Positions 1-64,000 of a stretch of 64,000 nucleotides of DNA are shown here, in pieces (position 1 is the first letter of the stretch; each line of letters starts with the position of its first letter). The stretch spans positions 710,727 through 774,726 of the forward strand of contig NZ_FSRB01000002.1 of the NCBI RefSeq assembly GCF_900129635.1, written 5' to 3'. The notes beneath the pieces are model-generated. The model did not search any database. It saw nothing but the letters and a program-made list of their open reading frames with translations, and had not been told where the DNA came from. The translations under genes and the position numbers were made by a program. The DNA comes from Singulisphaera sp. GP187. Its GTDB lineage: Bacteria; Planctomycetota; Planctomycetia; Isosphaerales; Isosphaeraceae.

Positions 1-477
1 GGGGCCGGATCCAACGGCCTTGCTTCGCCGCTCGGCGGCGCACCTCGGTTGGGCGTGACCGAGGTGGCGATCGGCCCTGACTTTCAGGCCGTGGCGGGGC
101 AAACGGTCTATGTTCCGGTCTATTCCCACGTCTTTACCTCGGACGATGCGCGTCCGTTTCGGCTGGCCGTGACGCTCAGCGTGCGGAACACCGATCAGGT
201 TCAGCCGATCATCCTCGTCTCGGTGAAGTACCACGACCGAGACGGCCGCCTCGTCCGCGACACGCTCAAGAAGCCATTGCGGATCGCCCCGTTGGCGTCG
301 ATGGATTTCTTTGTCGAGGAAAACGACACGACCGGCGGCTCCTCGGCAAGCTACCTGCTCGAGTGGGTGGCCGAACGATCGGTCAGTGCCCCCGTGGCTG
401 AGGCCGTGATGATCGGGACGGCGAGCACCCAAGGGATCTCGTTCGTCTGCCCCGGTCGCGTCGTCGCGGAACGATAG
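1..477 (+). CDS. DUF3124 domain protein, 5' end outside window
   Basis: The reading frame is open from base 1, so the start lies upstream; the first in-window candidate is TTG at 49. The protein is a compact beta-rich domain with the signature of DUF3124: a 'VYVPVYSH' stretch, 'LSVRNTD', a 'DGRLVRDTL' turn and 'ASMDFFVEENDTTGG' followed by a C-terminal 'LLEW' strand. This family occurs in many Gram-negative bacteria, often secreted or lipid-anchored, with no established function. A signal peptide would be in the missing part. No partner can be assigned; the next gene begins about 140 bp downstream. Family assignment is from recalled motifs. Confidence 0.75.
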   Translation, partial: GAGSNGLASPLGGAPRLGVTEVAIGPDFQAVAGQTVYVPVYSHVFTSDDARPFRLAVTLSVRNTDQVQPIILVSVKYHDRDGRLVRDTLKKPLRIAPLASMDFFVEENDTTGGSSASYLLEWVAERSVSAPVAEAVMIGTASTQGISFVCPGRVVAER

Positions 478-616
478 GGACGACCGATGCCACTGCCCTG
501 CCCTTTTCTCTTGCTTGGATTTTGAACCGGCTCTGGACCTGACGATTCGTCGTCGTTCCGGCTAAGATGGGTCATTGCGGTCCATTCCGGTGATGACACG
601 AAGCGGGGATCGGTCG

Positions 617-2518
617 ATGGCCAAGAAGAAACCCGGCAAGAAGGCCCCGAAAAAGCCGCTTCCAACGCGGGAGCAAGCCGAGCCTCTGCCCGAGACTCCC
701 GATCACCGTGCCCTGGAAGAAGCGATGCGGGGTTTCTTCGGCCAGATGGCCGGCAGCCACGCGCCCGACACGCCCCAGGGACAGGCAGAGGAACTCATGT
801 TCCAGGCGTTGGAAGTCACCGACAACCGGAAACGTGCCGCGCTCGCTCGGAAGGCCCTGGCTCTGTCGCCCGACTGTACTGACGCCTACATTCTGCTCGG
901 CGAGTGCGCCAAGACCCGCAAGGAGGCGCTGGAGTTCTACCGCCAAGGGGTCGAGGCCGGCGAGCGGTCCCTGGGCCCCGATTTTTTCAAGGCTCACGCG
1001 GGGCAGTTCTGGGGTTTCCACGAAACCCGCCCCTATATGCGTGCCCGGCTCGGCCTCGCGGATGTGCTCTGGACCATGGGGCATCGCGATGAGGCGATCG
1101 CGCACCTCCAGGAGATGCTCGCGCTCAACCCGAACGACAACCAAGGGGTACGCTACATCCTCGCGGGCTGGCTCCTCAACATGGATCGGTTCGACGAGCT
1201 CGTCCGCCTGCTTGACGCGTTCGACGAGGCGACGGCCGCCTGGGCCTACACCAAAGCGCTGTTGGCGTTTCGCCGGGATGGCGATGCGCCCAGCTCCCAG
1301 AACCAGCTCAAGGAAGCCCAACGAATCAACCGGTTCGTTCCCGATTATTTGCTCGGCAAAAAGCCGATGCCGCGCGAACAGCCCGGCCTTTATCAGCTTG
1401 GCGACGTCAACGAGGCCATCCTCTATGCCGGTGCCGCCATGGGCGGGTGGAAATCGACGCCGGGTGCGCTGGGCTGGCTCAAAGCGGCCGGCTCGAAGGC
1501 GAAAGCACCGCAGTCGCGCCAGCCGAAATCGAAAGGGCCACTCCCCTTGGTCCAGAAACGGTTGCTCCGACTTCCGCAGGAGTTCGACGTCTGGCAGGCG
1601 GATGTCCGCCAGCTTCGTTCCCGGACCGAGATCGACGGCACGCTCGTTCACCCCTGGGTCGTGATTGTTTCCAGCCGGAGCCAAGACCTGATCCTGACAC
1701 AGAACGTTGTGGAAGACGCTCCCACGGCGGATTGGCTCTGGGATCAACTGGCCAGCGCGATGCAGACGCCGATCATGGGGGAAGCGCATCGTCCCACGGA
1801 ATTGCAAGTCCTTGCCGGTGAGTGGTGGGAGTCCCTCACGCCCCACCTCAATGCGATCGGGATCGAGGTCGAGACCGTGCCCGCGCTCGACCAGTTGGAT
1901 TTCGTCTTTGCGGAGCTTGAGACCGCCCTGGTCGGCGACCAGCCTCCGAGCCTGCTCGACATGCCCGGGGTTACCCCCGAGATGGTTGCCGGTTTCTATC
2001 AGGCGGCGGCCGAGTTCTACCGGAGGGCGCCTTGGCGGAAGCTGGGCTATGAGTCGGCCATCCGGGTGGAATGTGACCGGGTCGAAAGTGGCCCCCGGTT
2101 TGCGGTCGTCATGGGACAGAGCGGCCTGACCTTTGGGCTGGCGCTCTATGATGACCTCAAGGTGCTCAAGAAACTCTGGAAGGGCCGGATGTCCGACGAG
2201 GACAATGCACGCGAGACGGTCGCCCTGACCGTCACCTATGACGACGAGTCGGGGATCCCCGACGGCGACCTGGACGCCATCGCGGAGTACGGCTGGGAGG
2301 TGGTGAATCCCGAAGCCTATCCGTCGATTTTTCGCAAGGAACGCGGATTGTCGATGCGCCCTCCGTTCGGTTGGGAACTCGAGTTGATGCAAGGTTGCCT
2401 GCGGACCATCCCCGACTTCGTGGCCCGGCATCCCTTGGACGACCTCACACCGTTCGAGGCGACGGTCACGGTCGCTTCGGGCGAGCTCCGGCTGGTCCTT
2501 TCCTGGGTAGACGGTTGA
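617..2518 (+). CDS. TPR-containing cytoplasmic protein
   Basis: About 633 aa. The ATG at 617 (MAKKKPGKK) is chosen over in-frame ATGs at 575 and 593 because GGGGA lies about 9 nt upstream and the lysine-rich leader is a natural N-terminus. Residues about 60-260 are helical repeats of TPR character, such as 'ARKALALSPDCTDAYILLGEC' and 'AIAHLQEMLALNPNDNQ'. A basic linker follows, then a C-terminal alpha/beta half rich in W and D/E. I recall related proteins in plants and planctomycetes with an ST7-like TPR front. TPRs bind proteins; the function of the C-terminal half is unknown to me. There is no signal peptide or membrane segment. A terminator hairpin follows the stop, so it looks monocistronic. 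Confidence 0.75.
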   Translation: MAKKKPGKKAPKKPLPTREQAEPLPETPDHRALEEAMRGFFGQMAGSHAPDTPQGQAEELMFQALEVTDNRKRAALARKALALSPDCTDAYILLGECAKTRKEALEFYRQGVEAGERSLGPDFFKAHAGQFWGFHETRPYMRARLGLADVLWTMGHRDEAIAHLQEMLALNPNDNQGVRYILAGWLLNMDRFDELVRLLDAFDEATAAWAYTKALLAFRRDGDAPSSQNQLKEAQRINRFVPDYLLGKKPMPREQPGLYQLGDVNEAILYAGAAMGGWKSTPGALGWLKAAGSKAKAPQSRQPKSKGPLPLVQKRLLRLPQEFDVWQADVRQLRSRTEIDGTLVHPWVVIVSSRSQDLILTQNVVEDAPTADWLWDQLASAMQTPIMGEAHRPTELQVLAGEWWESLTPHLNAIGIEVETVPALDQLDFVFAELETALVGDQPPSLLDMPGVTPEMVAGFYQAAAEFYRRAPWRKLGYESAIRVECDRVESGPRFAVVMGQSGLTFGLALYDDLKVLKKLWKGRMSDEDNARETVALTVTYDDESGIPDGDLDAIAEYGWEVVNPEAYPSIFRKERGLSMRPPFGWELELMQGCLRTIPDFVARHPLDDLTPFEATVTVASGELRLVLSWVDG

Positions 2519-2533
2519 GGCGGCTGGCCACCC

Positions 2534-2570
2534 TTCGTCCGCGCTCAAATTCGCGGACGAAAGGATTTTT
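2534..2570 (+). terminator. Rho-independent-type terminator after the TPR gene
   Basis: A perfect 10-bp stem (TTCGTCCGCG at 2534-2543 with CGCGGACGAA at 2552-2561), 8-nt loop, then AGGATTTTT. It sits 16 bp after the stop of the TPR gene. Confidence 0.7.
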
Positions 2571-2983
2571 CTGAAATAATGTGAGTCGTCCAGCACATCT
2601 TTTGTTGATTGTCGATGGCGAAGGGCCGCGGTCGCTTGACCCTCCCACGACCAGGGCGCATAATCGAAGCTGTCACCTCGCTTCGCCAGCGTCTCCATCT
2701 TGCCGGGGATCAGTGCTGGTTTTTCGGATCGATCGCTCCCGCCCGAGATTGGCCAGCCTTTCGCCTCTTGAGGCTTAATGTCGCCGGAAATCTTGGCCGC
2801 CGCGGGGACGTCCCTTTTCGATCGGATTCGATGGTGTGCTCACCGCGGAGGGAAGGCCGCTTCCTTTTTGTGAGCTTTCCGCGCCGTGGGCTCCTGAACG
2901 CGCACCTCGATCCAAGCCTCTCACGATCGATCTTATTCACACCTTTACACGCACTCCCCTTTATCTCGCTGGAGATGCTCAAT
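2571..2983. other. Intergenic, presumed 5' region of the STN/Gly-rich gene
   Basis: About 410 bp. A frame joined to the next gene stays open here, but its codons look unlike coding sequence and the translation has no family features, so I read it as leader and promoter. I see no repeat or clear promoter box. Confidence 0.4.
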
Positions 2984-4618
2984 ATGTTACGCAGTCTCCG
3001 CTCCCGCAAGGCCAGGGCCGTTGGAGTTCTGGTGCTGGGTGGCCCCCTTTTCTTGGGGATTGCCGCCCGCTCCGCTGAGCCACTTACTTTGACGCGGCAA
3101 CTGACCGATCTTGGTCGCCAGGCGCTCGCTCAGGGCCAGTCCGCGCAGGCCAAGACATTCTTCCGCAAGGCGGTCGATCTCGACCCCCGCAACGGCGAAG
3201 CGAAGCTCGCCCTGAACCGCATTGAGGTCGCCTTCCAGGCACCGCCTCCGGCTCCGCTCGGCGCCGATCCGATTCCACCGGCCGATCCGGTCCCGGCCGG
3301 CACCGAGGCCCGCGACGGAAGTCAGCCCCAGGCCACGCTTGAAGAAGCGGCCCGCGTTGCCGACGTCGTCCGCCAGCAGCTCGTCGTCGACATCAACCAG
3401 CGGCTTCAGGCCGCTCGCGACCTGATCAACGCCGGACAGCCTGAGGCCGCGCTCACCACGCTCCGCCTGGCGCAGACCGTCGCACGAGCGGCCACCGACG
3501 TCCCCGAATCGGTCCGCAACGACCTCGATCGACGGATCCAGTCGCAGCTCCTCTCCACCGTCCGCGCTGAGGAGCGGATCGTCCAGGAGCAGGCCGAACG
3601 GCTTCGTCGCGAAGCCTCCGCCGACCAGCGGATCCGGGCGCTCGACCTCGTCGAACGCAACCAGGCGACCGTCAACGTGATGATGGTTCAGTTCGACAGC
3701 CTGATGGCTCAGGGGACGTACAACATCCTCTACAACGGCGGCATGGGGGACATCGGGATCGCCACTGCCCCGTTCTACGAGGCGCGGATACTCGCCCAGC
3801 AGGCGCGGGCCTTGGTTCCCAACGACCCGACCCCTCGCGTGGGCATGACGGTGGCGGCGTCGGTCGGTTTCCTGGCCCAGGAGCTGGCGTTCGAGCAGCT
3901 CAAAGAATTCCGCTACATGCTCTCGCTCCAAGACGTGGCACGCGCCGCGGTGCCGTTCCCCGACACGATTACGCTCGAGTACCCCGACGCCAACCAGTGG
4001 CGCACCTTGTCCGAAAAGCGGATCCGCCGCTACGGCCGCGCGGTCGACTTGCTCGACCGAGACGTGAAGACGAAGTCGATTCTGGCCAAGCTGGATGACC
4101 CGATCTCGATGTCGTTCGGCAACGAAACGCCGCTCGAAGATGTCCTGAAGTACATCAAGAGCGCGACCACGGGCGCCAACGACAACGGGATCCCGATCTA
4201 CGTCGACCCGGTCGGACTCCAAGAGGCCGAGAAGACGATGACGTCGCCCGTGACCTTGGACCTGGAAGGTGTGCCGCTCAAGACCACGCTTCGACTGATG
4301 CTCAAGCAACTCGGCCTGACCTTCACGGTGAAGGACGGATTGCTCACGATCACCAATGAAAACTCCGAAGACCAGCCGACCGAAATTCGCGTTTACCCGG
4401 TGGCCGACCTGGCGATCATCCCCCTCTCGCTCATGGGCGGCGGCGGTGGTGGTGGCATGGGCGGTGGTATGGGTGGCGGCATGGGCGGTGGTATGGGCGG
4501 TGGTATGGGTGGTGGTATGGGTGGCGGCATGGGCGGTGGTATGGGTGGCGGCATGGGCGGCATGGGTGGCATGATGTCGGTCCCGCCGCGGGCCCCCGGT
4601 GCTGCTTCTCCCCGTTGA
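2984..4618 (+). CDS. Secreted secretin/STN-like protein with Gly-Met tail
   Basis: About 544 aa. ATG 2984 is preferred because GGAG at 2971-2974 is 9 nt upstream; ATG 2975 would leave no spacing. Residues 1-30 form a signal peptide (basic start, 'AVGVLVLGGPLFLGIAARSAE'-like core). A TPR-like stretch follows ('LGRQALAQGQSAQAKTFFRKA', residues about 40-75), then a proline linker, a long helical region, and near residue 420 an STN/secretin short domain ('TLDLEGVPLKTTLRLMLKQL' then 'LTFTVKDGLLTIT'). The last 50 residues are nearly pure GGGM repeats. Such proteins are common in planctomycetes; the STN fold suggests envelope or secretin-like assembly, but no pore domain is present. Expected outside the cytoplasm. 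It ends just before a terminator. Confidence 0.75.
   Translation: MLRSLRSRKARAVGVLVLGGPLFLGIAARSAEPLTLTRQLTDLGRQALAQGQSAQAKTFFRKAVDLDPRNGEAKLALNRIEVAFQAPPPAPLGADPIPPADPVPAGTEARDGSQPQATLEEAARVADVVRQQLVVDINQRLQAARDLINAGQPEAALTTLRLAQTVARAATDVPESVRNDLDRRIQSQLLSTVRAEERIVQEQAERLRREASADQRIRALDLVERNQATVNVMMVQFDSLMAQGTYNILYNGGMGDIGIATAPFYEARILAQQARALVPNDPTPRVGMTVAASVGFLAQELAFEQLKEFRYMLSLQDVARAAVPFPDTITLEYPDANQWRTLSEKRIRRYGRAVDLLDRDVKTKSILAKLDDPISMSFGNETPLEDVLKYIKSATTGANDNGIPIYVDPVGLQEAEKTMTSPVTLDLEGVPLKTTLRLMLKQLGLTFTVKDGLLTITNENSEDQPTEIRVYPVADLAIIPLSLMGGGGGGGMGGGMGGGMGGGMGGGMGGGMGGGMGGGMGGGMGGMGGMMSVPPRAPGAASPR
4434..4574 (+). repeat. In-gene GGxGGxATG minisatellite (Gly-Met tail)
   Basis: A run of 12-nt and 9-nt units of the type GGCGGTGGTATG / GGTGGCGGCATG. 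It encodes repeated Gly-Gly-Gly-Met and keeps frame. It is likely unstable in copy number. Confidence 0.85.
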
Positions 4619-4666
4619 TCGAGAGTGAGACGCCGCGAGCCACAGTCAGTGTGGGCCCCGACGTTC

Positions 4667-4726
4667 AGAGTCTCCGGAGCCTTGCGGACATCACCGCGGG
4701 GTCTCGGAGACTCTTTCTTTTTTTAT
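4667..4726 (+). terminator. Terminator after the STN/Gly-rich gene
   Basis: AGAGTCTCCG (4667-4676) pairs with CGGAGACTCT (4705-4714), followed by TTC and a T7 run. The T run is duplicated on the far side of the element at 4727-4889, so the tail was the insertion target. Confidence 0.7.
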
Positions 4727-4889
4727 CAACGATCCGCCAATGGGCTAAAAACCAGTAGGATTTGGGTGTTTCTGCAAAAGGTTTACCCGAAAAGAGTTGC
4801 GTCGCTGCGTCGACTGCAAACCATGACAGGATAACGACTTGCTGCGTTCGCTCTTTTCAGTTGGTTTTTAGCCCATTGGCGGATCGTTG
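4727..4889. mobile_element. 163-bp MITE-like element, 28-bp TIRs, 8-bp target duplication
   Basis: Bases 4727-4754 are the exact reverse complement of 4862-4889 (28 bp, no mismatch). The flanks carry the direct repeat TTTTTTAT at 4719-4726 and 4890-4897. The 107-bp centre has no plausible gene. This is the structure of a non-autonomous transposon derivative. A partly similar single arm (AACGACCCGCCAAAGAGC) appears near 27217. The source family is not identified. Confidence 0.8.
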
Positions 4890-5053
4890 TTTTTTATAGG
4901 GGGGGCGTGCCGGAAGCGCCCTCGGGGCTCCTCAATCCCCCTTGGACTCGCCGACAATCCGCTCGGCGGCGATACGAAACAAGCGGCCATCTGTTGGCTC
5001 AAGGAGTTGGGCGTTAAAATCGGGCGCTGAGACCGGATGTCTCGGCCCAATGG

Positions 5054-5935
5054 ATGAATCATCATTCGGCGATCGAATCGCAGGATCCCTCCGACATGTT
5101 TCCGACTGCCGACCAGATTGAACATGAAGCCTACCTTAGGTGGGAGCGGCGCGGCGGCAGCCACGGCAACGACCGTGGGGACTGGTGTGCCGCCGAGCAG
5201 GACCTGCTCCTGACCTTGAACTACGAGGTGGCCGCGTTCTACGCGTTGAATGCCGCTAAGCCACAATTTATTGGCACCCAAGGACGTCGGGTTTGCCGGT
5301 TCTGTGAGCAAGCGGCGCCGATCGCGACCTTTTCGGCGATTCCCGCCGCGCTTCCGGCGTTCCTGGAGAACCGGTCGCTGTTCACCTACGAAGAATGCGA
5401 CGACTGCCACGCGCACTTCGCGTCGAGCGTCGAGGCCGACCTCGAGGCGTTCCTCACCCAGTTACGGAGCGGCTCGGGACCGAACTCGCTGTCGCAAACC
5501 TCGATCGCGGCCTTGAAGGGGCTGGCCAAGATGGCGCTGTCGATCCTCCCCGCGGCCGAGCTCCATTCGTTCGAGGACACCCGGGAATGGGTGGTCAACC
5601 CCGACCATGATTTCGACTTGCGCCTGTTCGGGGAGCTCGGTTGTGGCTTGCACACCTTGCCTTCGATCCAGGCCGATCCCTGGACGGCGCTGGTGCGGCG
5701 GGTCGACGACGAGGCCCCCATGCCCTACATGCTCTTCTTCGTCGGAACCGCCCACGTGGTGATCCAGGCCCCCGTCCCGCTCTCGGCCCGCGACGAAGAC
5801 CTCGACGGCACGCGGACGATCATCCCCCGCACCGACTCTTCGTATGCGATGGGGAGCGAGCCGGGTCGGCAAGCCCCCTCCCCGTTCCGCTCGAACCCGA
5901 ACCGGATCCGCCCCAACGCGAATTCCCCAATTTAA
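5054..5935 (+). CDS. DUF2934-like plus degenerate HNH-type zinc protein
   Basis: Up to 293 aa; ATG 5054 or ATG 5096 (MFPTADQIE) are both possible and neither has a clear ribosome site. Residues about 25-55 ('EAYLRWERRGGSHGNDRGDW') look like DUF2934. Residues about 80-120 carry CRFC and, some 30 residues later, ECDDCHAHF, the paired-cysteine frame of HNH-like zinc domains; the catalytic histidines are not evident, so nuclease activity is doubtful. The middle and C-terminal parts are unassigned, and the tail is a low-complexity Pro/Asn/Arg stretch. It stands alone between the 4727 element and a small secreted gene. Confidence 0.6.
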   Translation: MNHHSAIESQDPSDMFPTADQIEHEAYLRWERRGGSHGNDRGDWCAAEQDLLLTLNYEVAAFYALNAAKPQFIGTQGRRVCRFCEQAAPIATFSAIPAALPAFLENRSLFTYEECDDCHAHFASSVEADLEAFLTQLRSGSGPNSLSQTSIAALKGLAKMALSILPAAELHSFEDTREWVVNPDHDFDLRLFGELGCGLHTLPSIQADPWTALVRRVDDEAPMPYMLFFVGTAHVVIQAPVPLSARDEDLDGTRTIIPRTDSSYAMGSEPGRQAPSPFRSNPNRIRPNANSPI

Positions 5936-6067
5936 CACGCCTTTGCCCGGTTAACCCCTCCCCTGCGGAATCGGATTTGCTAGATTAGGATCTCTGCGTA
6001 GGGTTTGCCGGCCCGAAGGGGCCGGCGGTGCACCTTGGGATTGACCGCAGCAAAAAGAGGCAGACCG

Positions 6068-6397
6068 ATGAAGACGCCCCTCGCCGCGCTTGCCGTCGCG
6101 GCCTTGTCTCTGGCCCTTGGCTCGTCTGCCAAGGCCCAGACCGTCGTGTATCAGGGGACGTCGGCGACCGCGCCGGTGGTGGCCGGCCCGACCTTTGCCG
6201 ACCCGTCCTACGTTCCCCCTTACAGCTACTACGCGGCCTATCCCAACCCCGCGCGGGGTTATGTGGGCTACGGGACCAACGACTTTCCGTACTACGGCCG
6301 GCCCTACGGCGGCCCGTCGGATCGATGGAGTTGGTCGGCCATGAGCACGGCCGGCAACGGTGGCCTTGCTCGTTATTACTATCCCCCGGTCCGCTGA
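6068..6397 (+). CDS. Small secreted Tyr/Pro-rich protein
   Basis: 109 aa. Start ATG 6068 has AAAGAGG about 9 nt upstream. A classical signal peptide ends at about residue 23 (AKA before QTVVYQG). The mature part is rich in Tyr, Pro, Gly and Ser with no known domain. Codon use is GC-rich and consistent with real coding. Secreted low-complexity proteins of this kind are frequent in planctomycetes; no function is known to me. Confidence 0.65.
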   Translation: MKTPLAALAVAALSLALGSSAKAQTVVYQGTSATAPVVAGPTFADPSYVPPYSYYAAYPNPARGYVGYGTNDFPYYGRPYGGPSDRWSWSAMSTAGNGGLARYYYPPVR

Positions 6398-6707
6398 CCG
6401 GCGCATCGCGCGGGTTGATCCCATGAGATCCGGAGGCGCCGGGACGGCTGGTTCAGGCGTCTCGGTCCGCGATCCCATTCTCAGAGTGACAACTCTTTAA
6501 AAAAACAGGGAATAACCGCGGCTTACGTTCGGGTGGTTCACAGGCCGAGCCACCCAGACGTAGGCAATTCGAGAGTATACCGCTGTAACCAAGGAAATTC
6601 GTGCGAGCGGCCCAGGATTCGCTGTGATACCAATGCGGGACTGGCGATGACCGGCCGTCGCATGGAGACGGATATCTCGACCGGGTGACCGGCGTTGAGA
6701 AATCACA
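6398..6707. other. Intergenic before the hybrid kinase
   Basis: 310 bp. A GC-rich stretch just after the stop is followed by AT-richer sequence around 6490-6600, probably the promoter region of the downstream kinase. I see no repeat or clear promoter match. Confidence 0.35.
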
Positions 6708-9245
6708 ATGGACCAGAGGCATGCCGGCTGGAGGCGGTTTCTCGATGGGCTGCCCGTCGAGAGCCGAATCGGTCGAGTCGTACTCGAATCCTGGCGGGGG
6801 GCTCAGCTCGAGGCCGCTGAGGAGGACGTCGGTGGCACGGTGAAGCCGCCCCGGACGTCCCTCGATCCCACCGCGCTTTTTGAACGCCTCGACAACCATC
6901 GCGGATTGCTGGAGGCGGCCCGCCCCAACATCGAATGGGCCGACCTGGCGCTGAGCCACATCACGCATCTCGTCTACCTGGTCGACCCTGAAGGCATCGT
7001 CTTGCACGCGGTCGGCAACGATCCGGCGAAGATGGCGGAACTGAGCCTCCGCCCCGGTGAAGACTGGTCCGAAGCCTCAAGGGGACGCAACGGGGCCGGC
7101 ACCGCGTTGGCGGAGAACCGACCGGTGGCCGTGGTCGGACCGGACAACCTCACCCATCCGCTCGACGACTGCACCTGGACCGGTGCGCCGATTCACGCCC
7201 CTGACGGCACGCTCCTCGGTGCCATCGGCATCACGACCTGCGCCGACGACGGCACGCCCGACCGGCTGATCCTGATCGCGCACCTCGCTCAACTGATTGA
7301 ACAGGATTTTGTCCAGAGATATCAGCAGTCAAGCGATCGATTGCCTTTGCCGCCATCGTCCCTGGGCGAGGAGGAGGAGGAGCGGCCGGACAAGTCCGAG
7401 ATCCTTGAGGCGATCGCCGATCCGTTCTGGATCTGGGATCCGCAATGGCGGTTCGTTTCGCTCAACCGAGCGACCGAGCGTCTGTTGGAGCGATCGCGTG
7501 AGGATCTGATCGGGCAGTTGGCTTGGGAAGTCTTCCCCGACGTCTTGGCCTCGACCTTCCCTCGCCAGTTTCAAGAGGCCAAGGAAACCGGTCGGGCCCT
7601 CAACTTCGAGCTCTTCTTCCCGCAGCGAGACGCCTGGCATAACGTCCGTGCCCAGCCTTCTCCGTTGGGCCTCATCGTTCATTCCCATGACATCACAGCC
7701 CACAAGCGGGTGGAGGCGGAGCTTCGAGCCAGCGAGGATCGGCATCGCCTGATCTCCGACCTGACGACCGACTTCACTTACACCGTCGCGATCGGCCCGG
7801 ACGGTTCTTCCACGGTCGAAGTGGCGAGTCCAGGGTACTTTCGGATTCTCGGGACAACGCTTGAGGAAATGAACGCTCGGGGATGGGATACGTTCGTGCA
7901 TGCCGACGACCTGGCCCTGGCCAGGGAGAGCCATGGGCGGCTGATGGCCGGGCAGGCCGAGACCCAAGAGCTTCGCAACGTCGCCCAGGATGGAACGGTC
8001 CATTGGATTCGCTACCAGAGCCGGCCGATCTGGGACGAATCGCGGGAGCGCGTGGTTCGTCTCGTTGGCGCGGGGCAGGACGTGACCGAACGCCGGCTGG
8101 CCGTGGACGCGCTCAAGGAGGCGGATCGCCGCAAGGAGGAGTTCCTCGCCGTGCTGGCCCACGAACTGCGGAATCCGTTGGCCCCACTCCGCAACGCGCT
8201 TCACGCGATCAAGGCAGACGTCGCCGGCACGGTGATCGAACCGGTCCAGGCGATGATGGAGCGGCAAGTTGACCGGTTGACGCGATTGGTCGACGACCTG
8301 CTCAACGTTTCCCGGATCACGCGCGGGAAGATCGAGCTTCGTAAGGAGGTCATCGACCTCACCGAATCGGCGCGTCGGGTGGTGGAGAGCGTCGGCTCTC
8401 GTTTGGAAGCGGGGCGGCAACAGTTCACGGTGACGATGCTCGAGGGCCCCCTCCTGGTCGAGGGGGATGCCGTCCGGCTCGAGCAGGTGATCGACAACCT
8501 GCTCGACAACGCCCTCAAGTACACGAAGCCCGGGGATGCGATCCACTTGGAGGTTGACCGCGAACCGGGCCTGGCGACGATCCGGGTCCGTGATACGGGC
8601 ATCGGGATCGCGGCCGGGATGCTTCCTTATATTTTCGATCTCTTCATTCAGGCCGAGCGGCTCCTCGTCCAGTCGCAGGGAGGGCTCGGGATTGGCCTGA
8701 GCCTGGTCCGCCGCCTGGTCGAGATGCACGGTGGACACGTCGTTGCCTCGAGCGCCGGGCTTGGCCTGGGGAGCGAGTTTCTGGTCCGGATCCCCGCTCT
8801 GGCCGAATCGTCTCATGCCCCCTCGATCGCGAAAACGCGACCGTCGGCCGCCCCCTTGCCTCGGCGTCGGATTCTCGTGGTCGACGACAATGTCGACTCC
8901 GCGCGGTCGATGGCCTCACTGCTGTCGCGGCTCTGGGATCAGGTTGTCGCCGTGGCCTACGACACGGCCTCCGCGCTGGCGCTGGCCGACTCGTTCCACC
9001 CCGACGTCGTCCTGCTCGACATCGGCCTGCCGGGTCCGAGCGGCTACGAGCTGGCCCAGCGGTTGCGCGAGCGCCCCGGGTTCCAGACGACGCTGCTGGT
9101 TGCCATGAGCGGATGGGGCCGAGAGGAAGATCGCCGCAAATCGCGCGAGGCCGGGATCAACCACCACCTGGTCAAGCCGATCGCGCCCGAGGATCTCGAG
9201 ATTCTGCTCGCCGGTCCCGAGACCGAGCGCTCCGTGGCCTCCTGA
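6708..9245 (+). CDS. Hybrid sensor histidine kinase (GAF-PAS-PAS-HisKA-HATPase-REC)
   Basis: 845 aa, no membrane segments, so a cytoplasmic sensor. Residues about 1-200 resemble the GAF-like N-terminus of AcoR-type regulators ('[15 protein letters not shown]', '[11 protein letters not shown]'). Two PAS domains follow (about 225-345 and 350-470), then HisKA with His485 in '[16 protein letters not shown]', an HATPase domain with N box '[10 protein letters not shown]', G1 'DTGIGI' and G2 '[10 protein letters not shown]', and a C-terminal receiver with Asp771 in '[10 protein letters not shown]' and the DD pair in 'VVDDNVDS'. Autophosphorylation at His485 and transfer to Asp771 are expected. The ligand is unknown and no response regulator lies nearby; the receiver may act as a phosphate sink or pass the phosphate to a separate Hpt protein. 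Confidence 0.88.
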
Positions 9246-9348
9246 TCGCTTGGGATTGTCCCGGACGGCCTGCCGGGCGTACAACGGAGGGATCGGATCC
9301 ATCGACCGAGCCCACGGATTCCTGGCACTTGGGGGAGAGGAGACCACG

Positions 9349-9819
9349 ATGAAGAAGGCGACATTTGGGGCAGGCTGCTTCTGGGGCGTCGAGACCGCCT
9401 TTCGGCAGGTCGAAGGAGTGGCTGACGCCGCGGTCGGCTATCTGGGCGGAACCCTGGAGAACCCCACCTATCAGGACGTCTGCACCGGAACCACCGGCCA
9501 TGCCGAAGTGGTCGAGGTCAGTTACGACCCGCTCAAGGTCTCGTATGACCAACTCCTCGACCTGTTCTGGAAAATCCACGACCCGACGACACTCAACCGC
9601 CAAGGCCCTGACGTCGGCACCCAGTATCGCTCGGCCATCTTCTATCACGACGAGGACCAGAAAAACGTCGCATTAGCCTCCCGAGAGCGACTCCGCGAAA
9701 GCGGCCGGTTCCGCCGTCCGGTCGTGACCGAAGTCACCCCGACCTCCACCTTCTACCGGGCCGAAGAGTATCATCAGCGCTATCTCGAAAAACGTGGACA
9801 ATCATCTTGTCGCATATAA
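9349..9819 (+). CDS. msrA: Peptide methionine-S-sulfoxide reductase MsrA
   Basis: 156 aa, usual length for a single-domain MsrA. ATG 9349 has a GGAGAGGAG ribosome site 6-8 nt upstream; the longer open frame from 9250 lacks family similarity. The catalytic cysteine is Cys10 in GAGCFWGVE. Other hallmarks are 'GYLGG', 'TGHAEVVEV', '[21 protein letters not shown]'-type sequence, 'YRSAIFY' and 'EEYHQRYL'. It reduces methionine-S-sulfoxide in oxidised proteins using thioredoxin. A cysteine near the C-terminus (SSCRI) may serve as resolving residue. The REP-like hairpin just downstream probably ends the transcript. Confidence 0.93.
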
Positions 9820-9840
9820 TAAATATTGATGAGTTTTGTT

Positions 9841-9885
9841 GGCGAGCCTGAAAGGCGAGCGGGGAGCGTCAGCTCCCCGTCTTTT
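9841..9885. repeat. REP-like palindrome, copy 1
   Basis: A GGCGAGC/GCTCGCC-type palindrome followed by GGGGAGC-GTCA-GCTCCCC and a T-rich tail. The same module recurs at 14190, 17542, 27613, 28002 (reverse) and, in part, at the end of the window. Here it can also act as a terminator for msrA. Confidence 0.75.
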
Positions 9886-10046
9886 CTTGGCGAGTGCGCT
9901 GCCACGGATGGTAGGCCGTGCCGAACCGGCCATGCGGCTTCTTGAAACCGCGGGCGTCCTTTCATCTCATCGCCCGAGGAGTTTCACGGCCTAGGCACGT
10001 GGACCTGGTCTTTCTTTGTATTGAATTATGTGAAAGCCATGGGTGC

Positions 10047-10113
10047 CACGGGTTGTACCCAACCCGTGAGCCAAAAACCTGGGCTATCGTTCACGGGTTG
10101 AGTCCAACCCGTG
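10047..10113. repeat. Two tandem copies of a CACGGGTTG palindrome
   Basis: CACGGGTTG...CAACCCGTG occurs at 10047-10068 and again at 10092-10113, each a 9-bp perfect stem with a 4-nt loop. They lie inside the 586-bp gap between msrA and the ECF gene. The rest of that gap shows no gene. Confidence 0.7.
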
Positions 10114-10405
10114 GCATTCAACGGCGATTGCATCACCGCGGCCACCGATCAGAATATCAAAGAAAACCGAGGCCAACGGCTGAGACGCCATCAAGTCCGG
10201 CCACTTTGTCCGAGGAACACGGACGTTCCGTAAAAGCCGAATCCGCGACCCATGCCGCCGGTGCCATGGGTGAATGCGATCGACATTGGGGCCCCCGTCG
10301 CCTTCGAGGTCTCCCACCTTCGGTTTTTTTCAAAGAAAGACGTTCCGCTCCGGCCCTCCCGTGCAGTATCTCTCGGAGACAAGAGGTCCACTGGGGAACA
10401 ACGGT

Positions 10406-13400
10406 ATGGCAATCGGACACCGCGGCGCAGTTCTTCGACAGATTGAGCGGGTCTTCAGCTTGGGGACACTCTCGGGGATGTCGGAGGAGCAACTCCTCGA
10501 CCACTTCACCGCCCGGCACGACGAGGCCGCCTTCGAGGCGTTGATCGCCCGGCATGGCCCGATGGTTTGGGGACTCTGTCGGCGCCTGCTTCACGATCCG
10601 CATGATGCGGAGGACGCGTTTCAGGCGACTTTCCTCGTCTTGCTCCGCAAGGCCGGCACGCTTCGGGAACCGGGCCAACTCAGTCCCTGGCTCTACGGGG
10701 TTGCCTTCCGCGTGGCGTCGCGCGTCCGCTCCGACCCCGCGCGGCGTCGCGAAAAAGAGGGGAAAGTGGCAAAGCCGGAGGCGGTCGTCTCCGACCTCTC
10801 CCGGGAGGTTGATGGCTTACGGAGCGCGATCGACGAGGAGGTCAACCGGCTCCCCGAGAAGTACCGCAGGCCCGTCATCCTCTGTCACCTTGAGGGTTTG
10901 ACATACGAGGAGGCCGCGCGGCAGCTCCAGTGGACGACCGGGATGGTCAAGGGGCGTCTCACCCAGGCGCGGGAGCGGTTGCGGCATCGACTGACCACGC
11001 GCGGCCTCGCCCCCTCCGTCGGGTTGGCCGGTCCTGGGATTTTCCCGGCCGCTCAGGTGGCGGTCCCGCAGGCTTTGGCCATTCGAACGGCCCAAGTTGC
11101 CGCCCACATCGCGACCGCCGCTTCCGCCTCAATCCTCGCCCTCGCCGAAGGGGCGATTCGGACCATGCTGTTCACCCAGCTCAAAGCGGCGGCCTTGGTG
11201 CTGGCCGCCGGTACGCTGACGCTGGTGTTGTCGGCCTGTGCCTTCGCTCTGGTGCAGACCGACGAAACGCCGCGGGCCGTGGCCACCCCGTTGCCTGAGA
11301 AAGCGGTGGACCCCAAGCCGAACCCGGTGGGGCGATCGATGGAGTTCCGCGTCGTTGAGCCCGGGACTGACCGAGGAATTCCCGGCGTCCAGCTCACGGT
11401 TCGCGCCGGCGACCTGAAGACCGAAGCGTCGACCGACGAGACAGGGCGCTACGTGATCCAGGGGATTCCACCCAAGGTGGCATCGGCGGTCACGATCTGG
11501 GCCACGAAGGCTGGGCTCGTCCCCAAGTCGATTTCTTGGTGGAACGACACCGCGAACACGCGGCTTCCCGGGACGTACACCCTGTCGATGGAGTCAAGCA
11601 CGACGATCGGTGGCCTGATCCGGGACGAGGCAGGTGTGCCGATTGAGGGGGCGATCGTCTACATAAGGGCCGACTCCGGGTACGGCGATGGCGTGCCGTT
11701 CACCGACGTCTTCGAGTACCCGGCCAAGACCGACGCCCAAGGGCGGTGGCGGTGTGACCTGATTCCCGCGGGCGCCTCCGACGTTTCCACGCGGCTGGTC
11801 CACCCCGACTATGTCAGCGACCAATCCTATGGCGATACGCCCGTGCCGTCTCCCGAGCAGCTCAGCGCCCAGTCCGCGGTCATGGTCATGACACGCGGAG
11901 CGACTCTGAGCGGGACGGTGACCGATGCCGGCGGCCGGCCGATTCCAGGTGCCGATGTCAAGCTTGGCATCGATCGCTTCGGGGCCCCCCAGCCCCCCAG
12001 CACTCAGACCGATGCCGAGGGCCACTATCAATTCCACGTGAAGCCCGGAAGCCAGGTCCTGACCGTTCAGGCCAAAGGGCACGCGCCCGACCTGAAACGG
12101 CTCCCGGCCGTCCAGGGCCGCGAGCGAGTCGACTTTCAGCTCCTCCCCGCGCAGCCGTTCTTCGGGCGGATCGTCGATCGGCAAGGGCGGCCGGTCGCTG
12201 GAGCGCGTATCGTCGCTGATACCTGGCGTGGCTGCCGCACGCTGAACACCAAGTTCACCACCGACGCCGAAGGCTACTACCGCTGGGACGACGCACCTGC
12301 CGACGAGGTTCTCATCGATATCTGGAAGGGGGGCTATATGCCGATCCGGAAGCGGCCAATGACGGCCTCCCCCGAAGAGGTCGAGATCAGGTTGGCGCCG
12401 ATGTTACGGGTCCAAGGCTCGGTCGTCGATGCCGAGAGTGGCCAGGCGGTGGAGTCCTTCAAGGTGATCCCGGGGTATGTGATTGGCGATTCGCAATCAC
12501 CGTATTGGTTGTACAGCGACCTGATGTCGGCGAGCGGGGGAAAATACGAGATCAGCCTCAACGATCCGAGAACGCCTCACGTCCGCATCGAGGCGAAGGG
12601 CTTTCAACCGGCCGTCTCGCGGCCGTTCCGGGGCGATGAGGGAGACACGGCCTACGACTTCAAACTCCAGAAGGCCGCCACGATCACCGGAATCGTTCGT
12701 TTGCCCGATGGCAGGCCGCTTCCAGGTGCGGAAGTCATCATGGTGTTGGCAGGACGGTCCACGATGATCAACAACGGCCGGTTCACTCAGCGGGATCGGA
12801 ACCCGTGGGTTGAGACTGGCCCCGACGGTCGTTTCTCACTCCCCGCACCGGAGAAGGATTACTCGATTGCCGTTCTCCACGACCGTGGTTACGGAGAACG
12901 GTCGTCGCAGGGCCTGGCCGCCGATCCTGTCGTCACCGTTCGCCCCTGGGGCCGGATCCAGGGGACCTACCGGATCGGCTCGGCACCGGGGGTGCGTCAA
13001 GCGATCAAGGCGGATCGACGGCACTCCACCGGCGGAACGGTGGTAAAAATAGCTTTCGATTACCAGGTCTTGAGCGACGGCCGGGGGCAGTTCACCCTCG
13101 ATCATGTCCCCCCCGACGAGTTCCTGGTGTCCTCTGTTTTCCAGTTGCCCAGGGACATCACCACAGCGTCGGGTCAGAGCGTCATCGTCGCGGTTCAGCC
13201 CGGCGAAACGCGGAGCGTGTCCCTCGGAGGGAAGGGGCAACCCGTCGTCGGACGAATCGGCATCCCCAAGGGATCCGACCGACAGGTGGATTGGTCGTAC
13301 GGTTCCTTCGCGTTCGAGACTGCGCTGGAGCGCCCGATCCCTCCCAAGGGGCTGGACGCCCAAGAGCAGATGCGCTGGTGGCGGGAGTCGGAGGAGAGCA

Positions 13401-13681
13401 AGGCATACTCGCGGGCCCACCACCGCTTCCCGCTCCGGATCGGTCCCGATGGCTCGTTCCGGGTGGAGGACGTGCCGGCCGCCCCCTACATCCTCTCGAT
13501 TCAGATGTACGAACCCCCGTCGGATCATCGAAGGGGCGGCCCCGCCAAAGTTGTGGGTCGGGCCGCTCACAAGTTCGTCGTTCCCGAGCAGCCGGGCGGC
13601 CGAAGCGATGAACCGCTCGACCTGGGTGAGATTCCCTTGAATCTGAACAAGCGAGTGGGCGACCCTGTGTCAGACTTCTAG
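10406..13681 (+). CDS. ECF sigma-70 factor fused to carboxypeptidase-like repeats
   Basis: 1091 aa from ATG 10406, which has GGGGA 8 nt upstream. Residues about 20-200 are a sigma-70 ECF module: region 2 ('HGPMVWGLCRRLLHDPHDAEDAFQATFL' in outline, split here by domain) and region 4 ('LPEKYRRPVILCHLEGLTYEEAARQL'). A hydrophobic segment near residues 255-280 ('AAALVLAAGTLTLVLSACAF') could anchor the protein. The rest is a chain of carboxypeptidase-regulatory-like beta domains ('GIPGVQLTVRAG', 'TDETGRYVIQGIP', 'DAEGHYQFHVKPG'). Such sigma-repeat fusions are known in planctomycetes and may link an outside signal to transcription. The frame stops at TAG 13679, exactly where a thioredoxin domain should begin. 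Confidence 0.85.
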   Translation: MAIGHRGAVLRQIERVFSLGTLSGMSEEQLLDHFTARHDEAAFEALIARHGPMVWGLCRRLLHDPHDAEDAFQATFLVLLRKAGTLREPGQLSPWLYGVAFRVASRVRSDPARRREKEGKVAKPEAVVSDLSREVDGLRSAIDEEVNRLPEKYRRPVILCHLEGLTYEEAARQLQWTTGMVKGRLTQARERLRHRLTTRGLAPSVGLAGPGIFPAAQVAVPQALAIRTAQVAAHIATAASASILALAEGAIRTMLFTQLKAAALVLAAGTLTLVLSACAFALVQTDETPRAVATPLPEKAVDPKPNPVGRSMEFRVVEPGTDRGIPGVQLTVRAGDLKTEASTDETGRYVIQGIPPKVASAVTIWATKAGLVPKSISWWNDTANTRLPGTYTLSMESSTTIGGLIRDEAGVPIEGAIVYIRADSGYGDGVPFTDVFEYPAKTDAQGRWRCDLIPAGASDVSTRLVHPDYVSDQSYGDTPVPSPEQLSAQSAVMVMTRGATLSGTVTDAGGRPIPGADVKLGIDRFGAPQPPSTQTDAEGHYQFHVKPGSQVLTVQAKGHAPDLKRLPAVQGRERVDFQLLPAQPFFGRIVDRQGRPVAGARIVADTWRGCRTLNTKFTTDAEGYYRWDDAPADEVLIDIWKGGYMPIRKRPMTASPEEVEIRLAPMLRVQGSVVDAESGQAVESFKVIPGYVIGDSQSPYWLYSDLMSASGGKYEISLNDPRTPHVRIEAKGFQPAVSRPFRGDEGDTAYDFKLQKAATITGIVRLPDGRPLPGAEVIMVLAGRSTMINNGRFTQRDRNPWVETGPDGRFSLPAPEKDYSIAVLHDRGYGERSSQGLAADPVVTVRPWGRIQGTYRIGSAPGVRQAIKADRRHSTGGTVVKIAFDYQVLSDGRGQFTLDHVPPDEFLVSSVFQLPRDITTASGQSVIVAVQPGETRSVSLGGKGQPVVGRIGIPKGSDRQVDWSYGSFAFETALERPIPPKGLDAQEQMRWWRESEESKAYSRAHHRFPLRIGPDGSFRVEDVPAAPYILSIQMYEPPSDHRRGGPAKVVGRAAHKFVVPEQPGGRSDEPLDLGEIPLNLNKRVGDPVSDF

Positions 13682-14083
13682 GTTCCCACCCTCGACGGCA
13701 AGACCGTCGCCCTGGCCGACTCTCGAGGCAATTACGTCCTGCTCGACTTCTGAGCGACATGGTGTACTCCTTGCCTCGCCGAGACGCCGCATCTGAAGGC
13801 GACCTTCGAGGCGTTCGGCCACGACGACCGATTCGCCATGATCGGCCTGAGCCTGGACCCCTCGAAGGACGAACCGCGGACGTACGTGGCCAACCAAGGA
13901 TTACCCTGGGCTCAGGGGTACCTCGGCGCCTGGTCGGAGGCCACACTCCCGGCGGAATACGGCGTCGAAGCGATCCCTTCGATCTGGTTGATCGGGCCCG
14001 ACGGCAAGGTGGTCGCCATGAACCTGCGCGGCGACCGGATCAAGGAAGCCGTCTCCCAGGCGCTGGCGACACCCCCACGATGA
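13682..14083 (+). pseudogene. Disconnected thioredoxin/TlpA-like domain of the ECF protein
   Basis: Reading on in the frame of the upstream ECF gene gives a full TlpA-like domain: VPTLDGKTVALADSRG, then LLDF, then ATWCTPC (active-site CxxC), IGLSLDPSKDEPRTYV, and the cis-Pro region AIPSIWLIGPDGKV. Two in-frame stops break it: TAG at 13679-13681 and TGA at 13751-13753, where homologues usually have Glu and Trp (one base change each). No frameshift is present. An internal ATG at 13838 could yield only an 81-aa fragment without the active site. Most likely a decayed C-terminal domain; readthrough or sequence error cannot be excluded. Confidence 0.8.
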
Positions 14084-14189
14084 TTGGGGGCGGCGCGGAA
14101 CCGTTCGAGACCGTCAGCGCCGATGACGACGTCACCCGTTGCAATGGTGTGGAAGTTCTTCGAAATCACTCCCAGACCTGATTCTCCCC

Positions 14190-14222
14190 GCCCGCCCGTA
14201 AGGCAAGCGGGGAGCGTCAGGT
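14190..14222. repeat. REP-like palindrome, copy 2
   Basis: CGCCCGTAAGGCAAGCGGGG followed by AGCGTCAG; one base in the second arm differs from the family, and the distal hairpin is truncated. Confidence 0.65.
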
Positions 14223-14824
14223 CAATGTCCTTGTGAAGCCGTGTTACCGCGATTTTTCGCTTGGATTGCACCCAAGAAATCCTCTGACGCCTCGAATGCT
14301 CTGAGAACCGGGGTCGATGGGGGGCCGTGCCTGTCCCCAGGATTTCCGTGCGCCAACCGACGGTGAACCGCAAGAGTGGGGGGGGTGGGCCTGTTCTTTG
14401 GCTGACGGGAGCCTGATTGAGCTTGAACGGCCAGCCTTGGCCCTGAGTCTGTTCCTCGGTTCGAGCCTTTGAGCGGACGCCTGTCCCCTGGGGCCGCGGA
14501 CTCCCTGCCCGTAATTCCAGAGGATTCGATGGAAACTGAACCTTGCCCTTCCCTGTCCCCTCTTTTTTTTGTTGACAACGGCCTGAGTTACATGTAGTGT
14601 ACGGATGTATCAAGAGGGCCGACGGTTGGTTCACTTTGCCCCCCCCTTGGACCCTGCGCCGGGGACCTGCTATGATTCAATGACAAATGTCATGGCGGGT
14701 GGGAGAGGAAGGGGGAAGAGGTCTTCGACGGGTCGGGTCTGACGATCGCTCTGCGAAGTCACGTCGGGAGACGGCCGAGAGCGCGGCGAGTGGAGCCGAC
14801 GTCTATTGGTGGAGAAGTGAAAAA
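14223..14824. other. Intergenic, no convincing gene
   Basis: About 600 bp with several overlapping frames on both strands, none with family features or consistent codon bias. Homopolymer runs of G, C and T are present. I see nothing else. Confidence 0.4.
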
Positions 14825-15262
14825 ATGTACGTTAATATGAGAGCGTATGTTCGAGGGACGATGGGGACGTGGGACGCGGCCGAGCGGGATCGGGCGGCGG
14901 CCGGAGGATGTTTGAGTCGTGGGAGGAGGCGGGCCGTGCTGCACGGGCTTCGATCCGAGCTCAGGCTGAGCGGGAATGACACGGTGGAAAACGTCCGGGG
15001 CGACCATGACCATGACCGAGGAGCTGCGACGAGTCCGCGGGAGGACGCGCTGGGACTGGGGGCCGAGGATCGGGATGCGATCCAACGCCGCCGCCGGCGT
15101 TACGAACAGCTTCAACACGCCGAGGGGCGGCTTCGTCCGCTGCAGAAAACCAGGCTCGCCGAAGTCTACTGGCGCGTCCATGCCGAGCTGCACCGGGTCG
15201 GCCGCGAAATCGTCGAGGAACGTGGTCTCGAGGCGGGAGGGTCGTGGCTCGATTGCGAATGA
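14825..15262 (+). CDS. Hypothetical protein, helical C-terminus
   Basis: About 145 aa if started at ATG 14825, which has GGAG about 10 nt upstream; the frame is open further back to 14687. The first half is basic and unremarkable. Residues about 90-145 look like real protein: a charged amphipathic helix ('RRRRRYEQLQHAEGRLRPLQ', 'LAEVYWRVHAELHRVGREIV'). No family is recognised. A large antisense frame overlaps it but has a worse composition. It converges on the membrane methyltransferase-like gene. It may be a small real gene or a remnant. Confidence 0.35.
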   Translation: MYVNMRAYVRGTMGTWDAAERDRAAAGGCLSRGRRRAVLHGLRSELRLSGNDTVENVRGDHDHDRGAATSPREDALGLGAEDRDAIQRRRRRYEQLQHAEGRLRPLQKTRLAEVYWRVHAELHRVGREIVEERGLEAGGSWLDCE

Positions 15263-15309
15263 GCCGCTCTCTGCCGAGATTTCCGAGGGCGGGCGGGCGG
15301 GAGCGTCTC

Positions 15310-17508
15310 TCAACGCGCTCGTCTGAGGAGGAGGAAATGTCCCGCCAGGCTTGAGAAGTCGTCCGTCCAGACCACCGCTCCGCCGCGCGGCCGTGGTGGT
15401 ATCCATTTCGGGTCGGTTGCCACTCCACCGAGGTCCAGGTCGCGGGCGGCCATCACGGCCCAGATCGATTCCTGCTTCCCGGCGCGCTTTTCCTCGGGTT
15501 TGAGGGGCCGGTCGGTACGAATTCGGCAGACGAGGCCCGCGTCGCGCGCCAGGGCCTCCAGCACCGACTCGAGGTCGAGGGAACGGTTCGAGATGTGGAA
15601 CGCGAGTATCCCCTGCCCCGCCAACTTCCGGCGATAAACGGCCAGGGCCTCGCGCGTAAGCAAATGCGTGGGAATCGCGTCGGAGCTGAAGGCGTCGAGG
15701 ACGATCATCGCGTAGTGATGGTCCGGCGCCTCGCGGAGCCTGAGTCGTGCATCGCCGATGACCACGTTGAGCGAACTCGCTCGGCAATCGCGGAGGAAGG
15801 TGAAGTCGTGCGGGTCGGACGCGATCCGCATCACGGCCGGGTCGATCTCATAGAACGTCCAGCGCTCCCCCGGCTCGGCGTAGGACGCCAACGAGCCCAC
15901 ACCCAGTCCGACAATGGCAACGTTCCCCCCAGCGCCCGAGGGCCGGGCGTGGAACTCGTCGAAGACCTGGCCGATCGGACCGCTGCGGTGATAGTAGCTG
16001 AGCGGCTCCCGGCGCCGCGCGGGGTCGAGGCTCTGCTGGCCGTGAAGCGTACGCCCGTGGAAGAGGCGATGACTCCGGCTCTGGCGGTCCTCGGTCACTT
16101 GCAGGACGCCGAAGAAGTTCCGTTCTTGGTGGAGCACGCGTCCGTTGACCCCGGCCGTCAGTCCGCTCGCGAGCAAGCCCGCGCCGATCGTGAGCGCGAA
16201 TCGCACGGGGCGCGCCCGGCGGGTCCAGCAAACCAGCGACACCAGACCCGAGACGAGCATCGTGCCCAGAGGGACGAACCAGGCCTGGTCAGTCGTGATC
16301 GACGCGGTCGTGAGCCCGAACACGGCCAATGGGATCGCGACGTCACCGATCCGCCGTCGGGTTGGCCGGCCATCAGGCGTGTTGACGCCTGGTATCACGA
16401 GGCAGGCCAGCACGAGGGCGAGCGGATATTCCGCCAGGCGGTTGAAGACCAACGGCGCGATCAGGGCGTTAAAGGTTCCGCCCAGGAAGCCCCCGATCGC
16501 GATCGCCAGGTAGAATGCCGTCAGGTGTTGCGTCGCGGGACGATCCTGAGCCAACTCACCGTGGCAAACCAGCGCGGCGGTGAAAAAAGTGACGAGGTGG
16601 AGTGGGATCAACCAGGGCGGGACGAGCCCGAAGCCAAGCACCAGGGCCAGCGCCATGACCGCCAGGGGGAGTGCTCGGACCATCGCCCCATGGGACACGA
16701 TCGGTCTGCGAGCGAAGACGACGATGAACGAGAGCAGGTAGAGCCCCAGGGGGATCACCCAGAGGAGTGGGACAGGCGCGATGTCCGTCGACAGATAAGT
16801 GGTCACCCCCAACATCAAACTCGAGGGGATGAACGCCAACAACACCCAGCGCCACCAGCGGCCGGCTCCAGGTCGGACCGGGCTCGCGGTCTTGGGGACA
16901 TCGGGGCCCGGCGCCCTGACGACGATCGCCGCGCACCCGACGATCAGGCCTGCGACTCCGATGTAACCCGCGGCCCAGAGTTCGCCTTGCCTGGCGAGCG
17001 AGACGTTCGGCTCGATCACGAGTGGATAGGCGAGCAACGCCGCCAAACTTCCGAGGTTGCTGGCCCCGTAGAGGAAATAAGGGTCGGCCGCGGCGCGGTG
17101 CTCGGTTCTGGCAAACCAACTCTGGAGCAACGGGGCCGTGGTCGCGACCGCGAAGAAGGGCAGGCCCACCGACTGAAAGAGCAGCATGAGCAGGTGGCCC
17201 GTCGTGTTGTTCGTGCCCCCGGCGAAGTCAACGCCAGCCTTGGCGTCGATGCCGAGCGGCAGGAAGAACCAAGGGCCGAGGAGCAGAAACGTATGCACCA
17301 AGGCCTGGCGACGCACCCCCAGCCAGCCGGTCAGCGCATGCGCGTAGACATATCCGGCGAGCAGGACCCCTTGGAAAAAGACCATGCAAGTCGTCCAGAC
17401 GGCGGGCGCGCCTCCGAACAGCGGCAGGACCGCCTTGGCGATCATCGGCTCCGCCGAGAACAAAAGGACCGCGCCGAGCAGCAGCGTCAGGGCGAACAAG
17501 AGCGGCAA
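15310..17508 (-). CDS. Membrane-fused spermidine-synthase-like protein
   Basis: 732 aa. The N-terminal about 430 residues hold at least ten hydrophobic segments (for example 'LLFALTLLLGAVLLFSAEPM', 'LYLLSFIVVFA'), MFS-like in pattern. After about residue 450 comes a cytoplasmic Rossmann methyltransferase-like domain: 'NFFGVLQVTED', motif I 'VAIVGLGVGSLASYA', acidic 'FYEIDPAVMRIA', 'VVIGDARLRL' and 'YAMIVLDAFSSDAIPTHLLT', all typical of spermidine-synthase relatives. Proteins of this fused class are widespread; true polyamine synthesis is unproven. The start is the first Met before the first membrane helix. The preceding gap carries a REP-like repeat, so it is probably transcribed alone. Confidence 0.82.
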   Translation of the reverse strand: MPLLFALTLLLGAVLLFSAEPMIAKAVLPLFGGAPAVWTTCMVFFQGVLLAGYVYAHALTGWLGVRRQALVHTFLLLGPWFFLPLGIDAKAGVDFAGGTNNTTGHLLMLLFQSVGLPFFAVATTAPLLQSWFARTEHRAAADPYFLYGASNLGSLAALLAYPLVIEPNVSLARQGELWAAGYIGVAGLIVGCAAIVVRAPGPDVPKTASPVRPGAGRWWRWVLLAFIPSSLMLGVTTYLSTDIAPVPLLWVIPLGLYLLSFIVVFARRPIVSHGAMVRALPLAVMALALVLGFGLVPPWLIPLHLVTFFTAALVCHGELAQDRPATQHLTAFYLAIAIGGFLGGTFNALIAPLVFNRLAEYPLALVLACLVIPGVNTPDGRPTRRRIGDVAIPLAVFGLTTASITTDQAWFVPLGTMLVSGLVSLVCWTRRARPVRFALTIGAGLLASGLTAGVNGRVLHQERNFFGVLQVTEDRQSRSHRLFHGRTLHGQQSLDPARRREPLSYYHRSGPIGQVFDEFHARPSGAGGNVAIVGLGVGSLASYAEPGERWTFYEIDPAVMRIASDPHDFTFLRDCRASSLNVVIGDARLRLREAPDHHYAMIVLDAFSSDAIPTHLLTREALAVYRRKLAGQGILAFHISNRSLDLESVLEALARDAGLVCRIRTDRPLKPEEKRAGKQESIWAVMAARDLDLGGVATDPKWIPPRPRGGAVVWTDDFSSLAGHFLLLRRAR

Positions 17509-17541
17509 GGGTGGCCTCGAGTCCCGTCTTTTTGGGCTTTT

Positions 17542-17582
17542 CGCTCACCCGTAAGGCGAGCGGGGAGCGGATCGCTCCCTGG
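17542..17582. repeat. REP-like palindrome, copy 3
   Basis: CGCTCACCCGTAAGGCGAGC followed by GGGGAGCG and a GCTCCCT arm: same module as 9841, with one arm base changed. Confidence 0.7.
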
Positions 17583-17677
17583 CTTTCGATTCATCGCGTG
17601 GGAGTCATTCCGAAGCCAGGGCATCGGTTCGTCGAACCATTTTTCTTGGCGTTGTCGTCGGCCCCACGATTCCCGTA

Positions 17678-17747
17678 GGGTGGGCACGGCCCACCATCTT
17701 AACCTGCTTTTTAGCAAGGAGATAGGGATGGTGGGCCGTGCCCGCCC
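17678..17747. repeat. 21-bp inverted repeat (GGGCACGGCCCACC family)
   Basis: 17678-17698 and 17727-17747 are reverse complements at 20 of 21 positions, with 28 nt between. Related single arms (GGACGGCCCACC, GGACACGGCCCACC) occur near 41522 and 55596. The rest of the 17509-18062 gap holds no visible gene. Confidence 0.7.
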
Positions 17748-18062
17748 TCCGGGGGATTCGATCTTGGGTGCCGATTGATCTTGGTGTGATTATGGCTTTA
17801 TCACAGGTTCGGTGTTGCGTTGCAAGCCAGGGAGTTCAGGCTTCCCGCTCGCCTGGGAGGAATTTTGATCAAGAAAAGGAGGACGATCGGTGGCTTTCGG
17901 ATCCTCAGCGAGGCGTAGGCGTCGGCTTGAGGGAGGAAATCTCTGGCATCTCGGTCCCCTTCACGGGCATGATCTTGGTAACGTCCGGTTCGCCGTCCGC
18001 CGGGTTCGACCAAAGACCGACGACTTGGGACGGCCTTGAGAGTTTACGAAGAAGGAAGGTTG

Positions 18063-19100
18063 ATGATGATGGATTCCCAATCACAGGTGCGTCGTATCGG
18101 GTTCTCGTCTCGCCGGTTCGTGCTTTTCCTCGGGTTGGCGTCGGCCCTGTGGGCCGCTGCGCCCGCTGGGGCGCAGGACGGTGCCGCGGATCAGGACAAG
18201 GCGGTGGCCGACATTCAGAAGCTGGGTGGGAAGGTCGACCGCGACGACAAGGCGCCGGGCAAGCCTGTGACCAACGTGAGCCTCGCGATCACCAAGGTGA
18301 GCGACGCTGATCTGGTCGTTCTCGAGAAGCTCGACAAGCTCACGAGGCTGTCGCTCGTCGGCACGCCCGTCACCGACGCCGGCCTTGAGCACCTCAAGGG
18401 GCTGACCGAACTCAAGAAACTCTACCTGGTCGACACCAAGGTGACCGATGCCGGCCTGGCGCACCTCAAGGGCTTGAAGAACCTCGAAGTGCTCAGCCTG
18501 GTGGGAACTCAGGTGGGCGACGCGGGGGTGGACTCGCTGAAGGATTTGTCAAACCTCCAGTCCCTCTTCCTGTTGGGGTCGAAGGTCACCGACGAGGGAA
18601 CGAAGAAGGCCGTCGAGGCCCTGCCCAAGACCAAGATCGACCTCGCGGCCAAGATGGCCGAAGAGGCGGCCAGGAAGAAGGCCGAGGAAGAGAAGAAGGC
18701 CGAGGAAGAGGCCAAGAAGAAGGCCGAAGAGGCCAAGAAGAAGGCCGACGAAGCGAAGAAGGCCGTCGAGGCCAAGGTCAAGGCCGAGGAAGAGGCCAAG
18801 AAGAAGGGCGAGGAAGCGAAGAAGGCCGAAGAGGCCAAGGTGAAGGCCGATCAAGAGGCCAAGGTGAAGGGGGACGAGGCGAAGAAGGCCGTCGAGGCCA
18901 AAGTGAAGGCCGAGGAAGAGGCTAAGAAGAAGGGCGAAGAAGCGAGCAAGGCCGAAGAGGCGAGCAAGAAAGCCGACGAAGAGGCGAAGAAGGCCGAAGT
19001 GAAGAAGCCCGAAGAAAAGAAGGCTGAAGAAAAGAAGCCCGAAGAGCAGAAGGCTGAAGAGAAGAAGCCCGAGGAGAAGAAGGCCGAAGAGAAGAAATAA
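18063..19100 (+). CDS. Secreted leucine-rich-repeat protein with Lys/Glu/Ala coiled tail
   Basis: Up to 345 aa; three ATGs at 18063, 18066 and 18069 follow AAGGAAGG, the last two having better spacing. A signal peptide covers residues about 15-42 ('FVLFLGLASALWAAAPAGAQ'). Residues about 70-190 hold LRR units of the planctomycete type: 'LTRLSLVGTPVTDAGLEHLK', 'LKKLYLVDTKVTDAGLAHLK', 'LEVLSLVGTQVGDAGVDSLK'. The last 150 residues are almost only K, E and A (KKAEEE-type units), predicted as one long charged helix. LRRs mediate binding; the tail may span the envelope. No partner gene is adjacent. Confidence 0.75.
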   Translation: MMMDSQSQVRRIGFSSRRFVLFLGLASALWAAAPAGAQDGAADQDKAVADIQKLGGKVDRDDKAPGKPVTNVSLAITKVSDADLVVLEKLDKLTRLSLVGTPVTDAGLEHLKGLTELKKLYLVDTKVTDAGLAHLKGLKNLEVLSLVGTQVGDAGVDSLKDLSNLQSLFLLGSKVTDEGTKKAVEALPKTKIDLAAKMAEEAARKKAEEEKKAEEEAKKKAEEAKKKADEAKKAVEAKVKAEEEAKKKGEEAKKAEEAKVKADQEAKVKGDEAKKAVEAKVKAEEEAKKKGEEASKAEEASKKADEEAKKAEVKKPEEKKAEEKKPEEQKAEEKKPEEKKAEEKK

Positions 19101-19121
19101 GCGGTCGGACGCGGTTCACCT

Positions 19122-19159
19122 GGGCGGCTGGGGGCTCGCCTTCGAGACCCCAGCCGCCC
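19122..19159 (+). terminator. Strong hairpin after the LRR gene
   Basis: GGGCGGCTGGGG (19122-19133) pairs perfectly with CCCCAGCCGCCC (19148-19159). No T run follows, so termination is inferred from position only. Confidence 0.45.
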
Positions 19160-19265
19160 GTTCAGGCCCATTCAAGGGGAACCGTGTCGTAGGGCCTCGA
19201 TGCCGTCGTTCCGTGGTTCCACGCCTGTTGAGGCGTCGTCATTCATGAGTGGCCAGGAGACGCGG

Positions 19266-20057
19266 ATGTTCGGCTTCTTCAAGCAAAAACGGCGTGAGCA
19301 ACTCCGCGAGGCGCCGTTCCCGGCCGATTGGCTCGAGATCATCGAGCGCAACATGCCGCTCTACCGCAGGCTGTCCGAGCCGGACCGAAGCGAGTTGCAG
19401 GGACATATCCAGGTTTTTCTGAGTGAGAAGCATTTCGAGGGCTGCGGTGGCCTCGAGATGACCGAGGAGATCAAGCTGACGATTGCCGCGCAGGCCTGCC
19501 TGCTCCTGCTCCATCGCGAGACGGACTATTATAAGCGACTGATCACGATCTTGGTCTACCCCCGCGCTTATGTGGCCAAGGGGGTCGAGTCGCTGGGGGG
19601 CGGGGTCTTGCTCGAAGGGCCCCAAGCTCGGCTGGGGGAAGCCTGGACGGACGGCGTCGTGGTCCTCTCCTGGGACGATGTCCTGAGCGGTGCGGCCGAC
19701 ATCCGGGACGGGCAGAATGTCGTTCTCCATGAGTTCGCCCACCAGCTCGATCAGGAAGACGGCGTGGCCGACGGCGCCCCGATCCTCGAGCATCGTAGCT
19801 CTTACGTGGCCTGGGCTCGCGTTCTCGGGTCCGAATATGAGCAGCTTCGCGCGGACGAACAGCAGCAACGGAAAACCGTCCTCGATACCTATGGAGCGAC
19901 CAATCCGGCCGAATTCTTCGCGGTCGCGACCGAGTGCTTCTTCGAGAAGCCGGTTCAGCTCCGGAAAAAACATCCGGCGCTCTACGAAGAGCTGAAGGAA
20001 TACTACCGCCAGGATCCCGAGCAACGGCTCGCGGCCGTCGAGCCCGAAGGCCCCTAA
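19266..20057 (+). CDS. mtfA: MtfA-family zinc metallopeptidase
   Basis: 263 aa, normal for MtfA. ATG 19266 follows CAGGAGA at 6-nt spacing and gives the typical short start MFGFFKQKRR; a longer frame from 19200 is not needed. The zinc site is HEFAH from His155, in 'VVLHEFAHQLDQEDG', with a downstream 'NPAEFFAVATECFFEKP' that supplies the third ligand region. 'IAAQACLLLLHR' and 'ILVYPRAYV' are also family features. In E. coli MtfA inactivates the repressor Mlc and so tunes glucose transport; no Mlc or PTS gene is near here, so the target is unknown. Cytoplasmic. Confidence 0.88.
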   Translation: MFGFFKQKRREQLREAPFPADWLEIIERNMPLYRRLSEPDRSELQGHIQVFLSEKHFEGCGGLEMTEEIKLTIAAQACLLLLHRETDYYKRLITILVYPRAYVAKGVESLGGGVLLEGPQARLGEAWTDGVVVLSWDDVLSGAADIRDGQNVVLHEFAHQLDQEDGVADGAPILEHRSSYVAWARVLGSEYEQLRADEQQQRKTVLDTYGATNPAEFFAVATECFFEKPVQLRKKHPALYEELKEYYRQDPEQRLAAVEPEGP

Positions 20058-20393
20058 CCCCCCTTCTGGTGCTCACGATCAGCGCTCGCTCTTCTCCACG
20101 AGTGGCGGGAGGTCCAAGGCCCTGGACCTCTTTCAGACGTGCGTTATCATCGAATAAGGTGAACATTCGGACGCTCTTTGAGCACGGGCGGAAGCCGCTT
20201 TTTTGGGGATGGGGGATCGGGACTCCTCGACTCCGCGGAACAACCTGGAAAAACATGGCCTATCATGGAGTGTGACGAGCGTTCCGTGGTCCTCGGGAGC
20301 AACCAAGGCTGCTCGCCGATCACGGAACAATCGCAACTCATTGGTTACTCATGGCTATTGATTTCGATTCCAGCCGTTCTGGGGAGAGTCACC

Positions 20394-20759
20394 TTGCGTT
20401 TCCGACTCGATGACGAAGGTAATACCTGGCTCCCAAAGTTGTCTCACGCCAAGCCGGACCGGGAGACGCTGACCCACAAGCAGCGGGTCGAGTTCCTCAA
20501 GCTCTTGCACGACGGCTTGGGCTGTACGATGGCCTGTGCTCGGCTCGGGATCGGCGTTCGTGAGATGAAGCAAGCGATCGCGGCCAGCGCGGGCTTCCGC
20601 CGCGCGGTCAGGCAGATCGAATTGGTTCGTGCTGAACGTATGTTTGCACTTCTCTATGATGCTGCGCTCAACGGCGACATGAAAGCCGCGCAGTTCCTCC
20701 TGGCCCGCCACGACCGCAAGGTCGAACAACGCAAGGCCCGGCGCGACACCTCGTCCTGA
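20394..20759 (+). CDS. Small helical HTH-like protein
   Basis: 121 aa from TTG 20394, chosen because GGGGAGAG lies about 6 nt upstream and the sequence upstream of it has poor coding character; the frame is open to 20178. The core 'LTHKQRVEFLKLLHDGLGCT' then 'ACARLGIGVREMKQAIA' resembles the helix-turn-helix of small terminase or transposase-associated proteins, and the C-terminus is basic ('FLLARHDRKVEQRKARRD'). No other phage gene is nearby. It may bind DNA. The 20058-20393 gap before it shows no other feature. Confidence 0.5.
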   Translation: MRFRLDDEGNTWLPKLSHAKPDRETLTHKQRVEFLKLLHDGLGCTMACARLGIGVREMKQAIAASAGFRRAVRQIELVRAERMFALLYDAALNGDMKAAQFLLARHDRKVEQRKARRDTSS

Positions 20760-20903
20760 TCGATCCTGACGAGCCGGAATCGAATCGAATCGAGTCGAAT
20801 GGCATGGTGATGCGCCTGCCCGCTCCGGAGCCGGGGCTTCAGCGCTCGTTGTCGTTGCACCGTGGAGCCAACAATCTCAGGGTTGTTGGTGAATGATCAT
20901 CCG

Positions 20904-21668
20904 TCAATGACCGTCGGCCATTCTCCCTGGGCCGAAGCCAGAAACCGGATGGGGCGTGAGGCTCGACCCGGCCGGCACTTGAACCTCGTTCAAGAAGGCT
21001 GCCGCCGTCTGGTCGCCCGAACTCCAGGGGGCGATGACTCGAAGCATGAACTGGAAGTGGACCACGCTTCCCGCGACCACGAAAACGTGGAAGATCTCGT
21101 GCGGGCCGATGACTCCCGGCCAGAGGATCGGCCAACCGACCACGTTGATGATCGCGCCCACGCTGTAGAAGGCACCACCGACCAGGATCGGACGGAGCAG
21201 GCGAAACGACAGATTCCGGGCGAGTTCGATGTAGCAGAGGATCGATCCCCAGCCCATCAGCAGATAGAGCCCGGTCGGCAGCCACTTCGGTAGGTTGGCA
21301 CACGCGAGGTGGAGCGTGATCCCGAGGAACGCTGAAAGCCAGGCGAAGGCCAGGGTGCCGAATCGCCAAGGGCCACGCATCAGGGTCCAGGCGATCGGGG
21401 TGTAAGTCCCCGCGATCAGCAGGTAGATCCCGATGTGGTCAAAGAGCAGGTAGGACGAAAGCGCGTCGCCAGCCCCGTGAACGCTGTGGTAGAGCGTGCT
21501 GGCCGTGGCACACAAGGCCAGGCAAATCGTATATCCCAGCAGCATGGCCTGCCGCGTACGATGGCCGCCGGCACGGAGCCAGAGTAAGATCGATCCGGGG
21601 AACGCCAATAAGAGCCACGCTCCGTGGCTCCAGGCACTGACAGGTTCGCGTAAGTCGAAGAAATTCAT
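20904..21668 (-). CDS. Hemolysin III / PAQR-family membrane protein
   Basis: 254 aa with seven hydrophobic segments. Family signatures are present: 'EPVSAWSHGAWLLL' at the start, 'ATASTLYHSV' in the second helix region with the conserved S..YH, 'DHIGIYLLIAGTYTPI', and the C-terminal 'GPHEIFHVFVVAGSVVHF' with the H...H zinc ligands. The family includes bacterial YqfA/HlyIII and eukaryotic adiponectin receptors; many have a zinc-dependent ceramidase-like site. The role in this cell is unknown. The C-terminal 40 residues are an unusual Pro/Gly-rich extension. Confidence 0.87.
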   Translation of the reverse strand: MNFFDLREPVSAWSHGAWLLLAFPGSILLWLRAGGHRTRQAMLLGYTICLALCATASTLYHSVHGAGDALSSYLLFDHIGIYLLIAGTYTPIAWTLMRGPWRFGTLAFAWLSAFLGITLHLACANLPKWLPTGLYLLMGWGSILCYIELARNLSFRLLRPILVGGAFYSVGAIINVVGWPILWPGVIGPHEIFHVFVVAGSVVHFQFMLRVIAPWSSGDQTAAAFLNEVQVPAGSSLTPHPVSGFGPGRMADGH

Positions 21669-22026
21669 GGGATCGTTTCACCCGGCCGGGGGCCGCCATG
21701 AGATCGGAACCCCACTCGCCTTCTTCGCTCGGAACTCGGTGGACCGCGCCCATTCCGTACGACCGCGTCTCGCATTCCATCCTAAGCAAATCCGATTCCT
21801 TTCGGGGAAGCATTTTGCTCAAGGTGGCCGCTCATCGAGCGTTGACCGTCATTCGCTCGCGTTCGAGCTCGAAGACTTGCTGGGCGGGGATATCGATTGG
21901 TTCGGCTTGGATCGTACGTGTCCTTGAGCGAATCGTGCGAGCGGCCGAGGGGAGTCGGGACGAGCGTCTCAGGAAAGTTGGGGCCGGAGGGTGGAGTTGG
22001 GGCCGGTCGACAACGGAGGATTACTG
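21669..22026. other. Divergent intergenic between the hemolysin III and OsmC genes
   Basis: 358 bp, probably two divergent promoters. GGAGG at 22016-22020 is the OsmC ribosome site. No repeat or clear operator seen. Confidence 0.4.
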
Positions 22027-22545
22027 ATGGATGCCAAGGAGCTTCGCGCCGCGCAGGCGCCATTGAAAGCCCGCTATCGTGACGAACCCGCCACGGCGCG
22101 AGTTACTTTGAGCGCCCGGGGAACCCTGGATGGGTCGGGGCTCACCTGCCGGCTGGACAGTGCTCGGGGGCGGGTTGAGGCCGGCCTGCACCCGGCGACC
22201 GGTGGTGATGGGCTGGCGCTCTGCTCAGGCGACATGTTGCTGGAGTCGCTGGTCGCCTGCGCGGGGGTGACCTTGCGTGCGGTGGCCACCGCCCTGGAAG
22301 TGACCATCCGCGGGGGCACCGTGAGCGCCCAGGGCGATCTCGACTTTCGAGGCACCCTGGCCGTCGATAAACAGGTGCCCGTTGGTCTCCAGGACATCCG
22401 GCTCGAGTTTGAGCTTGAGACCGACGCGACGGCGGAGCAGTTGGAAACGCTTTTGAAGCTGACCGAACGCTATTGTGTGGTCTATCAGACTTTGAAAAAC
22501 CCGCCTGCCCTGTCCGTCTCCCACCACCGCGTCGTTCTCGACTGA
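22027..22545 (+). CDS. OsmC-family peroxide/thiol protein
   Basis: 172 aa. ATG 22027 has GGAGG 6-7 nt upstream. The family framework is clear: 'GGDGLALCSGDMLLESLVACAGVTLRAVA' holds the conserved cysteine in 'VACAGV', and 'LLKLTERYCVVYQTL' holds the second cysteine. In Ohr/OsmC proteins these two cysteines reduce organic hydroperoxides with a lipoyl or thiol donor. The first family cysteine normally follows 'EALLAACC'; both positions are kept here. Cytoplasmic. It converges with the TlpA-like gene 30 bp away. Confidence 0.85.
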   Translation: MDAKELRAAQAPLKARYRDEPATARVTLSARGTLDGSGLTCRLDSARGRVEAGLHPATGGDGLALCSGDMLLESLVACAGVTLRAVATALEVTIRGGTVSAQGDLDFRGTLAVDKQVPVGLQDIRLEFELETDATAEQLETLLKLTERYCVVYQTLKNPPALSVSHHRVVLD

Positions 22546-22575
22546 CGTCGCCTCGCGACGAAATCAGAGGATCCA

Positions 22576-23832
22576 TCACTTGGTCTGATCATTCGGGAGG
22601 GGAGGAAGGCCTTCGAGTGCCGCGCGGACGACCGGGAGCTCCTTGGTCTCCCGCGTGATCGCGCGGACGATGCCGTCAGGGCCGATCACGACGGTCGTGG
22701 GCAAGCGCCGGATGCCGAACGAGGCGGCCGTCAAGTCCTTGGGATCGAGCAGGACGGGGACGGGGAGCCGGAGCTTCGAGGACGCGAGGGCCTTCCGCGC
22801 GTCCTCGGCGTCCTCGCCCACGCTGACCGTGTACAGGGCCACTCCGCGTTCCTTGCATTGGGGGGCGAGCTCGGCCAAGGGGGGAAGGACTGCCAGGGAG
22901 TCACTCGACCAACTCGCCCAGAAGACGAGGACGACCGGCTGGCCCTTGAGGCTGGCGAGGTTGACCTCGTTGCCGTCGAGCACCTTGAGAGCGGTCGCCG
23001 GCGCGGGCTTGCCGACGAGTTCGGCCGACTCCTGGTAAAAGAGGGTCTCGAACACGTCCTCGACACGCCTGGCCTCTGCAGGCACCTCCGCGCGAAAGAC
23101 TTGATCCGGAATCGGCTGGTCGATCGTCCAGGCGTAGCGGGCCTCGCGGACCACCGTGCTCTCCTTACCGCCGCTGAGCGGTGTCACCCGGGTCGAGGTC
23201 ATTTTTCGCTCGAGCGGTTGGTCCTTGGGGCCGATCCAGAGGTCGAGGACTGCGCCATGCCAGTCGACGCGAAAGTGTTCCGTGGCGATGCCGTCGACCT
23301 CCTCGGGGCCGACGAGCTTCGCTTCGGTGGTCTCGCGGAGAATATGGTCGCGCATGTCGTGCCGGGTGAGGATCTCCAGGCCCGACCCTTCGAGGACCTT
23401 GGGGATGATCAGGGTCCGCGCGATCTGGCCGGCGGGGTTCGGCCCCTCGTACCGGGAGTAGACCTTCGGTTCGAGGTCGTAGAGTGTGACCAGCGATCGG
23501 CCGTCGCACACCGCGCGAAGTACCGGTTTTCTGACGTCGTCGACAACCGTCTCGGATTCAATTGCGACGGAGTCGGGCCGCCGGGCGGTCAGGGTGTGGG
23601 TCACGACCGTGTCGGGGGCGGCTTCGCCGGCGACGGTCGACTTGGTGATCATCTTGACCAAGACGCGGAACGTCTTGGCGTTCCTCATCACCGTTTGCGA
23701 AGCCGTCAGGACCTCGTCAAACCGCGGGTCGATCCGTTTCGCCTCGGTCAAGGGCTTGAACGGGGAATCCTCGGTCTTGGGCGTCTGGGCCAACACGACG
23801 AGGCCAAGCACGGCGAAACAAGAAGAAAACAT
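22576..23832 (-). CDS. Secreted DUF2092-like plus TlpA-like protein lacking CxxC
   Basis: 418 aa. Signal peptide at residues 1-16 (MFSSCFAVLGLVVLAQT). Residues about 35-260 resemble the DUF2092/LolA-like half-barrel ('DEVLTASQTVMRNAKTFRV', 'VDGIATEHFRVDWHGAVLDL'). Residues about 280-410 are a thioredoxin/TlpA fold ('LVGKPAPATALKVLDG', 'LKGQPVVLVFWASW', 'IRRLPTTVVIGPDGIV' with the cis-proline). The active-site motif that should read WCxxC is W-S-S-D-S, so both redox cysteines are serines. It cannot do disulfide exchange in the usual way and may bind a partner instead. It is followed 57 bp upstream by another secreted protein gene on the same strand. Confidence 0.82.
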   Translation of the reverse strand: MFSSCFAVLGLVVLAQTPKTEDSPFKPLTEAKRIDPRFDEVLTASQTVMRNAKTFRVLVKMITKSTVAGEAAPDTVVTHTLTARRPDSVAIESETVVDDVRKPVLRAVCDGRSLVTLYDLEPKVYSRYEGPNPAGQIARTLIIPKVLEGSGLEILTRHDMRDHILRETTEAKLVGPEEVDGIATEHFRVDWHGAVLDLWIGPKDQPLERKMTSTRVTPLSGGKESTVVREARYAWTIDQPIPDQVFRAEVPAEARRVEDVFETLFYQESAELVGKPAPATALKVLDGNEVNLASLKGQPVVLVFWASWSSDSLAVLPPLAELAPQCKERGVALYTVSVGEDAEDARKALASSKLRLPVPVLLDPKDLTAASFGIRRLPTTVVIGPDGIVRAITRETKELPVVRAALEGLPPLPNDQTK

Positions 23833-23889
23833 GAATTTGCTCCGATTTGGAAAAGCCGATTCGGGGCGACGCGGGGGCTTCGCGGTCGA

Positions 23890-25206
23890 TCAGTTCAGCA
23901 TCCCTTGGAGTTGGTTGAGCATGTTGGCGAGGTCTTGGAACCGTGCGATGTTGGGCCCGATCCGCCCGCGCGCGACCGCGGCGATCCGTCGACCGATGGC
24001 GTTCGCGTAGTTCTGGGCCACGGCCATCGTCTGCACGAGTTCGCGCCGGGGTGCGCCGACCAGGACTTGCTGGTTCAAGTTGAGCAGGCTACCGCGGAGG
24101 TTACGTGCGTCGGCGACGAACTGGAACCCTCCGGGCACCGCGCCTGCATTGGCGGAGATGCCTTGAAGGAAGCCGTCGCTTTCGGCCAGGACCTGGTTGA
24201 GCAAGGCCAGGAAGGCTGGCCCCGGACGAGGACCGCCGCTTCCGGGGAGAACGGGAAAGCCGGGGTTCGCGATGACTCCGCCCCCGATCCCTGGCCTGGG
24301 GAGTCCGAGCTGGCCCGGGATGTTCAGGAGGGCGGCCACCTGATTCAGCGAGTCGAGGACGAGCGACCAGGTCTGGATCACCGGTGGCGGCGGATTGGTT
24401 TGTGCCAGGAGCGTATTGATGTCGTTGGCCACCAGGCGGAGTTGCTGGCAGGTCTGCTGCAAATCTTCGAAGCGAACCGGGGAGTTGAGCAAACCTTGGA
24501 AGTAGCGGACCTGCTCGCTCAGTGATTGCGCCGAGTCGGCCAGCGGCCGGAACGTGTTCTGGACGAAGCGGGAATAATTGTTCGTCGCGATCCGGAGGTT
24601 GGCGGTCGCATCGGTCAGGCTGCGAATTGAGCACGGCAGCCCCGGGATCTGGATCGGCTGGACGCCGATCAGCGGCGGCGGCCCGCCGGGCAGTGGGCCG
24701 TAGGCGCCGATGATGTTGCGGATCTGGAAGGCGACCTTTTGGAGCCGGTCGACCGACGCGGAGCTGCGGGGCGAATTTCCCCCCACGCTGCGCATGACGC
24801 TATTCAACTCGGTGAAGGCCACATCGAACTGGTTCATGGAGCCGCCGATTTGCGCCTGCCCCGCGGCGCCGAACTGGGCGTTCTGCGCGACCTGGTTGGC
24901 CGCGTTGAGCACCGCTCCCGCCCGCATTTCGAGCTGGCGGCCCTCGAACGTCCCGTAGAGTTCATAGCGGAGGTTGTCGAGCAGTTGCTGGGCCTCGGTG
25001 GCCAGGGAGTTGGCCAGCGACGGCAACCGTTGCGGACTGACCGCGCCGGCGGGCGGATAGAATTGGTTGTCGTCGGGGTTGTACGGGGCGCTATAATTCG
25101 GGGTGTTCGGCGGCGGATACGGGTTCCCGAATTGTCCGAGGGAGGGCCGAGAAACCAGAAGGACCAGGAATGGACACCATCCAACGATGAGCACTCGCGT
25201 TTTCAT
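23890..25206 (-). CDS. Secreted helical protein of unknown function
   Basis: 438 aa from ATG 25206, with GAGG about 10 nt upstream; the open frame further back is unlikely to be used. Signal peptide at residues 1-24 ('MKTRVLIVGWCPFLVLLVSR', then SLGQ). A Pro/Tyr/Asn-rich linker follows, then mostly long helices with repeated 'LLNQVLAESDGFLQG', 'LRGSLLNLNQQVLV'-type segments, and a second Pro/Gly-rich linker. No family recognised. Periplasmic or surface location is expected. It precedes the DUF2092/TlpA-like gene by 57 bp, so the two may form an operon. Confidence 0.65.
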   Translation of the reverse strand: MKTRVLIVGWCPFLVLLVSRPSLGQFGNPYPPPNTPNYSAPYNPDDNQFYPPAGAVSPQRLPSLANSLATEAQQLLDNLRYELYGTFEGRQLEMRAGAVLNAANQVAQNAQFGAAGQAQIGGSMNQFDVAFTELNSVMRSVGGNSPRSSASVDRLQKVAFQIRNIIGAYGPLPGGPPPLIGVQPIQIPGLPCSIRSLTDATANLRIATNNYSRFVQNTFRPLADSAQSLSEQVRYFQGLLNSPVRFEDLQQTCQQLRLVANDINTLLAQTNPPPPVIQTWSLVLDSLNQVAALLNIPGQLGLPRPGIGGGVIANPGFPVLPGSGGPRPGPAFLALLNQVLAESDGFLQGISANAGAVPGGFQFVADARNLRGSLLNLNQQVLVGAPRRELVQTMAVAQNYANAIGRRIAAVARGRIGPNIARFQDLANMLNQLQGMLN

Positions 25207-25673
25207 GTTTTGGGTCCTCGGCGACCGCCAAAGGAAGTTGCGTCCGGCCCGTGGGGCGTACGGCTTGGGGCGCGGGAGTCCGAAGTGATCCCTTGGGCAC
25301 TCCTTTGTAACGGTTCGCTCACGCGCGAGCCGTCGCGAATCCGAAGCGGTTGGGATTCCGTCGTGGCCGCCTGCTGACAAATCCGGCCGGGATCGGCTAG
25401 AGTTGAACAGGTTGATACGGATGTTTCAATGATGACGGCTCTGATCATGGCCTGATTTCTTCCGAGAGGCGTGGACTGGGATCGAGCCGTTGCGGATTTC
25501 AATCGGGTGCGCGATCGGCGACGATCGACGACTCGACGGGACCAGACCTTGATATCCAACCTTGCTCGCCCACCCCACTCGGCCGCCGTTGACGGGGTCA
25601 GTCGACCACGGATCAAAACAACCGGAGAGACCTGCGCCTGCGGTATGGCCGGGGGGGCGGTCGGGCTTTTCTC
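25207..25673. other. Divergent intergenic before the PAS histidine kinase
   Basis: 467 bp between divergent genes; presumably holds both promoters. I see no repeat, RNA fold or conserved box I can support. Confidence 0.35.
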
Positions 25674-27194
25674 ATGAATGTGACTATTCCGTGTGCCCAC
25701 TGCGGGCGACCGCTGAAGGCTCCTCAGCAGATGGCCGGTCGACCGGTCCAGTGCCCAAGTTGCAGTGGTCGGTTTGTGCTCCCCGAGAACCTCGGGCGGT
25801 CCGCCCCCACGCGAGGGCCGGGTTCGTCGTTGTCCGCCCATTCGATGCCGACCCATGATGATATGCTGAGCCGTTCGATGCTGGTGCCGGCTCCCGGCGC
25901 GGGGGGTGGGGCGCCGGCCGGCCTGATCTGTCGCCTTGCGCCCGATTCGCTCCGCTGGCTCGAAGTGACCGAGCACCTGGGCGCGTTCCTCGGTCAGACT
26001 CTGGGCGAACTCCGCAAGCGGAGCTTTCTGGAGTTTCTCCACCACGACGATCAGGCCCTGGCCGAAGATGAGTTTCGCCAGGCGCTCGAGCATGGGGAAC
26101 GACACGACTTCGTGCTGAGAGTCCGAGGCGCCTCGGGCGAGTGGCACTATATGCGGGTCCACACCCAGGCCCGCTACGAGCGGAACGGCCGGGTCCACCA
26201 CATCCGCTGCAACCTGAAGGATGTCACCGACCGGATTCGCGCCGAGCAGGAACTGCGGAGACGGACCGAGCAGTTGACCGACGCCAACCAGCGGCTCCGT
26301 CAGGCCAATGAGAAGCTCAAGGAAGCGCAGAGCCAGCTCATCCATTCCGAGAAGCTCGCCTCGTTGGGCACGCTCGCGGCGGGCATGGCGCACGAGATCA
26401 ACAATCCGCTGGCGTTCGCTTCCAGCAACGTCGAGGTGCTCGAACGCGAGTTGGGCACGATCTTGACGCTCCTCGGCCGCTATCGGTCGGGCTGGGACCT
26501 CTTGCAGCAGGCCAACCCCGAGCTGGCCGCCGAGATCGCTCAGCTCGAAGAGCAGGTCGACATGCCCTATCTTCAGGAGAACCTGCTGAGCATGGCCCAA
26601 TCGACCCGCAAGGGGTTGAAACGGGTCGCCCAGACCGTTCAAAACCTGCGTGGATTTGCCCAGCTCGATCGGGCTGAGATCGGTGAAATCGACGTCAACC
26701 TGGCGATCGATCAGAGCCTGAGCATGCTCGGCGACCTGTTGAACCGCAACCAGATCGAGGTGGTCCGCCGCTTCGCCGATCTCCCCCTGCTCGAATGTGC
26801 CCCCGCGCACATCAACCAGGTTTTCCTCAACCTCCTGATGAATGCCATGCAGGCCATCGAGGCGTCCGGCCGACCGTCCGGCCGCCTCGAGGTGATCACC
26901 GGGCGTTCGGGGGAGCTCATCCTGGTGGAGCTCATGGACGACGGCTGCGGCATCCCTCCCGAAATTCTCTCCAAAATCTTCGACCCCTTCTTCACCACCA
27001 AGCCCATCGGTCGCGGCACCGGACTCGGCCTGAGCCTCAGCCACGGCATCATCGCCGAGCATGGCGGGCGCGTCGACGTCGAGAGCGAAGTCGGCTCGGG
27101 GACCCGGTTCCGGATCCAGGTGCCGATCCGTCGTCCCGCCGGCCGCGCTAATCCTCCGAAAGACGCAAGCGCCTCGGCCCCGCCCATCATGTAG
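25674..27194 (+). CDS. Zinc-ribbon PAS sensor histidine kinase
   Basis: 506 aa, cytoplasmic. Residues 1-40 form a zinc ribbon (CAHC...CPSC) like those found ahead of many planctomycete proteins. A PAS domain covers about 80-190 ('GEWHYMRVHTQARYERNGRV'). A coiled linker (about 190-230) leads to HisKA with His240 in 'AGMAHEINNPLAFASSNVEV', then HATPase with N box 'VFLNLLMNAMQAIE', 'DDGCGIPPEILSKIFDPFFT' and 'GRGTGLGLSLSHGI'. This is the NtrB-like class. No receiver domain or regulator gene is nearby, so the partner is unknown. Confidence 0.87.
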   Translation: MNVTIPCAHCGRPLKAPQQMAGRPVQCPSCSGRFVLPENLGRSAPTRGPGSSLSAHSMPTHDDMLSRSMLVPAPGAGGGAPAGLICRLAPDSLRWLEVTEHLGAFLGQTLGELRKRSFLEFLHHDDQALAEDEFRQALEHGERHDFVLRVRGASGEWHYMRVHTQARYERNGRVHHIRCNLKDVTDRIRAEQELRRRTEQLTDANQRLRQANEKLKEAQSQLIHSEKLASLGTLAAGMAHEINNPLAFASSNVEVLERELGTILTLLGRYRSGWDLLQQANPELAAEIAQLEEQVDMPYLQENLLSMAQSTRKGLKRVAQTVQNLRGFAQLDRAEIGEIDVNLAIDQSLSMLGDLLNRNQIEVVRRFADLPLLECAPAHINQVFLNLLMNAMQAIEASGRPSGRLEVITGRSGELILVELMDDGCGIPPEILSKIFDPFFTTKPIGRGTGLGLSLSHGIIAEHGGRVDVESEVGSGTRFRIQVPIRRPAGRANPPKDASASAPPIM

Positions 27195-27208
27195 CGATCG
27201 CCCGTCCC

Positions 27209-27600
27209 TTTTTTTAACGACCCGCCAAAGAGCTAAGAATCCCCCTCGTTCCCACGGTCCTCCGCTATGCCTTACCCACAAGTGGGGGTCTGGCCCGGTG
27301 TCCAGCGAGGGTGATCGGCGCAAGTGCCTGAGAGTCCTCCAGTTGTGGCATCCAGCTCGGGCCACAGCCCCCTTCCGTAACCTCCGGATTGCTAACAACT
27401 TACGACTTGTGGGTAAGGCATAGCGGTCCTCCGTGGGAATGCCGTCCTCGACGCTCCGCGTCGTCTGGCCCTCGCAAGCCGAGGCCGCAGAGCGTCCCAG
27501 ACTGCATTCCCACGGGGGACCGTGGGAACGAGTCGCGAGCGGCTTTCTCGCCCTGGATCGGGTCGTTGTTTTTTTGGACGGGCGAGCCTTTGAGCCCATC
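27209..27600. repeat. Long dispersed repeat, copy A (interrupted by a MITE)
   Basis: Shares CCCCCTCGTTCCCACGGTCC, the GACGCTCCGCGTCGTCTGGC block, CAGAGCGTCCCAGACT and CGCCCTGGATCGGGTC with copy B at 41547-41900. It contains palindromes of the CCCACGGGGGACCGTGGG kind. It is interrupted at 27265-27423. No gene is visible. Confidence 0.8.
27265..27423. mobile_element. 159-bp MITE-like element, 18-bp TIRs, 10-bp target duplication
   Basis: Ends are perfect 18-bp inverted repeats (CTATGCCTTACCCACAAG at 27265-27282 and its complement at 27406-27423). The direct repeat CGGTCCTCCG flanks it at 27255-27264 and 27424-27433. In copy B of the host repeat (41590s) the site occurs once, unbroken, which proves an insertion. 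Non-coding centre. A 10-bp duplication recalls IS4-like elements; family not confirmed. Confidence 0.85.
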
Positions 27601-27612
27601 GCCGTTTTTTTT

Positions 27613-27655
27613 CGCTCGCCCGTAAGGCGAGCGGGGAGCGTGAGCTCCCTGTCTT
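27613..27655. repeat. REP-like palindrome, copy 4
   Basis: GCTCGCCCGTAAGGCGAGC then GGGGAGCGTGAGCTCCCT. It faces the inverted copy at 28002-28042 across about 350 bp. Confidence 0.75.
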
Positions 27656-27800
27656 TGTCGGTTGACGCGGAAAAGTGTTTTATTGCTTGCATGTTGATGA
27701 TAAAATGTCTGTTAGTGTTTGAATGAGAATTTATTGGAGGCTGTCGCAAGGAAACCGGGCCATCTGTCTGCCCCGGAGGCCGAAATTCGCGGGAAAAACT

Positions 27801-27910
27801 CATTCCCACGCTCGGCGTGGGAATGTCGTTTTGGCCGCTCTGCGGCCCCACCCGCCGGGGAAGACGACGCGGAGCGTCGCGGACGGCATTCCCACGCAGA
27901 GCGTGGGAAC
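27801..27910. repeat. Pair of CATTCCCACG palindromes
   Basis: CATTCCCACG-CTCGG-CGTGGGAATG at 27801-27825 and a close copy CATTCCCACGCAGAGCGTGG at 27887-27906 with further pairing. Related to arms in the long repeats at 27434-27530 and 41812-41850. No gene is visible between 27656 and 28001. Confidence 0.65.
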
Positions 27911-28001
27911 GAGATCCCGGGATCCTTGCTACCGTCTCTTTTTTCGCCCGCCCGCATGGCGAACGTGGGTCATTGTCGCTTGGCGTTGGAATCGGTCCGA
28001 A

Positions 28002-28042
28002 GACAGGGAGCTGACGCTCCCCGCTCGCCTTTCGGGCGAGCG
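28002..28042. repeat. REP-like palindrome, copy 5 (reverse)
   Basis: GGGAGCTGACGCTCCCC followed by GCTCGCCTTTCGGGCGAGCG: reverse orientation of the 9841 family. Confidence 0.75.
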
Positions 28043-28201
28043 TTTGCTTGTGCCGGGTTCGTTTTTTTCAACGGGGCCAAGAAAAATCGCCAACCAGGCG
28101 ATGAAATCGAAATGCCAGCCTCTTGAATACCCCAGGACGTTCTTGTAAAAGAGTTCCACTTGCCCTTGGCGGTTGCTGTTACGGCTACCGTTGAGGGAGG
28201 G

Positions 28202-28462
28202 CTTTGGGGTCTGGAAGACCAGGTCTAGCTCGGTGCTCTGCACCAGGGCGGCGTTGCGCCGCTCGAGCGTTTGGGGGTTCATGCGTCACAACGAAGGCTG
28301 TTTCAGACTCGCTATCGTCCGGAGGGCCTCGTAGTTCTTCGCGGGTCTGGATCAACCTCGCCGGTCGTGGTTCCGCGAAGAACTACGAGGCCCTCCGGAC
28401 GGCGAGTCAGAGAGCCTTCGATGTTCCAGGTCTAGTGGTAGACGATCTTCCAGACCTCTGAG
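28202..28462 (+). ncRNA. Retron msr-msd non-coding RNA
   Basis: All expected parts of a retron RNA are present in order. a1/a2 arms: GGTCTGGAAGA (28208-28218) pairs with 28446-28456, extended by G-U and G-C to 28206/28458 and further to 28202/28462 with one mismatch. A candidate branch guanosine lies in AGC at 28227-28229 (G28228). msr hairpins: GGTGC-TCT-GCACC (28232-28244) and GCGGCG-TTG-CGCCGC (28248-28262). msd: arms 28292-28299/28413-28420 (8 bp), 28306-28312/28402-28408 (7 bp) and a 29-bp perfect stem 28316-28344/28373-28401, with a 28-nt loop. The reverse-transcribed DNA would cover roughly 28285-28430. The RNA is on the same strand as, and 175 bp before, the operon ending in the RT. 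Folding is by eye. Confidence 0.85.
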
Positions 28463-28505
28463 AGCGGGCTGTCTCGATCCCTTTCGAGCAGCCCGCTTTC
28501 TTCTC
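28463..28505 (+). terminator. Terminator-like hairpin between retron RNA and operon
   Basis: AGCGGGCTG (28463-28471) pairs with CAGCCCGCT (28489-28497), then TTCTTCTC. It directly abuts the a2 arm. It may end the ncRNA transcript and let only part of the polymerases reach the protein genes, or act as an RNA end-stabiliser. Confidence 0.65.
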
Positions 28506-28637
28506 GTGGTCGTGGCGATTGGGAAATGAGCCTCATATCAGTCCGTGAGGTTGGCCTTGCCTGATTGGAGGTAAGGTCAAGGGGCAACAAGAGGCGGCTT
28601 CCCGATCATCTCCTACCTCCAGCGGGATTGGGCGACC

Positions 28638-31600
28638 GTGTCGATTCCCTTACGCTTGGCCGACGTGAGACTCGCCTGGGAGACCCAGGATCCCGACCTC
28701 GTCCGGCTCGTCGAGCGCCTGGCGGAGCAGTCGGACGACGACGACTCGGAAACGCCCGTTCGCGACGGGGCACCGACCTTCGCCAAGTTTCTGGCGGAGA
28801 TTCGCGGCAAGCCGTTTCGACGCAAGCCGCGGGTAGAGCAGGCGCACTACCGCGTCGAACAGGTCAAGGCGCTGGAGGCGGCGGACGCCGAGGTCCCCTT
28901 GCCCGACCGGCTTCGCCTGCACGAGGTGATCGACTCGCTCTGGCGCGACGACGGCCCCTACGCTCGCTCCTGCTTGCTGGCGATCATCGCCCGGGTGAAG
29001 CTCACTTACGGCCCTTGGCGGGCCCTGAAGCGGATCTTCAAAGAAGCCGAGGCTCGAGGCGATACCGAGGTCCTCGGCGCTCTGGCCGCGCGGTTCGATG
29101 CCGCCTACGCCAACCGCGACTACGAGGTCAGTCGCGACACGCTCATCTACCTCTGCCGCCGGGCCTGGCGGTACCTCAGGCGGACGGCGGTCACCCTCCC
29201 AGCCTGCTATGCCGACCTCGCCGGGGAAGTCCTCGCCTGGTATCCCGAGAGGACCAATTGGTCGGAGACCTGGGTTGCCAACCAGATCTTTCATCACGAG
29301 AGCGGCAAGTACAACCGGAGCAAGTTTTCCCTCTCCACCCGATCCGCGGATTTCTTGAAGGAGCGAGCATTCGCCGATCTCTGGAAGCGAACGCCACGCC
29401 CTTTGTTTAGCCTGCTGGAACGGGCGCGGAGCGATCGAGTCCGTGAGTTTGCGGCCGGCGCATTGAAGGCCGATTTTCGGGCCTCGATCCGCGAGATCGA
29501 ACCCGGGTGGGTGGCGCGTCTGGTCGACGTCGAGAGCCGGTCGATCGACGAGTTCGTGGTCTGGATCCTCAACAACGTGCCTCGGTTCGAGCAGGCCGCG
29601 TTTCGCACGCTCGGCCTCCACGACGCGGTGCTCAGGCTGTTCGACTCCCCCTCGCCCGAGGCCCGTGGCTACGCGGCCAACTACGCCCGGACCCATGCGC
29701 GGGACCTCCCGGTCGCGGAGCTCGTTCGCCTGGCCAACAACAATCATGTGGCCGTCCGAGGTCTTGCCGGCGACCTGCTGCTGGCACGCGATCCGCGCAA
29801 GGAGGTCGGGCTGGACGCCTGGGGGCAGCTCCTCGAAACGAGCTACGGCTACGAACTGGCCGGGACCGTGCTTCGCAAACATTTTGGAGGCCGCGAGCTG
29901 ACTCCCGAATGGTTCAAGGAACGCCTCTTCTCGCCGAGCCGGCAGTCGTTCCTGTTCGCCCAGGAACGACTCCCCGAAGTTCATCCGTATCAGAAGCTCG
30001 GAGTCCCCTTCTTTCGAGGGATGATCGAGGAGATCGAGCACCGGCCTACGTCGACCTTGCGCGCGGTCGCCTACGCGATGAGCCAGCTTGCGCGGTTTGA
30101 TTTGAATGAGCTCGACCCCCTCTTTCTCCAATGGCTGATCGTCCACCCGTTCACGAGCCGCACGGTGGCCGATTGGATCGACGCGGGAACGCTCAAGGCG
30201 AGCACCCTGCCGCTCGATTTTCTGAAGACCGTTGCGTTCCACCCGTCCTGGGAGGCCGACCCCTGGGTCGTCGCGCTCAAGCGGCAACACGACTGGGCCC
30301 GAACCCTCGAGTTCAACGAGGAGCTGGCCGACCGGGTGCTGAGCTGGCTCCGGGACGTCCGGCGGTTCTCGCCGGCGGATCTCGGTTTTGACTGGCTGTT
30401 CAAACTGGTGGTGCGGAGCGAGCCGCGATACCACAACTTTGCCGTCGAGACGATGATTCGCGGGTTCGTCCCGGCCGACTTCGCCCTGGAAAGTGCGGCG
30501 GCACCGACAACAGCACCGGCCCAGGCGAGCGAACCGGTGGCCGTCGACTTGAAGGGGGCCTCGTTTCTGTTCACGGGGAAGATGGCGACGATGCCTCGCA
30601 ACGAGGCGGAGGCCAAGGTCCGCCAAGCCGGAGGCGCGGTCGCGTCCGGGGTCACGGCGAAGCTGTATTACCTCGTCATCGGCGACGAGGGGTCACCGCT
30701 CTACGGGAGCGGTAAGAAGGGGTCGAAACAGCTCAAGGCCGAGGATCTCAACAACGCCGGCGCAAACATCAAGGTGATTTCCGAAACGGCTTTCTTGAAG
30801 ATGATGGCCGGTGAGCAACAGACGTTCTCCGCCGACACGACCCTCGCCGGTTGCGAGCGGCTCTGGGACATGGCGACCGCGCCGGGGCCCGGCGATGCCC
30901 CGCTCGCTCAGTTTGCTATCAAGTATCTCAGACGTCATCATTCCGACATTGCCCTGGCGGAGACGGACCGGCCGGTCGACCCCGGGGCGGAGATCCCGGC
31001 CGCCTTTTTGACGCTCGACCGGTTGCAGCCGCTCTTTTCCGAGAGTCGCAAGCCGCTCCGTGAGTTCGCCCTGGAGGTGGCCAACTGGGATTTCGCCCGC
31101 TGGTCGCCGTCGATCGAAGCGTTGATCAGCCTGGCGGAGGTCCCCTACCCCGAGGTTCGCCAGTTCGTGGCGAGGGCGCTGCTGGCCGACGAGGCGCCGG
31201 AGAACCGCCGGTTCCGGGTCCCTCCCGAAGTTTTGACCCCCTCCGCGGTCTACAGCTTCTGTGAGTCAGCCGACGAATCGACGCGTGATCTCGGCATGCA
31301 ACTGATTGCGCGATCGCCCCGGCTCCGGCTCCCCGAGGAGTTGTTCCGGCTGACGGAGAGCCCCGACCGCAAGATTCGTGCCTTCGTGATCCGGGCGCTC
31401 TGGTCGCTCTATCGCGATCGGGGGATTACCGAGGGGTGGAAGCCGGTCGTCCCGGCGCAGTCGACCGTGGGCCTCGCGGCAAAGAAGGCGGCCGCCAGCC
31501 TGGCCGAGTCCCGGGGCCATGGGGCTCCGGCCCGGCCCGAGAACTTGCCCTCGGTGCCGCTGAACCTCTGGAAGTTCCTCAGACGCACCCTCTTCGAGAT

Positions 31601-31892
31601 CCCTCCCGCCCGGCCCGAGGCGGTGAAGGACCAGGAGCCGGGGGGGGCCGAGCGACTCAAGCCGCTTCCGGCCCGCAAGGCCAAGCTGGCCCTCGTCGAG
31701 GTCATGAGAGACCTGGCGCTGGAAGAGAAGGGGTTCGCCCGGGGCGTGCTGCCGCTCCTCGAAGAGTTCCTGACCTCAAGGGGGCTGAGCGAGCGGGCGG
31801 CCTGCCTGGTCGCTGTGACCCGGATCCGCCACGCTCATCCCGAACTCGCCGGTCCCGATTCCGCCCGCCGCCATGAGGAGGCCGTCTCTTGA
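28638..31892 (+). CDS. Retron partner A: HEAT-like protein with internal BRCT domain
   Basis: 1084 aa from GTG 28638 (MSIPLRLADVRLAWETQDPD). Residues about 1-620 and 730-1084 are almost wholly helical with HEAT/ARM-like repetition ('EVRQFVARALLADEAPENRR', 'TRDLGMQLIARSPRLRLPEE', 'IRAFVIRALWSLYRDRG'). Residues about 635-715 form a BRCT domain: 'LKGASFLFTGKMATMPRNEA', 'VRQAGGAVASGVTAKLYYLV', 'GSGKKGSKQLKAEDLNNAG', 'KVISETAFLKMM'. Bacterial BRCTs (as in NAD ligase) bind DNA or DNA ends and nicks. First gene of the four-gene retron operon, overlapping the next by 4 bp (TTGA). I infer a scaffold that senses the RT-msDNA complex or damaged DNA. No nuclease motif is seen. Confidence 0.82.
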   Translation: MSIPLRLADVRLAWETQDPDLVRLVERLAEQSDDDDSETPVRDGAPTFAKFLAEIRGKPFRRKPRVEQAHYRVEQVKALEAADAEVPLPDRLRLHEVIDSLWRDDGPYARSCLLAIIARVKLTYGPWRALKRIFKEAEARGDTEVLGALAARFDAAYANRDYEVSRDTLIYLCRRAWRYLRRTAVTLPACYADLAGEVLAWYPERTNWSETWVANQIFHHESGKYNRSKFSLSTRSADFLKERAFADLWKRTPRPLFSLLERARSDRVREFAAGALKADFRASIREIEPGWVARLVDVESRSIDEFVVWILNNVPRFEQAAFRTLGLHDAVLRLFDSPSPEARGYAANYARTHARDLPVAELVRLANNNHVAVRGLAGDLLLARDPRKEVGLDAWGQLLETSYGYELAGTVLRKHFGGRELTPEWFKERLFSPSRQSFLFAQERLPEVHPYQKLGVPFFRGMIEEIEHRPTSTLRAVAYAMSQLARFDLNELDPLFLQWLIVHPFTSRTVADWIDAGTLKASTLPLDFLKTVAFHPSWEADPWVVALKRQHDWARTLEFNEELADRVLSWLRDVRRFSPADLGFDWLFKLVVRSEPRYHNFAVETMIRGFVPADFALESAAAPTTAPAQASEPVAVDLKGASFLFTGKMATMPRNEAEAKVRQAGGAVASGVTAKLYYLVIGDEGSPLYGSGKKGSKQLKAEDLNNAGANIKVISETAFLKMMAGEQQTFSADTTLAGCERLWDMATAPGPGDAPLAQFAIKYLRRHHSDIALAETDRPVDPGAEIPAAFLTLDRLQPLFSESRKPLREFALEVANWDFARWSPSIEALISLAEVPYPEVRQFVARALLADEAPENRRFRVPPEVLTPSAVYSFCESADESTRDLGMQLIARSPRLRLPEELFRLTESPDRKIRAFVIRALWSLYRDRGITEGWKPVVPAQSTVGLAAKKAAASLAESRGHGAPARPENLPSVPLNLWKFLRRTLFEIPPARPEAVKDQEPGGAERLKPLPARKAKLALVEVMRDLALEEKGFARGVLPLLEEFLTSRGLSERAACLVAVTRIRHAHPELAGPDSARRHEEAVS

Positions 31893-34800
31893 GCCTCGAG
31901 AAATTCCTCAACTACCGGGGGGACGTGAAGGCGATCGCCGGGGTCGGCCCGACCCTCGCGTTCGTGACCGTCCATCCCGAAGGACGAGCCACCGGGGTCT
32001 ACCGGCTCGACGCCGACAAGCTGAGCTTGGAGCTTGACCCGCTCCCAGGCGGCGGTGTGGTCGTGCTCGGCGATCCCGATGAGGAAACGCTCTGGGTCGG
32101 CGGGGAGGATGGGCAGGTTTACCGCGGCTCCGTGCGGGGTGGCACGCTCAAGCCGGTGGGACCAGCGCTTGGCTCGGCTCCGAAGGCGCTCGCGCTGTTG
32201 GCCGACGGCCGACTAGCCGTGCTCGTCGGTTCGCAGGTCGTCATCCTGATACGGAAGGATGGCAAGACGCTGCAAACCTTGGACCTGCCCGAGCCGGGCA
32301 CGGCGCTGGCGGCCGACCCGACCGGTCGCTGGCTGGCGGCCGGAACCGCCCAGGGAACGGTCGCGGTTTTCGATGTCGAGGACAAGCCCGAGTTCTTGCT
32401 GAGCGCTTCGGAGAAGCTCCACGAGGGGGCGGTCACCGCCCTTTTGTTCGAGCCGGAGGAACTGCGGTTTCTCTCGGCCGGTGCCGACCTGAAACTGTTG
32501 TCGACGCACGCTCGAGGCAAGCTCGAACCCGAAGACAAGGGCAAAGGGGCGACCCACACCGACCGGATCAGTGGCTTGATCTGGGGACCCGGCGACCGGC
32601 TCTACTCCGGCAGTCGTGACGGCACGATCAAGAACTGGCCGCGGTCCGGGGGCGCCCGCCCCGCCACGCTCAAGGACGGCGTGGCCAAAGTGGTGGCACT
32701 CACCCTCGTGCAGGTCCACGATCGGGCGCGGTTGGTGGTGGCCTGCGACGACAACACGCTCCGGTTCTTCACCCTGGACGCGGCGGGCAAGTTCGGCGAC
32801 CCGTCGCATCGGGTCGAAGGCGCGCACCGCAGGGCCCTGAACGAGCTGGCCCAGCCCGAAGCGCGGCAGCGCGAGGCGGCGATCGAGGAGCTGGCGACCT
32901 ACGACGATGCCACTTCCCTGGACTTGATCTCCGCCCAGGTCGGCCAGGACGCGGATCCGGCGCTGCGGCTCCTGGCGGTTCGGAAGCTCGGCGCGTCGAC
33001 GCACCCCCGCGCCGCGAAGCTCCTGGAGCCCTGGCTCGCCGCGACGGGCGAGGCGGTCCGGCTGGCGGCCCTCGAAGGGCTCCGCCGGCACATGGGGGAG
33101 ACCGACCTCAGGCCGCTCGACCTCGCGCTGAAGGTGGAGAAAGCCGACGTCGGCCGCGAGGCGGTCCGGGCCTTGGAGTCGCTCGCGAAGCAGGACGATC
33201 GCGCCTTCGCTCGGCTTCTGGAGACGCTCAACGCCAACCCGGCGGAAGTGCGTCAGGCGGCCCTGGCGAGCCTTGAAACCGTTTACGACCCGACGTCGCC
33301 CGAGGCGAGCCTGGTCGCGCTCAATTCCAAGCATGCCGACGTCAGGCGACTTGCGATCGTTCGCCTGTTTCAACGCGGGCTGCTCAAGGACCAGGGGGTG
33401 CAAACCGCGCTCCGTCGCCGGGGCGAGGACGATGATCCGGAGGTCCGTCGCACGGCCTTTCTGCTCTCGCTCTCGACCCGCGAACCGTTACTCGAGGCGT
33501 TGCGCCGCCGCGATCCCGACCTCCAGCGCCAGCTTCTCGAGCTCGAAGGAGCGCCCGCCGAGGAGGAGTCGAGCGAGAAGAAAGCCAGGCCGGCGAAACC
33601 GCGAGCCAAAGCCGCGAAGACCGAAGCGACCGAGTCGGCGCTCGAGGATGACGACTTCGCCCCGCTCTTGCAGGCGACGGCGAGCCGGGCCCTGGATACG
33701 AGCCTGCGCGGGGCGCGGGGCCTGGCCCTGCTCGGCGACCCCCGCGCCTTCGGCCTGCTGCTCCAACTGAGCCGCGAGGAGGATGCGCGGGCCCGCGTCG
33801 AGGTCTGCCTCGCCATGGCCGCGCTCGACGACCCCCGCGCGATCGAGCGGCTCCGCTCGTTGCTCCACGACCGCGAGCCCGAGGTGCGCGACGCCGCCTT
33901 CTCGGCCCTGGCTCAGATCCACCAGGCCGACCCGTTGCTCGGCGCGGAGTCGGGCCTGGGATCGTCGTTTGAAGATGTGCGGCGTCGTGGCTTGCAACTG
34001 TTGATCGCCGAGATTCGCAAGGCTCCCCCCCAAGGGACGGAGGGCCCTGCCCTGGCCCACCTCGCCCGTGCCTTGAACGACAGCTTTGAATCGGTCCGCA
34101 ACGAGGCGTTCAAGGCGACCTTGAACCTCCAACTGGCCGGAGGGGGGGCGTCGACACTTCGCTTCGTGGGGCGGAGCATCCATGCCGCCGTCCGTCGCGA
34201 GGTCTTGACCGAAGCGATGGCGCAGGTCAGCCAACCTTGGGGCTGGGACCTGCTCCTGGAATTCTTCAACGACCCCGACCCCACGCTCCGCGGCGATGCG
34301 TTCGAGTTCGCCACCAAGAAGACGAAGGGCCTCGAGTTCCTGGATGCCGGGCTCGGCTCGCGTCATCCCGACATCCGCAAGCGGTCGGTCGAGGCCCTGA
34401 TCAAGAAACGGACCAAGGCCGCGCAGGCCTTGCTCGTTCGAGCCGTGGGGGATGAGGACCGCGACGTCCGGCTGGCCGCTCTCGAGTCTCTGGTCGTGGC
34501 TGACGCTCGGCCCGAGCTTGCCGCGGCGCTCGCCAACCCCCACGCCGACGTCCGCCTGAGGGCGGCCCGCGCCCTGGCGGGCCATGGCGATGGGGCCGCG
34601 CTCGAACCGCTCGTCGCCCTGGCGACCGAACCGGAGCCGCTGGAAGCCGAGCGGAAAGGGGATTGGGCCAAGCGGGTCGAGCTGGCCCTCGACGGGCTCG
34701 GAGCGCTCGGATCTCCCGACGCCCTGACGACGATCATCCCTCAGCTCGACAGTCCGCACGGCTCGATCCGCGCCCAAGCGGCGGCGGCCTTGGTCTGGGT

Positions 34801-37800
34801 GGCCCGACCGGAAACGCTCGACGCCTTGCGGCAAGCGCTTGCGCATCCGGACCCACGGGTGAAGTACAACGCGGCCTTGGGCTTGGCCTATGCGGGCGAG
34901 TCGTCGGTGACGCCGATCGTGTTCTCAACGCAGGCCCGCGAGGTTCTCGACGCCCACCAACTCCTGGCGGCCGCCTTGGCGCTCGGGGCCGCAGGGGAGG
35001 ATCAACTCGTCGTCTTCCTTGATGACTCGAAGGGCGCGATCCGGTTCGAGGCGCTTCTGCTTCTGATGCTCCTGGAGTGGAAAGCACCGCGGGGGGCCGC
35101 CGCCCGGACCTTGGCCTGCCTCTCGAGCCGCACCCCGCGGGGCCGGCTCGTCGCCGCTCGAGCCTTGGAATGTCTGTCCGACCCAGCCGCCTTTCAGTCA
35201 TTTGTTGTTCACTTGATCAATGACCGGGATGACGAGCCGAGCCGGACGATCGCCGAATCGACGGTCGACGCCTTGGCGGAGCTGCTGGCGTATGGCACTC
35301 CCCTGGTCCGGGCTCGGACCGTGGGCCTGCTCGCGCACCTCCGCGAGAAGGAGCAGGCGGCCTGGGACCTGTCGTGGTCGGTCCACGCGTCGCGCTTCGC
35401 CCCTGAGATCGCGGCGCTTCGAACCGAGGCCAAGACGCGCCCAGGCGTGCCGTTGGCGTACGGCCGGAGCGAACTTCAGGAGCTGGCCTTCGGCGCGTAT
35501 GTGGGCCTGGTCCGCGAGCAAGGGGGTTCGTCGAACCGCAAGAAAAAAGGGAGCGGCGTTGACCCGCAGGTGATCCGGGTGCGGCAGACCGCGCTCGGTC
35601 GGCTGCTCGCCCTCGCCCAGACTGATCCGCATTTCGCCCGAGGGGCCGTTCCTGTCTTCATTCAAGCATTGGGTGATCCGAACCAGGCGGTTCGCCTCCA
35701 GGCGTTCGAGCAGTTGCAAACCCTGGGAGTGGACGCAACCCTGCTCGGCGCGGAGGCCCTGGGCGCGGGACACACCGACCTCGGGGTCAAGGGCCTCGAA
35801 GTCCTGACCCGCGGCGCGGCGGCCGCCGAAGGGCGGGCGATCCTCGAGCGAGTCATGCTCACGCGTCAGGACGAACTGGCGATCGAGGCCGCGCGGCTCC
35901 TGATCGAAGCTCAAGGACCGGTCGCCGTGGCCGGGCTGGCGCTGACGGCGGCCCACGAACCGTTACGGGAGCGCGCCGTCGCCTGGCTGGCCGCCGAGTA
36001 TGAAAAGGACGAAGCCGCCCGCGTCCGCTTGCGCGAGGCCCTGAACTCGCGCTACCAGCGGGTCCGCGAAGTCGCCGCGCTCGAGCTGGCGACGAAGAAG
36101 GATCAGGCCGCCTTCCCCGCGCTGGTGCGGTTGCTGGAGCACGCCCAACAGCCAGCCCCGCAGGTCAAGATCATCCGGGCGCTCGTGACCCTGGGCAATC
36201 CGCAAGTTCCCGACGCCCTGCTCGATCGTTTGCAAACCGACCCGAGCGGCACGGCGGCGGCCGACTCCTTGATTGCGTCGGCCGGCGGGTTCCGACGTCC
36301 CGAGAATGCCGATCGCCTGCTCGCCTTGATGGAGAACGATCGCAAGCGACGCGAGCTTGCGTTTGCGGCGGTGCTCACGATCAGCGGGTTCGATCAATAC
36401 ATCCCCGACCCTGAGGACGAGCAGGCCGACCGTCGCTGGGAGTCGGAGCAGTACCCGCGCCATCCCGAGATCATCGCCCGCCTGCTGGACCGTTGTTCGG
36501 CCCTGGGTGAACCTCGGCTCTTGAACCGGCTCATTCCCGGGGCGCGTTGGGCGCGTGCCAAAGTCGTGGACCCGGCCTTGGCGACCCTGGTTCTGCACCC
36601 CGACGAGGCGCTGCGCCGTGGCGTGGTCGAAGCCCTGGGCTGGCGGGTCCGCAAGCGGGCAAGCGATCCCGAACTGTTGCTGAAAGTGTTGTCGCATCAA
36701 GATCCGATCACCCAGTTCTTGGCCGCGGAGGCGCTGGCCAAAGGGGGGCGGACCGAAGGCTTGAACGTCTTGCTCGCCAGTCTCGACTTCGTGAGCGACT
36801 TGACCCTTCGCCGCCGCGCGGTCAAGGCGCTGGGCGAGCTCGGCGACGAGCGGGCCCTCGACACCCTGCTGCGGCTCGCGAGCGACCCGGGGCACGCCTT
36901 GCAGGAACAGGCGGCCGAGGCCATCGGCCACCTGGGGCGGTCGTCCCAAGGTGACGAGATTTTCAAGCTCTTGGAGCGATACACCAAGGCGGAGCAGGCT
37001 CTGCTCGCCGCCAACGCGGTGCGCGGGCTCCGCTGGCTCGACACCCGGGCCGGGTGGCAAGCCGTCCGCCGCGTGGCGCTCGAAGGCGATTCGTTGCCCG
37101 TCCGCGGGACGGCCTTGGAGATGCTCGGGTTCAATGACGATCCGGCGACTCGCGACCTGCTGCTCCGCCAGCTCGCTGGCGGAGACGAAGACGGAGACGC
37201 GAACGACGTGACGCACCTGTTCAATCTGACCCTCGCCAGTGCCCGGCGTCTGTTCGGCCCCGATTCGCTCGAACCCGACTACGCGCTCTTGCGGAACCCG
37301 GAGCTCGACGACGAAGCCGAGCAGCGCAAGGCGGTGGCCCGAGTCTGCGAACGGGGCGAAGCGAGTCCGATCTTCGAGATCGTGACGAAGGCGTCGCGCG
37401 AGGTGCAAGCGTTGTTGACGACCCAACTCCTGAACCGCCCCAGTCTCCCGCTGGAGGCGGCCTGGGTCGCTCTCGAACGCCCCGAGGCGCCGGCCGTCGA
37501 GCTGGCGGCCCGGGTCCTGGGCCGGGCGGGTCAAGCGGCCAAACCGAAGGTCGCTGCCCTCGAAACGGTCCTGCCGAGGTGGCGCGACGCCTGGGAAGAG
37601 TGCCGGCGCAAGAGCGAACGCGGCGAGGACGACGCGACCGAACGACTGGCTGAGTCGCTCACCCCTTGCGTCCGGATCCTGGTCTGGGCGGCGGGCCGGC
37701 TGGGCACGGCGCGGGAGACCCTGTTGGAAATGGCCGAGGCCCGCGCCGGCGATCGCGCCTACCGGCCGATCCGGCTCGAGGCCGTGACCGCCTTGGCCGC

Positions 37801-38296
37801 TTGGAAACCAACGCCCGCCATTGCGGCCGCCCTGGAGCGGGCCGCGCTGGGCGACGACCCCGAGCTCCGTGGGTTTGCGGCTTCGGCCGCCGGCCGCGTG
37901 GGGGGGGATCTGGCCGCTCGTCTGGTCGGCCCGTTCCTATCGGACCGGGTGACCTTTTCTCGGGTCGTCAAGAACAAGGAGGTCGAGGCGGCAGGGCCGG
38001 CGCGGTTGGCTGCTGCTCGGATCCACGAACAAGGGGTTGTGCTTCCCTACTTGGTCGCTCAGGCCGATGTCGAAGGCCTGACTGCCGTGATGGAAGATCG
38101 AAGCTTGTCTACACCCACCCGCCTGGGGGCCGTGGAGGCGCTGGCCAAGCTGGGCCGGGAGGATGCCGAGGAGCGGCTCCGGACCCTCGGCGCGGCGGCT
38201 GATGACGATGAAGACCTGCGCAAGGCGGCCTGGCGCGGTCTTCGGCGATCGAAACGGGCTCGCGTGAAAGCCGCTGGATCCGAGGTGCGCTCATGA
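31889..38296 (+). CDS. Retron partner B: giant WD40 plus HEAT-repeat protein
   Basis: 2135 aa. TTG 31889 overlaps the stop of partner A. Residues about 1-310 are a beta propeller with WD40-like blades ('GAVTALLFEPEELRFLSAGA', 'DRISGLIWGPGDRLYSGSRD', 'TIKNW'). From about residue 320 to the end come some forty HEAT-type helical pairs ('DPALRLLAVRKLGASTHPRA', 'DPRAIERLRSLLHDREPEVR', 'DPVLA'-like turns), with one acidic/lysine-rich break near 560-590 (EESSEKKARPAKPRAKAAK). This would be a very long solenoid. No enzymatic motif is seen. ATGA overlap with the next gene implies translational coupling. Type XIII retrons are recalled to carry an ARM/HEAT protein, which fits. Cytoplasmic. Confidence 0.85.
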   Translation: MSLEKFLNYRGDVKAIAGVGPTLAFVTVHPEGRATGVYRLDADKLSLELDPLPGGGVVVLGDPDEETLWVGGEDGQVYRGSVRGGTLKPVGPALGSAPKALALLADGRLAVLVGSQVVILIRKDGKTLQTLDLPEPGTALAADPTGRWLAAGTAQGTVAVFDVEDKPEFLLSASEKLHEGAVTALLFEPEELRFLSAGADLKLLSTHARGKLEPEDKGKGATHTDRISGLIWGPGDRLYSGSRDGTIKNWPRSGGARPATLKDGVAKVVALTLVQVHDRARLVVACDDNTLRFFTLDAAGKFGDPSHRVEGAHRRALNELAQPEARQREAAIEELATYDDATSLDLISAQVGQDADPALRLLAVRKLGASTHPRAAKLLEPWLAATGEAVRLAALEGLRRHMGETDLRPLDLALKVEKADVGREAVRALESLAKQDDRAFARLLETLNANPAEVRQAALASLETVYDPTSPEASLVALNSKHADVRRLAIVRLFQRGLLKDQGVQTALRRRGEDDDPEVRRTAFLLSLSTREPLLEALRRRDPDLQRQLLELEGAPAEEESSEKKARPAKPRAKAAKTEATESALEDDDFAPLLQATASRALDTSLRGARGLALLGDPRAFGLLLQLSREEDARARVEVCLAMAALDDPRAIERLRSLLHDREPEVRDAAFSALAQIHQADPLLGAESGLGSSFEDVRRRGLQLLIAEIRKAPPQGTEGPALAHLARALNDSFESVRNEAFKATLNLQLAGGGASTLRFVGRSIHAAVRREVLTEAMAQVSQPWGWDLLLEFFNDPDPTLRGDAFEFATKKTKGLEFLDAGLGSRHPDIRKRSVEALIKKRTKAAQALLVRAVGDEDRDVRLAALESLVVADARPELAAALANPHADVRLRAARALAGHGDGAALEPLVALATEPEPLEAERKGDWAKRVELALDGLGALGSPDALTTIIPQLDSPHGSIRAQAAAALVWVARPETLDALRQALAHPDPRVKYNAALGLAYAGESSVTPIVFSTQAREVLDAHQLLAAALALGAAGEDQLVVFLDDSKGAIRFEALLLLMLLEWKAPRGAAARTLACLSSRTPRGRLVAARALECLSDPAAFQSFVVHLINDRDDEPSRTIAESTVDALAELLAYGTPLVRARTVGLLAHLREKEQAAWDLSWSVHASRFAPEIAALRTEAKTRPGVPLAYGRSELQELAFGAYVGLVREQGGSSNRKKKGSGVDPQVIRVRQTALGRLLALAQTDPHFARGAVPVFIQALGDPNQAVRLQAFEQLQTLGVDATLLGAEALGAGHTDLGVKGLEVLTRGAAAAEGRAILERVMLTRQDELAIEAARLLIEAQGPVAVAGLALTAAHEPLRERAVAWLAAEYEKDEAARVRLREALNSRYQRVREVAALELATKKDQAAFPALVRLLEHAQQPAPQVKIIRALVTLGNPQVPDALLDRLQTDPSGTAAADSLIASAGGFRRPENADRLLALMENDRKRRELAFAAVLTISGFDQYIPDPEDEQADRRWESEQYPRHPEIIARLLDRCSALGEPRLLNRLIPGARWARAKVVDPALATLVLHPDEALRRGVVEALGWRVRKRASDPELLLKVLSHQDPITQFLAAEALAKGGRTEGLNVLLASLDFVSDLTLRRRAVKALGELGDERALDTLLRLASDPGHALQEQAAEAIGHLGRSSQGDEIFKLLERYTKAEQALLAANAVRGLRWLDTRAGWQAVRRVALEGDSLPVRGTALEMLGFNDDPATRDLLLRQLAGGDEDGDANDVTHLFNLTLASARRLFGPDSLEPDYALLRNPELDDEAEQRKAVARVCERGEASPIFEIVTKASREVQALLTTQLLNRPSLPLEAAWVALERPEAPAVELAARVLGRAGQAAKPKVAALETVLPRWRDAWEECRRKSERGEDDATERLAESLTPCVRILVWAAGRLGTARETLLEMAEARAGDRAYRPIRLEAVTALAAWKPTPAIAAALERAALGDDPELRGFAASAAGRVGGDLAARLVGPFLSDRVTFSRVVKNKEVEAAGPARLAAARIHEQGVVLPYLVAQADVEGLTAVMEDRSLSTPTRLGAVEALAKLGREDAEERLRTLGAAADDDEDLRKAAWRGLRRSKRARVKAAGSEVRS

Positions 38297-40176
38297 GTGA
38301 CGAGATCCCGAGCGACGAGACCGCGACCACTCCGACCTCGGAACCGGCCGGGCCCGAGCATGTCGAGGTGCACCTCACCTATGCCGGGGCGAGTGCGCTG
38401 GTGGCTGCGGGGGAGACCGCGGAGCTGGCCCTGGCCGGCAACATCCGCCGCGCTCCCGTTCGGTTTGAGGCGACCCTCAAGGATCCGCTCCGGTTTCGCG
38501 AAGCGATGTCGGCCCTGTATGCGGTGGTCGGCAGTGACTATCGCTACGTGCCCAAGGATCGGACCGCGTACGTCGCCTTTCTGCGGATGCGCCGCGAGTC
38601 GGCCGGTCAGGGGCTCTGGCAGGCGCAACGGGCCTATTTTTCGTGGCTGTTGCGCAACGACCCGTTGGCCTACCTGATCCTCGACCCCGTGATCACGGTC
38701 CATCCCGACCAGGTTTTCTTCGAGGTCTTCAGCAAGGACGAGGGGGCCTATGCCAAGCTCGGCATCGACCGGGACGCCTTCGATCAGGCGGGGGAACCAA
38801 CCCACGGCACCACCAACATCGACTTCAGCCAGGCCCTTTTTGCCGGCCTCCAGCAGTTGCGGAGCTACCGTGAGACCAGGCTGAGCCTGGGCCGGGACGG
38901 GGTGAAGGTGGCCACGGCCACGGTCGGTGAAGTGCTCGAGAAGCAGATCCGGGTCCCCGACTCCTGGCTTCGTGGCTTCCTCCAGGTGCAGTCGGCCGCG
39001 GCCCTGCCGATGGAGACGTTCTCGCTCGCGCCGATGGATCTTTATAACGTGTTGCGTCAGCTTCGGCTCCAGGCCGATCGCAAGGGGCAGCGTCGCGGCC
39101 TGCGGATCGAGCTGGTTCCTGGGGAGGCGCCCCGGCTCGTCATGGAGCCCTGGGAGCTGGTCGTCCCGTCCACAAGCGGGATTTACAAGGGGAAGGCGGC
39201 CAAGGTCGTGCGCGTCTGGGGCCGGCGGCGGCTCTCGGCCTTGCGACGGTTCCTTCCCTTCGTCGATCAGGTCGACGTCGCGCTCCTGGGCAGTGGCCTC
39301 CCGAGCTTCTGGATCCTCCGTGGTGGCGGCTTCTCGCTCACGTTGGGGCTGACCGGCTTCACGGCGGCCAACTGGTCGCAGGCGATCAGCTTCGACCTGC
39401 TCCTGCCGCGCAAGACGCAGTCGACGCCCGCGCTGGATGCGGTGCTTGGCCACCTCGAGAAGCGCTGGTCGGCGGGCGCGGGGGAACTCGCCAAGTCGAC
39501 CGGCCTGAAGTGGCCCGCGCTCCTCGAAGCGGTTCAACTCGGCTGCCAGCAGGGTAAGCTGATGTATGACATTGCCGCGAATGTTTATCGGTTCCGCCCC
39601 TTGACCGATGACCCGCTCGACCTGACCCGCCTGGAGTATCGCAACCCGCGCGAGCGGATCGCCCATGACTTATTGGTTCGGCGTGGTGCGGTCAAGATCG
39701 TCACCGAGAACCGGATCCCGGCCACCGGCCTGGAGCTGACCGGCAAGGTCGTCGTCGAGGAAGACCGGCGCGAGTATCGCCCCCAGTTACTCATGGCCGA
39801 TGAGGGGCAAGTGACCCGTGCGGATTGCACCTGCCCCGCCTTCCGCAAGCAGGGTTTGAAAGCCGGCCCTTGCGTCCACCTGATCGCCCTCCGACTGGCC
39901 TACGCCGAGCAAGAGGCGAGACGGCTCAAGGGGGGCGATCCGAAGCAAGCGATCACCGTCGAGACCCGGACCTACAGCCGGCGTGACCCGGCCGGCGAAG
40001 AGGTCCATCAGGTCTCGTTGGAGCGCCGACGGCTGCGGATCCGCTGGGGGCGAGCCGGGGTCCCCCCTCGTTTGCAAACCCTGACGTTCGACACTCTCGA
40101 CGAAGCGCGGACCGCCTACCTCGCCCGGATCGGCGAGCTGGACGCCCGTGGCTTCCTCGACGCCACGGCGGGATGA
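38293..40176 (+). CDS. Retron partner C: winged-helix / SWIM zinc-finger / WGR protein
   Basis: 627 aa. ATG 38293 overlaps the previous stop. The N-terminal 350 residues are unassigned alpha/beta. Residues about 385-450 look like a winged helix ('LDAVLGHLEKRWSAGAGELA', 'LLEAVQLGCQQGKLMYD'). A SWIM zinc finger is exact: Cys512-x-Cys514, then Cys527-x-His529 in 'PCVHLIALRLAYAEQEARRL'. The C-terminus is a WGR domain with 'RIRWGRAG' (Trp585-Gly586-Arg587), the DNA-sensing motif known from PARP1. So this protein should bind nucleic acid at two or three places. The RT gene starts 7 bp after it. In recalled retron classification the winged-helix-SWIM protein defines type XIII. Confidence 0.88.
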   Translation: MSDEIPSDETATTPTSEPAGPEHVEVHLTYAGASALVAAGETAELALAGNIRRAPVRFEATLKDPLRFREAMSALYAVVGSDYRYVPKDRTAYVAFLRMRRESAGQGLWQAQRAYFSWLLRNDPLAYLILDPVITVHPDQVFFEVFSKDEGAYAKLGIDRDAFDQAGEPTHGTTNIDFSQALFAGLQQLRSYRETRLSLGRDGVKVATATVGEVLEKQIRVPDSWLRGFLQVQSAAALPMETFSLAPMDLYNVLRQLRLQADRKGQRRGLRIELVPGEAPRLVMEPWELVVPSTSGIYKGKAAKVVRVWGRRRLSALRRFLPFVDQVDVALLGSGLPSFWILRGGGFSLTLGLTGFTAANWSQAISFDLLLPRKTQSTPALDAVLGHLEKRWSAGAGELAKSTGLKWPALLEAVQLGCQQGKLMYDIAANVYRFRPLTDDPLDLTRLEYRNPRERIAHDLLVRRGAVKIVTENRIPATGLELTGKVVVEEDRREYRPQLLMADEGQVTRADCTCPAFRKQGLKAGPCVHLIALRLAYAEQEARRLKGGDPKQAITVETRTYSRRDPAGEEVHQVSLERRRLRIRWGRAGVPPRLQTLTFDTLDEARTAYLARIGELDARGFLDATAG

Positions 40177-40183
40177 ACCCCAG

Positions 40184-41488
40184 ATGAGCAGGACCACCAG
40201 TCGGACCAACGACCCGATGACCCTCTGGCGTGCGATCGAGCAGGCCGGCGGCACGCAGGCCTACGTCGAGGCTCAACTCGCCGAGCGCGGATTCCTGGTC
40301 AAGCGGCGCGAGACCGACAAGATGTCGGAGCGCGAGCTCGATGCCTACAAGAAGTCGCTCAAGGCCGAGGCGAAGGAGAAGCGGGCGCTTCAGGCCGACG
40401 CCTGGCGGGCCTACAAGACGAGCCACATCGTCTACCTCGGCGAAGGGATCTTCTGGAAGGATGATCCCGGCGGCCCCGATAAGTGGGACCTTCCCCATGC
40501 CGAGGAACGCGCGGCCGAGAACGAGCTCCCCCCTTTGGACTCGCCCCGGCAACTGGCCGAGGCCCTCGAGCTGAGCCTGTCCGAGCTCCGCTGGCTGGCC
40601 TTCCACCGCGACGCGGCGACCCGAATCCACTACCGCCGGTTCACGATCCCCAAGCGTGACGGCTCTGAACGTGCGATCTGGGCACCCATGCCGAAGCTGA
40701 AAAGTGCTCAGCATTGGATCCTTCGAAATATCGCCGAGAAGCTTCTCGTCCATGGCTCGGTCCACGGCTTCCTGCCGGGCCGCTCCACCTTGACCAACGC
40801 GGCGGCGCACGCCAACCCGAAGGTCGTGGTCAAGATGGACATCAAAGACTTCTTTCCGACCGTCACCCTACCCCGCGTGCGCGGAATCTTCCGCAAGGCG
40901 GGCTACCGCGAGCAGGTCGCCACCCTGCTCGCTCTGATATGCACCGAGTCGCCACGCGAGGTCGTCGAGCATGACGGCCAGACCTATTACATCGCACTCG
41001 GCCCGCGCTGTCTCCCGCAAGGCGCTCCCACCAGCCCGGCCTTGACGAACACGCTCTGTCTTCGGATGGATCAACGCCTCAGCGCCCTGGCAAAGCGGTT
41101 CGGCTGGCGGTACACCCGCTACGCCGACGACCTGACCTTCAGCCTGCCCCACGACCACAAGGATCAACCGAGGCTCGGCGCCCTGGTCGGCACGGTGCGG
41201 CGGGTCGTCGAGGCCGAAGGGTTCACCATTCATCCGAGCAAGACCCGCGTCGCCCGCTCCGGGGCCAGGCAGACGATCACCGGCCTGGTCGTCAACGGCG
41301 ACCAGGCCCCCCGCGCCCCCCGAAAGTTCCGCCGCGAGCTTCGCGCTGCCATCCACAACAGCCGCAACGGCAAACCCTTGCATGAAGGCGAGTCGCCCAC
41401 CACCTTGGCCGGTTCCGCAGCTTATGTGTACATGACCGATCCTGAACTTGGCGCGAAGCTGCTCGACGCGATCAAGCAAGAGGCTTGA
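40184..41488 (+). CDS. Retron-type reverse transcriptase
   Basis: 434 aa from ATG 40184; an upstream in-frame GTG at 40148 would overlap partner C. Residues about 1-140 are an N-terminal helical extension. RT motifs: 'KRDGSERAIWAP', 'VHGFLPGRSTLTNAAAHANP' with the retron-specific NAxxH (Asn205-His209), motif A 'VKMDIKDFFPT' (Asp219), 'LPQGAPTSPALTN', motif C 'RYADDLTFS' (Tyr313, Asp315, Asp316), and the region-Y triplet Ile365-Thr366-Gly367 in 'TITGLVVN', a variant of the retron VTG. These set it apart from group II intron RTs; no maturase or endonuclease domain follows. Template is presumably the RNA at 28202-28462. Last gene of the operon. The RT is after its partners, unlike many retrons in which it comes right after the RNA. 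Confidence 0.92.
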   Translation: MSRTTSRTNDPMTLWRAIEQAGGTQAYVEAQLAERGFLVKRRETDKMSERELDAYKKSLKAEAKEKRALQADAWRAYKTSHIVYLGEGIFWKDDPGGPDKWDLPHAEERAAENELPPLDSPRQLAEALELSLSELRWLAFHRDAATRIHYRRFTIPKRDGSERAIWAPMPKLKSAQHWILRNIAEKLLVHGSVHGFLPGRSTLTNAAAHANPKVVVKMDIKDFFPTVTLPRVRGIFRKAGYREQVATLLALICTESPREVVEHDGQTYYIALGPRCLPQGAPTSPALTNTLCLRMDQRLSALAKRFGWRYTRYADDLTFSLPHDHKDQPRLGALVGTVRRVVEAEGFTIHPSKTRVARSGARQTITGLVVNGDQAPRAPRKFRRELRAAIHNSRNGKPLHEGESPTTLAGSAAYVYMTDPELGAKLLDAIKQEA

Positions 41489-41546
41489 AGCTTTTTAGAA
41501 ATGATATGTGTTTTTGTAGTGTGGGGACGGCCCACCACGTTCCGTT

Positions 41547-41900
41547 TTCAACGGCCCACCAGAGAGCGAGGAATCCCCCTCGTTCCCACGGTCCTCCGTG
41601 AGAATGCCGTCCCCGACGCTCCGCGTCGTCTGGCCGTGGCAAGCCGAGGACGCAGAGAGATTGTGATTTTTTTAATCGGAAACTCGACTATAGAGGTCCA
41701 AATTCATTGGATCGATCTTCAGTCGGAGTTTGAAGCTCGAGAGAGGCATCAAAAGTCTGTACTTTTGCACCCATTTTACGTCTGTCGTATGAAAAAATCA
41801 CAACCTCAGAGCGTCCCAGACTTCATTCCCACGGGGGACCGTGGGAACGAGTCGCGAGAGGCTTCCTCGCCCTGGATCGGGTCATTGAAAAAAAACGGAA
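41547..41900. repeat. Long dispersed repeat, copy B (interrupted by a different MITE)
   Basis: Homologous to 27209-27600 across the blocks listed there. Uninterrupted at the 27265 site, but broken at 41658-41806. It fills most of the 41489-41982 gap. The left edge (ACGGCCCACC) joins the family seen at 17678. Confidence 0.8.
41658..41806. mobile_element. 149-bp MITE-like element, 15-bp TIRs, CAGAG target duplication
   Basis: The left end AGATTGTGATTTTTT and the complement of the right end AGGTTGTGATTTTTT differ at one base. CAGAG flanks it at 41653-41657 and 41807-41811. The matching site in copy A (27488-27492) has a single CAGAG and no insert. The element is AT-rich against its surroundings and has no gene. 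Confidence 0.85.
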
Positions 41901-44097
41901 ACGCCTTCGGTCGTAAGGCTTCGTAGGCCAGTCATCCCGGCAATTCGCAGAGCCGAAGGGGCAACCGACCGTCAGTGTCGGATCAAGGCTTGGCTGAGGA
42001 TATGGTCCCCAGAACCGGAGCCGCGTCGAACGGTTCGGGCGTGGGCTCGACCAGGCTATTGTCGTGGACGAGGGTGCCTTGTGGCCCGACGAAGAAGCTT
42101 TGCCCGTCGGCAACCTCGAGATTGAACACCGGCTGAACCGCTTCGTACTTGATCGAGAGGACCTTCGCCACGCCGTTGAGCGTTCGAATGGTATCGCCGG
42201 GGGTGAGGTCGCGGGCCATCGTCCAGCCCTTCCCCGCCTTCCAGAAGCGATGGATTCCGGTGGCGATGGTCGACTCCCCCTCTCCCTCCAGTTCGAGCCG
42301 GAGGGTTGCCGCGGGCGGGTTGTGGAAGACGGCCAAGACGGGATCAAAGTTTAACGTCCCGGTCCGGGTGTTCTGCGAGAGGACCCGGTCGCCGACCTGG
42401 ATCGACTCGATCTTGCGGAGGCCGTCCAAGGTATGAACCAATGTGCCCGCCCCGAAGCACGAGTGATGAGTCAGGACCACGGGCGGTTCTATCATCTGGG
42501 TAAACGTGGGTTTGGACTCGGGGTCGAGCTCGGTGGACTTGTACTGATAACCTTGCTGGTCACTCCACCAGGTCCTCCACGCGTCCTGATTTTCACCCAG
42601 TTCCTGACCGGTGACTGATTCGAGGACGGGAAGAGCCAGCATGTTTCTCGCATGAGTGGTCGTGTTGACGGCCACGATCTCGTTGACGTCGTTGATGAGC
42701 TTGGCCTGCGCGACGTCGGCGTCGCGTTGAGACGCGTTCACGACGTTGGCAATTTGGGCGTCGCGGCGGACCGCAGCCCCCGTCGCCGCCAGGACCGGGG
42801 AAGCGGTGCCGTTCACGCCGTTGCGTCCGAACTGTCCCGCGAGAATCCCGACCGCGGCACTCGGGTTGTTGACGATGCCTTTCACGCTCGCGGCCGAAAC
42901 GGTGCCCGTGGGGGCGCCCGGCGCGCCGTTCGCCAGCCAGAGATTTTGGGGGGTGAAGGGCTCGAAGGGGATCGAGGAATCAAACAAGCGCGGTGGGATT
43001 CGCTCGAACGGGATCGGTTGCGTGGTGTAGACCCGTCGCACGTTGAATTGCTTGCCTTCAATGAAGAGGACCCCTTGGCTGCCGGGTCCGTTCACCGGCC
43101 GCACTTCATACTTGATCGGGTCGCGCAGAAGCTCGACCAGGAGGGTGACGAAGTCGCGCGGGTCGCGTCGTTTGAGGGTCTCGGTCGCCACCCGCCGGAC
43201 CTCGGCCGATTTGCCGAAGACCGAGAGGGTCGCCAGGGCCCGCGAGGCGGTCCCCGCGTCGATCTGGCCGAGCATCTGGACCGCGACGAGTTGTCGGGCC
43301 GCGTCACCGGAGGCGAAGAGCGCCCAGATCATCGGCACCGCGCGCGGGTCGGTCACCTCGGTCAGCCGCCGCTCCGCGATCTCCCGGGTGCGGCTCTCCG
43401 GCAGTCGTTCCCGCCATTTCTCGAGGAGCGGCCGCCAGTGCCGATCGGCCTTTTTTTGTTCTTCGACGTTCCGCTTGAGGGTGGCGATCTGCTCTTCGGT
43501 CATCCAGCGACCGTCCTGCTTCTTGCAACCCAACCGCTTCCAGGCGGCGTCACGCGCGGGGTCCAGCCGGGTCACGGCCGTCAGGTGTGCGGTCGCCTCG
43601 GCCTTCAGGCCGTGCTTCTCGCACCAGAGGGCCAGGTCCCAGTGCCCGTCGGCCGTACGGTGCATCGTTTCCCGCTTCGCGTTGTATTCGGCGAGGGTGG
43701 CGGTCAAGGTGGCGTCGGCCCGCACCTTGTCGCGGATCGTCTCGGGGCGCTGCCACTGGCCGCCATAAGAGACCAGGCCCATCAGGCCACGCGCCACGGA
43801 GTGTTTGGGCTCGGTCACGACGGCGATGGCCAGGTGCTTGAGCCGCTCGGCCTGGAGCCCGTGCTCCTCGCACCAGAGCGCGAGCTTCACATGCGCATTG
43901 GGATCGCGGCCCACCGTTGCGCTGGCCGTCTCGTAGGATTTTAGGTCTTCGGCAAGTGAACTTGAGCGGCTTTCGGGGCTGGCCGCTATCAAAATGGTAC
44001 CGACGAGAAGCGTGCCAAGCATCGCGAGTCCTCCGCCAATCGAAGCCGGATAAGACATGTCCCTGCTGATCCTATCGAGCCCCCAGGAACGAAACAA
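41898..44097. repeat. 2.2-kb duplicated block (partner copy 53347-55541)
   Basis: The block holding the Hint-domain gene occurs again at 53347-55541 in the same orientation, offset 11,444 bp with no indels across the coding part. By comparing translations in several frames, about 42665-43916 is identical to 54109-55360; both edges carry scattered substitutions. Confidence 0.88.
41983..44022 (-). CDS. Secreted repeat protein with C-terminal Hint domain, copy 1
   Basis: 679 aa. ATG 44022 is chosen because GGAGG lies 7 nt upstream and gives a signal peptide (MLGTLLVGTILIAASPES); an upstream ATG at 44058 is possible here but is a Thr codon in copy 2. Residues about 30-170 are TPR-like ('LALWCEEHGLQAERLKHLAI', repeated twice more), then a HEAT-like stretch ('VAVQMLGQIDAGTASRALAT'), a Gly/Asn-rich linker and, from Cys522, a Hint (hedgehog/intein) module: 'CFGAGTLVHTLDGLRKIESI', 'VGDRVLSQNTRTG', 'TGIHRFWKAGKGW', 'PGDTIRTLNGVAKVLSI', 'SFFVGPQGTLVHDN'. 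Hint domains self-cleave proteins. Only about 25 residues follow, so no toxin is released. Confidence 0.82.
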   Translation of the reverse strand: MLGTLLVGTILIAASPESRSSSLAEDLKSYETASATVGRDPNAHVKLALWCEEHGLQAERLKHLAIAVVTEPKHSVARGLMGLVSYGGQWQRPETIRDKVRADATLTATLAEYNAKRETMHRTADGHWDLALWCEKHGLKAEATAHLTAVTRLDPARDAAWKRLGCKKQDGRWMTEEQIATLKRNVEEQKKADRHWRPLLEKWRERLPESRTREIAERRLTEVTDPRAVPMIWALFASGDAARQLVAVQMLGQIDAGTASRALATLSVFGKSAEVRRVATETLKRRDPRDFVTLLVELLRDPIKYEVRPVNGPGSQGVLFIEGKQFNVRRVYTTQPIPFERIPPRLFDSSIPFEPFTPQNLWLANGAPGAPTGTVSAASVKGIVNNPSAAVGILAGQFGRNGVNGTASPVLAATGAAVRRDAQIANVVNASQRDADVAQAKLINDVNEIVAVNTTTHARNMLALPVLESVTGQELGENQDAWRTWWSDQQGYQYKSTELDPESKPTFTQMIEPPVVLTHHSCFGAGTLVHTLDGLRKIESIQVGDRVLSQNTRTGTLNFDPVLAVFHNPPAATLRLELEGEGESTIATGIHRFWKAGKGWTMARDLTPGDTIRTLNGVAKVLSIKYEAVQPVFNLEVADGQSFFVGPQGTLVHDNSLVEPTPEPFDAAPVLGTISSAKP

Positions 44098-44227
44098 CGT
44101 GGAGCCGGTGGCCATGCACCTAAAGGGGGTAAGACGGAGAACCTGGAAAACCCATCAAGGCTGGCGACCGGGTACCCATCTTCACTGAACTTTTCAGACC
44201 TCCGCGCTGAAGTGCCTGGCGAGTCTT

Positions 44228-44410
44228 GCCCCTCGCGCCCCCCGGAAGTTTCGCCGCGAGCTCCGCGCGGCCATCCACAACAGCCGGAACGGCAAGCCGC
44301 CCCATGACGGCGTCTCCCCCACCACCCTGGCCGGTTCCGCCGCTTATGTATACATGTCCGATCCCGAGCTCGGCGCGAGGTTTCTTGAGGCCATCAAACA
44401 AGAGGCTTGA
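44228..44410 (+). pseudogene. Orphan C-terminal fragment of a retron RT, fragment 1
   Basis: 61 codons with stop TGA match the last residues of the 40184 RT: 'APRAPRKFRRELRAAIHNSR', 'SPTTLAGSAAYVYM', 'DPELGARFLEAIKQEA'. No RT motif A-C precedes it; sequence before 44228 is unrelated. It differs enough from the full RT that it likely comes from a second, related retron. It belongs to the segment repeated at 45939-46220. Confidence 0.85.
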
Positions 44411-44739
44411 AGTTCTCACGAAGCGGCCGTTGCCGGCGATGTCCAGCATGAAGGTATTTGTCCAGCATGAAGGTATTATAGGAGCCTGGCCACCATTCCA
44501 TCCCCGCGCCGCGACCAACGGCTCGGCCTTGACAGGCGGGGGAAGGAACGGCCCCGCTTGCGTCAGGGATAGGAGGGGCCGCGCCAGCGGGTCGCCCGGC
44601 TTCGGGCGACGGAACCCCCGGATAGCCCGCCCGGACGCCCAGTTGGCAAGCCAGGCACCCCCTTTGCCCTCTTCTTCCCGCTCATCGGGCGCGGTAAAAT
44701 CGAGCAAAGACCCACGGCGACGGCAGGCAGGTAAACCAA
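44411..44739. other. Intergenic before the DUF4365-like pair
   Basis: About 330 bp. It starts with the end of the RT-fragment repeat and an 18-bp tandem repeat (GTCCAGCATGAAGGTATT, twice near 44437-44478). AGGCAGG at 44724-44730 is the ribosome site of the next gene. Confidence 0.5.
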
Positions 44740-45209
44740 TGGCCAAAGAGGATATCGGGGAACGCGGCGAGTGGCTTTTCAAGCTCCTCATGACCGAACT
44801 CTGCGGTCGCCCCGACCCGTACTTCCGGCCGCGCTTCCTGGGTGAGAAGTACCCTACGTTCGACTTCATCATCGAAGTCGTGGATCAGCCGTCCTGCTTC
44901 TTCTTCGTCCAGGTCAAGGGCACTACACTCGGCTACACGGTGAAGGAGAACCGGCTCCGGGTTCAGGTGAACCAGGACGACGTCGATCTCATGGTCGCTT
45001 ATCCCGCGCCCACTTACGTGGTCGGAATCGACGTGAACCAGAACGGCGTCGGATACCTCCTGTCCGTGAACGAGCCCCGCGACAACGTGGCGAGCCTGAC
45101 CACCCAGTTCCCGATCGATTGCAATGCCCTGAAGGATCTGAGAGACGAGGTGATCGGGTTCTGGTCGACGCGGAACATGGTGCTTGCCGGGTCGCGCTTC
45201 AAGGAATAG
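44740..45209 (+). CDS. DUF4365-like (PD-(D/E)XK fold) protein 1
   Basis: 155 aa. ATG 44740 is preceded by AGGCAGG at about 8-nt spacing; the frame is open further back but without family similarity. 'IGERGEWLFKLLMTEL' is the usual opening of DUF4365, and 'TFDFIIEVVDQP' followed by 'FFVQVKGTT' gives the D...E-x-(V)Q-V-K nuclease-fold core. 'VDLMVAYPAPTYVVGIDV' follows. DUF4365 proteins are restriction-endonuclease-like and are often found in defence islands; activity is unproven. It overlaps no gene and runs directly into a related gene 9 bp later, so the pair is an operon. Confidence 0.72.
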
Positions 45210-45218
45210 GAACCAAGC

Positions 45219-45692
45219 ATGCCAACCACATCCGAGCCTTGGTTCGTCGCAGAGCGAAGCGAAGCACTGGCCGGGCTCCTGCTCACCTCCCGCAAAGACG
45301 TCCGCATCCGGCAGGAGCGGAAGCTCGATACCGGTCTGGACTTCATCGTGGAGATCGCAACCGACGATCCGCTCTCGATACAGCAGTTTGTGGTCCAGGT
45401 GAAGGGCACCACGTCATCCAATCCCAGCGACTGGATGCAGGACGTGAAGCAACTCTTCAGGGGGCCGGGCAGCCCGGTCTACCTCCCGGTATGCGCGTTC
45501 GTGGTCAATGTCCGCGACAACAAGGCGGTGTACGCCTGGGTGGCCGAGCCGCTTGTCGAGGCAAACGGCGTCAAGCTCCAGTTCCATGAGCAGGGCGACT
45601 TCCAGCCGCTGGACACGGCGGCGGTCGGCGAGATCATCGACCGGGTGAAAGCCTGGTACGAGGCACTTCCGAGACAGCTTACGCCCAGCTGA
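45219..45692 (+). CDS. DUF4365-like (PD-(D/E)XK fold) protein 2
   Basis: 157 aa. ATG 45219 has AGGAA 9 nt upstream. 'WFVAERSEALAGLLLTSRKD' then 'KLDTGLDFIVEIATDDPLSI' and 'QQFVVQVKGTTSSNP' keep the Asp, Glu and Lys of the fold. It is similar in plan but not a close copy of the previous protein, which suggests an old duplication or a heteromeric pair. 'VYAWVAEPLVEANGVKLQF' and a C-terminal helix complete it. The two genes lie between two orphan RT fragments. Confidence 0.72.
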   Translation: MPTTSEPWFVAERSEALAGLLLTSRKDVRIRQERKLDTGLDFIVEIATDDPLSIQQFVVQVKGTTSSNPSDWMQDVKQLFRGPGSPVYLPVCAFVVNVRDNKAVYAWVAEPLVEANGVKLQFHEQGDFQPLDTAAVGEIIDRVKAWYEALPRQLTPS

Positions 45693-45711
45693 GGCCCATA
45701 ACCGCGACCGG

Positions 45712-45894
45712 TCAGTCCCATGCGAACCGCGGCATCTGGCCGCCTGGTGGCTTCCATTCCTCCCAGTCGGTGGCTAGCTCCTCTTCCGGCGTCGGGGAGA
45801 ACGGGAAATAGGAACCGCTGGGGAAGCCCTCGGTATTGTCGAGCCAGTAGCGGACCGGCGAGGTTTCACCGCGCGGGCCGGTGTTTTCGAGCAC
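45712..45894 (-). pseudogene. Short Trp/Pro-rich C-terminal remnant
   Basis: A 60-codon frame beginning at a GTG and ending in PRFAWD. It reads as protein-like ('GFPSGSYFPFSPTPEEELAT', 'DWEEWKPPGGQMPRFAWD'), but an in-frame stop lies just before it, and the repeated segment begins about 45 bp further on. Probably the tail of a gene cut by that rearrangement, or a very small gene. Unrecognised. Confidence 0.35.
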
Positions 45895-45938
45895 GATGAT
45901 TCATTCAGGCGGCCACTCCGTGCGGAGGAAACGAGCCG

Positions 45939-46220
45939 ATGGCCATGCACCTAAAGGGGGCAAGACGGAGAACCTGGATAACCCGTCAAGGCTGGCGGCC
46001 GGTCACCCATCTTCACTGAATATCCCAGACCTCGCCGCTGAAGTGCATGGCGACTCTTGCTCCTTCCCCATGACGGCGTCTCCCCCACCACCCTGGCCGG
46101 TTCCGCCGCTTATGTGTACATGACCGATCCCGAGCTCGGCGCGAGGTTTCTTGAGGCCATCAAGCAAAAGGCTTGAAGTTCTCACGAAGCGGCCGTTGTC
46201 GGCGATGTCCAGCATGAAGG
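45939..46220. repeat. Diverged copy of the RT-fragment segment (partner 44110-44452)
   Basis: Starts with GGCCATGCACCTAAAGGGGG as at 44112, continues through AAGACGGAGAACCTGG, TTCACTGAA, AAGTGC, the RT tail and AGTTCTCACGAAGCGGCCGT, then ends near GTCCAGCATGAAGG. A small deletion removes part of the RT tail in this copy. The stretch after it (46177-46260) reads on the minus strand as 'LLDACHRQYGDAFMLDIADN', the possible end of an unknown convergent gene. Confidence 0.75.
46066..46176 (+). pseudogene. Orphan C-terminal fragment of a retron RT, fragment 2
   Basis: 36 codons and TGA matching the RT end: 'SPTTLAGSAAYVYMTDPELG' and 'ARFLEAIKQKA'. It is closer to fragment 1 than to the full RT at 40184. 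Confidence 0.83.
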
Positions 46221-46404
46221 CGTCGCCGTACTGGCGGTGGCACGCGTCGAGCAGGCCGGGCGGACTCCGGACCGTTCAGCGTCCCTCTCCCAAGGGGGCG
46301 GTGCGAGCTGGCCACTGAATCGGGCTTCGGCAGCGAGATGTCCGGGGATCCTCACCCGACATCTCGGTTGCCGCCACCGTTGTGGACGCGCGCCACGGAT
46401 CGGG

Positions 46405-48816
46405 TCAGGATCGTCGGAACCGGCGATTGAACTGGCCGTTGTCCTGGCCGTCGACGTCGCCGTCCCCGTCGAAGTCGAAGTACCAGAGGTACGAGGGCTC
46501 ACAGGCACTGGTCCGGAATGCGGATCGGAATCGCTCGCGGTCCTCGGCGTCCACATCGCCGTCGCCGTCCGAGTCGCCGAACAGCCGGGAGACTCGGACC
46601 AACCGATCGCCCCCCGCCGAGCCGTTGCCGTCGCCATCCAACTCGCGGCCCCAGCGATCGTGAACCCGGTCCGCCCGAACCGTCAGGGTGTAGTTTCCGT
46701 CCGCGAGCGAATTGCCGACGAACTCCGGCCCGGCAAAGCTGAGCACGGCCGCCGTCCGGCCGCCGACCACGGAAACGTCGAGCAGGAAGTGAATCGGGGT
46801 GCCGTCCTGCCGGCGCAGTTCGATCGCCCCGGGGTCGAGGACCGCGGCCCCGTCGAAGGTGACGGTGATGCGGTTGACCATGGAACGCTGGGCGGAGCCG
46901 TCATTGATGACGACGCTCTCGACCTTTCGGGGTGCTCCCGCCAGCGCGTCGTCGGTGCCTTCGTACAGGGTTCGCACCCGGTAGGAGCGGTACTCGGGCG
47001 AGGCGACCTTGAGGACGTAACTCGGGGTCCCGTCCGGCAGGACCTCGATCGTTTGGCCGAACTGTCTCGGGGGTGGCACATCGCCCTGGCTTCCGGACAT
47101 GAACGAATAATTCCTGTTCGAGAGCCGTTGGGCGGACCCGAGGCGGAACGAATAGTCGCCCAGGTCGGCGTTGAGCACCAGGGTCGCCGTCATCGTGGTC
47201 TCGTCGAGCGTCCACACCTGTCCGCGGCTGTTGGCGGCGGGGTCACTCGCCTGGCGCGTGTTGCCGTTGTCGAAGAGGATCAGCGTGTGGTCGTCGATGT
47301 AGTGGGCGTTGTGCTGGTGAGAGAACCACGGGTTCGGGTCCGCGGAGTTGACGGTGAAGTCGCTGCCTGCGCCCAGCCGCCAGATGACATGGCCGTCGCC
47401 GGCCCCGTTCTCGTAGTCGATCTTGATCACCCAGTCCTGGTGGCGGACGGAAAGGATCAGGTTGCCGTCCGTGGGCGACAAGGACACGGCGTTCACGTGC
47501 AGCCAATCGACTGCGGGGAGGAGAGGGACGACGCCCGTCGGTTCCGGGGAACCCGGTTGCGTGACCTCGCCCAGGACGGGCCCGCGGTGGACGTCCAGGT
47601 GGTCGAAGGCGTCCCAGGCCCACTTCACCTGGAAATTGGTGTCGAGCACGAGGACCATTTCACCCACGTAGTGGGTGGGAGTGCCGTTAACGTCGATGGT
47701 CCGCTCCGGGTACGCGAGCGCGACCGTGGTCCCGTCGGCCAGCCGCTGGACGTCGTGGTGGAAGGCGTGGACCGGCTCGAACCCCAGCGCCGCGAGCTGG
47801 GCGTTCACCGCCGCGAGGTTGGTCTCCCGCACGGGGTTGCCGGCCAGGTCGATCTCCCGCAAGACGTTCGGCGCGGTCGGTATGGGTGTGTAGCGATCGA
47901 CTCCGTTGAGCAGGAGCGTGCCCCCGGGAACGAGGCTCTGGCCCACCTTGGCGAGGGTGAAGCCGGATTGGGAGAGGTCGTAGTACCATGTCACCAGCCC
48001 CGACAGATCCGTCGCCACGAGCGAAGGGGCTTGGGGGTTTCCCTGGATGAGCTGGTGGAAGATCATATCCTGGTTCGGGTCACTCTCGGGACCTGGGGGC
48101 TGCTGCACGGTGAAGGCGGGGATGGTCAAGTTCGCGGGGATACTCCCCGTCGTGAAGGACAGGGGCACGGAGCCGGTGTCGTCGCTGAAGACGTGCCGCA
48201 TCTCGTAGGTCGTGTTGGGCAGCATCCCCGCGATGAAGATATTGCTGCTCTTCCCCGGCACGACGGCGCGCGTGTCCGTGTTCCTCCAGGCTGGGTCGTC
48301 GCTCGCCACCGCGAACTGGACGAAGACCGAGCGGGCCGAGGACGGCGGGACGCTGTACAGGGCCACGAGCGGGTTAGCCGTCGGCGTGACGACTGCCTGC
48401 GAGCCGGTCACTCGCGAAGCGACCTCATCCGTCACCACCGCGGAAGCGGTCTCGCTCGCCTGGTAGCCGTCCTTGACGTTGACCCGGATGTCGTAGGCGC
48501 CCTCCTGCATCGGGGTCCAGGCGAAGCGGTTGCTGGGACTGAAGTCGCGGACGACGTGGAAGGTGCCGCCGTGAGGCGCGGCGCTGAACTGGTAGACGGG
48601 GTTGACCCCAACATCGACGGCCGTGGCCGTCCAGGTCACGCTCTCGCCGATCAAAGGGGAATCGTCACTCGGAGCCAGCGCAACGGTGCCGGACAGCAGG
48701 CTGCGGTCCTCCAGGGCTTCAACCCAGAGCCGGGCGGAGTGTCGCCGGGGAGATCGTGGAACCGACGAACCCGGACAGTGGGGTTTCCGGTCGCGGACGG
48801 ATGAACCTAACCACAT
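46405..48816 (-). CDS. Secreted arylsulfotransferase-like protein with dockerin-type tail
   Basis: 803 aa. The N-terminus carries 'LWVEALEDRSLLSG', the planctomycete motif seen on exported proteins. Residues about 40-260 are Ig-like beta domains. Residues about 260-620 match the arylsulfotransferase (ASST) beta propeller: 'GLVTWYYDLSQSG', 'AFHHDVQRLADGTTVAL', 'DWLHVNAVSLSPTDGNLILS', 'RHQDWVIKIDYENG', 'SHQHNAHYIDDHTLILFDNG'. The conserved histidines include the residue that carries the sulfate in ASST. A beta domain follows, then two calcium loops ('DSDGDGDVDAEDRERF', 'DFDGDGDVDGQDNGQF'), dockerin-like. Sulfate transfer to phenols outside the cell is predicted. Alone on its strand. Confidence 0.8.
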   Translation of the reverse strand: MWLGSSVRDRKPHCPGSSVPRSPRRHSARLWVEALEDRSLLSGTVALAPSDDSPLIGESVTWTATAVDVGVNPVYQFSAAPHGGTFHVVRDFSPSNRFAWTPMQEGAYDIRVNVKDGYQASETASAVVTDEVASRVTGSQAVVTPTANPLVALYSVPPSSARSVFVQFAVASDDPAWRNTDTRAVVPGKSSNIFIAGMLPNTTYEMRHVFSDDTGSVPLSFTTGSIPANLTIPAFTVQQPPGPESDPNQDMIFHQLIQGNPQAPSLVATDLSGLVTWYYDLSQSGFTLAKVGQSLVPGGTLLLNGVDRYTPIPTAPNVLREIDLAGNPVRETNLAAVNAQLAALGFEPVHAFHHDVQRLADGTTVALAYPERTIDVNGTPTHYVGEMVLVLDTNFQVKWAWDAFDHLDVHRGPVLGEVTQPGSPEPTGVVPLLPAVDWLHVNAVSLSPTDGNLILSVRHQDWVIKIDYENGAGDGHVIWRLGAGSDFTVNSADPNPWFSHQHNAHYIDDHTLILFDNGNTRQASDPAANSRGQVWTLDETTMTATLVLNADLGDYSFRLGSAQRLSNRNYSFMSGSQGDVPPPRQFGQTIEVLPDGTPSYVLKVASPEYRSYRVRTLYEGTDDALAGAPRKVESVVINDGSAQRSMVNRITVTFDGAAVLDPGAIELRRQDGTPIHFLLDVSVVGGRTAAVLSFAGPEFVGNSLADGNYTLTVRADRVHDRWGRELDGDGNGSAGGDRLVRVSRLFGDSDGDGDVDAEDRERFRSAFRTSACEPSYLWYFDFDGDGDVDGQDNGQFNRRFRRS

Positions 48817-48933
48817 GATAGCCTCCTTCGCGGATAGGGTCTGCGATCGAATGACAACGGCTCCCTCAGCGCGCAGACCGAGCGCTGGGGCGGTCTTACC
48901 ACGCCCGTTCAGGTTCTTCTCAAGGGGAGGGAC

Positions 48934-51900
48934 TCACCGGCCGCCTGGCTTCATTCGCGAACGACCGGGCACCTCCCCCAAACGCGACAGATCCCAAATC
49001 TTGGCCGTGTAATCGTGGCTCCCCGAGATCAGGCTCCGGCCGTCGGGGCTGAACGCCACGCTGGTGACGAGGCCGGTATGACCGCGGAGGTTGAGGAGCA
49101 GATCTCCGGTGTCGCTGTCCCACACCTTCACGGTGCTGTCCTCACCCGCCGAGGCGACCCACCGACCGGAGTCGGGGCTGAAGGCCACGGCGTAGACGTC
49201 TCCGCTGTGTCCCGGGAGGTTCTTCTTTGACGGGAAGGTTCGCAGCTCCTCCCCGGTCTGCACGTTCCAGACCTTGACCGTGCTCCCCTCGCCCCCCGTC
49301 GCCAGACGTTGGCTGTCCGGGCTGAACGCGACGTTCAGCCACTGACCGCGGACCCCGACCGTGAGGATCAGGCGGGCGTCTTGCGTCTCCTCCAGGCGGG
49401 TGGCGTCCCAGAGCTTGACCTCTCCCAGGTCGCTCACCGAGGCCAGATGCCGACGGTCGGGGCTGAAGACCAGTCTCCGGACCGGCCGTCGATGGGTGCC
49501 GAGCGGAGGACCGACGGGCCGGCCATTCCGCCCGTCCCAGACCTGCACCGTCCCGTTTCCCCTCCCCGTGACCAGGTAGCGGCTGTCGGGTTCGGGGCTG
49601 TAAATCACGGAGAAGAACTCCAGGGCGCCGAGGATCGCGTCCGGGAGCGTGAAGTCTTCCCGCCCGGTCTGCGGGTCCCAGACCTTGACCGTGAAGAGCC
49701 CGCCCTCCGCTCCGGCGGAGGCGACCCGCCGACCGTCGGGCCGCCAGGCCGTGTCGAAGACGATGTCCCTGTGGCCGTCAAACCCTGCGCTGACCACCCG
49801 TCCGGTCCGCGGATCCCAAACCGTGGGAGGCGCGTTGAGGCCGGCCGAAACGACAAGCTGGCCGTCGGGGCTGATCGACTGGTTCCAGATTTCCTGGCCT
49901 TGCTGCGTGAAGGTCAGGCGTTCCCGACCCTCGTTCCCCAGGAGTGGGGTCGCGTCCCAGATGCGGATGGTCCAGTCCTTGCCGGCCGAGGCGAGCCGGA
50001 GGCCGTCCGGGCTAAACGCCACACACGCGCAGGCGCCGGTGTGTCCACGGAGGACGAGGACCTCCCGACCGGTCGTCGCATCCCAGACCCGCACGGTTTT
50101 GTCTTCGCCGGCCGAGGCGAGGCGGAGGCCGTCCGGGCTGAAGACGGTCCCCAGGACGAGCCTGCGGTGCCGGAGCGTGCGGAGCAGCCTGCCGGTCGTC
50201 GTATCCCAGACGTCCACGCGGCGGGCGTAGCTCGACGTGGCGAGCCGCGCCCCGTCCGGACGCCCGGCGTTCGGGCCGAACGACAGTGCCGTGACAGGAT
50301 GGTGGATTTCACGGGATTCCGCGAAGATCGAGAGCGGCTCGCCCCCCGCTCCCGCATCCCAGAGCCTCACTCTCCCCCGCCAGGCCCCCGTTGCAAGCCG
50401 CTGCCCGTCGCGACTGAACGCCACGCTGATCGGCCGCTTCTCGTGCCCGGGGAAGCTGTGCAAGGGTCGATCGTTCCTCCAGTCCCAGGTCGTCACCACA
50501 CCGTCCGATCCCGCCGCGAGCTGTCGGCCGTCGGGGCTGAACACCGCGGCATAGGCGGTCCCGAAGACGTGGTGGGGACGGCTCGGGCGATCGAACATCG
50601 GGAGGCCGGTCGTCAAGTCCCAAATCTTGACCCGATCGTCCGCGCCGACGGAGGCCAGGTGCAGGCCGTCGGGGTGGTACGCGATGCTGGAGGCATAGCC
50701 GCTGTGAGCCTTCCCGATGGTCCGGATGAGCTGGCCCGTTCTGCTGTCCCAGACCTTGATGGCTCCGTCCCCGTCCGCCGCGGCGAGGAAACGGCCGTCC
50801 GGGCTGAACGCCACGCTATTGACCTCGGCCTCGTCCCGCAGGATGAGCGGATCCTCCCGGCAGAGCCGCTTGAGGTAATGCCACTCCCACGCGCGGAGGT
50901 CTTCCGGACACTCGCCGAGGAGCTCGGAGGCGCGGAGGAGGTCGTCCGCCGCCAGTTCGCGGTGGGCCAGCGCGATCCGGTGGAAGTACCCATCCCGCCG
51001 CAGATCCTCCTTGGCCCGGGTCTCGGCTAGCAGCGCGCTTGCCGTCACTCGTTGCTCGTACGCGATCCAGAGCGTGCTCGTCGCCAGGCCCACCACCGCC
51101 AGGGCCACGGCAGCCGCGCTCACCGCCACGCTCCGGTGCCGCCGGATGAGCTTGCGGAAGCGGTATACCGCCGACGGCGGGCAGGCCAGCACCGGCTCGT
51201 CGTCGAGGTAGCGCCGGAGATCGGCCGCGACCCCGGCGGCCGTCTCGTAGCGCCGGGAGCGGTCCTTCTCCAGGCACTTCATCACGATCCAGTCCAGATC
51301 GCCCCGGACCAGCCTGGTCAGCCGGGCCGGTTCCATCCGCCGCTGTGCCGAGAGCGACGGCAGCGAATCATTCGAATCCGAGATCCGCGTGCTCGGCCTG
51401 GGCGGCTCCTCCTCGCGGATCAGTCGTCGCATCTCGTCCCACGACGCCCGGTGGAATGACTCGCGGTCGAAGGGCGTCGTGCCGGTCAGCAGTTCGTACA
51501 GCAGCACGCCGAGCGAGTAGATGTCGCTGCGCGTGTCCACGTCCACACCCGACAGCGCCGCCTGCTCGGGGCTCATGTACAAGGGGGTGCCGATCAATTG
51601 CGCGAACGCGGTGAACAGCGTCCGCTCGGTGAGCTTCTGGCCGATCGCCTTGGCCACGCCGAAATCAATGACCTTGGGCACCGCGGCGCCGTCGACGACC
51701 GTCACCAGGACGTTGGAGGGTTTGAGGTCGCGGTGGATGACGCCCTTCTGGTGCGCGTGCTGTACCGCCTGGCAGACGTCGCCGAACAGTCCCAGACGCT
51801 CGCGGATGGTGAGCTTCTCGCGGTCACAGTAGTCGGTGATCGGGATCCCGCGGACCAGCTCCAGGACGAAGTAGGGACGTCCCGATTCCGTGGTGCCGGC

Positions 51901-52347
51901 GTCGAGGACCTTGGCGATGTTCGGGTGATCCATCAAGGCCAGCGCCTGTCGCTCGGCCTCGAACCGGGCGATCACCTGGCGGCTGTCCATCCCGGCCTTG
52001 ATAAGCTTCATCGCGACGGTCCGGCGCAACGGCTCGGTCTGCTGGGCCATCCACACCGTGCCCATGCCGCCTTCGCCGATCGGCTCCAGGAGCTTGTACG
52101 GGCCGATCACCGCGCCGGGGGCTTCGGCGGGTCGGCCCTCGAAGGCGGCTGTCGTCTCGAGCGCCGGACGCTCGAGGAAGCTGCCGCGGTCGGCGCGGGC
52201 CTCGAGCAGGCGCTCGACCTGTCGGCGCCGCTCGGTGTCGAGGCCGCATGCCTCGTCGAGGTAGGCGGCGCGTGCCTCGTGGTCGTCGCGCTCCAGGGCG
52301 GCGAAGTAGATCACCTCGAGGCCATCGTCGAAAGTCTTACGCGTCAT
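48934..52347 (-). CDS. Ser/Thr protein kinase with 14 WD40 repeats
   Basis: 1137 aa. Residues about 83-365 are a complete PknB-like kinase: glycine loop 'IGEGGMGTVWMA', Lys in 'VAMKLIKAG', HRD 'VIHRDLKPSNVLV', DFG 'KVIDFGVAKA', 'GTPLYMSPEQA', 'DIYSLGVLLYELLTG'. One membrane helix near residues 395-418 ('AVSAAAVALAVVGLATSTLW'). Outside it, after a helical stretch, come 14 WD40 blades ('VNSVAFSPDGRFLAAADGDG', ... 'TSVAFSPDGRSLISGSHDYT'), enough for two seven-bladed propellers. The propellers probably sense or bind proteins beyond the membrane. The ECF gene 90 bp upstream on the same strand is the likely regulatory partner. Confidence 0.9.
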   Translation of the reverse strand: MTRKTFDDGLEVIYFAALERDDHEARAAYLDEACGLDTERRRQVERLLEARADRGSFLERPALETTAAFEGRPAEAPGAVIGPYKLLEPIGEGGMGTVWMAQQTEPLRRTVAMKLIKAGMDSRQVIARFEAERQALALMDHPNIAKVLDAGTTESGRPYFVLELVRGIPITDYCDREKLTIRERLGLFGDVCQAVQHAHQKGVIHRDLKPSNVLVTVVDGAAVPKVIDFGVAKAIGQKLTERTLFTAFAQLIGTPLYMSPEQAALSGVDVDTRSDIYSLGVLLYELLTGTTPFDRESFHRASWDEMRRLIREEEPPRPSTRISDSNDSLPSLSAQRRMEPARLTRLVRGDLDWIVMKCLEKDRSRRYETAAGVAADLRRYLDDEPVLACPPSAVYRFRKLIRRHRSVAVSAAAVALAVVGLATSTLWIAYEQRVTASALLAETRAKEDLRRDGYFHRIALAHRELAADDLLRASELLGECPEDLRAWEWHYLKRLCREDPLILRDEAEVNSVAFSPDGRFLAAADGDGAIKVWDSRTGQLIRTIGKAHSGYASSIAYHPDGLHLASVGADDRVKIWDLTTGLPMFDRPSRPHHVFGTAYAAVFSPDGRQLAAGSDGVVTTWDWRNDRPLHSFPGHEKRPISVAFSRDGQRLATGAWRGRVRLWDAGAGGEPLSIFAESREIHHPVTALSFGPNAGRPDGARLATSSYARRVDVWDTTTGRLLRTLRHRRLVLGTVFSPDGLRLASAGEDKTVRVWDATTGREVLVLRGHTGACACVAFSPDGLRLASAGKDWTIRIWDATPLLGNEGRERLTFTQQGQEIWNQSISPDGQLVVSAGLNAPPTVWDPRTGRVVSAGFDGHRDIVFDTAWRPDGRRVASAGAEGGLFTVKVWDPQTGREDFTLPDAILGALEFFSVIYSPEPDSRYLVTGRGNGTVQVWDGRNGRPVGPPLGTHRRPVRRLVFSPDRRHLASVSDLGEVKLWDATRLEETQDARLILTVGVRGQWLNVAFSPDSQRLATGGEGSTVKVWNVQTGEELRTFPSKKNLPGHSGDVYAVAFSPDSGRWVASAGEDSTVKVWDSDTGDLLLNLRGHTGLVTSVAFSPDGRSLISGSHDYTAKIWDLSRLGEVPGRSRMKPGGR

Positions 52348-52437
52348 CGCGATACCCCCACCCCGGAGGGCCTGGCGGCCTATCTATACTCAACGTGCGT
52401 AAAACGGACGCGGCGCGCCTCACCGTCGCGGCGATTC

Positions 52438-53034
52438 TTACGAAGAAGCCCGGCGGGGACCTCGGCCCTGGAGCTCGCAGTAGAGCCAGGACCGCGCGTA
52501 ATCCCAGTGCCGGGCGGCGGTCGCTCGGGAGATGCCGAGGGCCTCGGCGGCCTCCTCGACCGACAGGCCGGCGAAGTAGCGGAGCTTGACCAACTCGGCC
52601 TTCCCGGGGTCCTCGCGGGCGAGGCGGGTCAAGGCCTCGTCGAGGGCGAGCAGGTCCTCGGCAGGGGCGCCGTCCGGACCGTCCGGGATGTCGATTCCGT
52701 CAAGTTTGACTCGGCTGTGCGCGCCCCCGCGCTTCTGGGCCTTCTTCCGGCGTGCGTTCTCGATGAGGATGCGGCGCATCGCCTCGGCCGCCGCGGCCAG
52801 GAAGTGGTTTCGGCCGCTCCAACCGGCCTGGCCCTGGCCCCGGGCCGAGCCGACGAGCCGCACATAGGCCTCGTGGACCAGGGCCGTGGCTTGAAGCGTC
52901 TGCCCTGGCCGCTCTTGCGCCAGACGTTGCGCCGCCAGCAGTCGCAGCTCGTCATACACAAGCGGCAGGAGCTGCTCGGCCGCCGTCGGATCACCCTGCT
53001 CGACGGCCGAGAGGAGGCCGATCAGGTCCTTCAT
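52438..53034 (-). CDS. ECF sigma factor (kinase-associated type)
   Basis: 198 aa from ATG 53034 (MKDLIGLLSAVEQGDPTAAE); a longer frame exists but this is the conserved family start. Region 2: 'LLPLVYDELRLLAAQRLAQE', 'LQATALVHEAYVRLVG', 'FLAAAAEAMRRILIENARRK'. Region 4: 'LARLAREDP'-type linker, 'VKLRYFAGLSVEEAAEALGI', 'SRATAARHWDYARSWLYCEL'. This is the planctomycete ECF class usually coupled to Ser/Thr kinases. No anti-sigma factor is present, so control by phosphorylation from the kinase encoded just downstream is plausible. Confidence 0.9.
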   Translation of the reverse strand: MKDLIGLLSAVEQGDPTAAEQLLPLVYDELRLLAAQRLAQERPGQTLQATALVHEAYVRLVGSARGQGQAGWSGRNHFLAAAAEAMRRILIENARRKKAQKRGGAHSRVKLDGIDIPDGPDGAPAEDLLALDEALTRLAREDPGKAELVKLRYFAGLSVEEAAEALGISRATAARHWDYARSWLYCELQGRGPRRASS

Positions 53035-53269
53035 CGGTGCGGGCCCCGGGGGCCGCCTCGCTCCCTCCATCCGAGTGGGCTGGGACACAGTCGCCCGGCG
53101 ACTGTTCACTCCGTAAGACCTGGGGGGGAGGGTGCAGCCGGCTCCAGCTTAACCCCCGCCGCACGATGGGGATAGCCCTCACGGCCCGTCGCCGATTTCG
53201 CCAATCTCTCCGGCCTCTTGTCGCCCGGCGGCTGCGGATCCGCTGGGGTAGGAGTGATATGTGCTTTTT

Positions 53270-53338
53270 TAGGGTAGGCATTGCCCACCAGGTTTTGCTG
53301 TTACTCCCTCGAAACGCAGCAGGCCGAAGCCTACCCTA
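53270..53338. repeat. Palindromic element in the ECF / Hint copy 2 gap
   Basis: TAGGGTAGGC (53270-53279) and GCCTACCCTA (53329-53338) are perfect inverted arms around 49 nt. The rest of 53035-53426 shows no gene; ATGTGCTTTTTTAGGG nearby resembles sequence at 41501. Confidence 0.6.
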
Positions 53339-53426
53339 CAAGAATCGAAACGCCTTCGGTCGTAGACTTCGTAGGCCAGTCATCCCTGTAATTTGCAGCC
53401 CGGAAGGGGCGATCGTCAGGGCCGGA

Positions 53427-55466
53427 TCAAGGCTTGGCTGAGGATACGGTCCCCAGAACCGGAGCCGCGTCGAACGGTTCGGGCGTGGGCTCGACCAGGC
53501 TGTTGTCGTGGACGAGGGTGCCTCGAGGCCCGACGAAGAAGCTTTGCCCGTCGGCTACCTCAAGATTGAACACGGGCTGAACTGCTTCGTCCTTGATCGA
53601 GACGATCTTCGCCACGCCGTTGAGCGTTCGGATGGTATCGCCGGGGGTGAGGTCGCGGGCCATCGTCCAGCCCTTCCCCGCTTTCCAGAAGCGATGGATC
53701 CCGGTGGCGATGGTCGACTCCCCCTCGCTCTCCAGCTCGATCCGGAGGGTCGCCGCGGGCGGGTTGTGGAAGACGGCCAGGACGGGATCAAAGCTCAACG
53801 TCCCGGTCCGGGTGTTCTGCGAGAGAACCCGGTCGCCGACCTGGATCGACTCGATCTTGCGGAGGCCGTCCAAGGTATGAACCAATGTGCCCGCCCCGAA
53901 GCACGAGTGACGAGGCTGAGTGTTCGGCGTTTCTACCATTTGGGTAAACGTGGGTTTGGACTCGGAGTCGAGCTCGGTGGACTTGTACTGATAACCCTGC
54001 TGGTCGCTCCACCAGGTCTTCCACGCGTCTTGATTTTCACCCAGTTCCTGACCGGTGACTGATTCGAGGACGGGAAGAGCCAGCATGTTTCTCGCATGAG
54101 TGGTCGTATTGACGGCCACGATCTCGTTGACGTCGTTGATGAGCTTGGCCTGCGCGACGTCGGCGTCGCGTTGAGACGCGTTCACGACGTTGGCAATTTG
54201 GGCGTCGCGGCGGACCGCAGCCCCCGTCGCCGCCAGGACCGGGGAAGCGGTGCCGTTCACGCCGTTGCGTCCGAACTGTCCCGCGAGAATCCCGACCGCG
54301 GCACTCGGGTTGTTGACGATGCCTTTCACGCTCGCGGCCGAAACGGTGCCCGTGGGGGCGCCCGGCGCGCCGTTCGCCAGCCAGAGATTTTGGGGGGTGA
54401 AGGGCTCGAAGGGGATCGAGGAATCAAACAAGCGCGGTGGGATTCGCTCGAACGGGATCGGTTGCGTGGTGTAGACCCGTCGCACGTTGAATTGCTTGCC
54501 TTCAATGAAGAGGACCCCTTGGCTGCCGGGTCCGTTCACCGGCCGCACTTCATACTTGATCGGGTCGCGCAGAAGCTCGACCAGGAGGGTGACGAAGTCG
54601 CGCGGGTCGCGTCGTTTGAGGGTCTCGGTCGCCACCCGCCGGACCTCGGCCGATTTGCCGAAGACCGAGAGGGTCGCCAGGGCCCGCGAGGCGGTCCCCG
54701 CGTCGATCTGGCCGAGCATCTGGACCGCGACGAGTTGTCGGGCCGCGTCACCGGAGGCGAAGAGCGCCCAGATCATCGGCACCGCGCGCGGGTCGGTCAC
54801 CTCGGTCAGCCGCCGCTCCGCGATCTCCCGGGTGCGGCTCTCCGGCAGTCGTTCCCGCCATTTCTCGAGGAGCGGCCGCCAGTGCCGATCGGCCTTTTTT
54901 TGTTCTTCGACGTTCCGCTTGAGGGTGGCGATCTGCTCTTCGGTCATCCAGCGACCGTCCTGCTTCTTGCAACCCAACCGCTTCCAGGCGGCGTCACGCG
55001 CGGGGTCCAGCCGGGTCACGGCCGTCAGGTGTGCGGTCGCCTCGGCCTTCAGGCCGTGCTTCTCGCACCAGAGGGCCAGGTCCCAGTGCCCGTCGGCCGT
55101 ACGGTGCATCGTTTCCCGCTTCGCGTTGTATTCGGCGAGGGTGGCGGTCAAGGTGGCGTCGGCCCGCACCTTGTCGCGGATCGTCTCGGGGCGCTGCCAC
55201 TGGCCGCCATAAGAGACCAGGCCCATCAGGCCACGCGCCACGGAGTGTTTGGGCTCGGTCACGACGGCGATGGCCAGGTGCTTGAGCCGCTCGGCCTGGA
55301 GCCCGTGCTCCTCGCACCAGAGCGCGAGCTTCACATGCGCATTGGGATCGCGGCCCACAGTTGCGCTGGCCGTCTCGTAGGATTTCAGGTATTCGGCAAG
55401 TGAACTTGAGCGGCTTTCGGGGCTGGCCGCCATCAAAATGGTGCCGACGAGAAGCGTGCCAAGCAT
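53427..55466 (-). CDS. Secreted repeat protein with C-terminal Hint domain, copy 2
   Basis: 679 aa, same plan and length as the 41983-44022 gene. ATG 55466 with GGAGG 7 nt upstream is the start; the ATG available 36 bp further up in copy 1 is ACG here, which supports the shorter start for both. Residues from about 35 to 485 are identical to copy 1. Differences cluster at the ends, e.g. SLAEY for SLAED, and just before the Hint domain (VETPNTQPRHSC for IEPPVVLTHHSC). The Hint core from Cys522 is kept. A GC-poor gap with a hairpin separates it from the next gene. Confidence 0.82.
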   Translation of the reverse strand: MLGTLLVGTILMAASPESRSSSLAEYLKSYETASATVGRDPNAHVKLALWCEEHGLQAERLKHLAIAVVTEPKHSVARGLMGLVSYGGQWQRPETIRDKVRADATLTATLAEYNAKRETMHRTADGHWDLALWCEKHGLKAEATAHLTAVTRLDPARDAAWKRLGCKKQDGRWMTEEQIATLKRNVEEQKKADRHWRPLLEKWRERLPESRTREIAERRLTEVTDPRAVPMIWALFASGDAARQLVAVQMLGQIDAGTASRALATLSVFGKSAEVRRVATETLKRRDPRDFVTLLVELLRDPIKYEVRPVNGPGSQGVLFIEGKQFNVRRVYTTQPIPFERIPPRLFDSSIPFEPFTPQNLWLANGAPGAPTGTVSAASVKGIVNNPSAAVGILAGQFGRNGVNGTASPVLAATGAAVRRDAQIANVVNASQRDADVAQAKLINDVNEIVAVNTTTHARNMLALPVLESVTGQELGENQDAWKTWWSDQQGYQYKSTELDSESKPTFTQMVETPNTQPRHSCFGAGTLVHTLDGLRKIESIQVGDRVLSQNTRTGTLSFDPVLAVFHNPPAATLRIELESEGESTIATGIHRFWKAGKGWTMARDLTPGDTIRTLNGVAKIVSIKDEAVQPVFNLEVADGQSFFVGPRGTLVHDNSLVEPTPEPFDAAPVLGTVSSAKP

Positions 55467-55626
55467 CGCGAGTCCTCCGCCAATCGAAGCCGGATAAGAC
55501 GTGTCCCTGCTGATCCTATCGAGCCCCCAGGAACGAAACAATACGTTGTGTGAAAAGAGCCGGAATTTGCTGATGCGTTGGCGATTCGATCGGGTGGACA
55601 CGGCCCACCCTCTTCTGGCTCGACTT

Positions 55627-55686
55627 GTCGGGTCGGCTTCAGCCTGCCACCACCTCAAGCAAGAGGCAGGCTGAAGCCGACCCGAC
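55627..55686. repeat. Perfect 22-bp inverted repeat hairpin
   Basis: 55627-55648 pairs without mismatch with 55665-55686 (arms begin GTCGGGTCGGCTTCAGCCTG), 16-nt loop. It lies between Hint copy 2 and the kinase/FGE gene and could also terminate transcription. The surrounding 55542-55752 is AT-richer and without a gene. Confidence 0.75.
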
Positions 55687-55752
55687 ATTTCATGAATTGC
55701 GAGCATGAAAGGAATTAGGAATGGTAAGTCGAAAAGTGATTTCAATATATCG

Positions 55753-58700
55753 TTAATTACGTGGTGTTGGGGGCAGTGATTTGCAGGTCCGGGCGATCCG
55801 GAAGCCAACCCTAATGTTGGGATCGTCGACGCCGTCACCGTTTCGAGACGCCGATCGAATGGCTTCCTCGGTCCGGTGGGAGGCGCCGCCGCGTATTACG
55901 AGAAATGCCTGTTTGTTGATGGTCGTCGGGAGACCGACATTCCGAGCATTGTCATCCACCGTACCGCGTGGATAACGCACACTCTTGGGGTCGGGGCCGA
56001 GACAGCGTTCGTAGGCGTTCCCCAACATGTCGAAGAGTCCCAGGGAATTGGGCATCTTCTGACCTACGGGTTGGAACCGATCCTCGGCTTGGGGAGATCT
56101 CCAAGCGTAAAGGGGCAGGAGGTCGATATCGGATCCGTAGTAGCGAGACGTCGTCGTCCCCGCGCGGCAGGCGGCTTCCCATTCGGCCTCCGTCGGCAGG
56201 CGGTAGCCCGTGCGAGTGAGATAGTCCGGCATCATTTGAAATCCGAGCTTGATGTCTTCGATCTTCGGGAAGCACATCTGGTTTTCGGGGATTCCCTCCT
56301 GTTCGCTGAGCCAGCGGCAGTACTTTGCCGCGTCATAGAACGTGGCTTGATTGATCGGGCAGGTTGGATTCGGGCTGATACTTTTGTTGTAGGGACACTG
56401 GATTGACGAGGCAAGAAACTGTTGGACGGTCACCTCTTTGGAGGAGATCTCGAATGTTCGGCGGATCTGACGGGTGTGTTGCGTTTCATCCATGCCGGGG
56501 ATCGACTCGCGCCCTTCTTCGTCTGGGGGCGATCCCATCAGAAACGTCAGCGGTCCTTCGACGAGGACCATGGTTTGCCCGTTGCTGTTGATCCGCCACC
56601 CTTGTCCTGACTTGGGCTTCACTCTTGCCAATTTGCGGTCGGCGTCGCGTACCCGATCGCCGAACGACCATCGCCCCAACAACCAGTCGAGAGCCGAGTG
56701 GACCCCCGGGTCCGGATCCTCCTGGTACAAGGTCAGTAACTTCGGGAGCAGGTTGCTGCGCATCCCCTGGGGGAGGATGTTGTCGCCGAATCCCCCCAGG
56801 CAAAGGACTAGCGCCTGGCGAACGGAGGGCACGGGATGATGCTTGGCTTCCTCGAGCAGTTTGAGCGGATCGAGCTCGAAGCCGGGGATCCGCAGGATCA
56901 GGTAAGTCCGTAGGCGTGGGTCGGGCTGATTTTCGAGCGATTGCCAGAGCGTGGAGTCTGAGCCGAGCGACACCATGACGAGCGCCGCGTTGGCCTTCTG
57001 TTGGGCCAAACTGTCGAGTGTTTTCGGCGTTGCTTGGGGGGGAATCGGCGCAGAGAGCAGCTTGCCGACCAGGGCCGCGAGCTGGGATTTACTCTCGGCG
57101 GACTGTGTGGATAGGAGAATGTGCAACTGTCGTGGGTCGGCCTGCTCGATGAGTTCGATGAGTAAGTCGGGCCGGTCGTGGGTGTACTCCGCCAGCAGGG
57201 ACGCCGCGATATAGCCTCGTTGGTTGTCACGTTGCGTCAGGAAGGCGTTCTTGAGTGGGATCCGGAGCTTCTCGCGAATGGGATGGAGGAGGTCGCTCCA
57301 ATGCGTGATTGCGAATAGATCTTCACTGGTTAGGGTTGAGACAATGTCGGAAACCACGGCGCCCCAGCGCGGGCTGTCCGGGTCATACGAGGCCAAGGCG
57401 CTCGCCGCACGCAGCCGACGATCCGGCGACATATGGACGGTCTCGAGCTCCCGCCAGAGTTTCTTCCTCGCTTCGGCGCTACCGGGAGTGAGGGCGTTGC
57501 GGATGACCTGAACGTTGGGCGGGGCCGCCGCGAGCAACTGGTCGATGAGTTCGACTTCCTGGTTGCGGTCGACCGGCAGGAGGGCGAGGCTGGCGCGGAG
57601 CGACTCCTGCGAGCCGATCTTGGCACGGGCCCTTGCGTTTCGCAGGCGAGGGTTCACCCAGCGGCGATAGGGCGCCATATGTTGGATGATTTCCGGGACC
57701 TTGGCCGTCTCGGCCGCGAACAGACGGTCGACCAAGCTGCCGGCCCTGAGGTAGGTGTAGCTCTCCATGCCGATCGCCGTCGCAATGACCACGACCAGGA
57801 ACGCACGGGAGCAGCGGCCCGCGTGGTGACGCATCGCGATGCGCATCAACTTCGCTTCACGCTCGTTCCAACGGTTGCGCTGGGTGGAGAGGCGGATCTC
57901 GAGCCACTCCAAGAACGAAGGGAGCTGTCTCCGCTCTTGCTTGGTCCCCCAGAGTGCGGCTCGCTCGGCCAGTCGGATCTCGGCTCGCCCGCGCCTCGTC
58001 TCTCGCTGCTTTTTGGTCAGCCAATCGCGGAGCGAGGGCACGAGGTAGTCGTGGGTGAGCTGATAGTGGGTCTCGAGGCCTGGGACCTCGCCCGCTTCGT
58101 CCCCTTGAGGATCGGTCGGGGAAATTAACTTCAGTTCGTTGACAAGGATCTGCAGGATCGCGTCGAAGTCGTGGTGAGTGGCTTCGCGGCCGGAAGCCTC
58201 GAGCAGCTCGCTCCGGGAACGCATGTGCCCCTTGATCTCGGTCCCGAGCTCCGGCAGTAAGGCGCGGAGCACCTCGCGCATCGCCCGCTGGTGCCGGCGA
58301 TACTCGGGAGGGGACGTCGCCGCGTTCAGCGTTTCGTCGAGGAAGGCCACCCCGACTCCTTGCGTCCCACCGACTTCCTTCAGGGTCGCGAGCGTCCAGG
58401 TTTTGTGCTTGACCATCTCGGCGAACAGGCTGAGCTGGACGCAGACCACCTGGCCGTCTTGCGCTAGCCCTTCGACGGCCTGGTTAATGAACGTAAGTTG
58501 ATCCTTTTTCGGCTCGTCCGGATCAGCGGGTAAGGCCTCGAACGCGCGGCCGAACGCGGCGAGGACCTTCTTCGCGTGCCGCCTGCTGAACAGATCCACG
58601 GCCGCGCTGTTCTGCCCCTCGACGAGCCGGATCTCGAGCGCCTGCATGAACCGGGTCACCGACATCCAGAAGTCGTCACGGACGATGAGGAGGCACTGGA

Positions 58701-60534
58701 GCCGAACACCGTCGCACTGCCGGAGCGCCTGGACCAACTCCACGTCTTCGGTGCCGCGGTTCGCGTGGAGCCATTGCTCGAACTGGTCGATCACGAGGAG
58801 GACCTTGCCCCCCTCGGGAACCCACGCTCCGCGGCGGATCGAGCCCAGAAGTTCGGGGAGCCGCGCTTCGGTTGGCAGCGTGTCGAACCGCTTGCGGAGC
58901 GCATGCTCGAGCCGCGATTCCAGCTCCCTCGGGGTGGCTTCGAGCAGGAGCGGCGTGACGGTGGCGTCGAGTCGTGGTAACAGCCCCGCCTTGACGAGTG
59001 AAGACTTCCCGCACCCCGAAGGGCCATAGACCAGGCCGACTCGGAAGGCGCGGTCGGTGTCGGTGGCTTCGACTCGCGACTTCCAGAACCGGAGGCTGTC
59101 GGGCAGGCCATCGCGGTCGCGAGGACCGGGCAGCAGCTTGAGAAAGAAGTCGGCGTCTTCCGCCTCGAAGCACCGAAGGCCCTTGGGAACGATCTGCAGG
59201 GTGTGCACCGAGGAATCGGGCTCGGGCCTCGGCCTTGCCGACCCCGAGATCGAGTCCCACGTGCCTGACCCATCGAGCTGGGTCAGGGCGTGACGCAGGT
59301 CGTCGGCCATGTCCTGCGCGGTGTTGTAGCGATCGGTGACCCGTTTCGCCAGCGCCTTCAGGCAGATCCGCTCGAGCTCCTTCGGAATGGAGTCGTCAAG
59401 CTGACGAGGGGGACGAACCTCGAGCGTCTTGATTCGCTCGATGGTCTCCGTCCAGCCTCCCCCCTTGAACGGGCGCGTGCCGGCGAGCATCTCGTAGAAG
59501 ACCACGCCCAGGCTGAAGATGTCGGAGCGGCCGTCGACCCGGTGCCCCTCGCCCCGGGCCTGCTCGGGACTCATGTAAACGGGTGTCCCGGCAAAGACGG
59601 GGCCTTTGCCGAACTCTTCCTCCTTCAGGGCGAGCCCGAAGTCGGCGAGGTAGGGCCGCCCCTCGAGGTCGATCAGAATGTTCCGCGCCTTGATGTCGCG
59701 GTGGACCAGGTTACGGGTGTGTGCGTGGTGGGCGGCCTCGGCGATCGTCGCGATCTGCGTCGCAGTCTCACGGTGGGACGGTCGACCCAATCTCAGCCGC
59801 GCGGCGAGGTCGCTCCCCTCAATGAGCTTCGAGACGATGTAGCAGTCGCCTTGCTCGGACCGGCCGACGTCGAAGACGGGAACGATCCCTGGATGGTCGA
59901 GGCTGGCGAGGACTTTTGCCTCAAGCAGATAGGAGTCAACGTCACGGGAAGTCTTGATCCGACTCGGATAAGGAACCTTGATCGCCACCCGGCGGTTCAA
60001 GGCTGCGTCGAACGCCTTGAACACCCGTCCGAATCCCCCCTCCCCCAGCATTTCCTCAATCGAGTAGCGACCGATCGTCTCCGGCGGCCTGGTTCGCCGT
60101 GCCCCCCGCGCGGTGAAACGGTCGTCTTGCCCTGGCTGACTCGACGATGGGCCACTGACAGTGGGCGCATCCGTGTTGATGAACTCCTCGGTTGACTCCG
60201 AGTCATCGGACTCGGAATGAAATTCGGGGCCTAACGTGCTGAAGGTCGCCTCTTCGAGGATCGAGAGAATGAGGGAAGCCTGCTCGGGGAAACGTTCCTG
60301 GTATTCTTCGGGCCGTGGCTCCCAACCGCCTTTGACCCGATGTTCCACCTCCAGTGTGATCAGTTCACGCAGTAGCGACAGGGAGTCGAACCCTTGCATT
60401 TCAGACAGGTAGGTCTCGATGCGAGGAGCCTGGCCGGCGATCAAGGCGGCTTCGAAACGGTCGCACGCGTCGATGACGCGGCGCACCTGCGACAAGGGGA
60501 AGTCGCCCGTGTCCGACGAGCCGGCTCCACTCAT
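55753..60534 (-). CDS. Ser/Thr kinase - NTPase - HEAT - FGE-like fusion protein
   Basis: 1593 aa from ATG 60534 (MSGAGSSDTGDFPLSQVRRV), the usual kinase start; the frame is open to TTG 60654. Kinase at about 153-430: 'LGEGGFGRVFKAFD', 'VAIKVPYPS', 'LVHRDIKARNILI', 'YLADFGLAL', 'GTPVYMSPEQARG'. Next a STAND-like NTPase with Walker A 'YGPSGCGKSSLVKAG' near residue 500 and 'KVLLVIDQFEQWL' as Walker B. A membrane helix near 930-950 ('AFLVVVIATAIGMESYTYLR') and helical HEAT-like repeats follow. The last 250 residues are a formylglycine-generating-enzyme-like domain ('FLMGSPPDEEGRE', 'YRLPTEAEWEAACRAG', 'GLFDMLGNAYERC', 'VIRGGASH', 'GFRIA'). Such fusions may act as signalling or conflict sensors; substrates are unknown. 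Confidence 0.87.
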   Translation of the reverse strand: MSGAGSSDTGDFPLSQVRRVIDACDRFEAALIAGQAPRIETYLSEMQGFDSLSLLRELITLEVEHRVKGGWEPRPEEYQERFPEQASLILSILEEATFSTLGPEFHSESDDSESTEEFINTDAPTVSGPSSSQPGQDDRFTARGARRTRPPETIGRYSIEEMLGEGGFGRVFKAFDAALNRRVAIKVPYPSRIKTSRDVDSYLLEAKVLASLDHPGIVPVFDVGRSEQGDCYIVSKLIEGSDLAARLRLGRPSHRETATQIATIAEAAHHAHTRNLVHRDIKARNILIDLEGRPYLADFGLALKEEEFGKGPVFAGTPVYMSPEQARGEGHRVDGRSDIFSLGVVFYEMLAGTRPFKGGGWTETIERIKTLEVRPPRQLDDSIPKELERICLKALAKRVTDRYNTAQDMADDLRHALTQLDGSGTWDSISGSARPRPEPDSSVHTLQIVPKGLRCFEAEDADFFLKLLPGPRDRDGLPDSLRFWKSRVEATDTDRAFRVGLVYGPSGCGKSSLVKAGLLPRLDATVTPLLLEATPRELESRLEHALRKRFDTLPTEARLPELLGSIRRGAWVPEGGKVLLVIDQFEQWLHANRGTEDVELVQALRQCDGVRLQCLLIVRDDFWMSVTRFMQALEIRLVEGQNSAAVDLFSRRHAKKVLAAFGRAFEALPADPDEPKKDQLTFINQAVEGLAQDGQVVCVQLSLFAEMVKHKTWTLATLKEVGGTQGVGVAFLDETLNAATSPPEYRRHQRAMREVLRALLPELGTEIKGHMRSRSELLEASGREATHHDFDAILQILVNELKLISPTDPQGDEAGEVPGLETHYQLTHDYLVPSLRDWLTKKQRETRRGRAEIRLAERAALWGTKQERRQLPSFLEWLEIRLSTQRNRWNEREAKLMRIAMRHHAGRCSRAFLVVVIATAIGMESYTYLRAGSLVDRLFAAETAKVPEIIQHMAPYRRWVNPRLRNARARAKIGSQESLRASLALLPVDRNQEVELIDQLLAAAPPNVQVIRNALTPGSAEARKKLWRELETVHMSPDRRLRAASALASYDPDSPRWGAVVSDIVSTLTSEDLFAITHWSDLLHPIREKLRIPLKNAFLTQRDNQRGYIAASLLAEYTHDRPDLLIELIEQADPRQLHILLSTQSAESKSQLAALVGKLLSAPIPPQATPKTLDSLAQQKANAALVMVSLGSDSTLWQSLENQPDPRLRTYLILRIPGFELDPLKLLEEAKHHPVPSVRQALVLCLGGFGDNILPQGMRSNLLPKLLTLYQEDPDPGVHSALDWLLGRWSFGDRVRDADRKLARVKPKSGQGWRINSNGQTMVLVEGPLTFLMGSPPDEEGRESIPGMDETQHTRQIRRTFEISSKEVTVQQFLASSIQCPYNKSISPNPTCPINQATFYDAAKYCRWLSEQEGIPENQMCFPKIEDIKLGFQMMPDYLTRTGYRLPTEAEWEAACRAGTTTSRYYGSDIDLLPLYAWRSPQAEDRFQPVGQKMPNSLGLFDMLGNAYERCLGPDPKSVRYPRGTVDDNARNVGLPTTINKQAFLVIRGGASHRTEEAIRSASRNGDGVDDPNIRVGFRIARTCKSLPPTPRN

Positions 60535-60741
60535 GGCCTTGGTTCCGCGCACCCGCGTCGGCGTTGCGCTGGCCCGTGAATCCGCCCGTCGCCTGGGCGT
60601 GCCCTTGCGTTCCGTCGGTGGACTGGCGTCGGCGTCGACGGTGTCACGCTTCAACCTCGCGGATCTCGGAGAATCTCAAGATCGTCGATGATCGAGGGAG
60701 GATTGCCACGATTTGGCCCAGGCTCGCCTCCCACTATCCGG

Positions 60742-60777
60742 AAAACGAAGGGCCGAGGCAAGGATCCGCCTCGGCCC
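60742..60777 (-). terminator. Terminator after the VIT-VWA gene
   Basis: On the minus strand GGGCCGAGGC and GCCTCGGCCC pair perfectly (60750-60759 with 60768-60777) around 8 nt, followed by TTCGTTTTC. It lies 33 bp after the VIT-VWA stop. Confidence 0.7.
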
Positions 60778-60809
60778 TGGCCGTTCATGCACCGGAACTT
60801 TCAAAAGTT

Positions 60810-63269
60810 TCATTTCCAGAAAGTTTCGCGTTCTGTTTCGGCCGATTTCGGACCGGAGTCCTCGGCGGTCAGGAGGAGGCCAACCGCCGCGGCCGAAGTT
60901 GCCAAGTCACTCAAGGCGATCGGGTCGCCGGTCGCCGGCTTCTGATCCGCCTTTTTCATGAGCCGGCGGATTTTTTCAACCAATTCCTCCAATTCGGGAA
61001 GGCCTGGGGCCGAGCCGTTGAGTGTCTTCCACTCAATCAGCACCGCCTCAAGTTTGAGAACGAGAATCCGTAAGGCATCGACCAGGTTCTTCCCGCCCGC
61101 CTGGATGGTGGTTTCGAGCTCTTCCAGGAGTCGCAAGGTACGTGCCCGGGGGCCTCCGACGTCGAGCGGACTGGGGGATTGGTACTCAGGGGCCGCCGGC
61201 ATCGCGCACATGAGAACCGGTTCGTCGTCGCTCTCGTCGATCTCGAGCTTTGCGAGGTCGAAATCCATCAAATCGGGTGGGGCGTTCCGGGCCTGACTCG
61301 GTGAAATCAGCGAGTGAGCGCGAAGGGACGCACTGCCCCCTCGCGAACTTCTCGGCTCCATCCATCCCTCGGGGCTTTCGACCGGCTGGATCACCTGGTG
61401 GATCTGCCCCCCCGGGTTGACGACCTCGGACCGGTCGATGGCCACGTATGCTGTGAACCGGCAGAGGACGCCGAACTTCAGCGAAGTTGAGACGATGGCC
61501 TTCTCGATCTCCGCGCATCCGGTCGGCCCGACCGTATAGCGGTCTTCAAGCTTGCGCAACTGACCGCGTGCCCAGGCGGCTGCAATCGCCGGGTTGTCGC
61601 GGAACCGCGCCGTGACAGCCTGTGACCACGCTTGCCCGCTCGCGTCTCGGCCCGACACGGTGAGCGACTCCGGGAAGGCGCCGCGGTAGCGTCCGAGGAT
61701 CAGCACCGGCGCCTCGGCAAACACGTCGGGGATCCGACCGGGCACGAGGGTATCGGGGATCAGCGGCAGTTTGCCCTCCTCGAGGCGAACCTCGGTCAGA
61801 ACGGGGGTGCCGATCCGGCGCCGCATGGCATCCATCACCTCGTCGAGCCGATCATCCGACTCGACGATCTCGCAACTCCCGCCCCCCAGTTCGGCCAACC
61901 TGTGGAGGAACCCCTCATTGACCGCCCGGTCGATCCCGAGCGTAAAGATCCGGATTCCTTGAAGGCGTCGACCGAGCCCCTTGAGGATCTGATCCTCGTT
62001 GCCAACCTGCCCATCGGTGACCAGCACGAGAATCCGGTCCCGGCCGGTCTCGGCGTGCGTGAGCACCTCGACCGCTTGATTCAGCGGACTCGCCATCTCG
62101 GTACCGCCTCGAGCGCTCAGGGCGGCGAGGAACTCGACCGCTCGAAAACGCTGGCGATCGGTCGCCGGGACCAGTCCTTGATCCGGAAACCCAGGGGGAC
62201 ATTCGATCTGGTCATCAAAGGCATAAATGTTGAAGCGATCGGCCGCTCCCAACGTGTCGACCATCCGTGCCAGGGCGCGTCGGGCCGTCACCATCTTCCA
62301 GCCCTCCATGCTGCCGGAACGGTCGAGCACGAAGATCAAGTCGCGCGGCCCGGCCACCGGGGGAGTGGCGGCCGGAGGGACGATCGTCAGCACAAAGGTT
62401 CCCTCGGCATCGACCCGGTTCGGCGTCGAGTCGGGATGAACCGAGAGGGAGGTGTCGATCGATTCGGCGCCGAGCTTGAACCGCAAGATGAAGTCGCGAT
62501 TGAGTCGTTCGTCGGTGGTGAGCAGCGTGACGCGGCGATACCCTTGGTCGCCGGCTTCGTTCACGGCGTGGAGGCTCGAACGGAGTTCGCCCACCGACGC
62601 GATCGACTCGTGTACGTCGACTGTCAGCGCCAGTTGAACCGGGTTCGGAAAGCCGGGCAGCAGTACGGGGGGCGAGATCCGCGAGGCGTCGGGCACGGCG
62701 TCGGTATCGTGGGCGACCCCCTGCCCGGTTGACGGTCCTGGCAAGGGAATCCCGGGAATATAGCGTGGGGCGACCACCAGCGGGAAGCGGAATGTGACCT
62801 CGCCGTCAGCGAACGGGAGCGGGCCGGTCAGGGAAAGGTCGATGACCGCCTCTTCTCCCGGCGGCAGGTTGCCCACCCGCAAGGTGAAGACGCCGGGCCG
62901 TTCTTCCTCGGCAATGCTCGCCCGGTGCCCGGCCTTGATCGCTTGCTGGTATTCCTTCCGCGCCTGGCCTCGTTCCTCGAGCACCCCTTCGATGACGCGG
63001 CCGGCCACTTCCATCCGGAATCGGGTGACCGCCGCGCGGTCAGGCAGGGGAAAGAGATAAGTGGCCTCGAGTGGTTCGTCGAGGACGTTGACGAAGGTCT
63101 GGCGAACCGAGACCTGGGCCAGCAGGCCGTCGATCCGCCCGCGGACTTCCATGGCCTTCAACGGCAAGAGACCCCGGTCGGATTGTAAGGCGCCGAGGCC
63201 GGCTTCGTCACCGTCCGGCGTGCCCCGTCTCGTCTCGTCGTCGGACAGCAGTGGTAACAAGTCGTTCAT
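60810..63269 (-). CDS. VIT and VWA domain protein
   Basis: 819 aa. Residues about 35-165 form a VIT domain ('VRGRIDGLLAQVSVRQTFVN', 'LEATYLFPLPDRAAVTRFRM', 'RASIAEEERPGVFTLRVGNL'). Residues about 305-480 are a von Willebrand A domain with MIDAS 'FVLDRSGSMEGWKM', 'ARGGTEMASPLNQAVEVL' and 'RILVLVTDGQVGNEDQI'. A beta region and helical tail follow. No signal peptide, so probably cytoplasmic. VIT-VWA proteins bind ligands through a metal and often pair with MoxR-type or regulatory partners; function unknown. It overlaps the MerR gene by 4 bp (ATGA), so the two are translated together. Confidence 0.88.
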   Translation of the reverse strand: MNDLLPLLSDDETRRGTPDGDEAGLGALQSDRGLLPLKAMEVRGRIDGLLAQVSVRQTFVNVLDEPLEATYLFPLPDRAAVTRFRMEVAGRVIEGVLEERGQARKEYQQAIKAGHRASIAEEERPGVFTLRVGNLPPGEEAVIDLSLTGPLPFADGEVTFRFPLVVAPRYIPGIPLPGPSTGQGVAHDTDAVPDASRISPPVLLPGFPNPVQLALTVDVHESIASVGELRSSLHAVNEAGDQGYRRVTLLTTDERLNRDFILRFKLGAESIDTSLSVHPDSTPNRVDAEGTFVLTIVPPAATPPVAGPRDLIFVLDRSGSMEGWKMVTARRALARMVDTLGAADRFNIYAFDDQIECPPGFPDQGLVPATDRQRFRAVEFLAALSARGGTEMASPLNQAVEVLTHAETGRDRILVLVTDGQVGNEDQILKGLGRRLQGIRIFTLGIDRAVNEGFLHRLAELGGGSCEIVESDDRLDEVMDAMRRRIGTPVLTEVRLEEGKLPLIPDTLVPGRIPDVFAEAPVLILGRYRGAFPESLTVSGRDASGQAWSQAVTARFRDNPAIAAAWARGQLRKLEDRYTVGPTGCAEIEKAIVSTSLKFGVLCRFTAYVAIDRSEVVNPGGQIHQVIQPVESPEGWMEPRSSRGGSASLRAHSLISPSQARNAPPDLMDFDLAKLEIDESDDEPVLMCAMPAAPEYQSPSPLDVGGPRARTLRLLEELETTIQAGGKNLVDALRILVLKLEAVLIEWKTLNGSAPGLPELEELVEKIRRLMKKADQKPATGDPIALSDLATSAAAVGLLLTAEDSGPKSAETERETFWK

Positions 63270-63919
63270 CGATCCCCCGTTCCCTTTCCCGAGGGCGAGC
63301 CGATCAGCCCGCGCTTCGTCAAGAGCCTGAGCAGTGGTCCCGCGGCCTTGCGGATTGCCTCGATATCCTCCGCGACGACGGGACGGATCGGCGTGATCAG
63401 CAACGTCGCCTCCTGTTCGCCGAGCCGGATCCCTTGCAGTGGGGGGGGCGTCTCCATCGCCCGCGCGACGGGGATTTCCTCCGACCTTTTCTCCTTCGCA
63501 AGCGGAGCCGGCGTCTCCTTCCAGAACGCCGAGTCTTCCGCACGGAACGGAGCGGCGGGTTCAGGCCCGCTTGCCGATCCGAGGTTCATGCCGGCCGGCA
63601 ACCGGGCGAGTTGCGCGAGGCCCGCGTCGGTCAGCCCCACGATCTGGCGCTGGACGTCAGCCAGGCTCAGCCCGCGCGCCTGGAGCCGTTTGATGGCCGC
63701 AAGCTGCATCAGGTGCCTCGCCCCATAGTACGCGGTACGCCCGCGGATCTCCGCCGCGCGGTCGATCATGCCGAGTGTCGTGTAATAGCGGATCGTCCGC
63801 CGGTCGGGCACATCCCGCACCCGGTCGTTGGGCGGGCCGTCATAGTCGAATGCCAGCGCCTCGGCCGCTTTTGAGCCGAGTTCGTCGATGGTCCAGAGCG
63901 GTTCGGGGTTCGCCTTCAT
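63266..63919 (-). CDS. MerR-family transcriptional regulator
   Basis: 217 aa from ATG 63919; the frame is open further up but the promoter evidence supports a start here. The N-terminal winged helix reads 'PDRRTIRYYTTLGMIDRAAE' and 'RTAYYGARHLMQLAAIKRLQ', then 'ARGLSLADVQRQIVGLTDAG', the MerR helix-turn-helix and start of the dimer helix. No metal-binding cysteines, so not a metal sensor of the classical type. The C-terminal half is acidic and Pro-rich, of unknown ligand. It likely controls its own operon with the VIT-VWA gene through the palindrome that ends exactly at its start codon. Confidence 0.85.
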   Translation of the reverse strand: MKANPEPLWTIDELGSKAAEALAFDYDGPPNDRVRDVPDRRTIRYYTTLGMIDRAAEIRGRTAYYGARHLMQLAAIKRLQARGLSLADVQRQIVGLTDAGLAQLARLPAGMNLGSASGPEPAAPFRAEDSAFWKETPAPLAKEKRSEEIPVARAMETPPPLQGIRLGEQEATLLITPIRPVVAEDIEAIRKAAGPLLRLLTKRGLIGSPSGKGTGDR

Positions 63920-63954
63920 GACAGTGTTGTACCGTTTCGATGCAACACTGTCAA
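63919..63954 (-). promoter_or_regulatory. Leaderless promoter with overlapping MerR-type operator
   Basis: Minus strand: TTGACA (63954-63949), 17 nt, TACAAC (63931-63926), 6 nt, then the A of the ATG at 63919. A perfect 10-bp inverted repeat (GACAGTGTTG at 63952-63943 and CAACACTGTC at 63929-63920, 13-nt spacer) covers the end of the -35, the spacer edges and the start. No ribosome site fits between, so translation would be leaderless. Confidence 0.75.
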
Positions 63955-63985
63955 ATGATTTCGAGAGTACTGGGATGTCCGGCAT

Positions 63986-64000
63986 CTCCTAAGGCGAGCG
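63986..64000. repeat. Partial REP-like palindrome at window end
   Basis: TAAGGCGAGCG matches the second arm of the 9841-family repeat; the rest lies outside the window. Confidence 0.5.

Follow-up and report, generated by a model that had tools for sequence, protein, structure and literature searches.

Judged from its sequence, the locus described here is a complete type XIII retron and a distinct four-protein variant of that type. In relatives that share this form, a single reverse transcriptase (RT) serves, on the same kind of evidence, up to 28 dispersed non-coding RNA (ncRNA) genes in trans. In the window (the whole 64,000-nt stretch of Singulisphaera sp. GP187 DNA that we analysed), positions 28638-41488 of the forward strand carry genes for a HEAT-BRCT, a WD40-HEAT, a SWIM-WGR and an RT protein, and the four open reading frames, overlapping or almost touching on one strand, lie where a first-pass annotation of this DNA had placed them. 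All four proteins are matched over nearly their full length by the type XIII retron models of PADLOC, which define the type as used here and thereby make the window locus a type XIII retron; being covered by these models, its architecture is already known. What goes beyond the annotation is a predicted sliding-clamp fold in one of the partners, and an ncRNA that is separable from the operon and, in relatives, is amplified and hypervariable. Our literature search found no paper naming type XIII together with SWIM or WGR, and no experimental report of phage defence by type XIII.

Results

The first gene (28638-31892, +) encodes a HEAT solenoid protein of 1084 amino acids with a BRCT domain inserted at about residues 635-720. 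It matches PADLOC HEAT-ARM_XIII with 1274 bits, a Foldseek search with its AF2 model leads to HEAT scaffolds, and the BRCT domain, when scanned alone, reaches 27.1 bits against a Pfam cut-off of 21.3. The second gene (31889-38296, +) encodes a giant WD40-HEAT scaffold of 2135 amino acids, with Pfam HEAT_2 and WD40 matches and a HEAT-ARM_XIII match (PDLC02919) of 2468 bits over residues 4-2130. The product of the third gene (38293-40176, +; 627 amino acids) is predicted to combine a sliding-clamp-like fold with a winged helix, a SWIM zinc site and a C-terminal WGR domain; it matches PADLOC SWIM_XIII with 653 bits, and its WGR domain, also scanned alone, scores 22.6 bits against a cut-off of 22. 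SWIM, HEAT_2, WD40 and RVT_1 passed the Pfam thresholds on whole proteins, so that every one of the BRCT, WGR, SWIM, HEAT and WD40 domains named in the annotation is borne out. The description of the third protein as a winged-helix-SWIM protein held for the SWIM domain by Pfam and for a winged-helix-like element at about residues 379-434 by inspection of the AF2 model (pLDDT 83.5), but it missed the clamp: the top 50 PDB matches in Foldseek were all PCNA or DnaN clamps, at E values of about 1e-6, and the N-terminal part of the protein is thus predicted to adopt a sliding-clamp (PCNA/DnaN-like) fold. A literature search for work connecting retrons with sliding clamps found no relevant paper. 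Pfam and fold searches of the partners returned scaffold, clamp-like and DNA-binding parts only, with no recognisable effector activity, and a comparison of 29 loci showed no conserved gene on the downstream side of the RT.

The last gene (40148-41488, +) encodes a retron RT of 446 amino acids in whose translation the NAxxH, YADD and ITG motifs are present as first reported. PADLOC RT_XIII matches it with 551 bits (E 5.6e-166), the next family reaching 319 bits, and in the tree it groups with type XIII retron RTs, so that the original call of a type XIII or closely related retron stands. The four-gene form corresponds in this tree to a single clade of 43 RTs with support of 100/100, hosted by Planctomycetota, Myxococcota, Gammaproteobacteria and Acidobacteriota. 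Wherever contigs reach, the order of the four genes is conserved across these phyla, and no four-gene locus with a contig long enough to include the partners has the RT without them; the BRCT domain is absent in L044/L094 and L099.

The window ncRNA, on the same strand, lies 430 nt upstream of the operon. Its a1 strand (GGTCTGGAAGA, 28208-28218) pairs in the fold with the a2 strand (TCTTCCAGACC, 28446-28456), an assignment that is also backed by the a1/a2 helix score across copies. A TCTAGC motif follows at 28224-28229, its YYAGC being conserved in the ncRNA copies, and within it G28228 is the candidate branching G, by analogy with Ec86. Two msr stem-loops (28232-28244 and 28246-28264) are supported by the fold and by compensatory changes across aligned copies. 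The msd hairpin region and the 3' part (28287-28452) are matched by our covariance model R1 with 151.7 bits; they contain a perfect 29-bp inverted repeat, with arms at 28316-28344 and 28373-28401, whose sequence is unrelated to the stems of relatives, closed by a terminal loop that is conserved in the alignment (CTGGnnCAACCnCGCC..TCG.GGTTCC, 28345-28372). The RNA from 28202 to 28540 is more stably folded than its shuffles (z -10.2), and among 10 aligned ncRNA homologues 30 of 41 base pairs show two-sided changes, and the alignment scores 0.50 for covariation, where shuffled alignments score 0.18 and slid ones at most 0.20. These results, together with an a1/a2 pairing that is specific to each copy, agree with the a1-msr-msd-a2 architecture proposed at first sight. 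An Rfam search with the window ncRNA gave no match. Directly 3' of a2 the fold contains an intrinsic-terminator-like hairpin (about 28463-28497) with a T-rich tail (feature 28463-28505), and the ncRNA is therefore probably its own transcription unit.

The R1 model detects the ncRNA in 38 of 41 four-gene genomes. The window genome has one copy, and 21 of the 38 positive genomes have dispersed copies, from 2, as in Limnoglobus roseus PX52, to 28 per genome, with one close RT each; in the three-gene type XIII control, by comparison, 22 of 25 genomes have a single copy. In the family of genome G399 the ncRNA occurs in 11 of 61 genomes, and all 11 also have the RT (G403 through locus L079); an apparent ncRNA match in L142 was discarded when the covariance model did not confirm it. 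Among four-gene relatives the ncRNA may lie downstream of the operon (L043, L108), follow ParA/ParB-like genes (L044) or be separated from the operon by megabases. Several properties of the copies bear on their activity. The a1/a2 helix score over 84 copies is 16.3, compared with 10.2 (sd 0.3) when partners are swapped; promoter-like signals are found at 34 of 83 copies, against 2.0 in shuffled sequence and 0 at a control position; and the 68 nt located 3' of a2 fold with a mean of -33.1 kcal/mol (84 copies), against -21.8 in control stretches. Dispersed copies sit in intergenic positions, some of which are conserved between genera, and their boundaries are those of whole transcription units and not of the msDNA extent. 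We rejected an association of the copies with tRNAs, as just 2 of 40 loci had one within 1.5 kb. A small number of copies are broken: the one in L190 has no stem, and the arms are mismatched in those of L209 and L252 and in the 154-nt copy of L215.

Copies are 80-86% identical in their framework and 31-34% in their stem arms. In 10 pairs of positional orthologues the stems are unrelated, the flanking genes being 62-93% identical. Length and pairing are nonetheless kept, with an msd of 164-166 nt in 86 of 88 copies and stems that are perfect over 27 bp in 66 of 83 cases and have at most one mismatch in 82 of 83. Palindromes of at least 8 bp occur in 46 of 78 stems, against 5.0 expected (maximum 13) from GC-matched genomic 26-mers, and 10-mers are common to 14 cross-genome stem pairs, against 3.1 (maximum 8) in shuffles that do not preserve palindromes. 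Three chimeric copies have a 3' half, comprising loop, 3' arm and lower stem, that recurs in a second copy within their genome, which suggests that stems are replaced arm by arm; the stems of L222 and L234 have 14-16 nt in common and then close into different palindromes. Different Nannocystis species have stems in common, and hypervariability is hence not universal. We rejected the idea that stems are host sequences in the form of full-length sites, G399 having no other full-length occurrence. A search of INPHARED with 30 stems gave no phage match, and one of IMG/VR with four stem patterns gave a 20-nt match in a coding gene and an 18-nt match in a phage terminator, roughly as many as expected by chance, so that neither search supports stems being phage-derived spacers.

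Discussion

The three-gene type XIII retrons are among the closest known systems: their RT belongs to the same family, their SWIM protein is homologous and shares the conserved core, they have a HEAT/ARM partner, and their retron-like ncRNA combines a fixed loop with a stem that is perfect and variable. Their single ncRNA, however, lies between the SWIM gene and the RT, they have no WD40-HEAT protein and their SWIM protein lacks WGR, whereas the four-gene form is a separate RT clade whose ncRNA is located apart from the operon and is often present in several copies. There is a precedent for msr-msd copies that are dispersed with no RT close by, namely Retron-Nex1 (Ne160) of Nannocystis exedens, whose msDNA-like repeats were described by Lampson and Rice in 1997 (cited in PMC6868368). 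In N. exedens DSM 71 we found the four-gene operon and, at a great distance from it, three copies detected by R1; Retron-Nex1 is probably the same system. The 1997 reading was one of retrotransposition in one species, while the four-gene form extends over many genomes, with up to 28 copies that have hypervariable, dyad-rich perfect stems, copy-specific a1/a2 pairing, promoter-like signals and a link to the operon. In other retrons the msDNA senses a phage methylase, SSB or nuclease (PMC12548924, PMC13158370). In Eco1 (Ec86), Eco8 and Squ1/Asa1, in particular, the msDNA hairpin is a switch that is modified by a phage methylase or bound by a phage SSB, with one ncRNA and a known effector such as an NAD hydrolase or an OLD nuclease (PMC13158370, PMC12548924), and these systems, unlike four-gene type XIII, have no repertoire and no clamp-like or HEAT partners. 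With diversity-generating retroelements (DGRs) there is an analogy only, in that both combine an invariant framework with hypervariability tied to an RT. In DGRs it is the adenines of a protein-coding target that are mutated, while here a non-coding stem is replaced and its arms stay complementary; no DGR parts turned up, and the window RT is a retron RT by PADLOC RT_XIII.

On the reading that we favour, and to which we give about even chances, this retron serves in defence and its msDNA duplexes bait proteins that bind or modify DNA, with a set of baits that has diversified in some lineages; the bait role, the trigger and the effector are what we infer. The RT would prime on the branching G and copy each msd into an msDNA whose base and loop are constant and whose blunt duplex, of ~27 bp, does not vary in length. 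This duplex would be held by the scaffolds and the clamp-like protein, with BRCT, WGR and clamp reading its shape and ends and not its sequence, which would leave the stem sequence free to vary. An invader protein that binds, recombines or methylates DNA would then bind, cleave or modify the bait, disturb the complex and turn on the response, for which the clamp-like protein makes replication interference the first candidate. In lineages under pressure the bait repertoire would be kept, and template switching or inter-copy conversion would renew it arm by arm. More tentatively, and with chances that we put below even, one four-protein complex loaded with up to 28 msDNAs might constitute an RT-based innate immune repertoire of dyad-symmetric baits of ~27 bp with RT-linked arm replacement. 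As the window genome has one copy, this repertoire reading does not directly apply there. Other results also speak against the bait reading: no stem found a convincing match among the phage sequences of INPHARED and IMG/VR or elsewhere in G399, stems recur between Nannocystis species, and no effector activity was recognised in the partners. The earlier suggestion, a system that monitors msDNA or DNA damage, would fit our observations.

Four other explanations deserve consideration. The window could hold a type XIII retron of the ordinary kind, with a single msDNA, and what is dispersed in relatives could be functionless relics of retrotransposition or recombination. The interpretation of the Retron-Nex1 repeats as retrotransposition (Lampson and Rice 1997, cited in PMC6868368) speaks for this, as do the few broken copies; yet decay would destroy length, stems, pairing and signals, and most copies keep their exact length, near-perfect stems, copy-specific a1/a2 helices and promoter- and terminator-like signals. 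The boundaries of whole transcription units and the positions conserved between genera also count against relics, which we regard as distinctly unlikely. Somewhat unlikely, in our judgement, is that dyads and hypervariability are a by-product of template switching by the RT or a host polymerase, with only length and pairing selected. Dyads would arise if synthesis jumped from one arm to its complement, and both the chimeric copies, whose common 3' half is the one copied first, and the L222/L234 pair fit such a process; stem dyads could indeed come from rewriting rather than from a bound partner. The by-product explanation, however, accounts neither for the recurrence of half-sites between genomes, measured as it is against shuffles that do not preserve palindromes, nor for the retention of many ncRNA genes.

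BRCT and WGR are domains that read DNA breaks in PARP-type proteins. The four partners might act on DNA breaks, the clamp-like, BRCT and WGR proteins forming with the msDNA a damage sensor that stops replication once DNA ends are exposed by phage or host, whatever the sequence of the stem. The predicted clamp-like fold of the SWIM protein, the constant stem length and the perfect duplex all suit such a sensor, but we find it doubtful, as dyad enrichment and a multicopy repertoire would go unexplained and L044/L094 and L099 do without BRCT. It is very improbable, finally, that the msDNAs are decoys for host regulators and act in gene regulation, not in defence. Stems do resemble operators of dimeric regulators, and copies are intergenic and, by their promoter-like signals, individually promoted; the full-length search of G399, however, found no stem sequence elsewhere in that genome, and the complete turnover of stems between orthologous loci is unlike host operators.

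A 2026 commentary called the relation between msDNA sequence and retron recognition unclear (PMC13158370). Dozens of genomes that combine one complex and one framework with up to 28 stems each may amount to a natural experiment on msDNA sequence. Should the stems be baits, the DNA sites of the sensed proteins could be read from the dyads, and triggers would become predictable; the repertoire, if real, would be a diversified one outside CRISPR and DGRs. For genome engineering, the copies are a naturally occurring collection of msr-msd scaffolds that act in trans and whose stems can be exchanged, and the clamp-like fold predicted for the SWIM protein is an initial clue to the mechanism of a retron type that has no known effector.

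The DUF4365 genes downstream of the RT (44688-45689) were considered as nuclease effectors and rejected, being absent from all other loci. By weak similarity, these genes are Mrr-like.

The locus and its RNA

All four open reading frames (28638-41488, plus strand) lie where the first-pass annotation had placed them, and its reading of a type XIII or closely related retron holds, as PADLOC models match every product: the HEAT-BRCT protein (1084 aa; HEAT-ARM_XIII 1274 bits; BRCT 27.1 bits when scanned alone), the WD40-HEAT protein (2135 aa; HEAT-ARM_XIII 2468 bits, residues 4-2130), the SWIM-WGR protein (627 aa; SWIM_XIII 653 bits; WGR 22.6 bits when scanned alone) and the reverse transcriptase (RT, 446 aa; RT_XIII 551 bits, second-best family 319). 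With all PADLOC protein requirements for the type present, there is little doubt from these profiles that the locus is a type XIII retron. Because the models already include proteins of such length and kind, the protein architecture per se is not new.

The proposed retron-type RNA upstream of the operon was likewise confirmed, by its fold and by covariation among homologues. The region 28202-28540 folds at -196 kcal/mol, against -135 (sd 6) in shuffles, and its long hairpin contains a perfect 29-bp stem (28316-28344/28373-28401). Homologues turned up by sequence search in other four-gene loci; across these the spacing of the motif pair flanking the msd is constant (136-138 nt) and the stem base varies with compensation (CGAAG/CTTCG, GGAAG/CTTCC, GGACGG/CCGTCC). 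Aligning ten sequences showed changes on both sides in 30 of 41 pairs, and paired cells amounted to 84.8%, against 66.3% when shuffled and 34-53% when slid. A covarying ncRNA with paired a1/a2 ends is thus almost certainly encoded here. No Rfam family corresponds to it; an intrinsic-terminator-like hairpin immediately 3' of a2 makes it probable that the ncRNA is its own transcription unit.

Partner proteins and the four-gene variant

The AF2 model of SWIM-WGR (36-sequence alignment, pLDDT 83.5, pTM 0.84) had exclusively sliding clamps (PCNA, DnaN) among its best 50 PDB matches (E 7e-7 to 6e-6, probability 1.00, target TM 0.39-0.69), and a clamp-like fold is therefore quite likely. By inspection, the clamp-like part spans approximately residues 20-355, from secondary structure, followed by a winged helix (~379-434), SWIM and WGR. 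Since the conserved core is common to three-gene members, the fold is probably a general feature of type XIII. HEAT-BRCT was modelled as a HEAT solenoid interrupted by the BRCT, with structure matches to HEAT scaffolds only. In agreement with the first-pass annotation, domain scans and structure searches of the partners revealed no nuclease or toxin domain.

Scanning GTDB genomes with the SWIM protein yielded 80 loci, 43 of which form a close group with the WGR region (one, L109, interrupted by a contig end); the rest are three-gene type XIII loci, lacking WD40-HEAT and WGR. The partners do co-occur with related RTs, as the order HEAT(-BRCT), WD40-HEAT, SWIM-WGR, RT is constant in the close group wherever the contig reaches, also beyond planctomycetes: hosts are Planctomycetota, Myxococcota (Nannocystis, Minicystis, Byssovorax), Gammaproteobacteria (Thiothrix, Cocleimonas) and one Acidobacteriota. 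Two independent cases, L094/L044 and L099, lack BRCT. On the RT tree the 43 four-gene RTs form a single clade (support 100/100), and the variant is very probably a distinct lineage. Comparison of loci found no further conserved gene downstream of the RT, so the system comprises the ncRNA and four proteins. In the planctomycete locus L044 (2272-4618), ParA- and ParB-like genes lie between ncRNA and operon and a tyrosine-recombinase-like ORF lies downstream; this is possibly a plasmid or integrative element.

Dispersed RNA genes with variable stems

A covariance model of the four-gene ncRNA, run over whole host genomes, found it in 38 of 41, with at least two copies in 21 of the 38 and up to 28 (G394), 18 (G397), 14 (G404) and 13 (G395, G399); the window locus is a member with a single copy, the only one in its genome. 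Every multicopy genome tested has exactly one close RT. Of 61 genomes in G399's family, 11 carry the ncRNA and all 11 a four-gene RT (G403 being counted through locus L079); the single 9.0-Mb contig of G470 contains 13 copies and one such RT, and in Nannocystis megabases separate copies from RT. In the three-gene form the ncRNA is single-copy (22 of 25 genomes with the control model, three second hits being nearby or overlapping), whereas in the four-gene form it is often multicopy. Judging from these genomes, it is highly probable that relatives carry the ncRNA as a trans-acting gene in several copies.

The copies, located between ordinary genes, look like working genes: the a1/a2 helix is copy-specific (16.3 against 10.2, sd 0.3, for swapped partners; 84 copies), 34 of 83 have TTGNNN-N15-18-TANNNT ~50 nt upstream of the branch motif (shuffles 2.0, control position 0), and the stretch behind a2 folds at -33.1 kcal/mol, against -21.8 for control stretches (84 copies). 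Most are probably functional. One copy, L190 (G399 C2:1544312-1544403), has its variable stem and loop wholly deleted, with ends, msr and terminator intact. Tandem pairs ~330-360 bp apart (L156, L165, L169, L171, L175) occur in Limnoglobus roseus and several Nannocystis, the latter with stems common to different species and one change compensated on both arms.

Copies of one genome share 80-86% identity across the msd framework and 31-34% in the 26-nt arms, the latter close to chance for arm composition. In 83 copies of Gemmataceae type, stem pairing is free of mismatches over 27 bp in 66 and shows no more than one in 82; the msd measures 164-166 nt in 86 of 88. Positional orthologues, flanked on either side by homologous genes (62-93% amino-acid identity), were compared in ten pairs: their stems are unrelated (arm identity 0.38, taking the best of five offsets) on frameworks 62-93% identical, where one-base shifts probably account for the low values. 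Palindromes of at least 8 bp were present in 46 of 78 distinct stems (5.0 expected from GC-matched genomic 26-mers of the same loci; maximum 13 in 300 draws) and of at least 12 bp in 16 (0.3 expected); direct repeats were not enriched in the arms. Examples are GAAGTCGAATTCGACTTC, GGGCGACAATTGTCGCCC and CCTCGAAGTACTTCGAGG, and two genomes share half-sites around different centers (GCTCCTGA-ACGT-TCAGGAGC and GCTCCTGA-TTAG-TCAGGAGC). The comparisons thus argue strongly for hypervariable, dyad-enriched stems.

Possible stem renewal and function

Three chimeric copies each have the loop, 3' arm and lower stem, though not the 5' half, in common with a second copy in their genome (L215/L214, 64 nt; L252/L249, 60 nt; L209/L197, 31 nt). 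As the common part is the portion reverse transcribed first, these chimeras fit cDNA-mediated replacement of one arm per event, although they are suggestive only. Two Thiothrix genomes share the lower half of the stem but differ in both arms of its upper half. In the favoured reading, stems might serve as bait: they keep their length and perfect pairing and vary freely in sequence, as would suit a complex reading duplex shape and ends through clamp, WGR and BRCT while presenting the stem sequence. Studied retrons use msDNA as sensor, the Ec86 stem being acted on by a Dcm-like phage methylase, Eco8 involving SSB binding, and Squ1 and Asa1 being triggered by adenine methylases (PMC13158370, PMC12548924). 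Thirty stems had no match in annotated phages (INPHARED), IMG/VR matches were at chance level only, and no full-length stem sequence recurred elsewhere in the G399 genome; we regard the bait reading as tentative, somewhat below even. Arm switching may have generated the dyads as a side effect. Phage defence is likely by family membership; for the effector step, one guess is that the clamp-like protein interferes with replication.

A 1997 report described dispersed msDNA-like repeats in Nannocystis exedens and interpreted them as retrotransposition (cited in PMC6868368). As far as could be checked, what is new is the tie of such repeats to a four-protein type XIII system, their scale, the hypervariable dyad-rich stems set in a conserved framework, the chimeric copies, the difference from the three-gene form and the clamp-like fold.

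Surroundings and other RTs of the genome

The RT gene's 3' end (41306-41490, last ~100-185 bp) recurs in two downstream remnants (44228-44412 and 46066-46220; 84% identical, 97% to each other); a PT-HINT gene (41983-44115, minus strand) and two DUF4365 genes lie interspersed with them. The arrangement looks like repeated rearrangement directly behind the retron. The flanks (27211-27568 and 41545-41887) share repeated intergenic sequence in 54-84 bp blocks, 89-94% identical and 14.2-14.3 kb apart, with related inverted copies as well; these may be the borders of a unit that moves or recombines. The same genome holds a second, three-gene type XIII retron (L042, C5:230686-231909; RT ~45% identical), with an ncRNA-like hairpin between SWIM gene and RT. 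A further RT (L066, C5:4006135-4007142) belongs to a group (L062-L067; ~350 bits to RT_XIII) that almost all genomes of one planctomycete family (f2) carry, about once each, as if vertically inherited.
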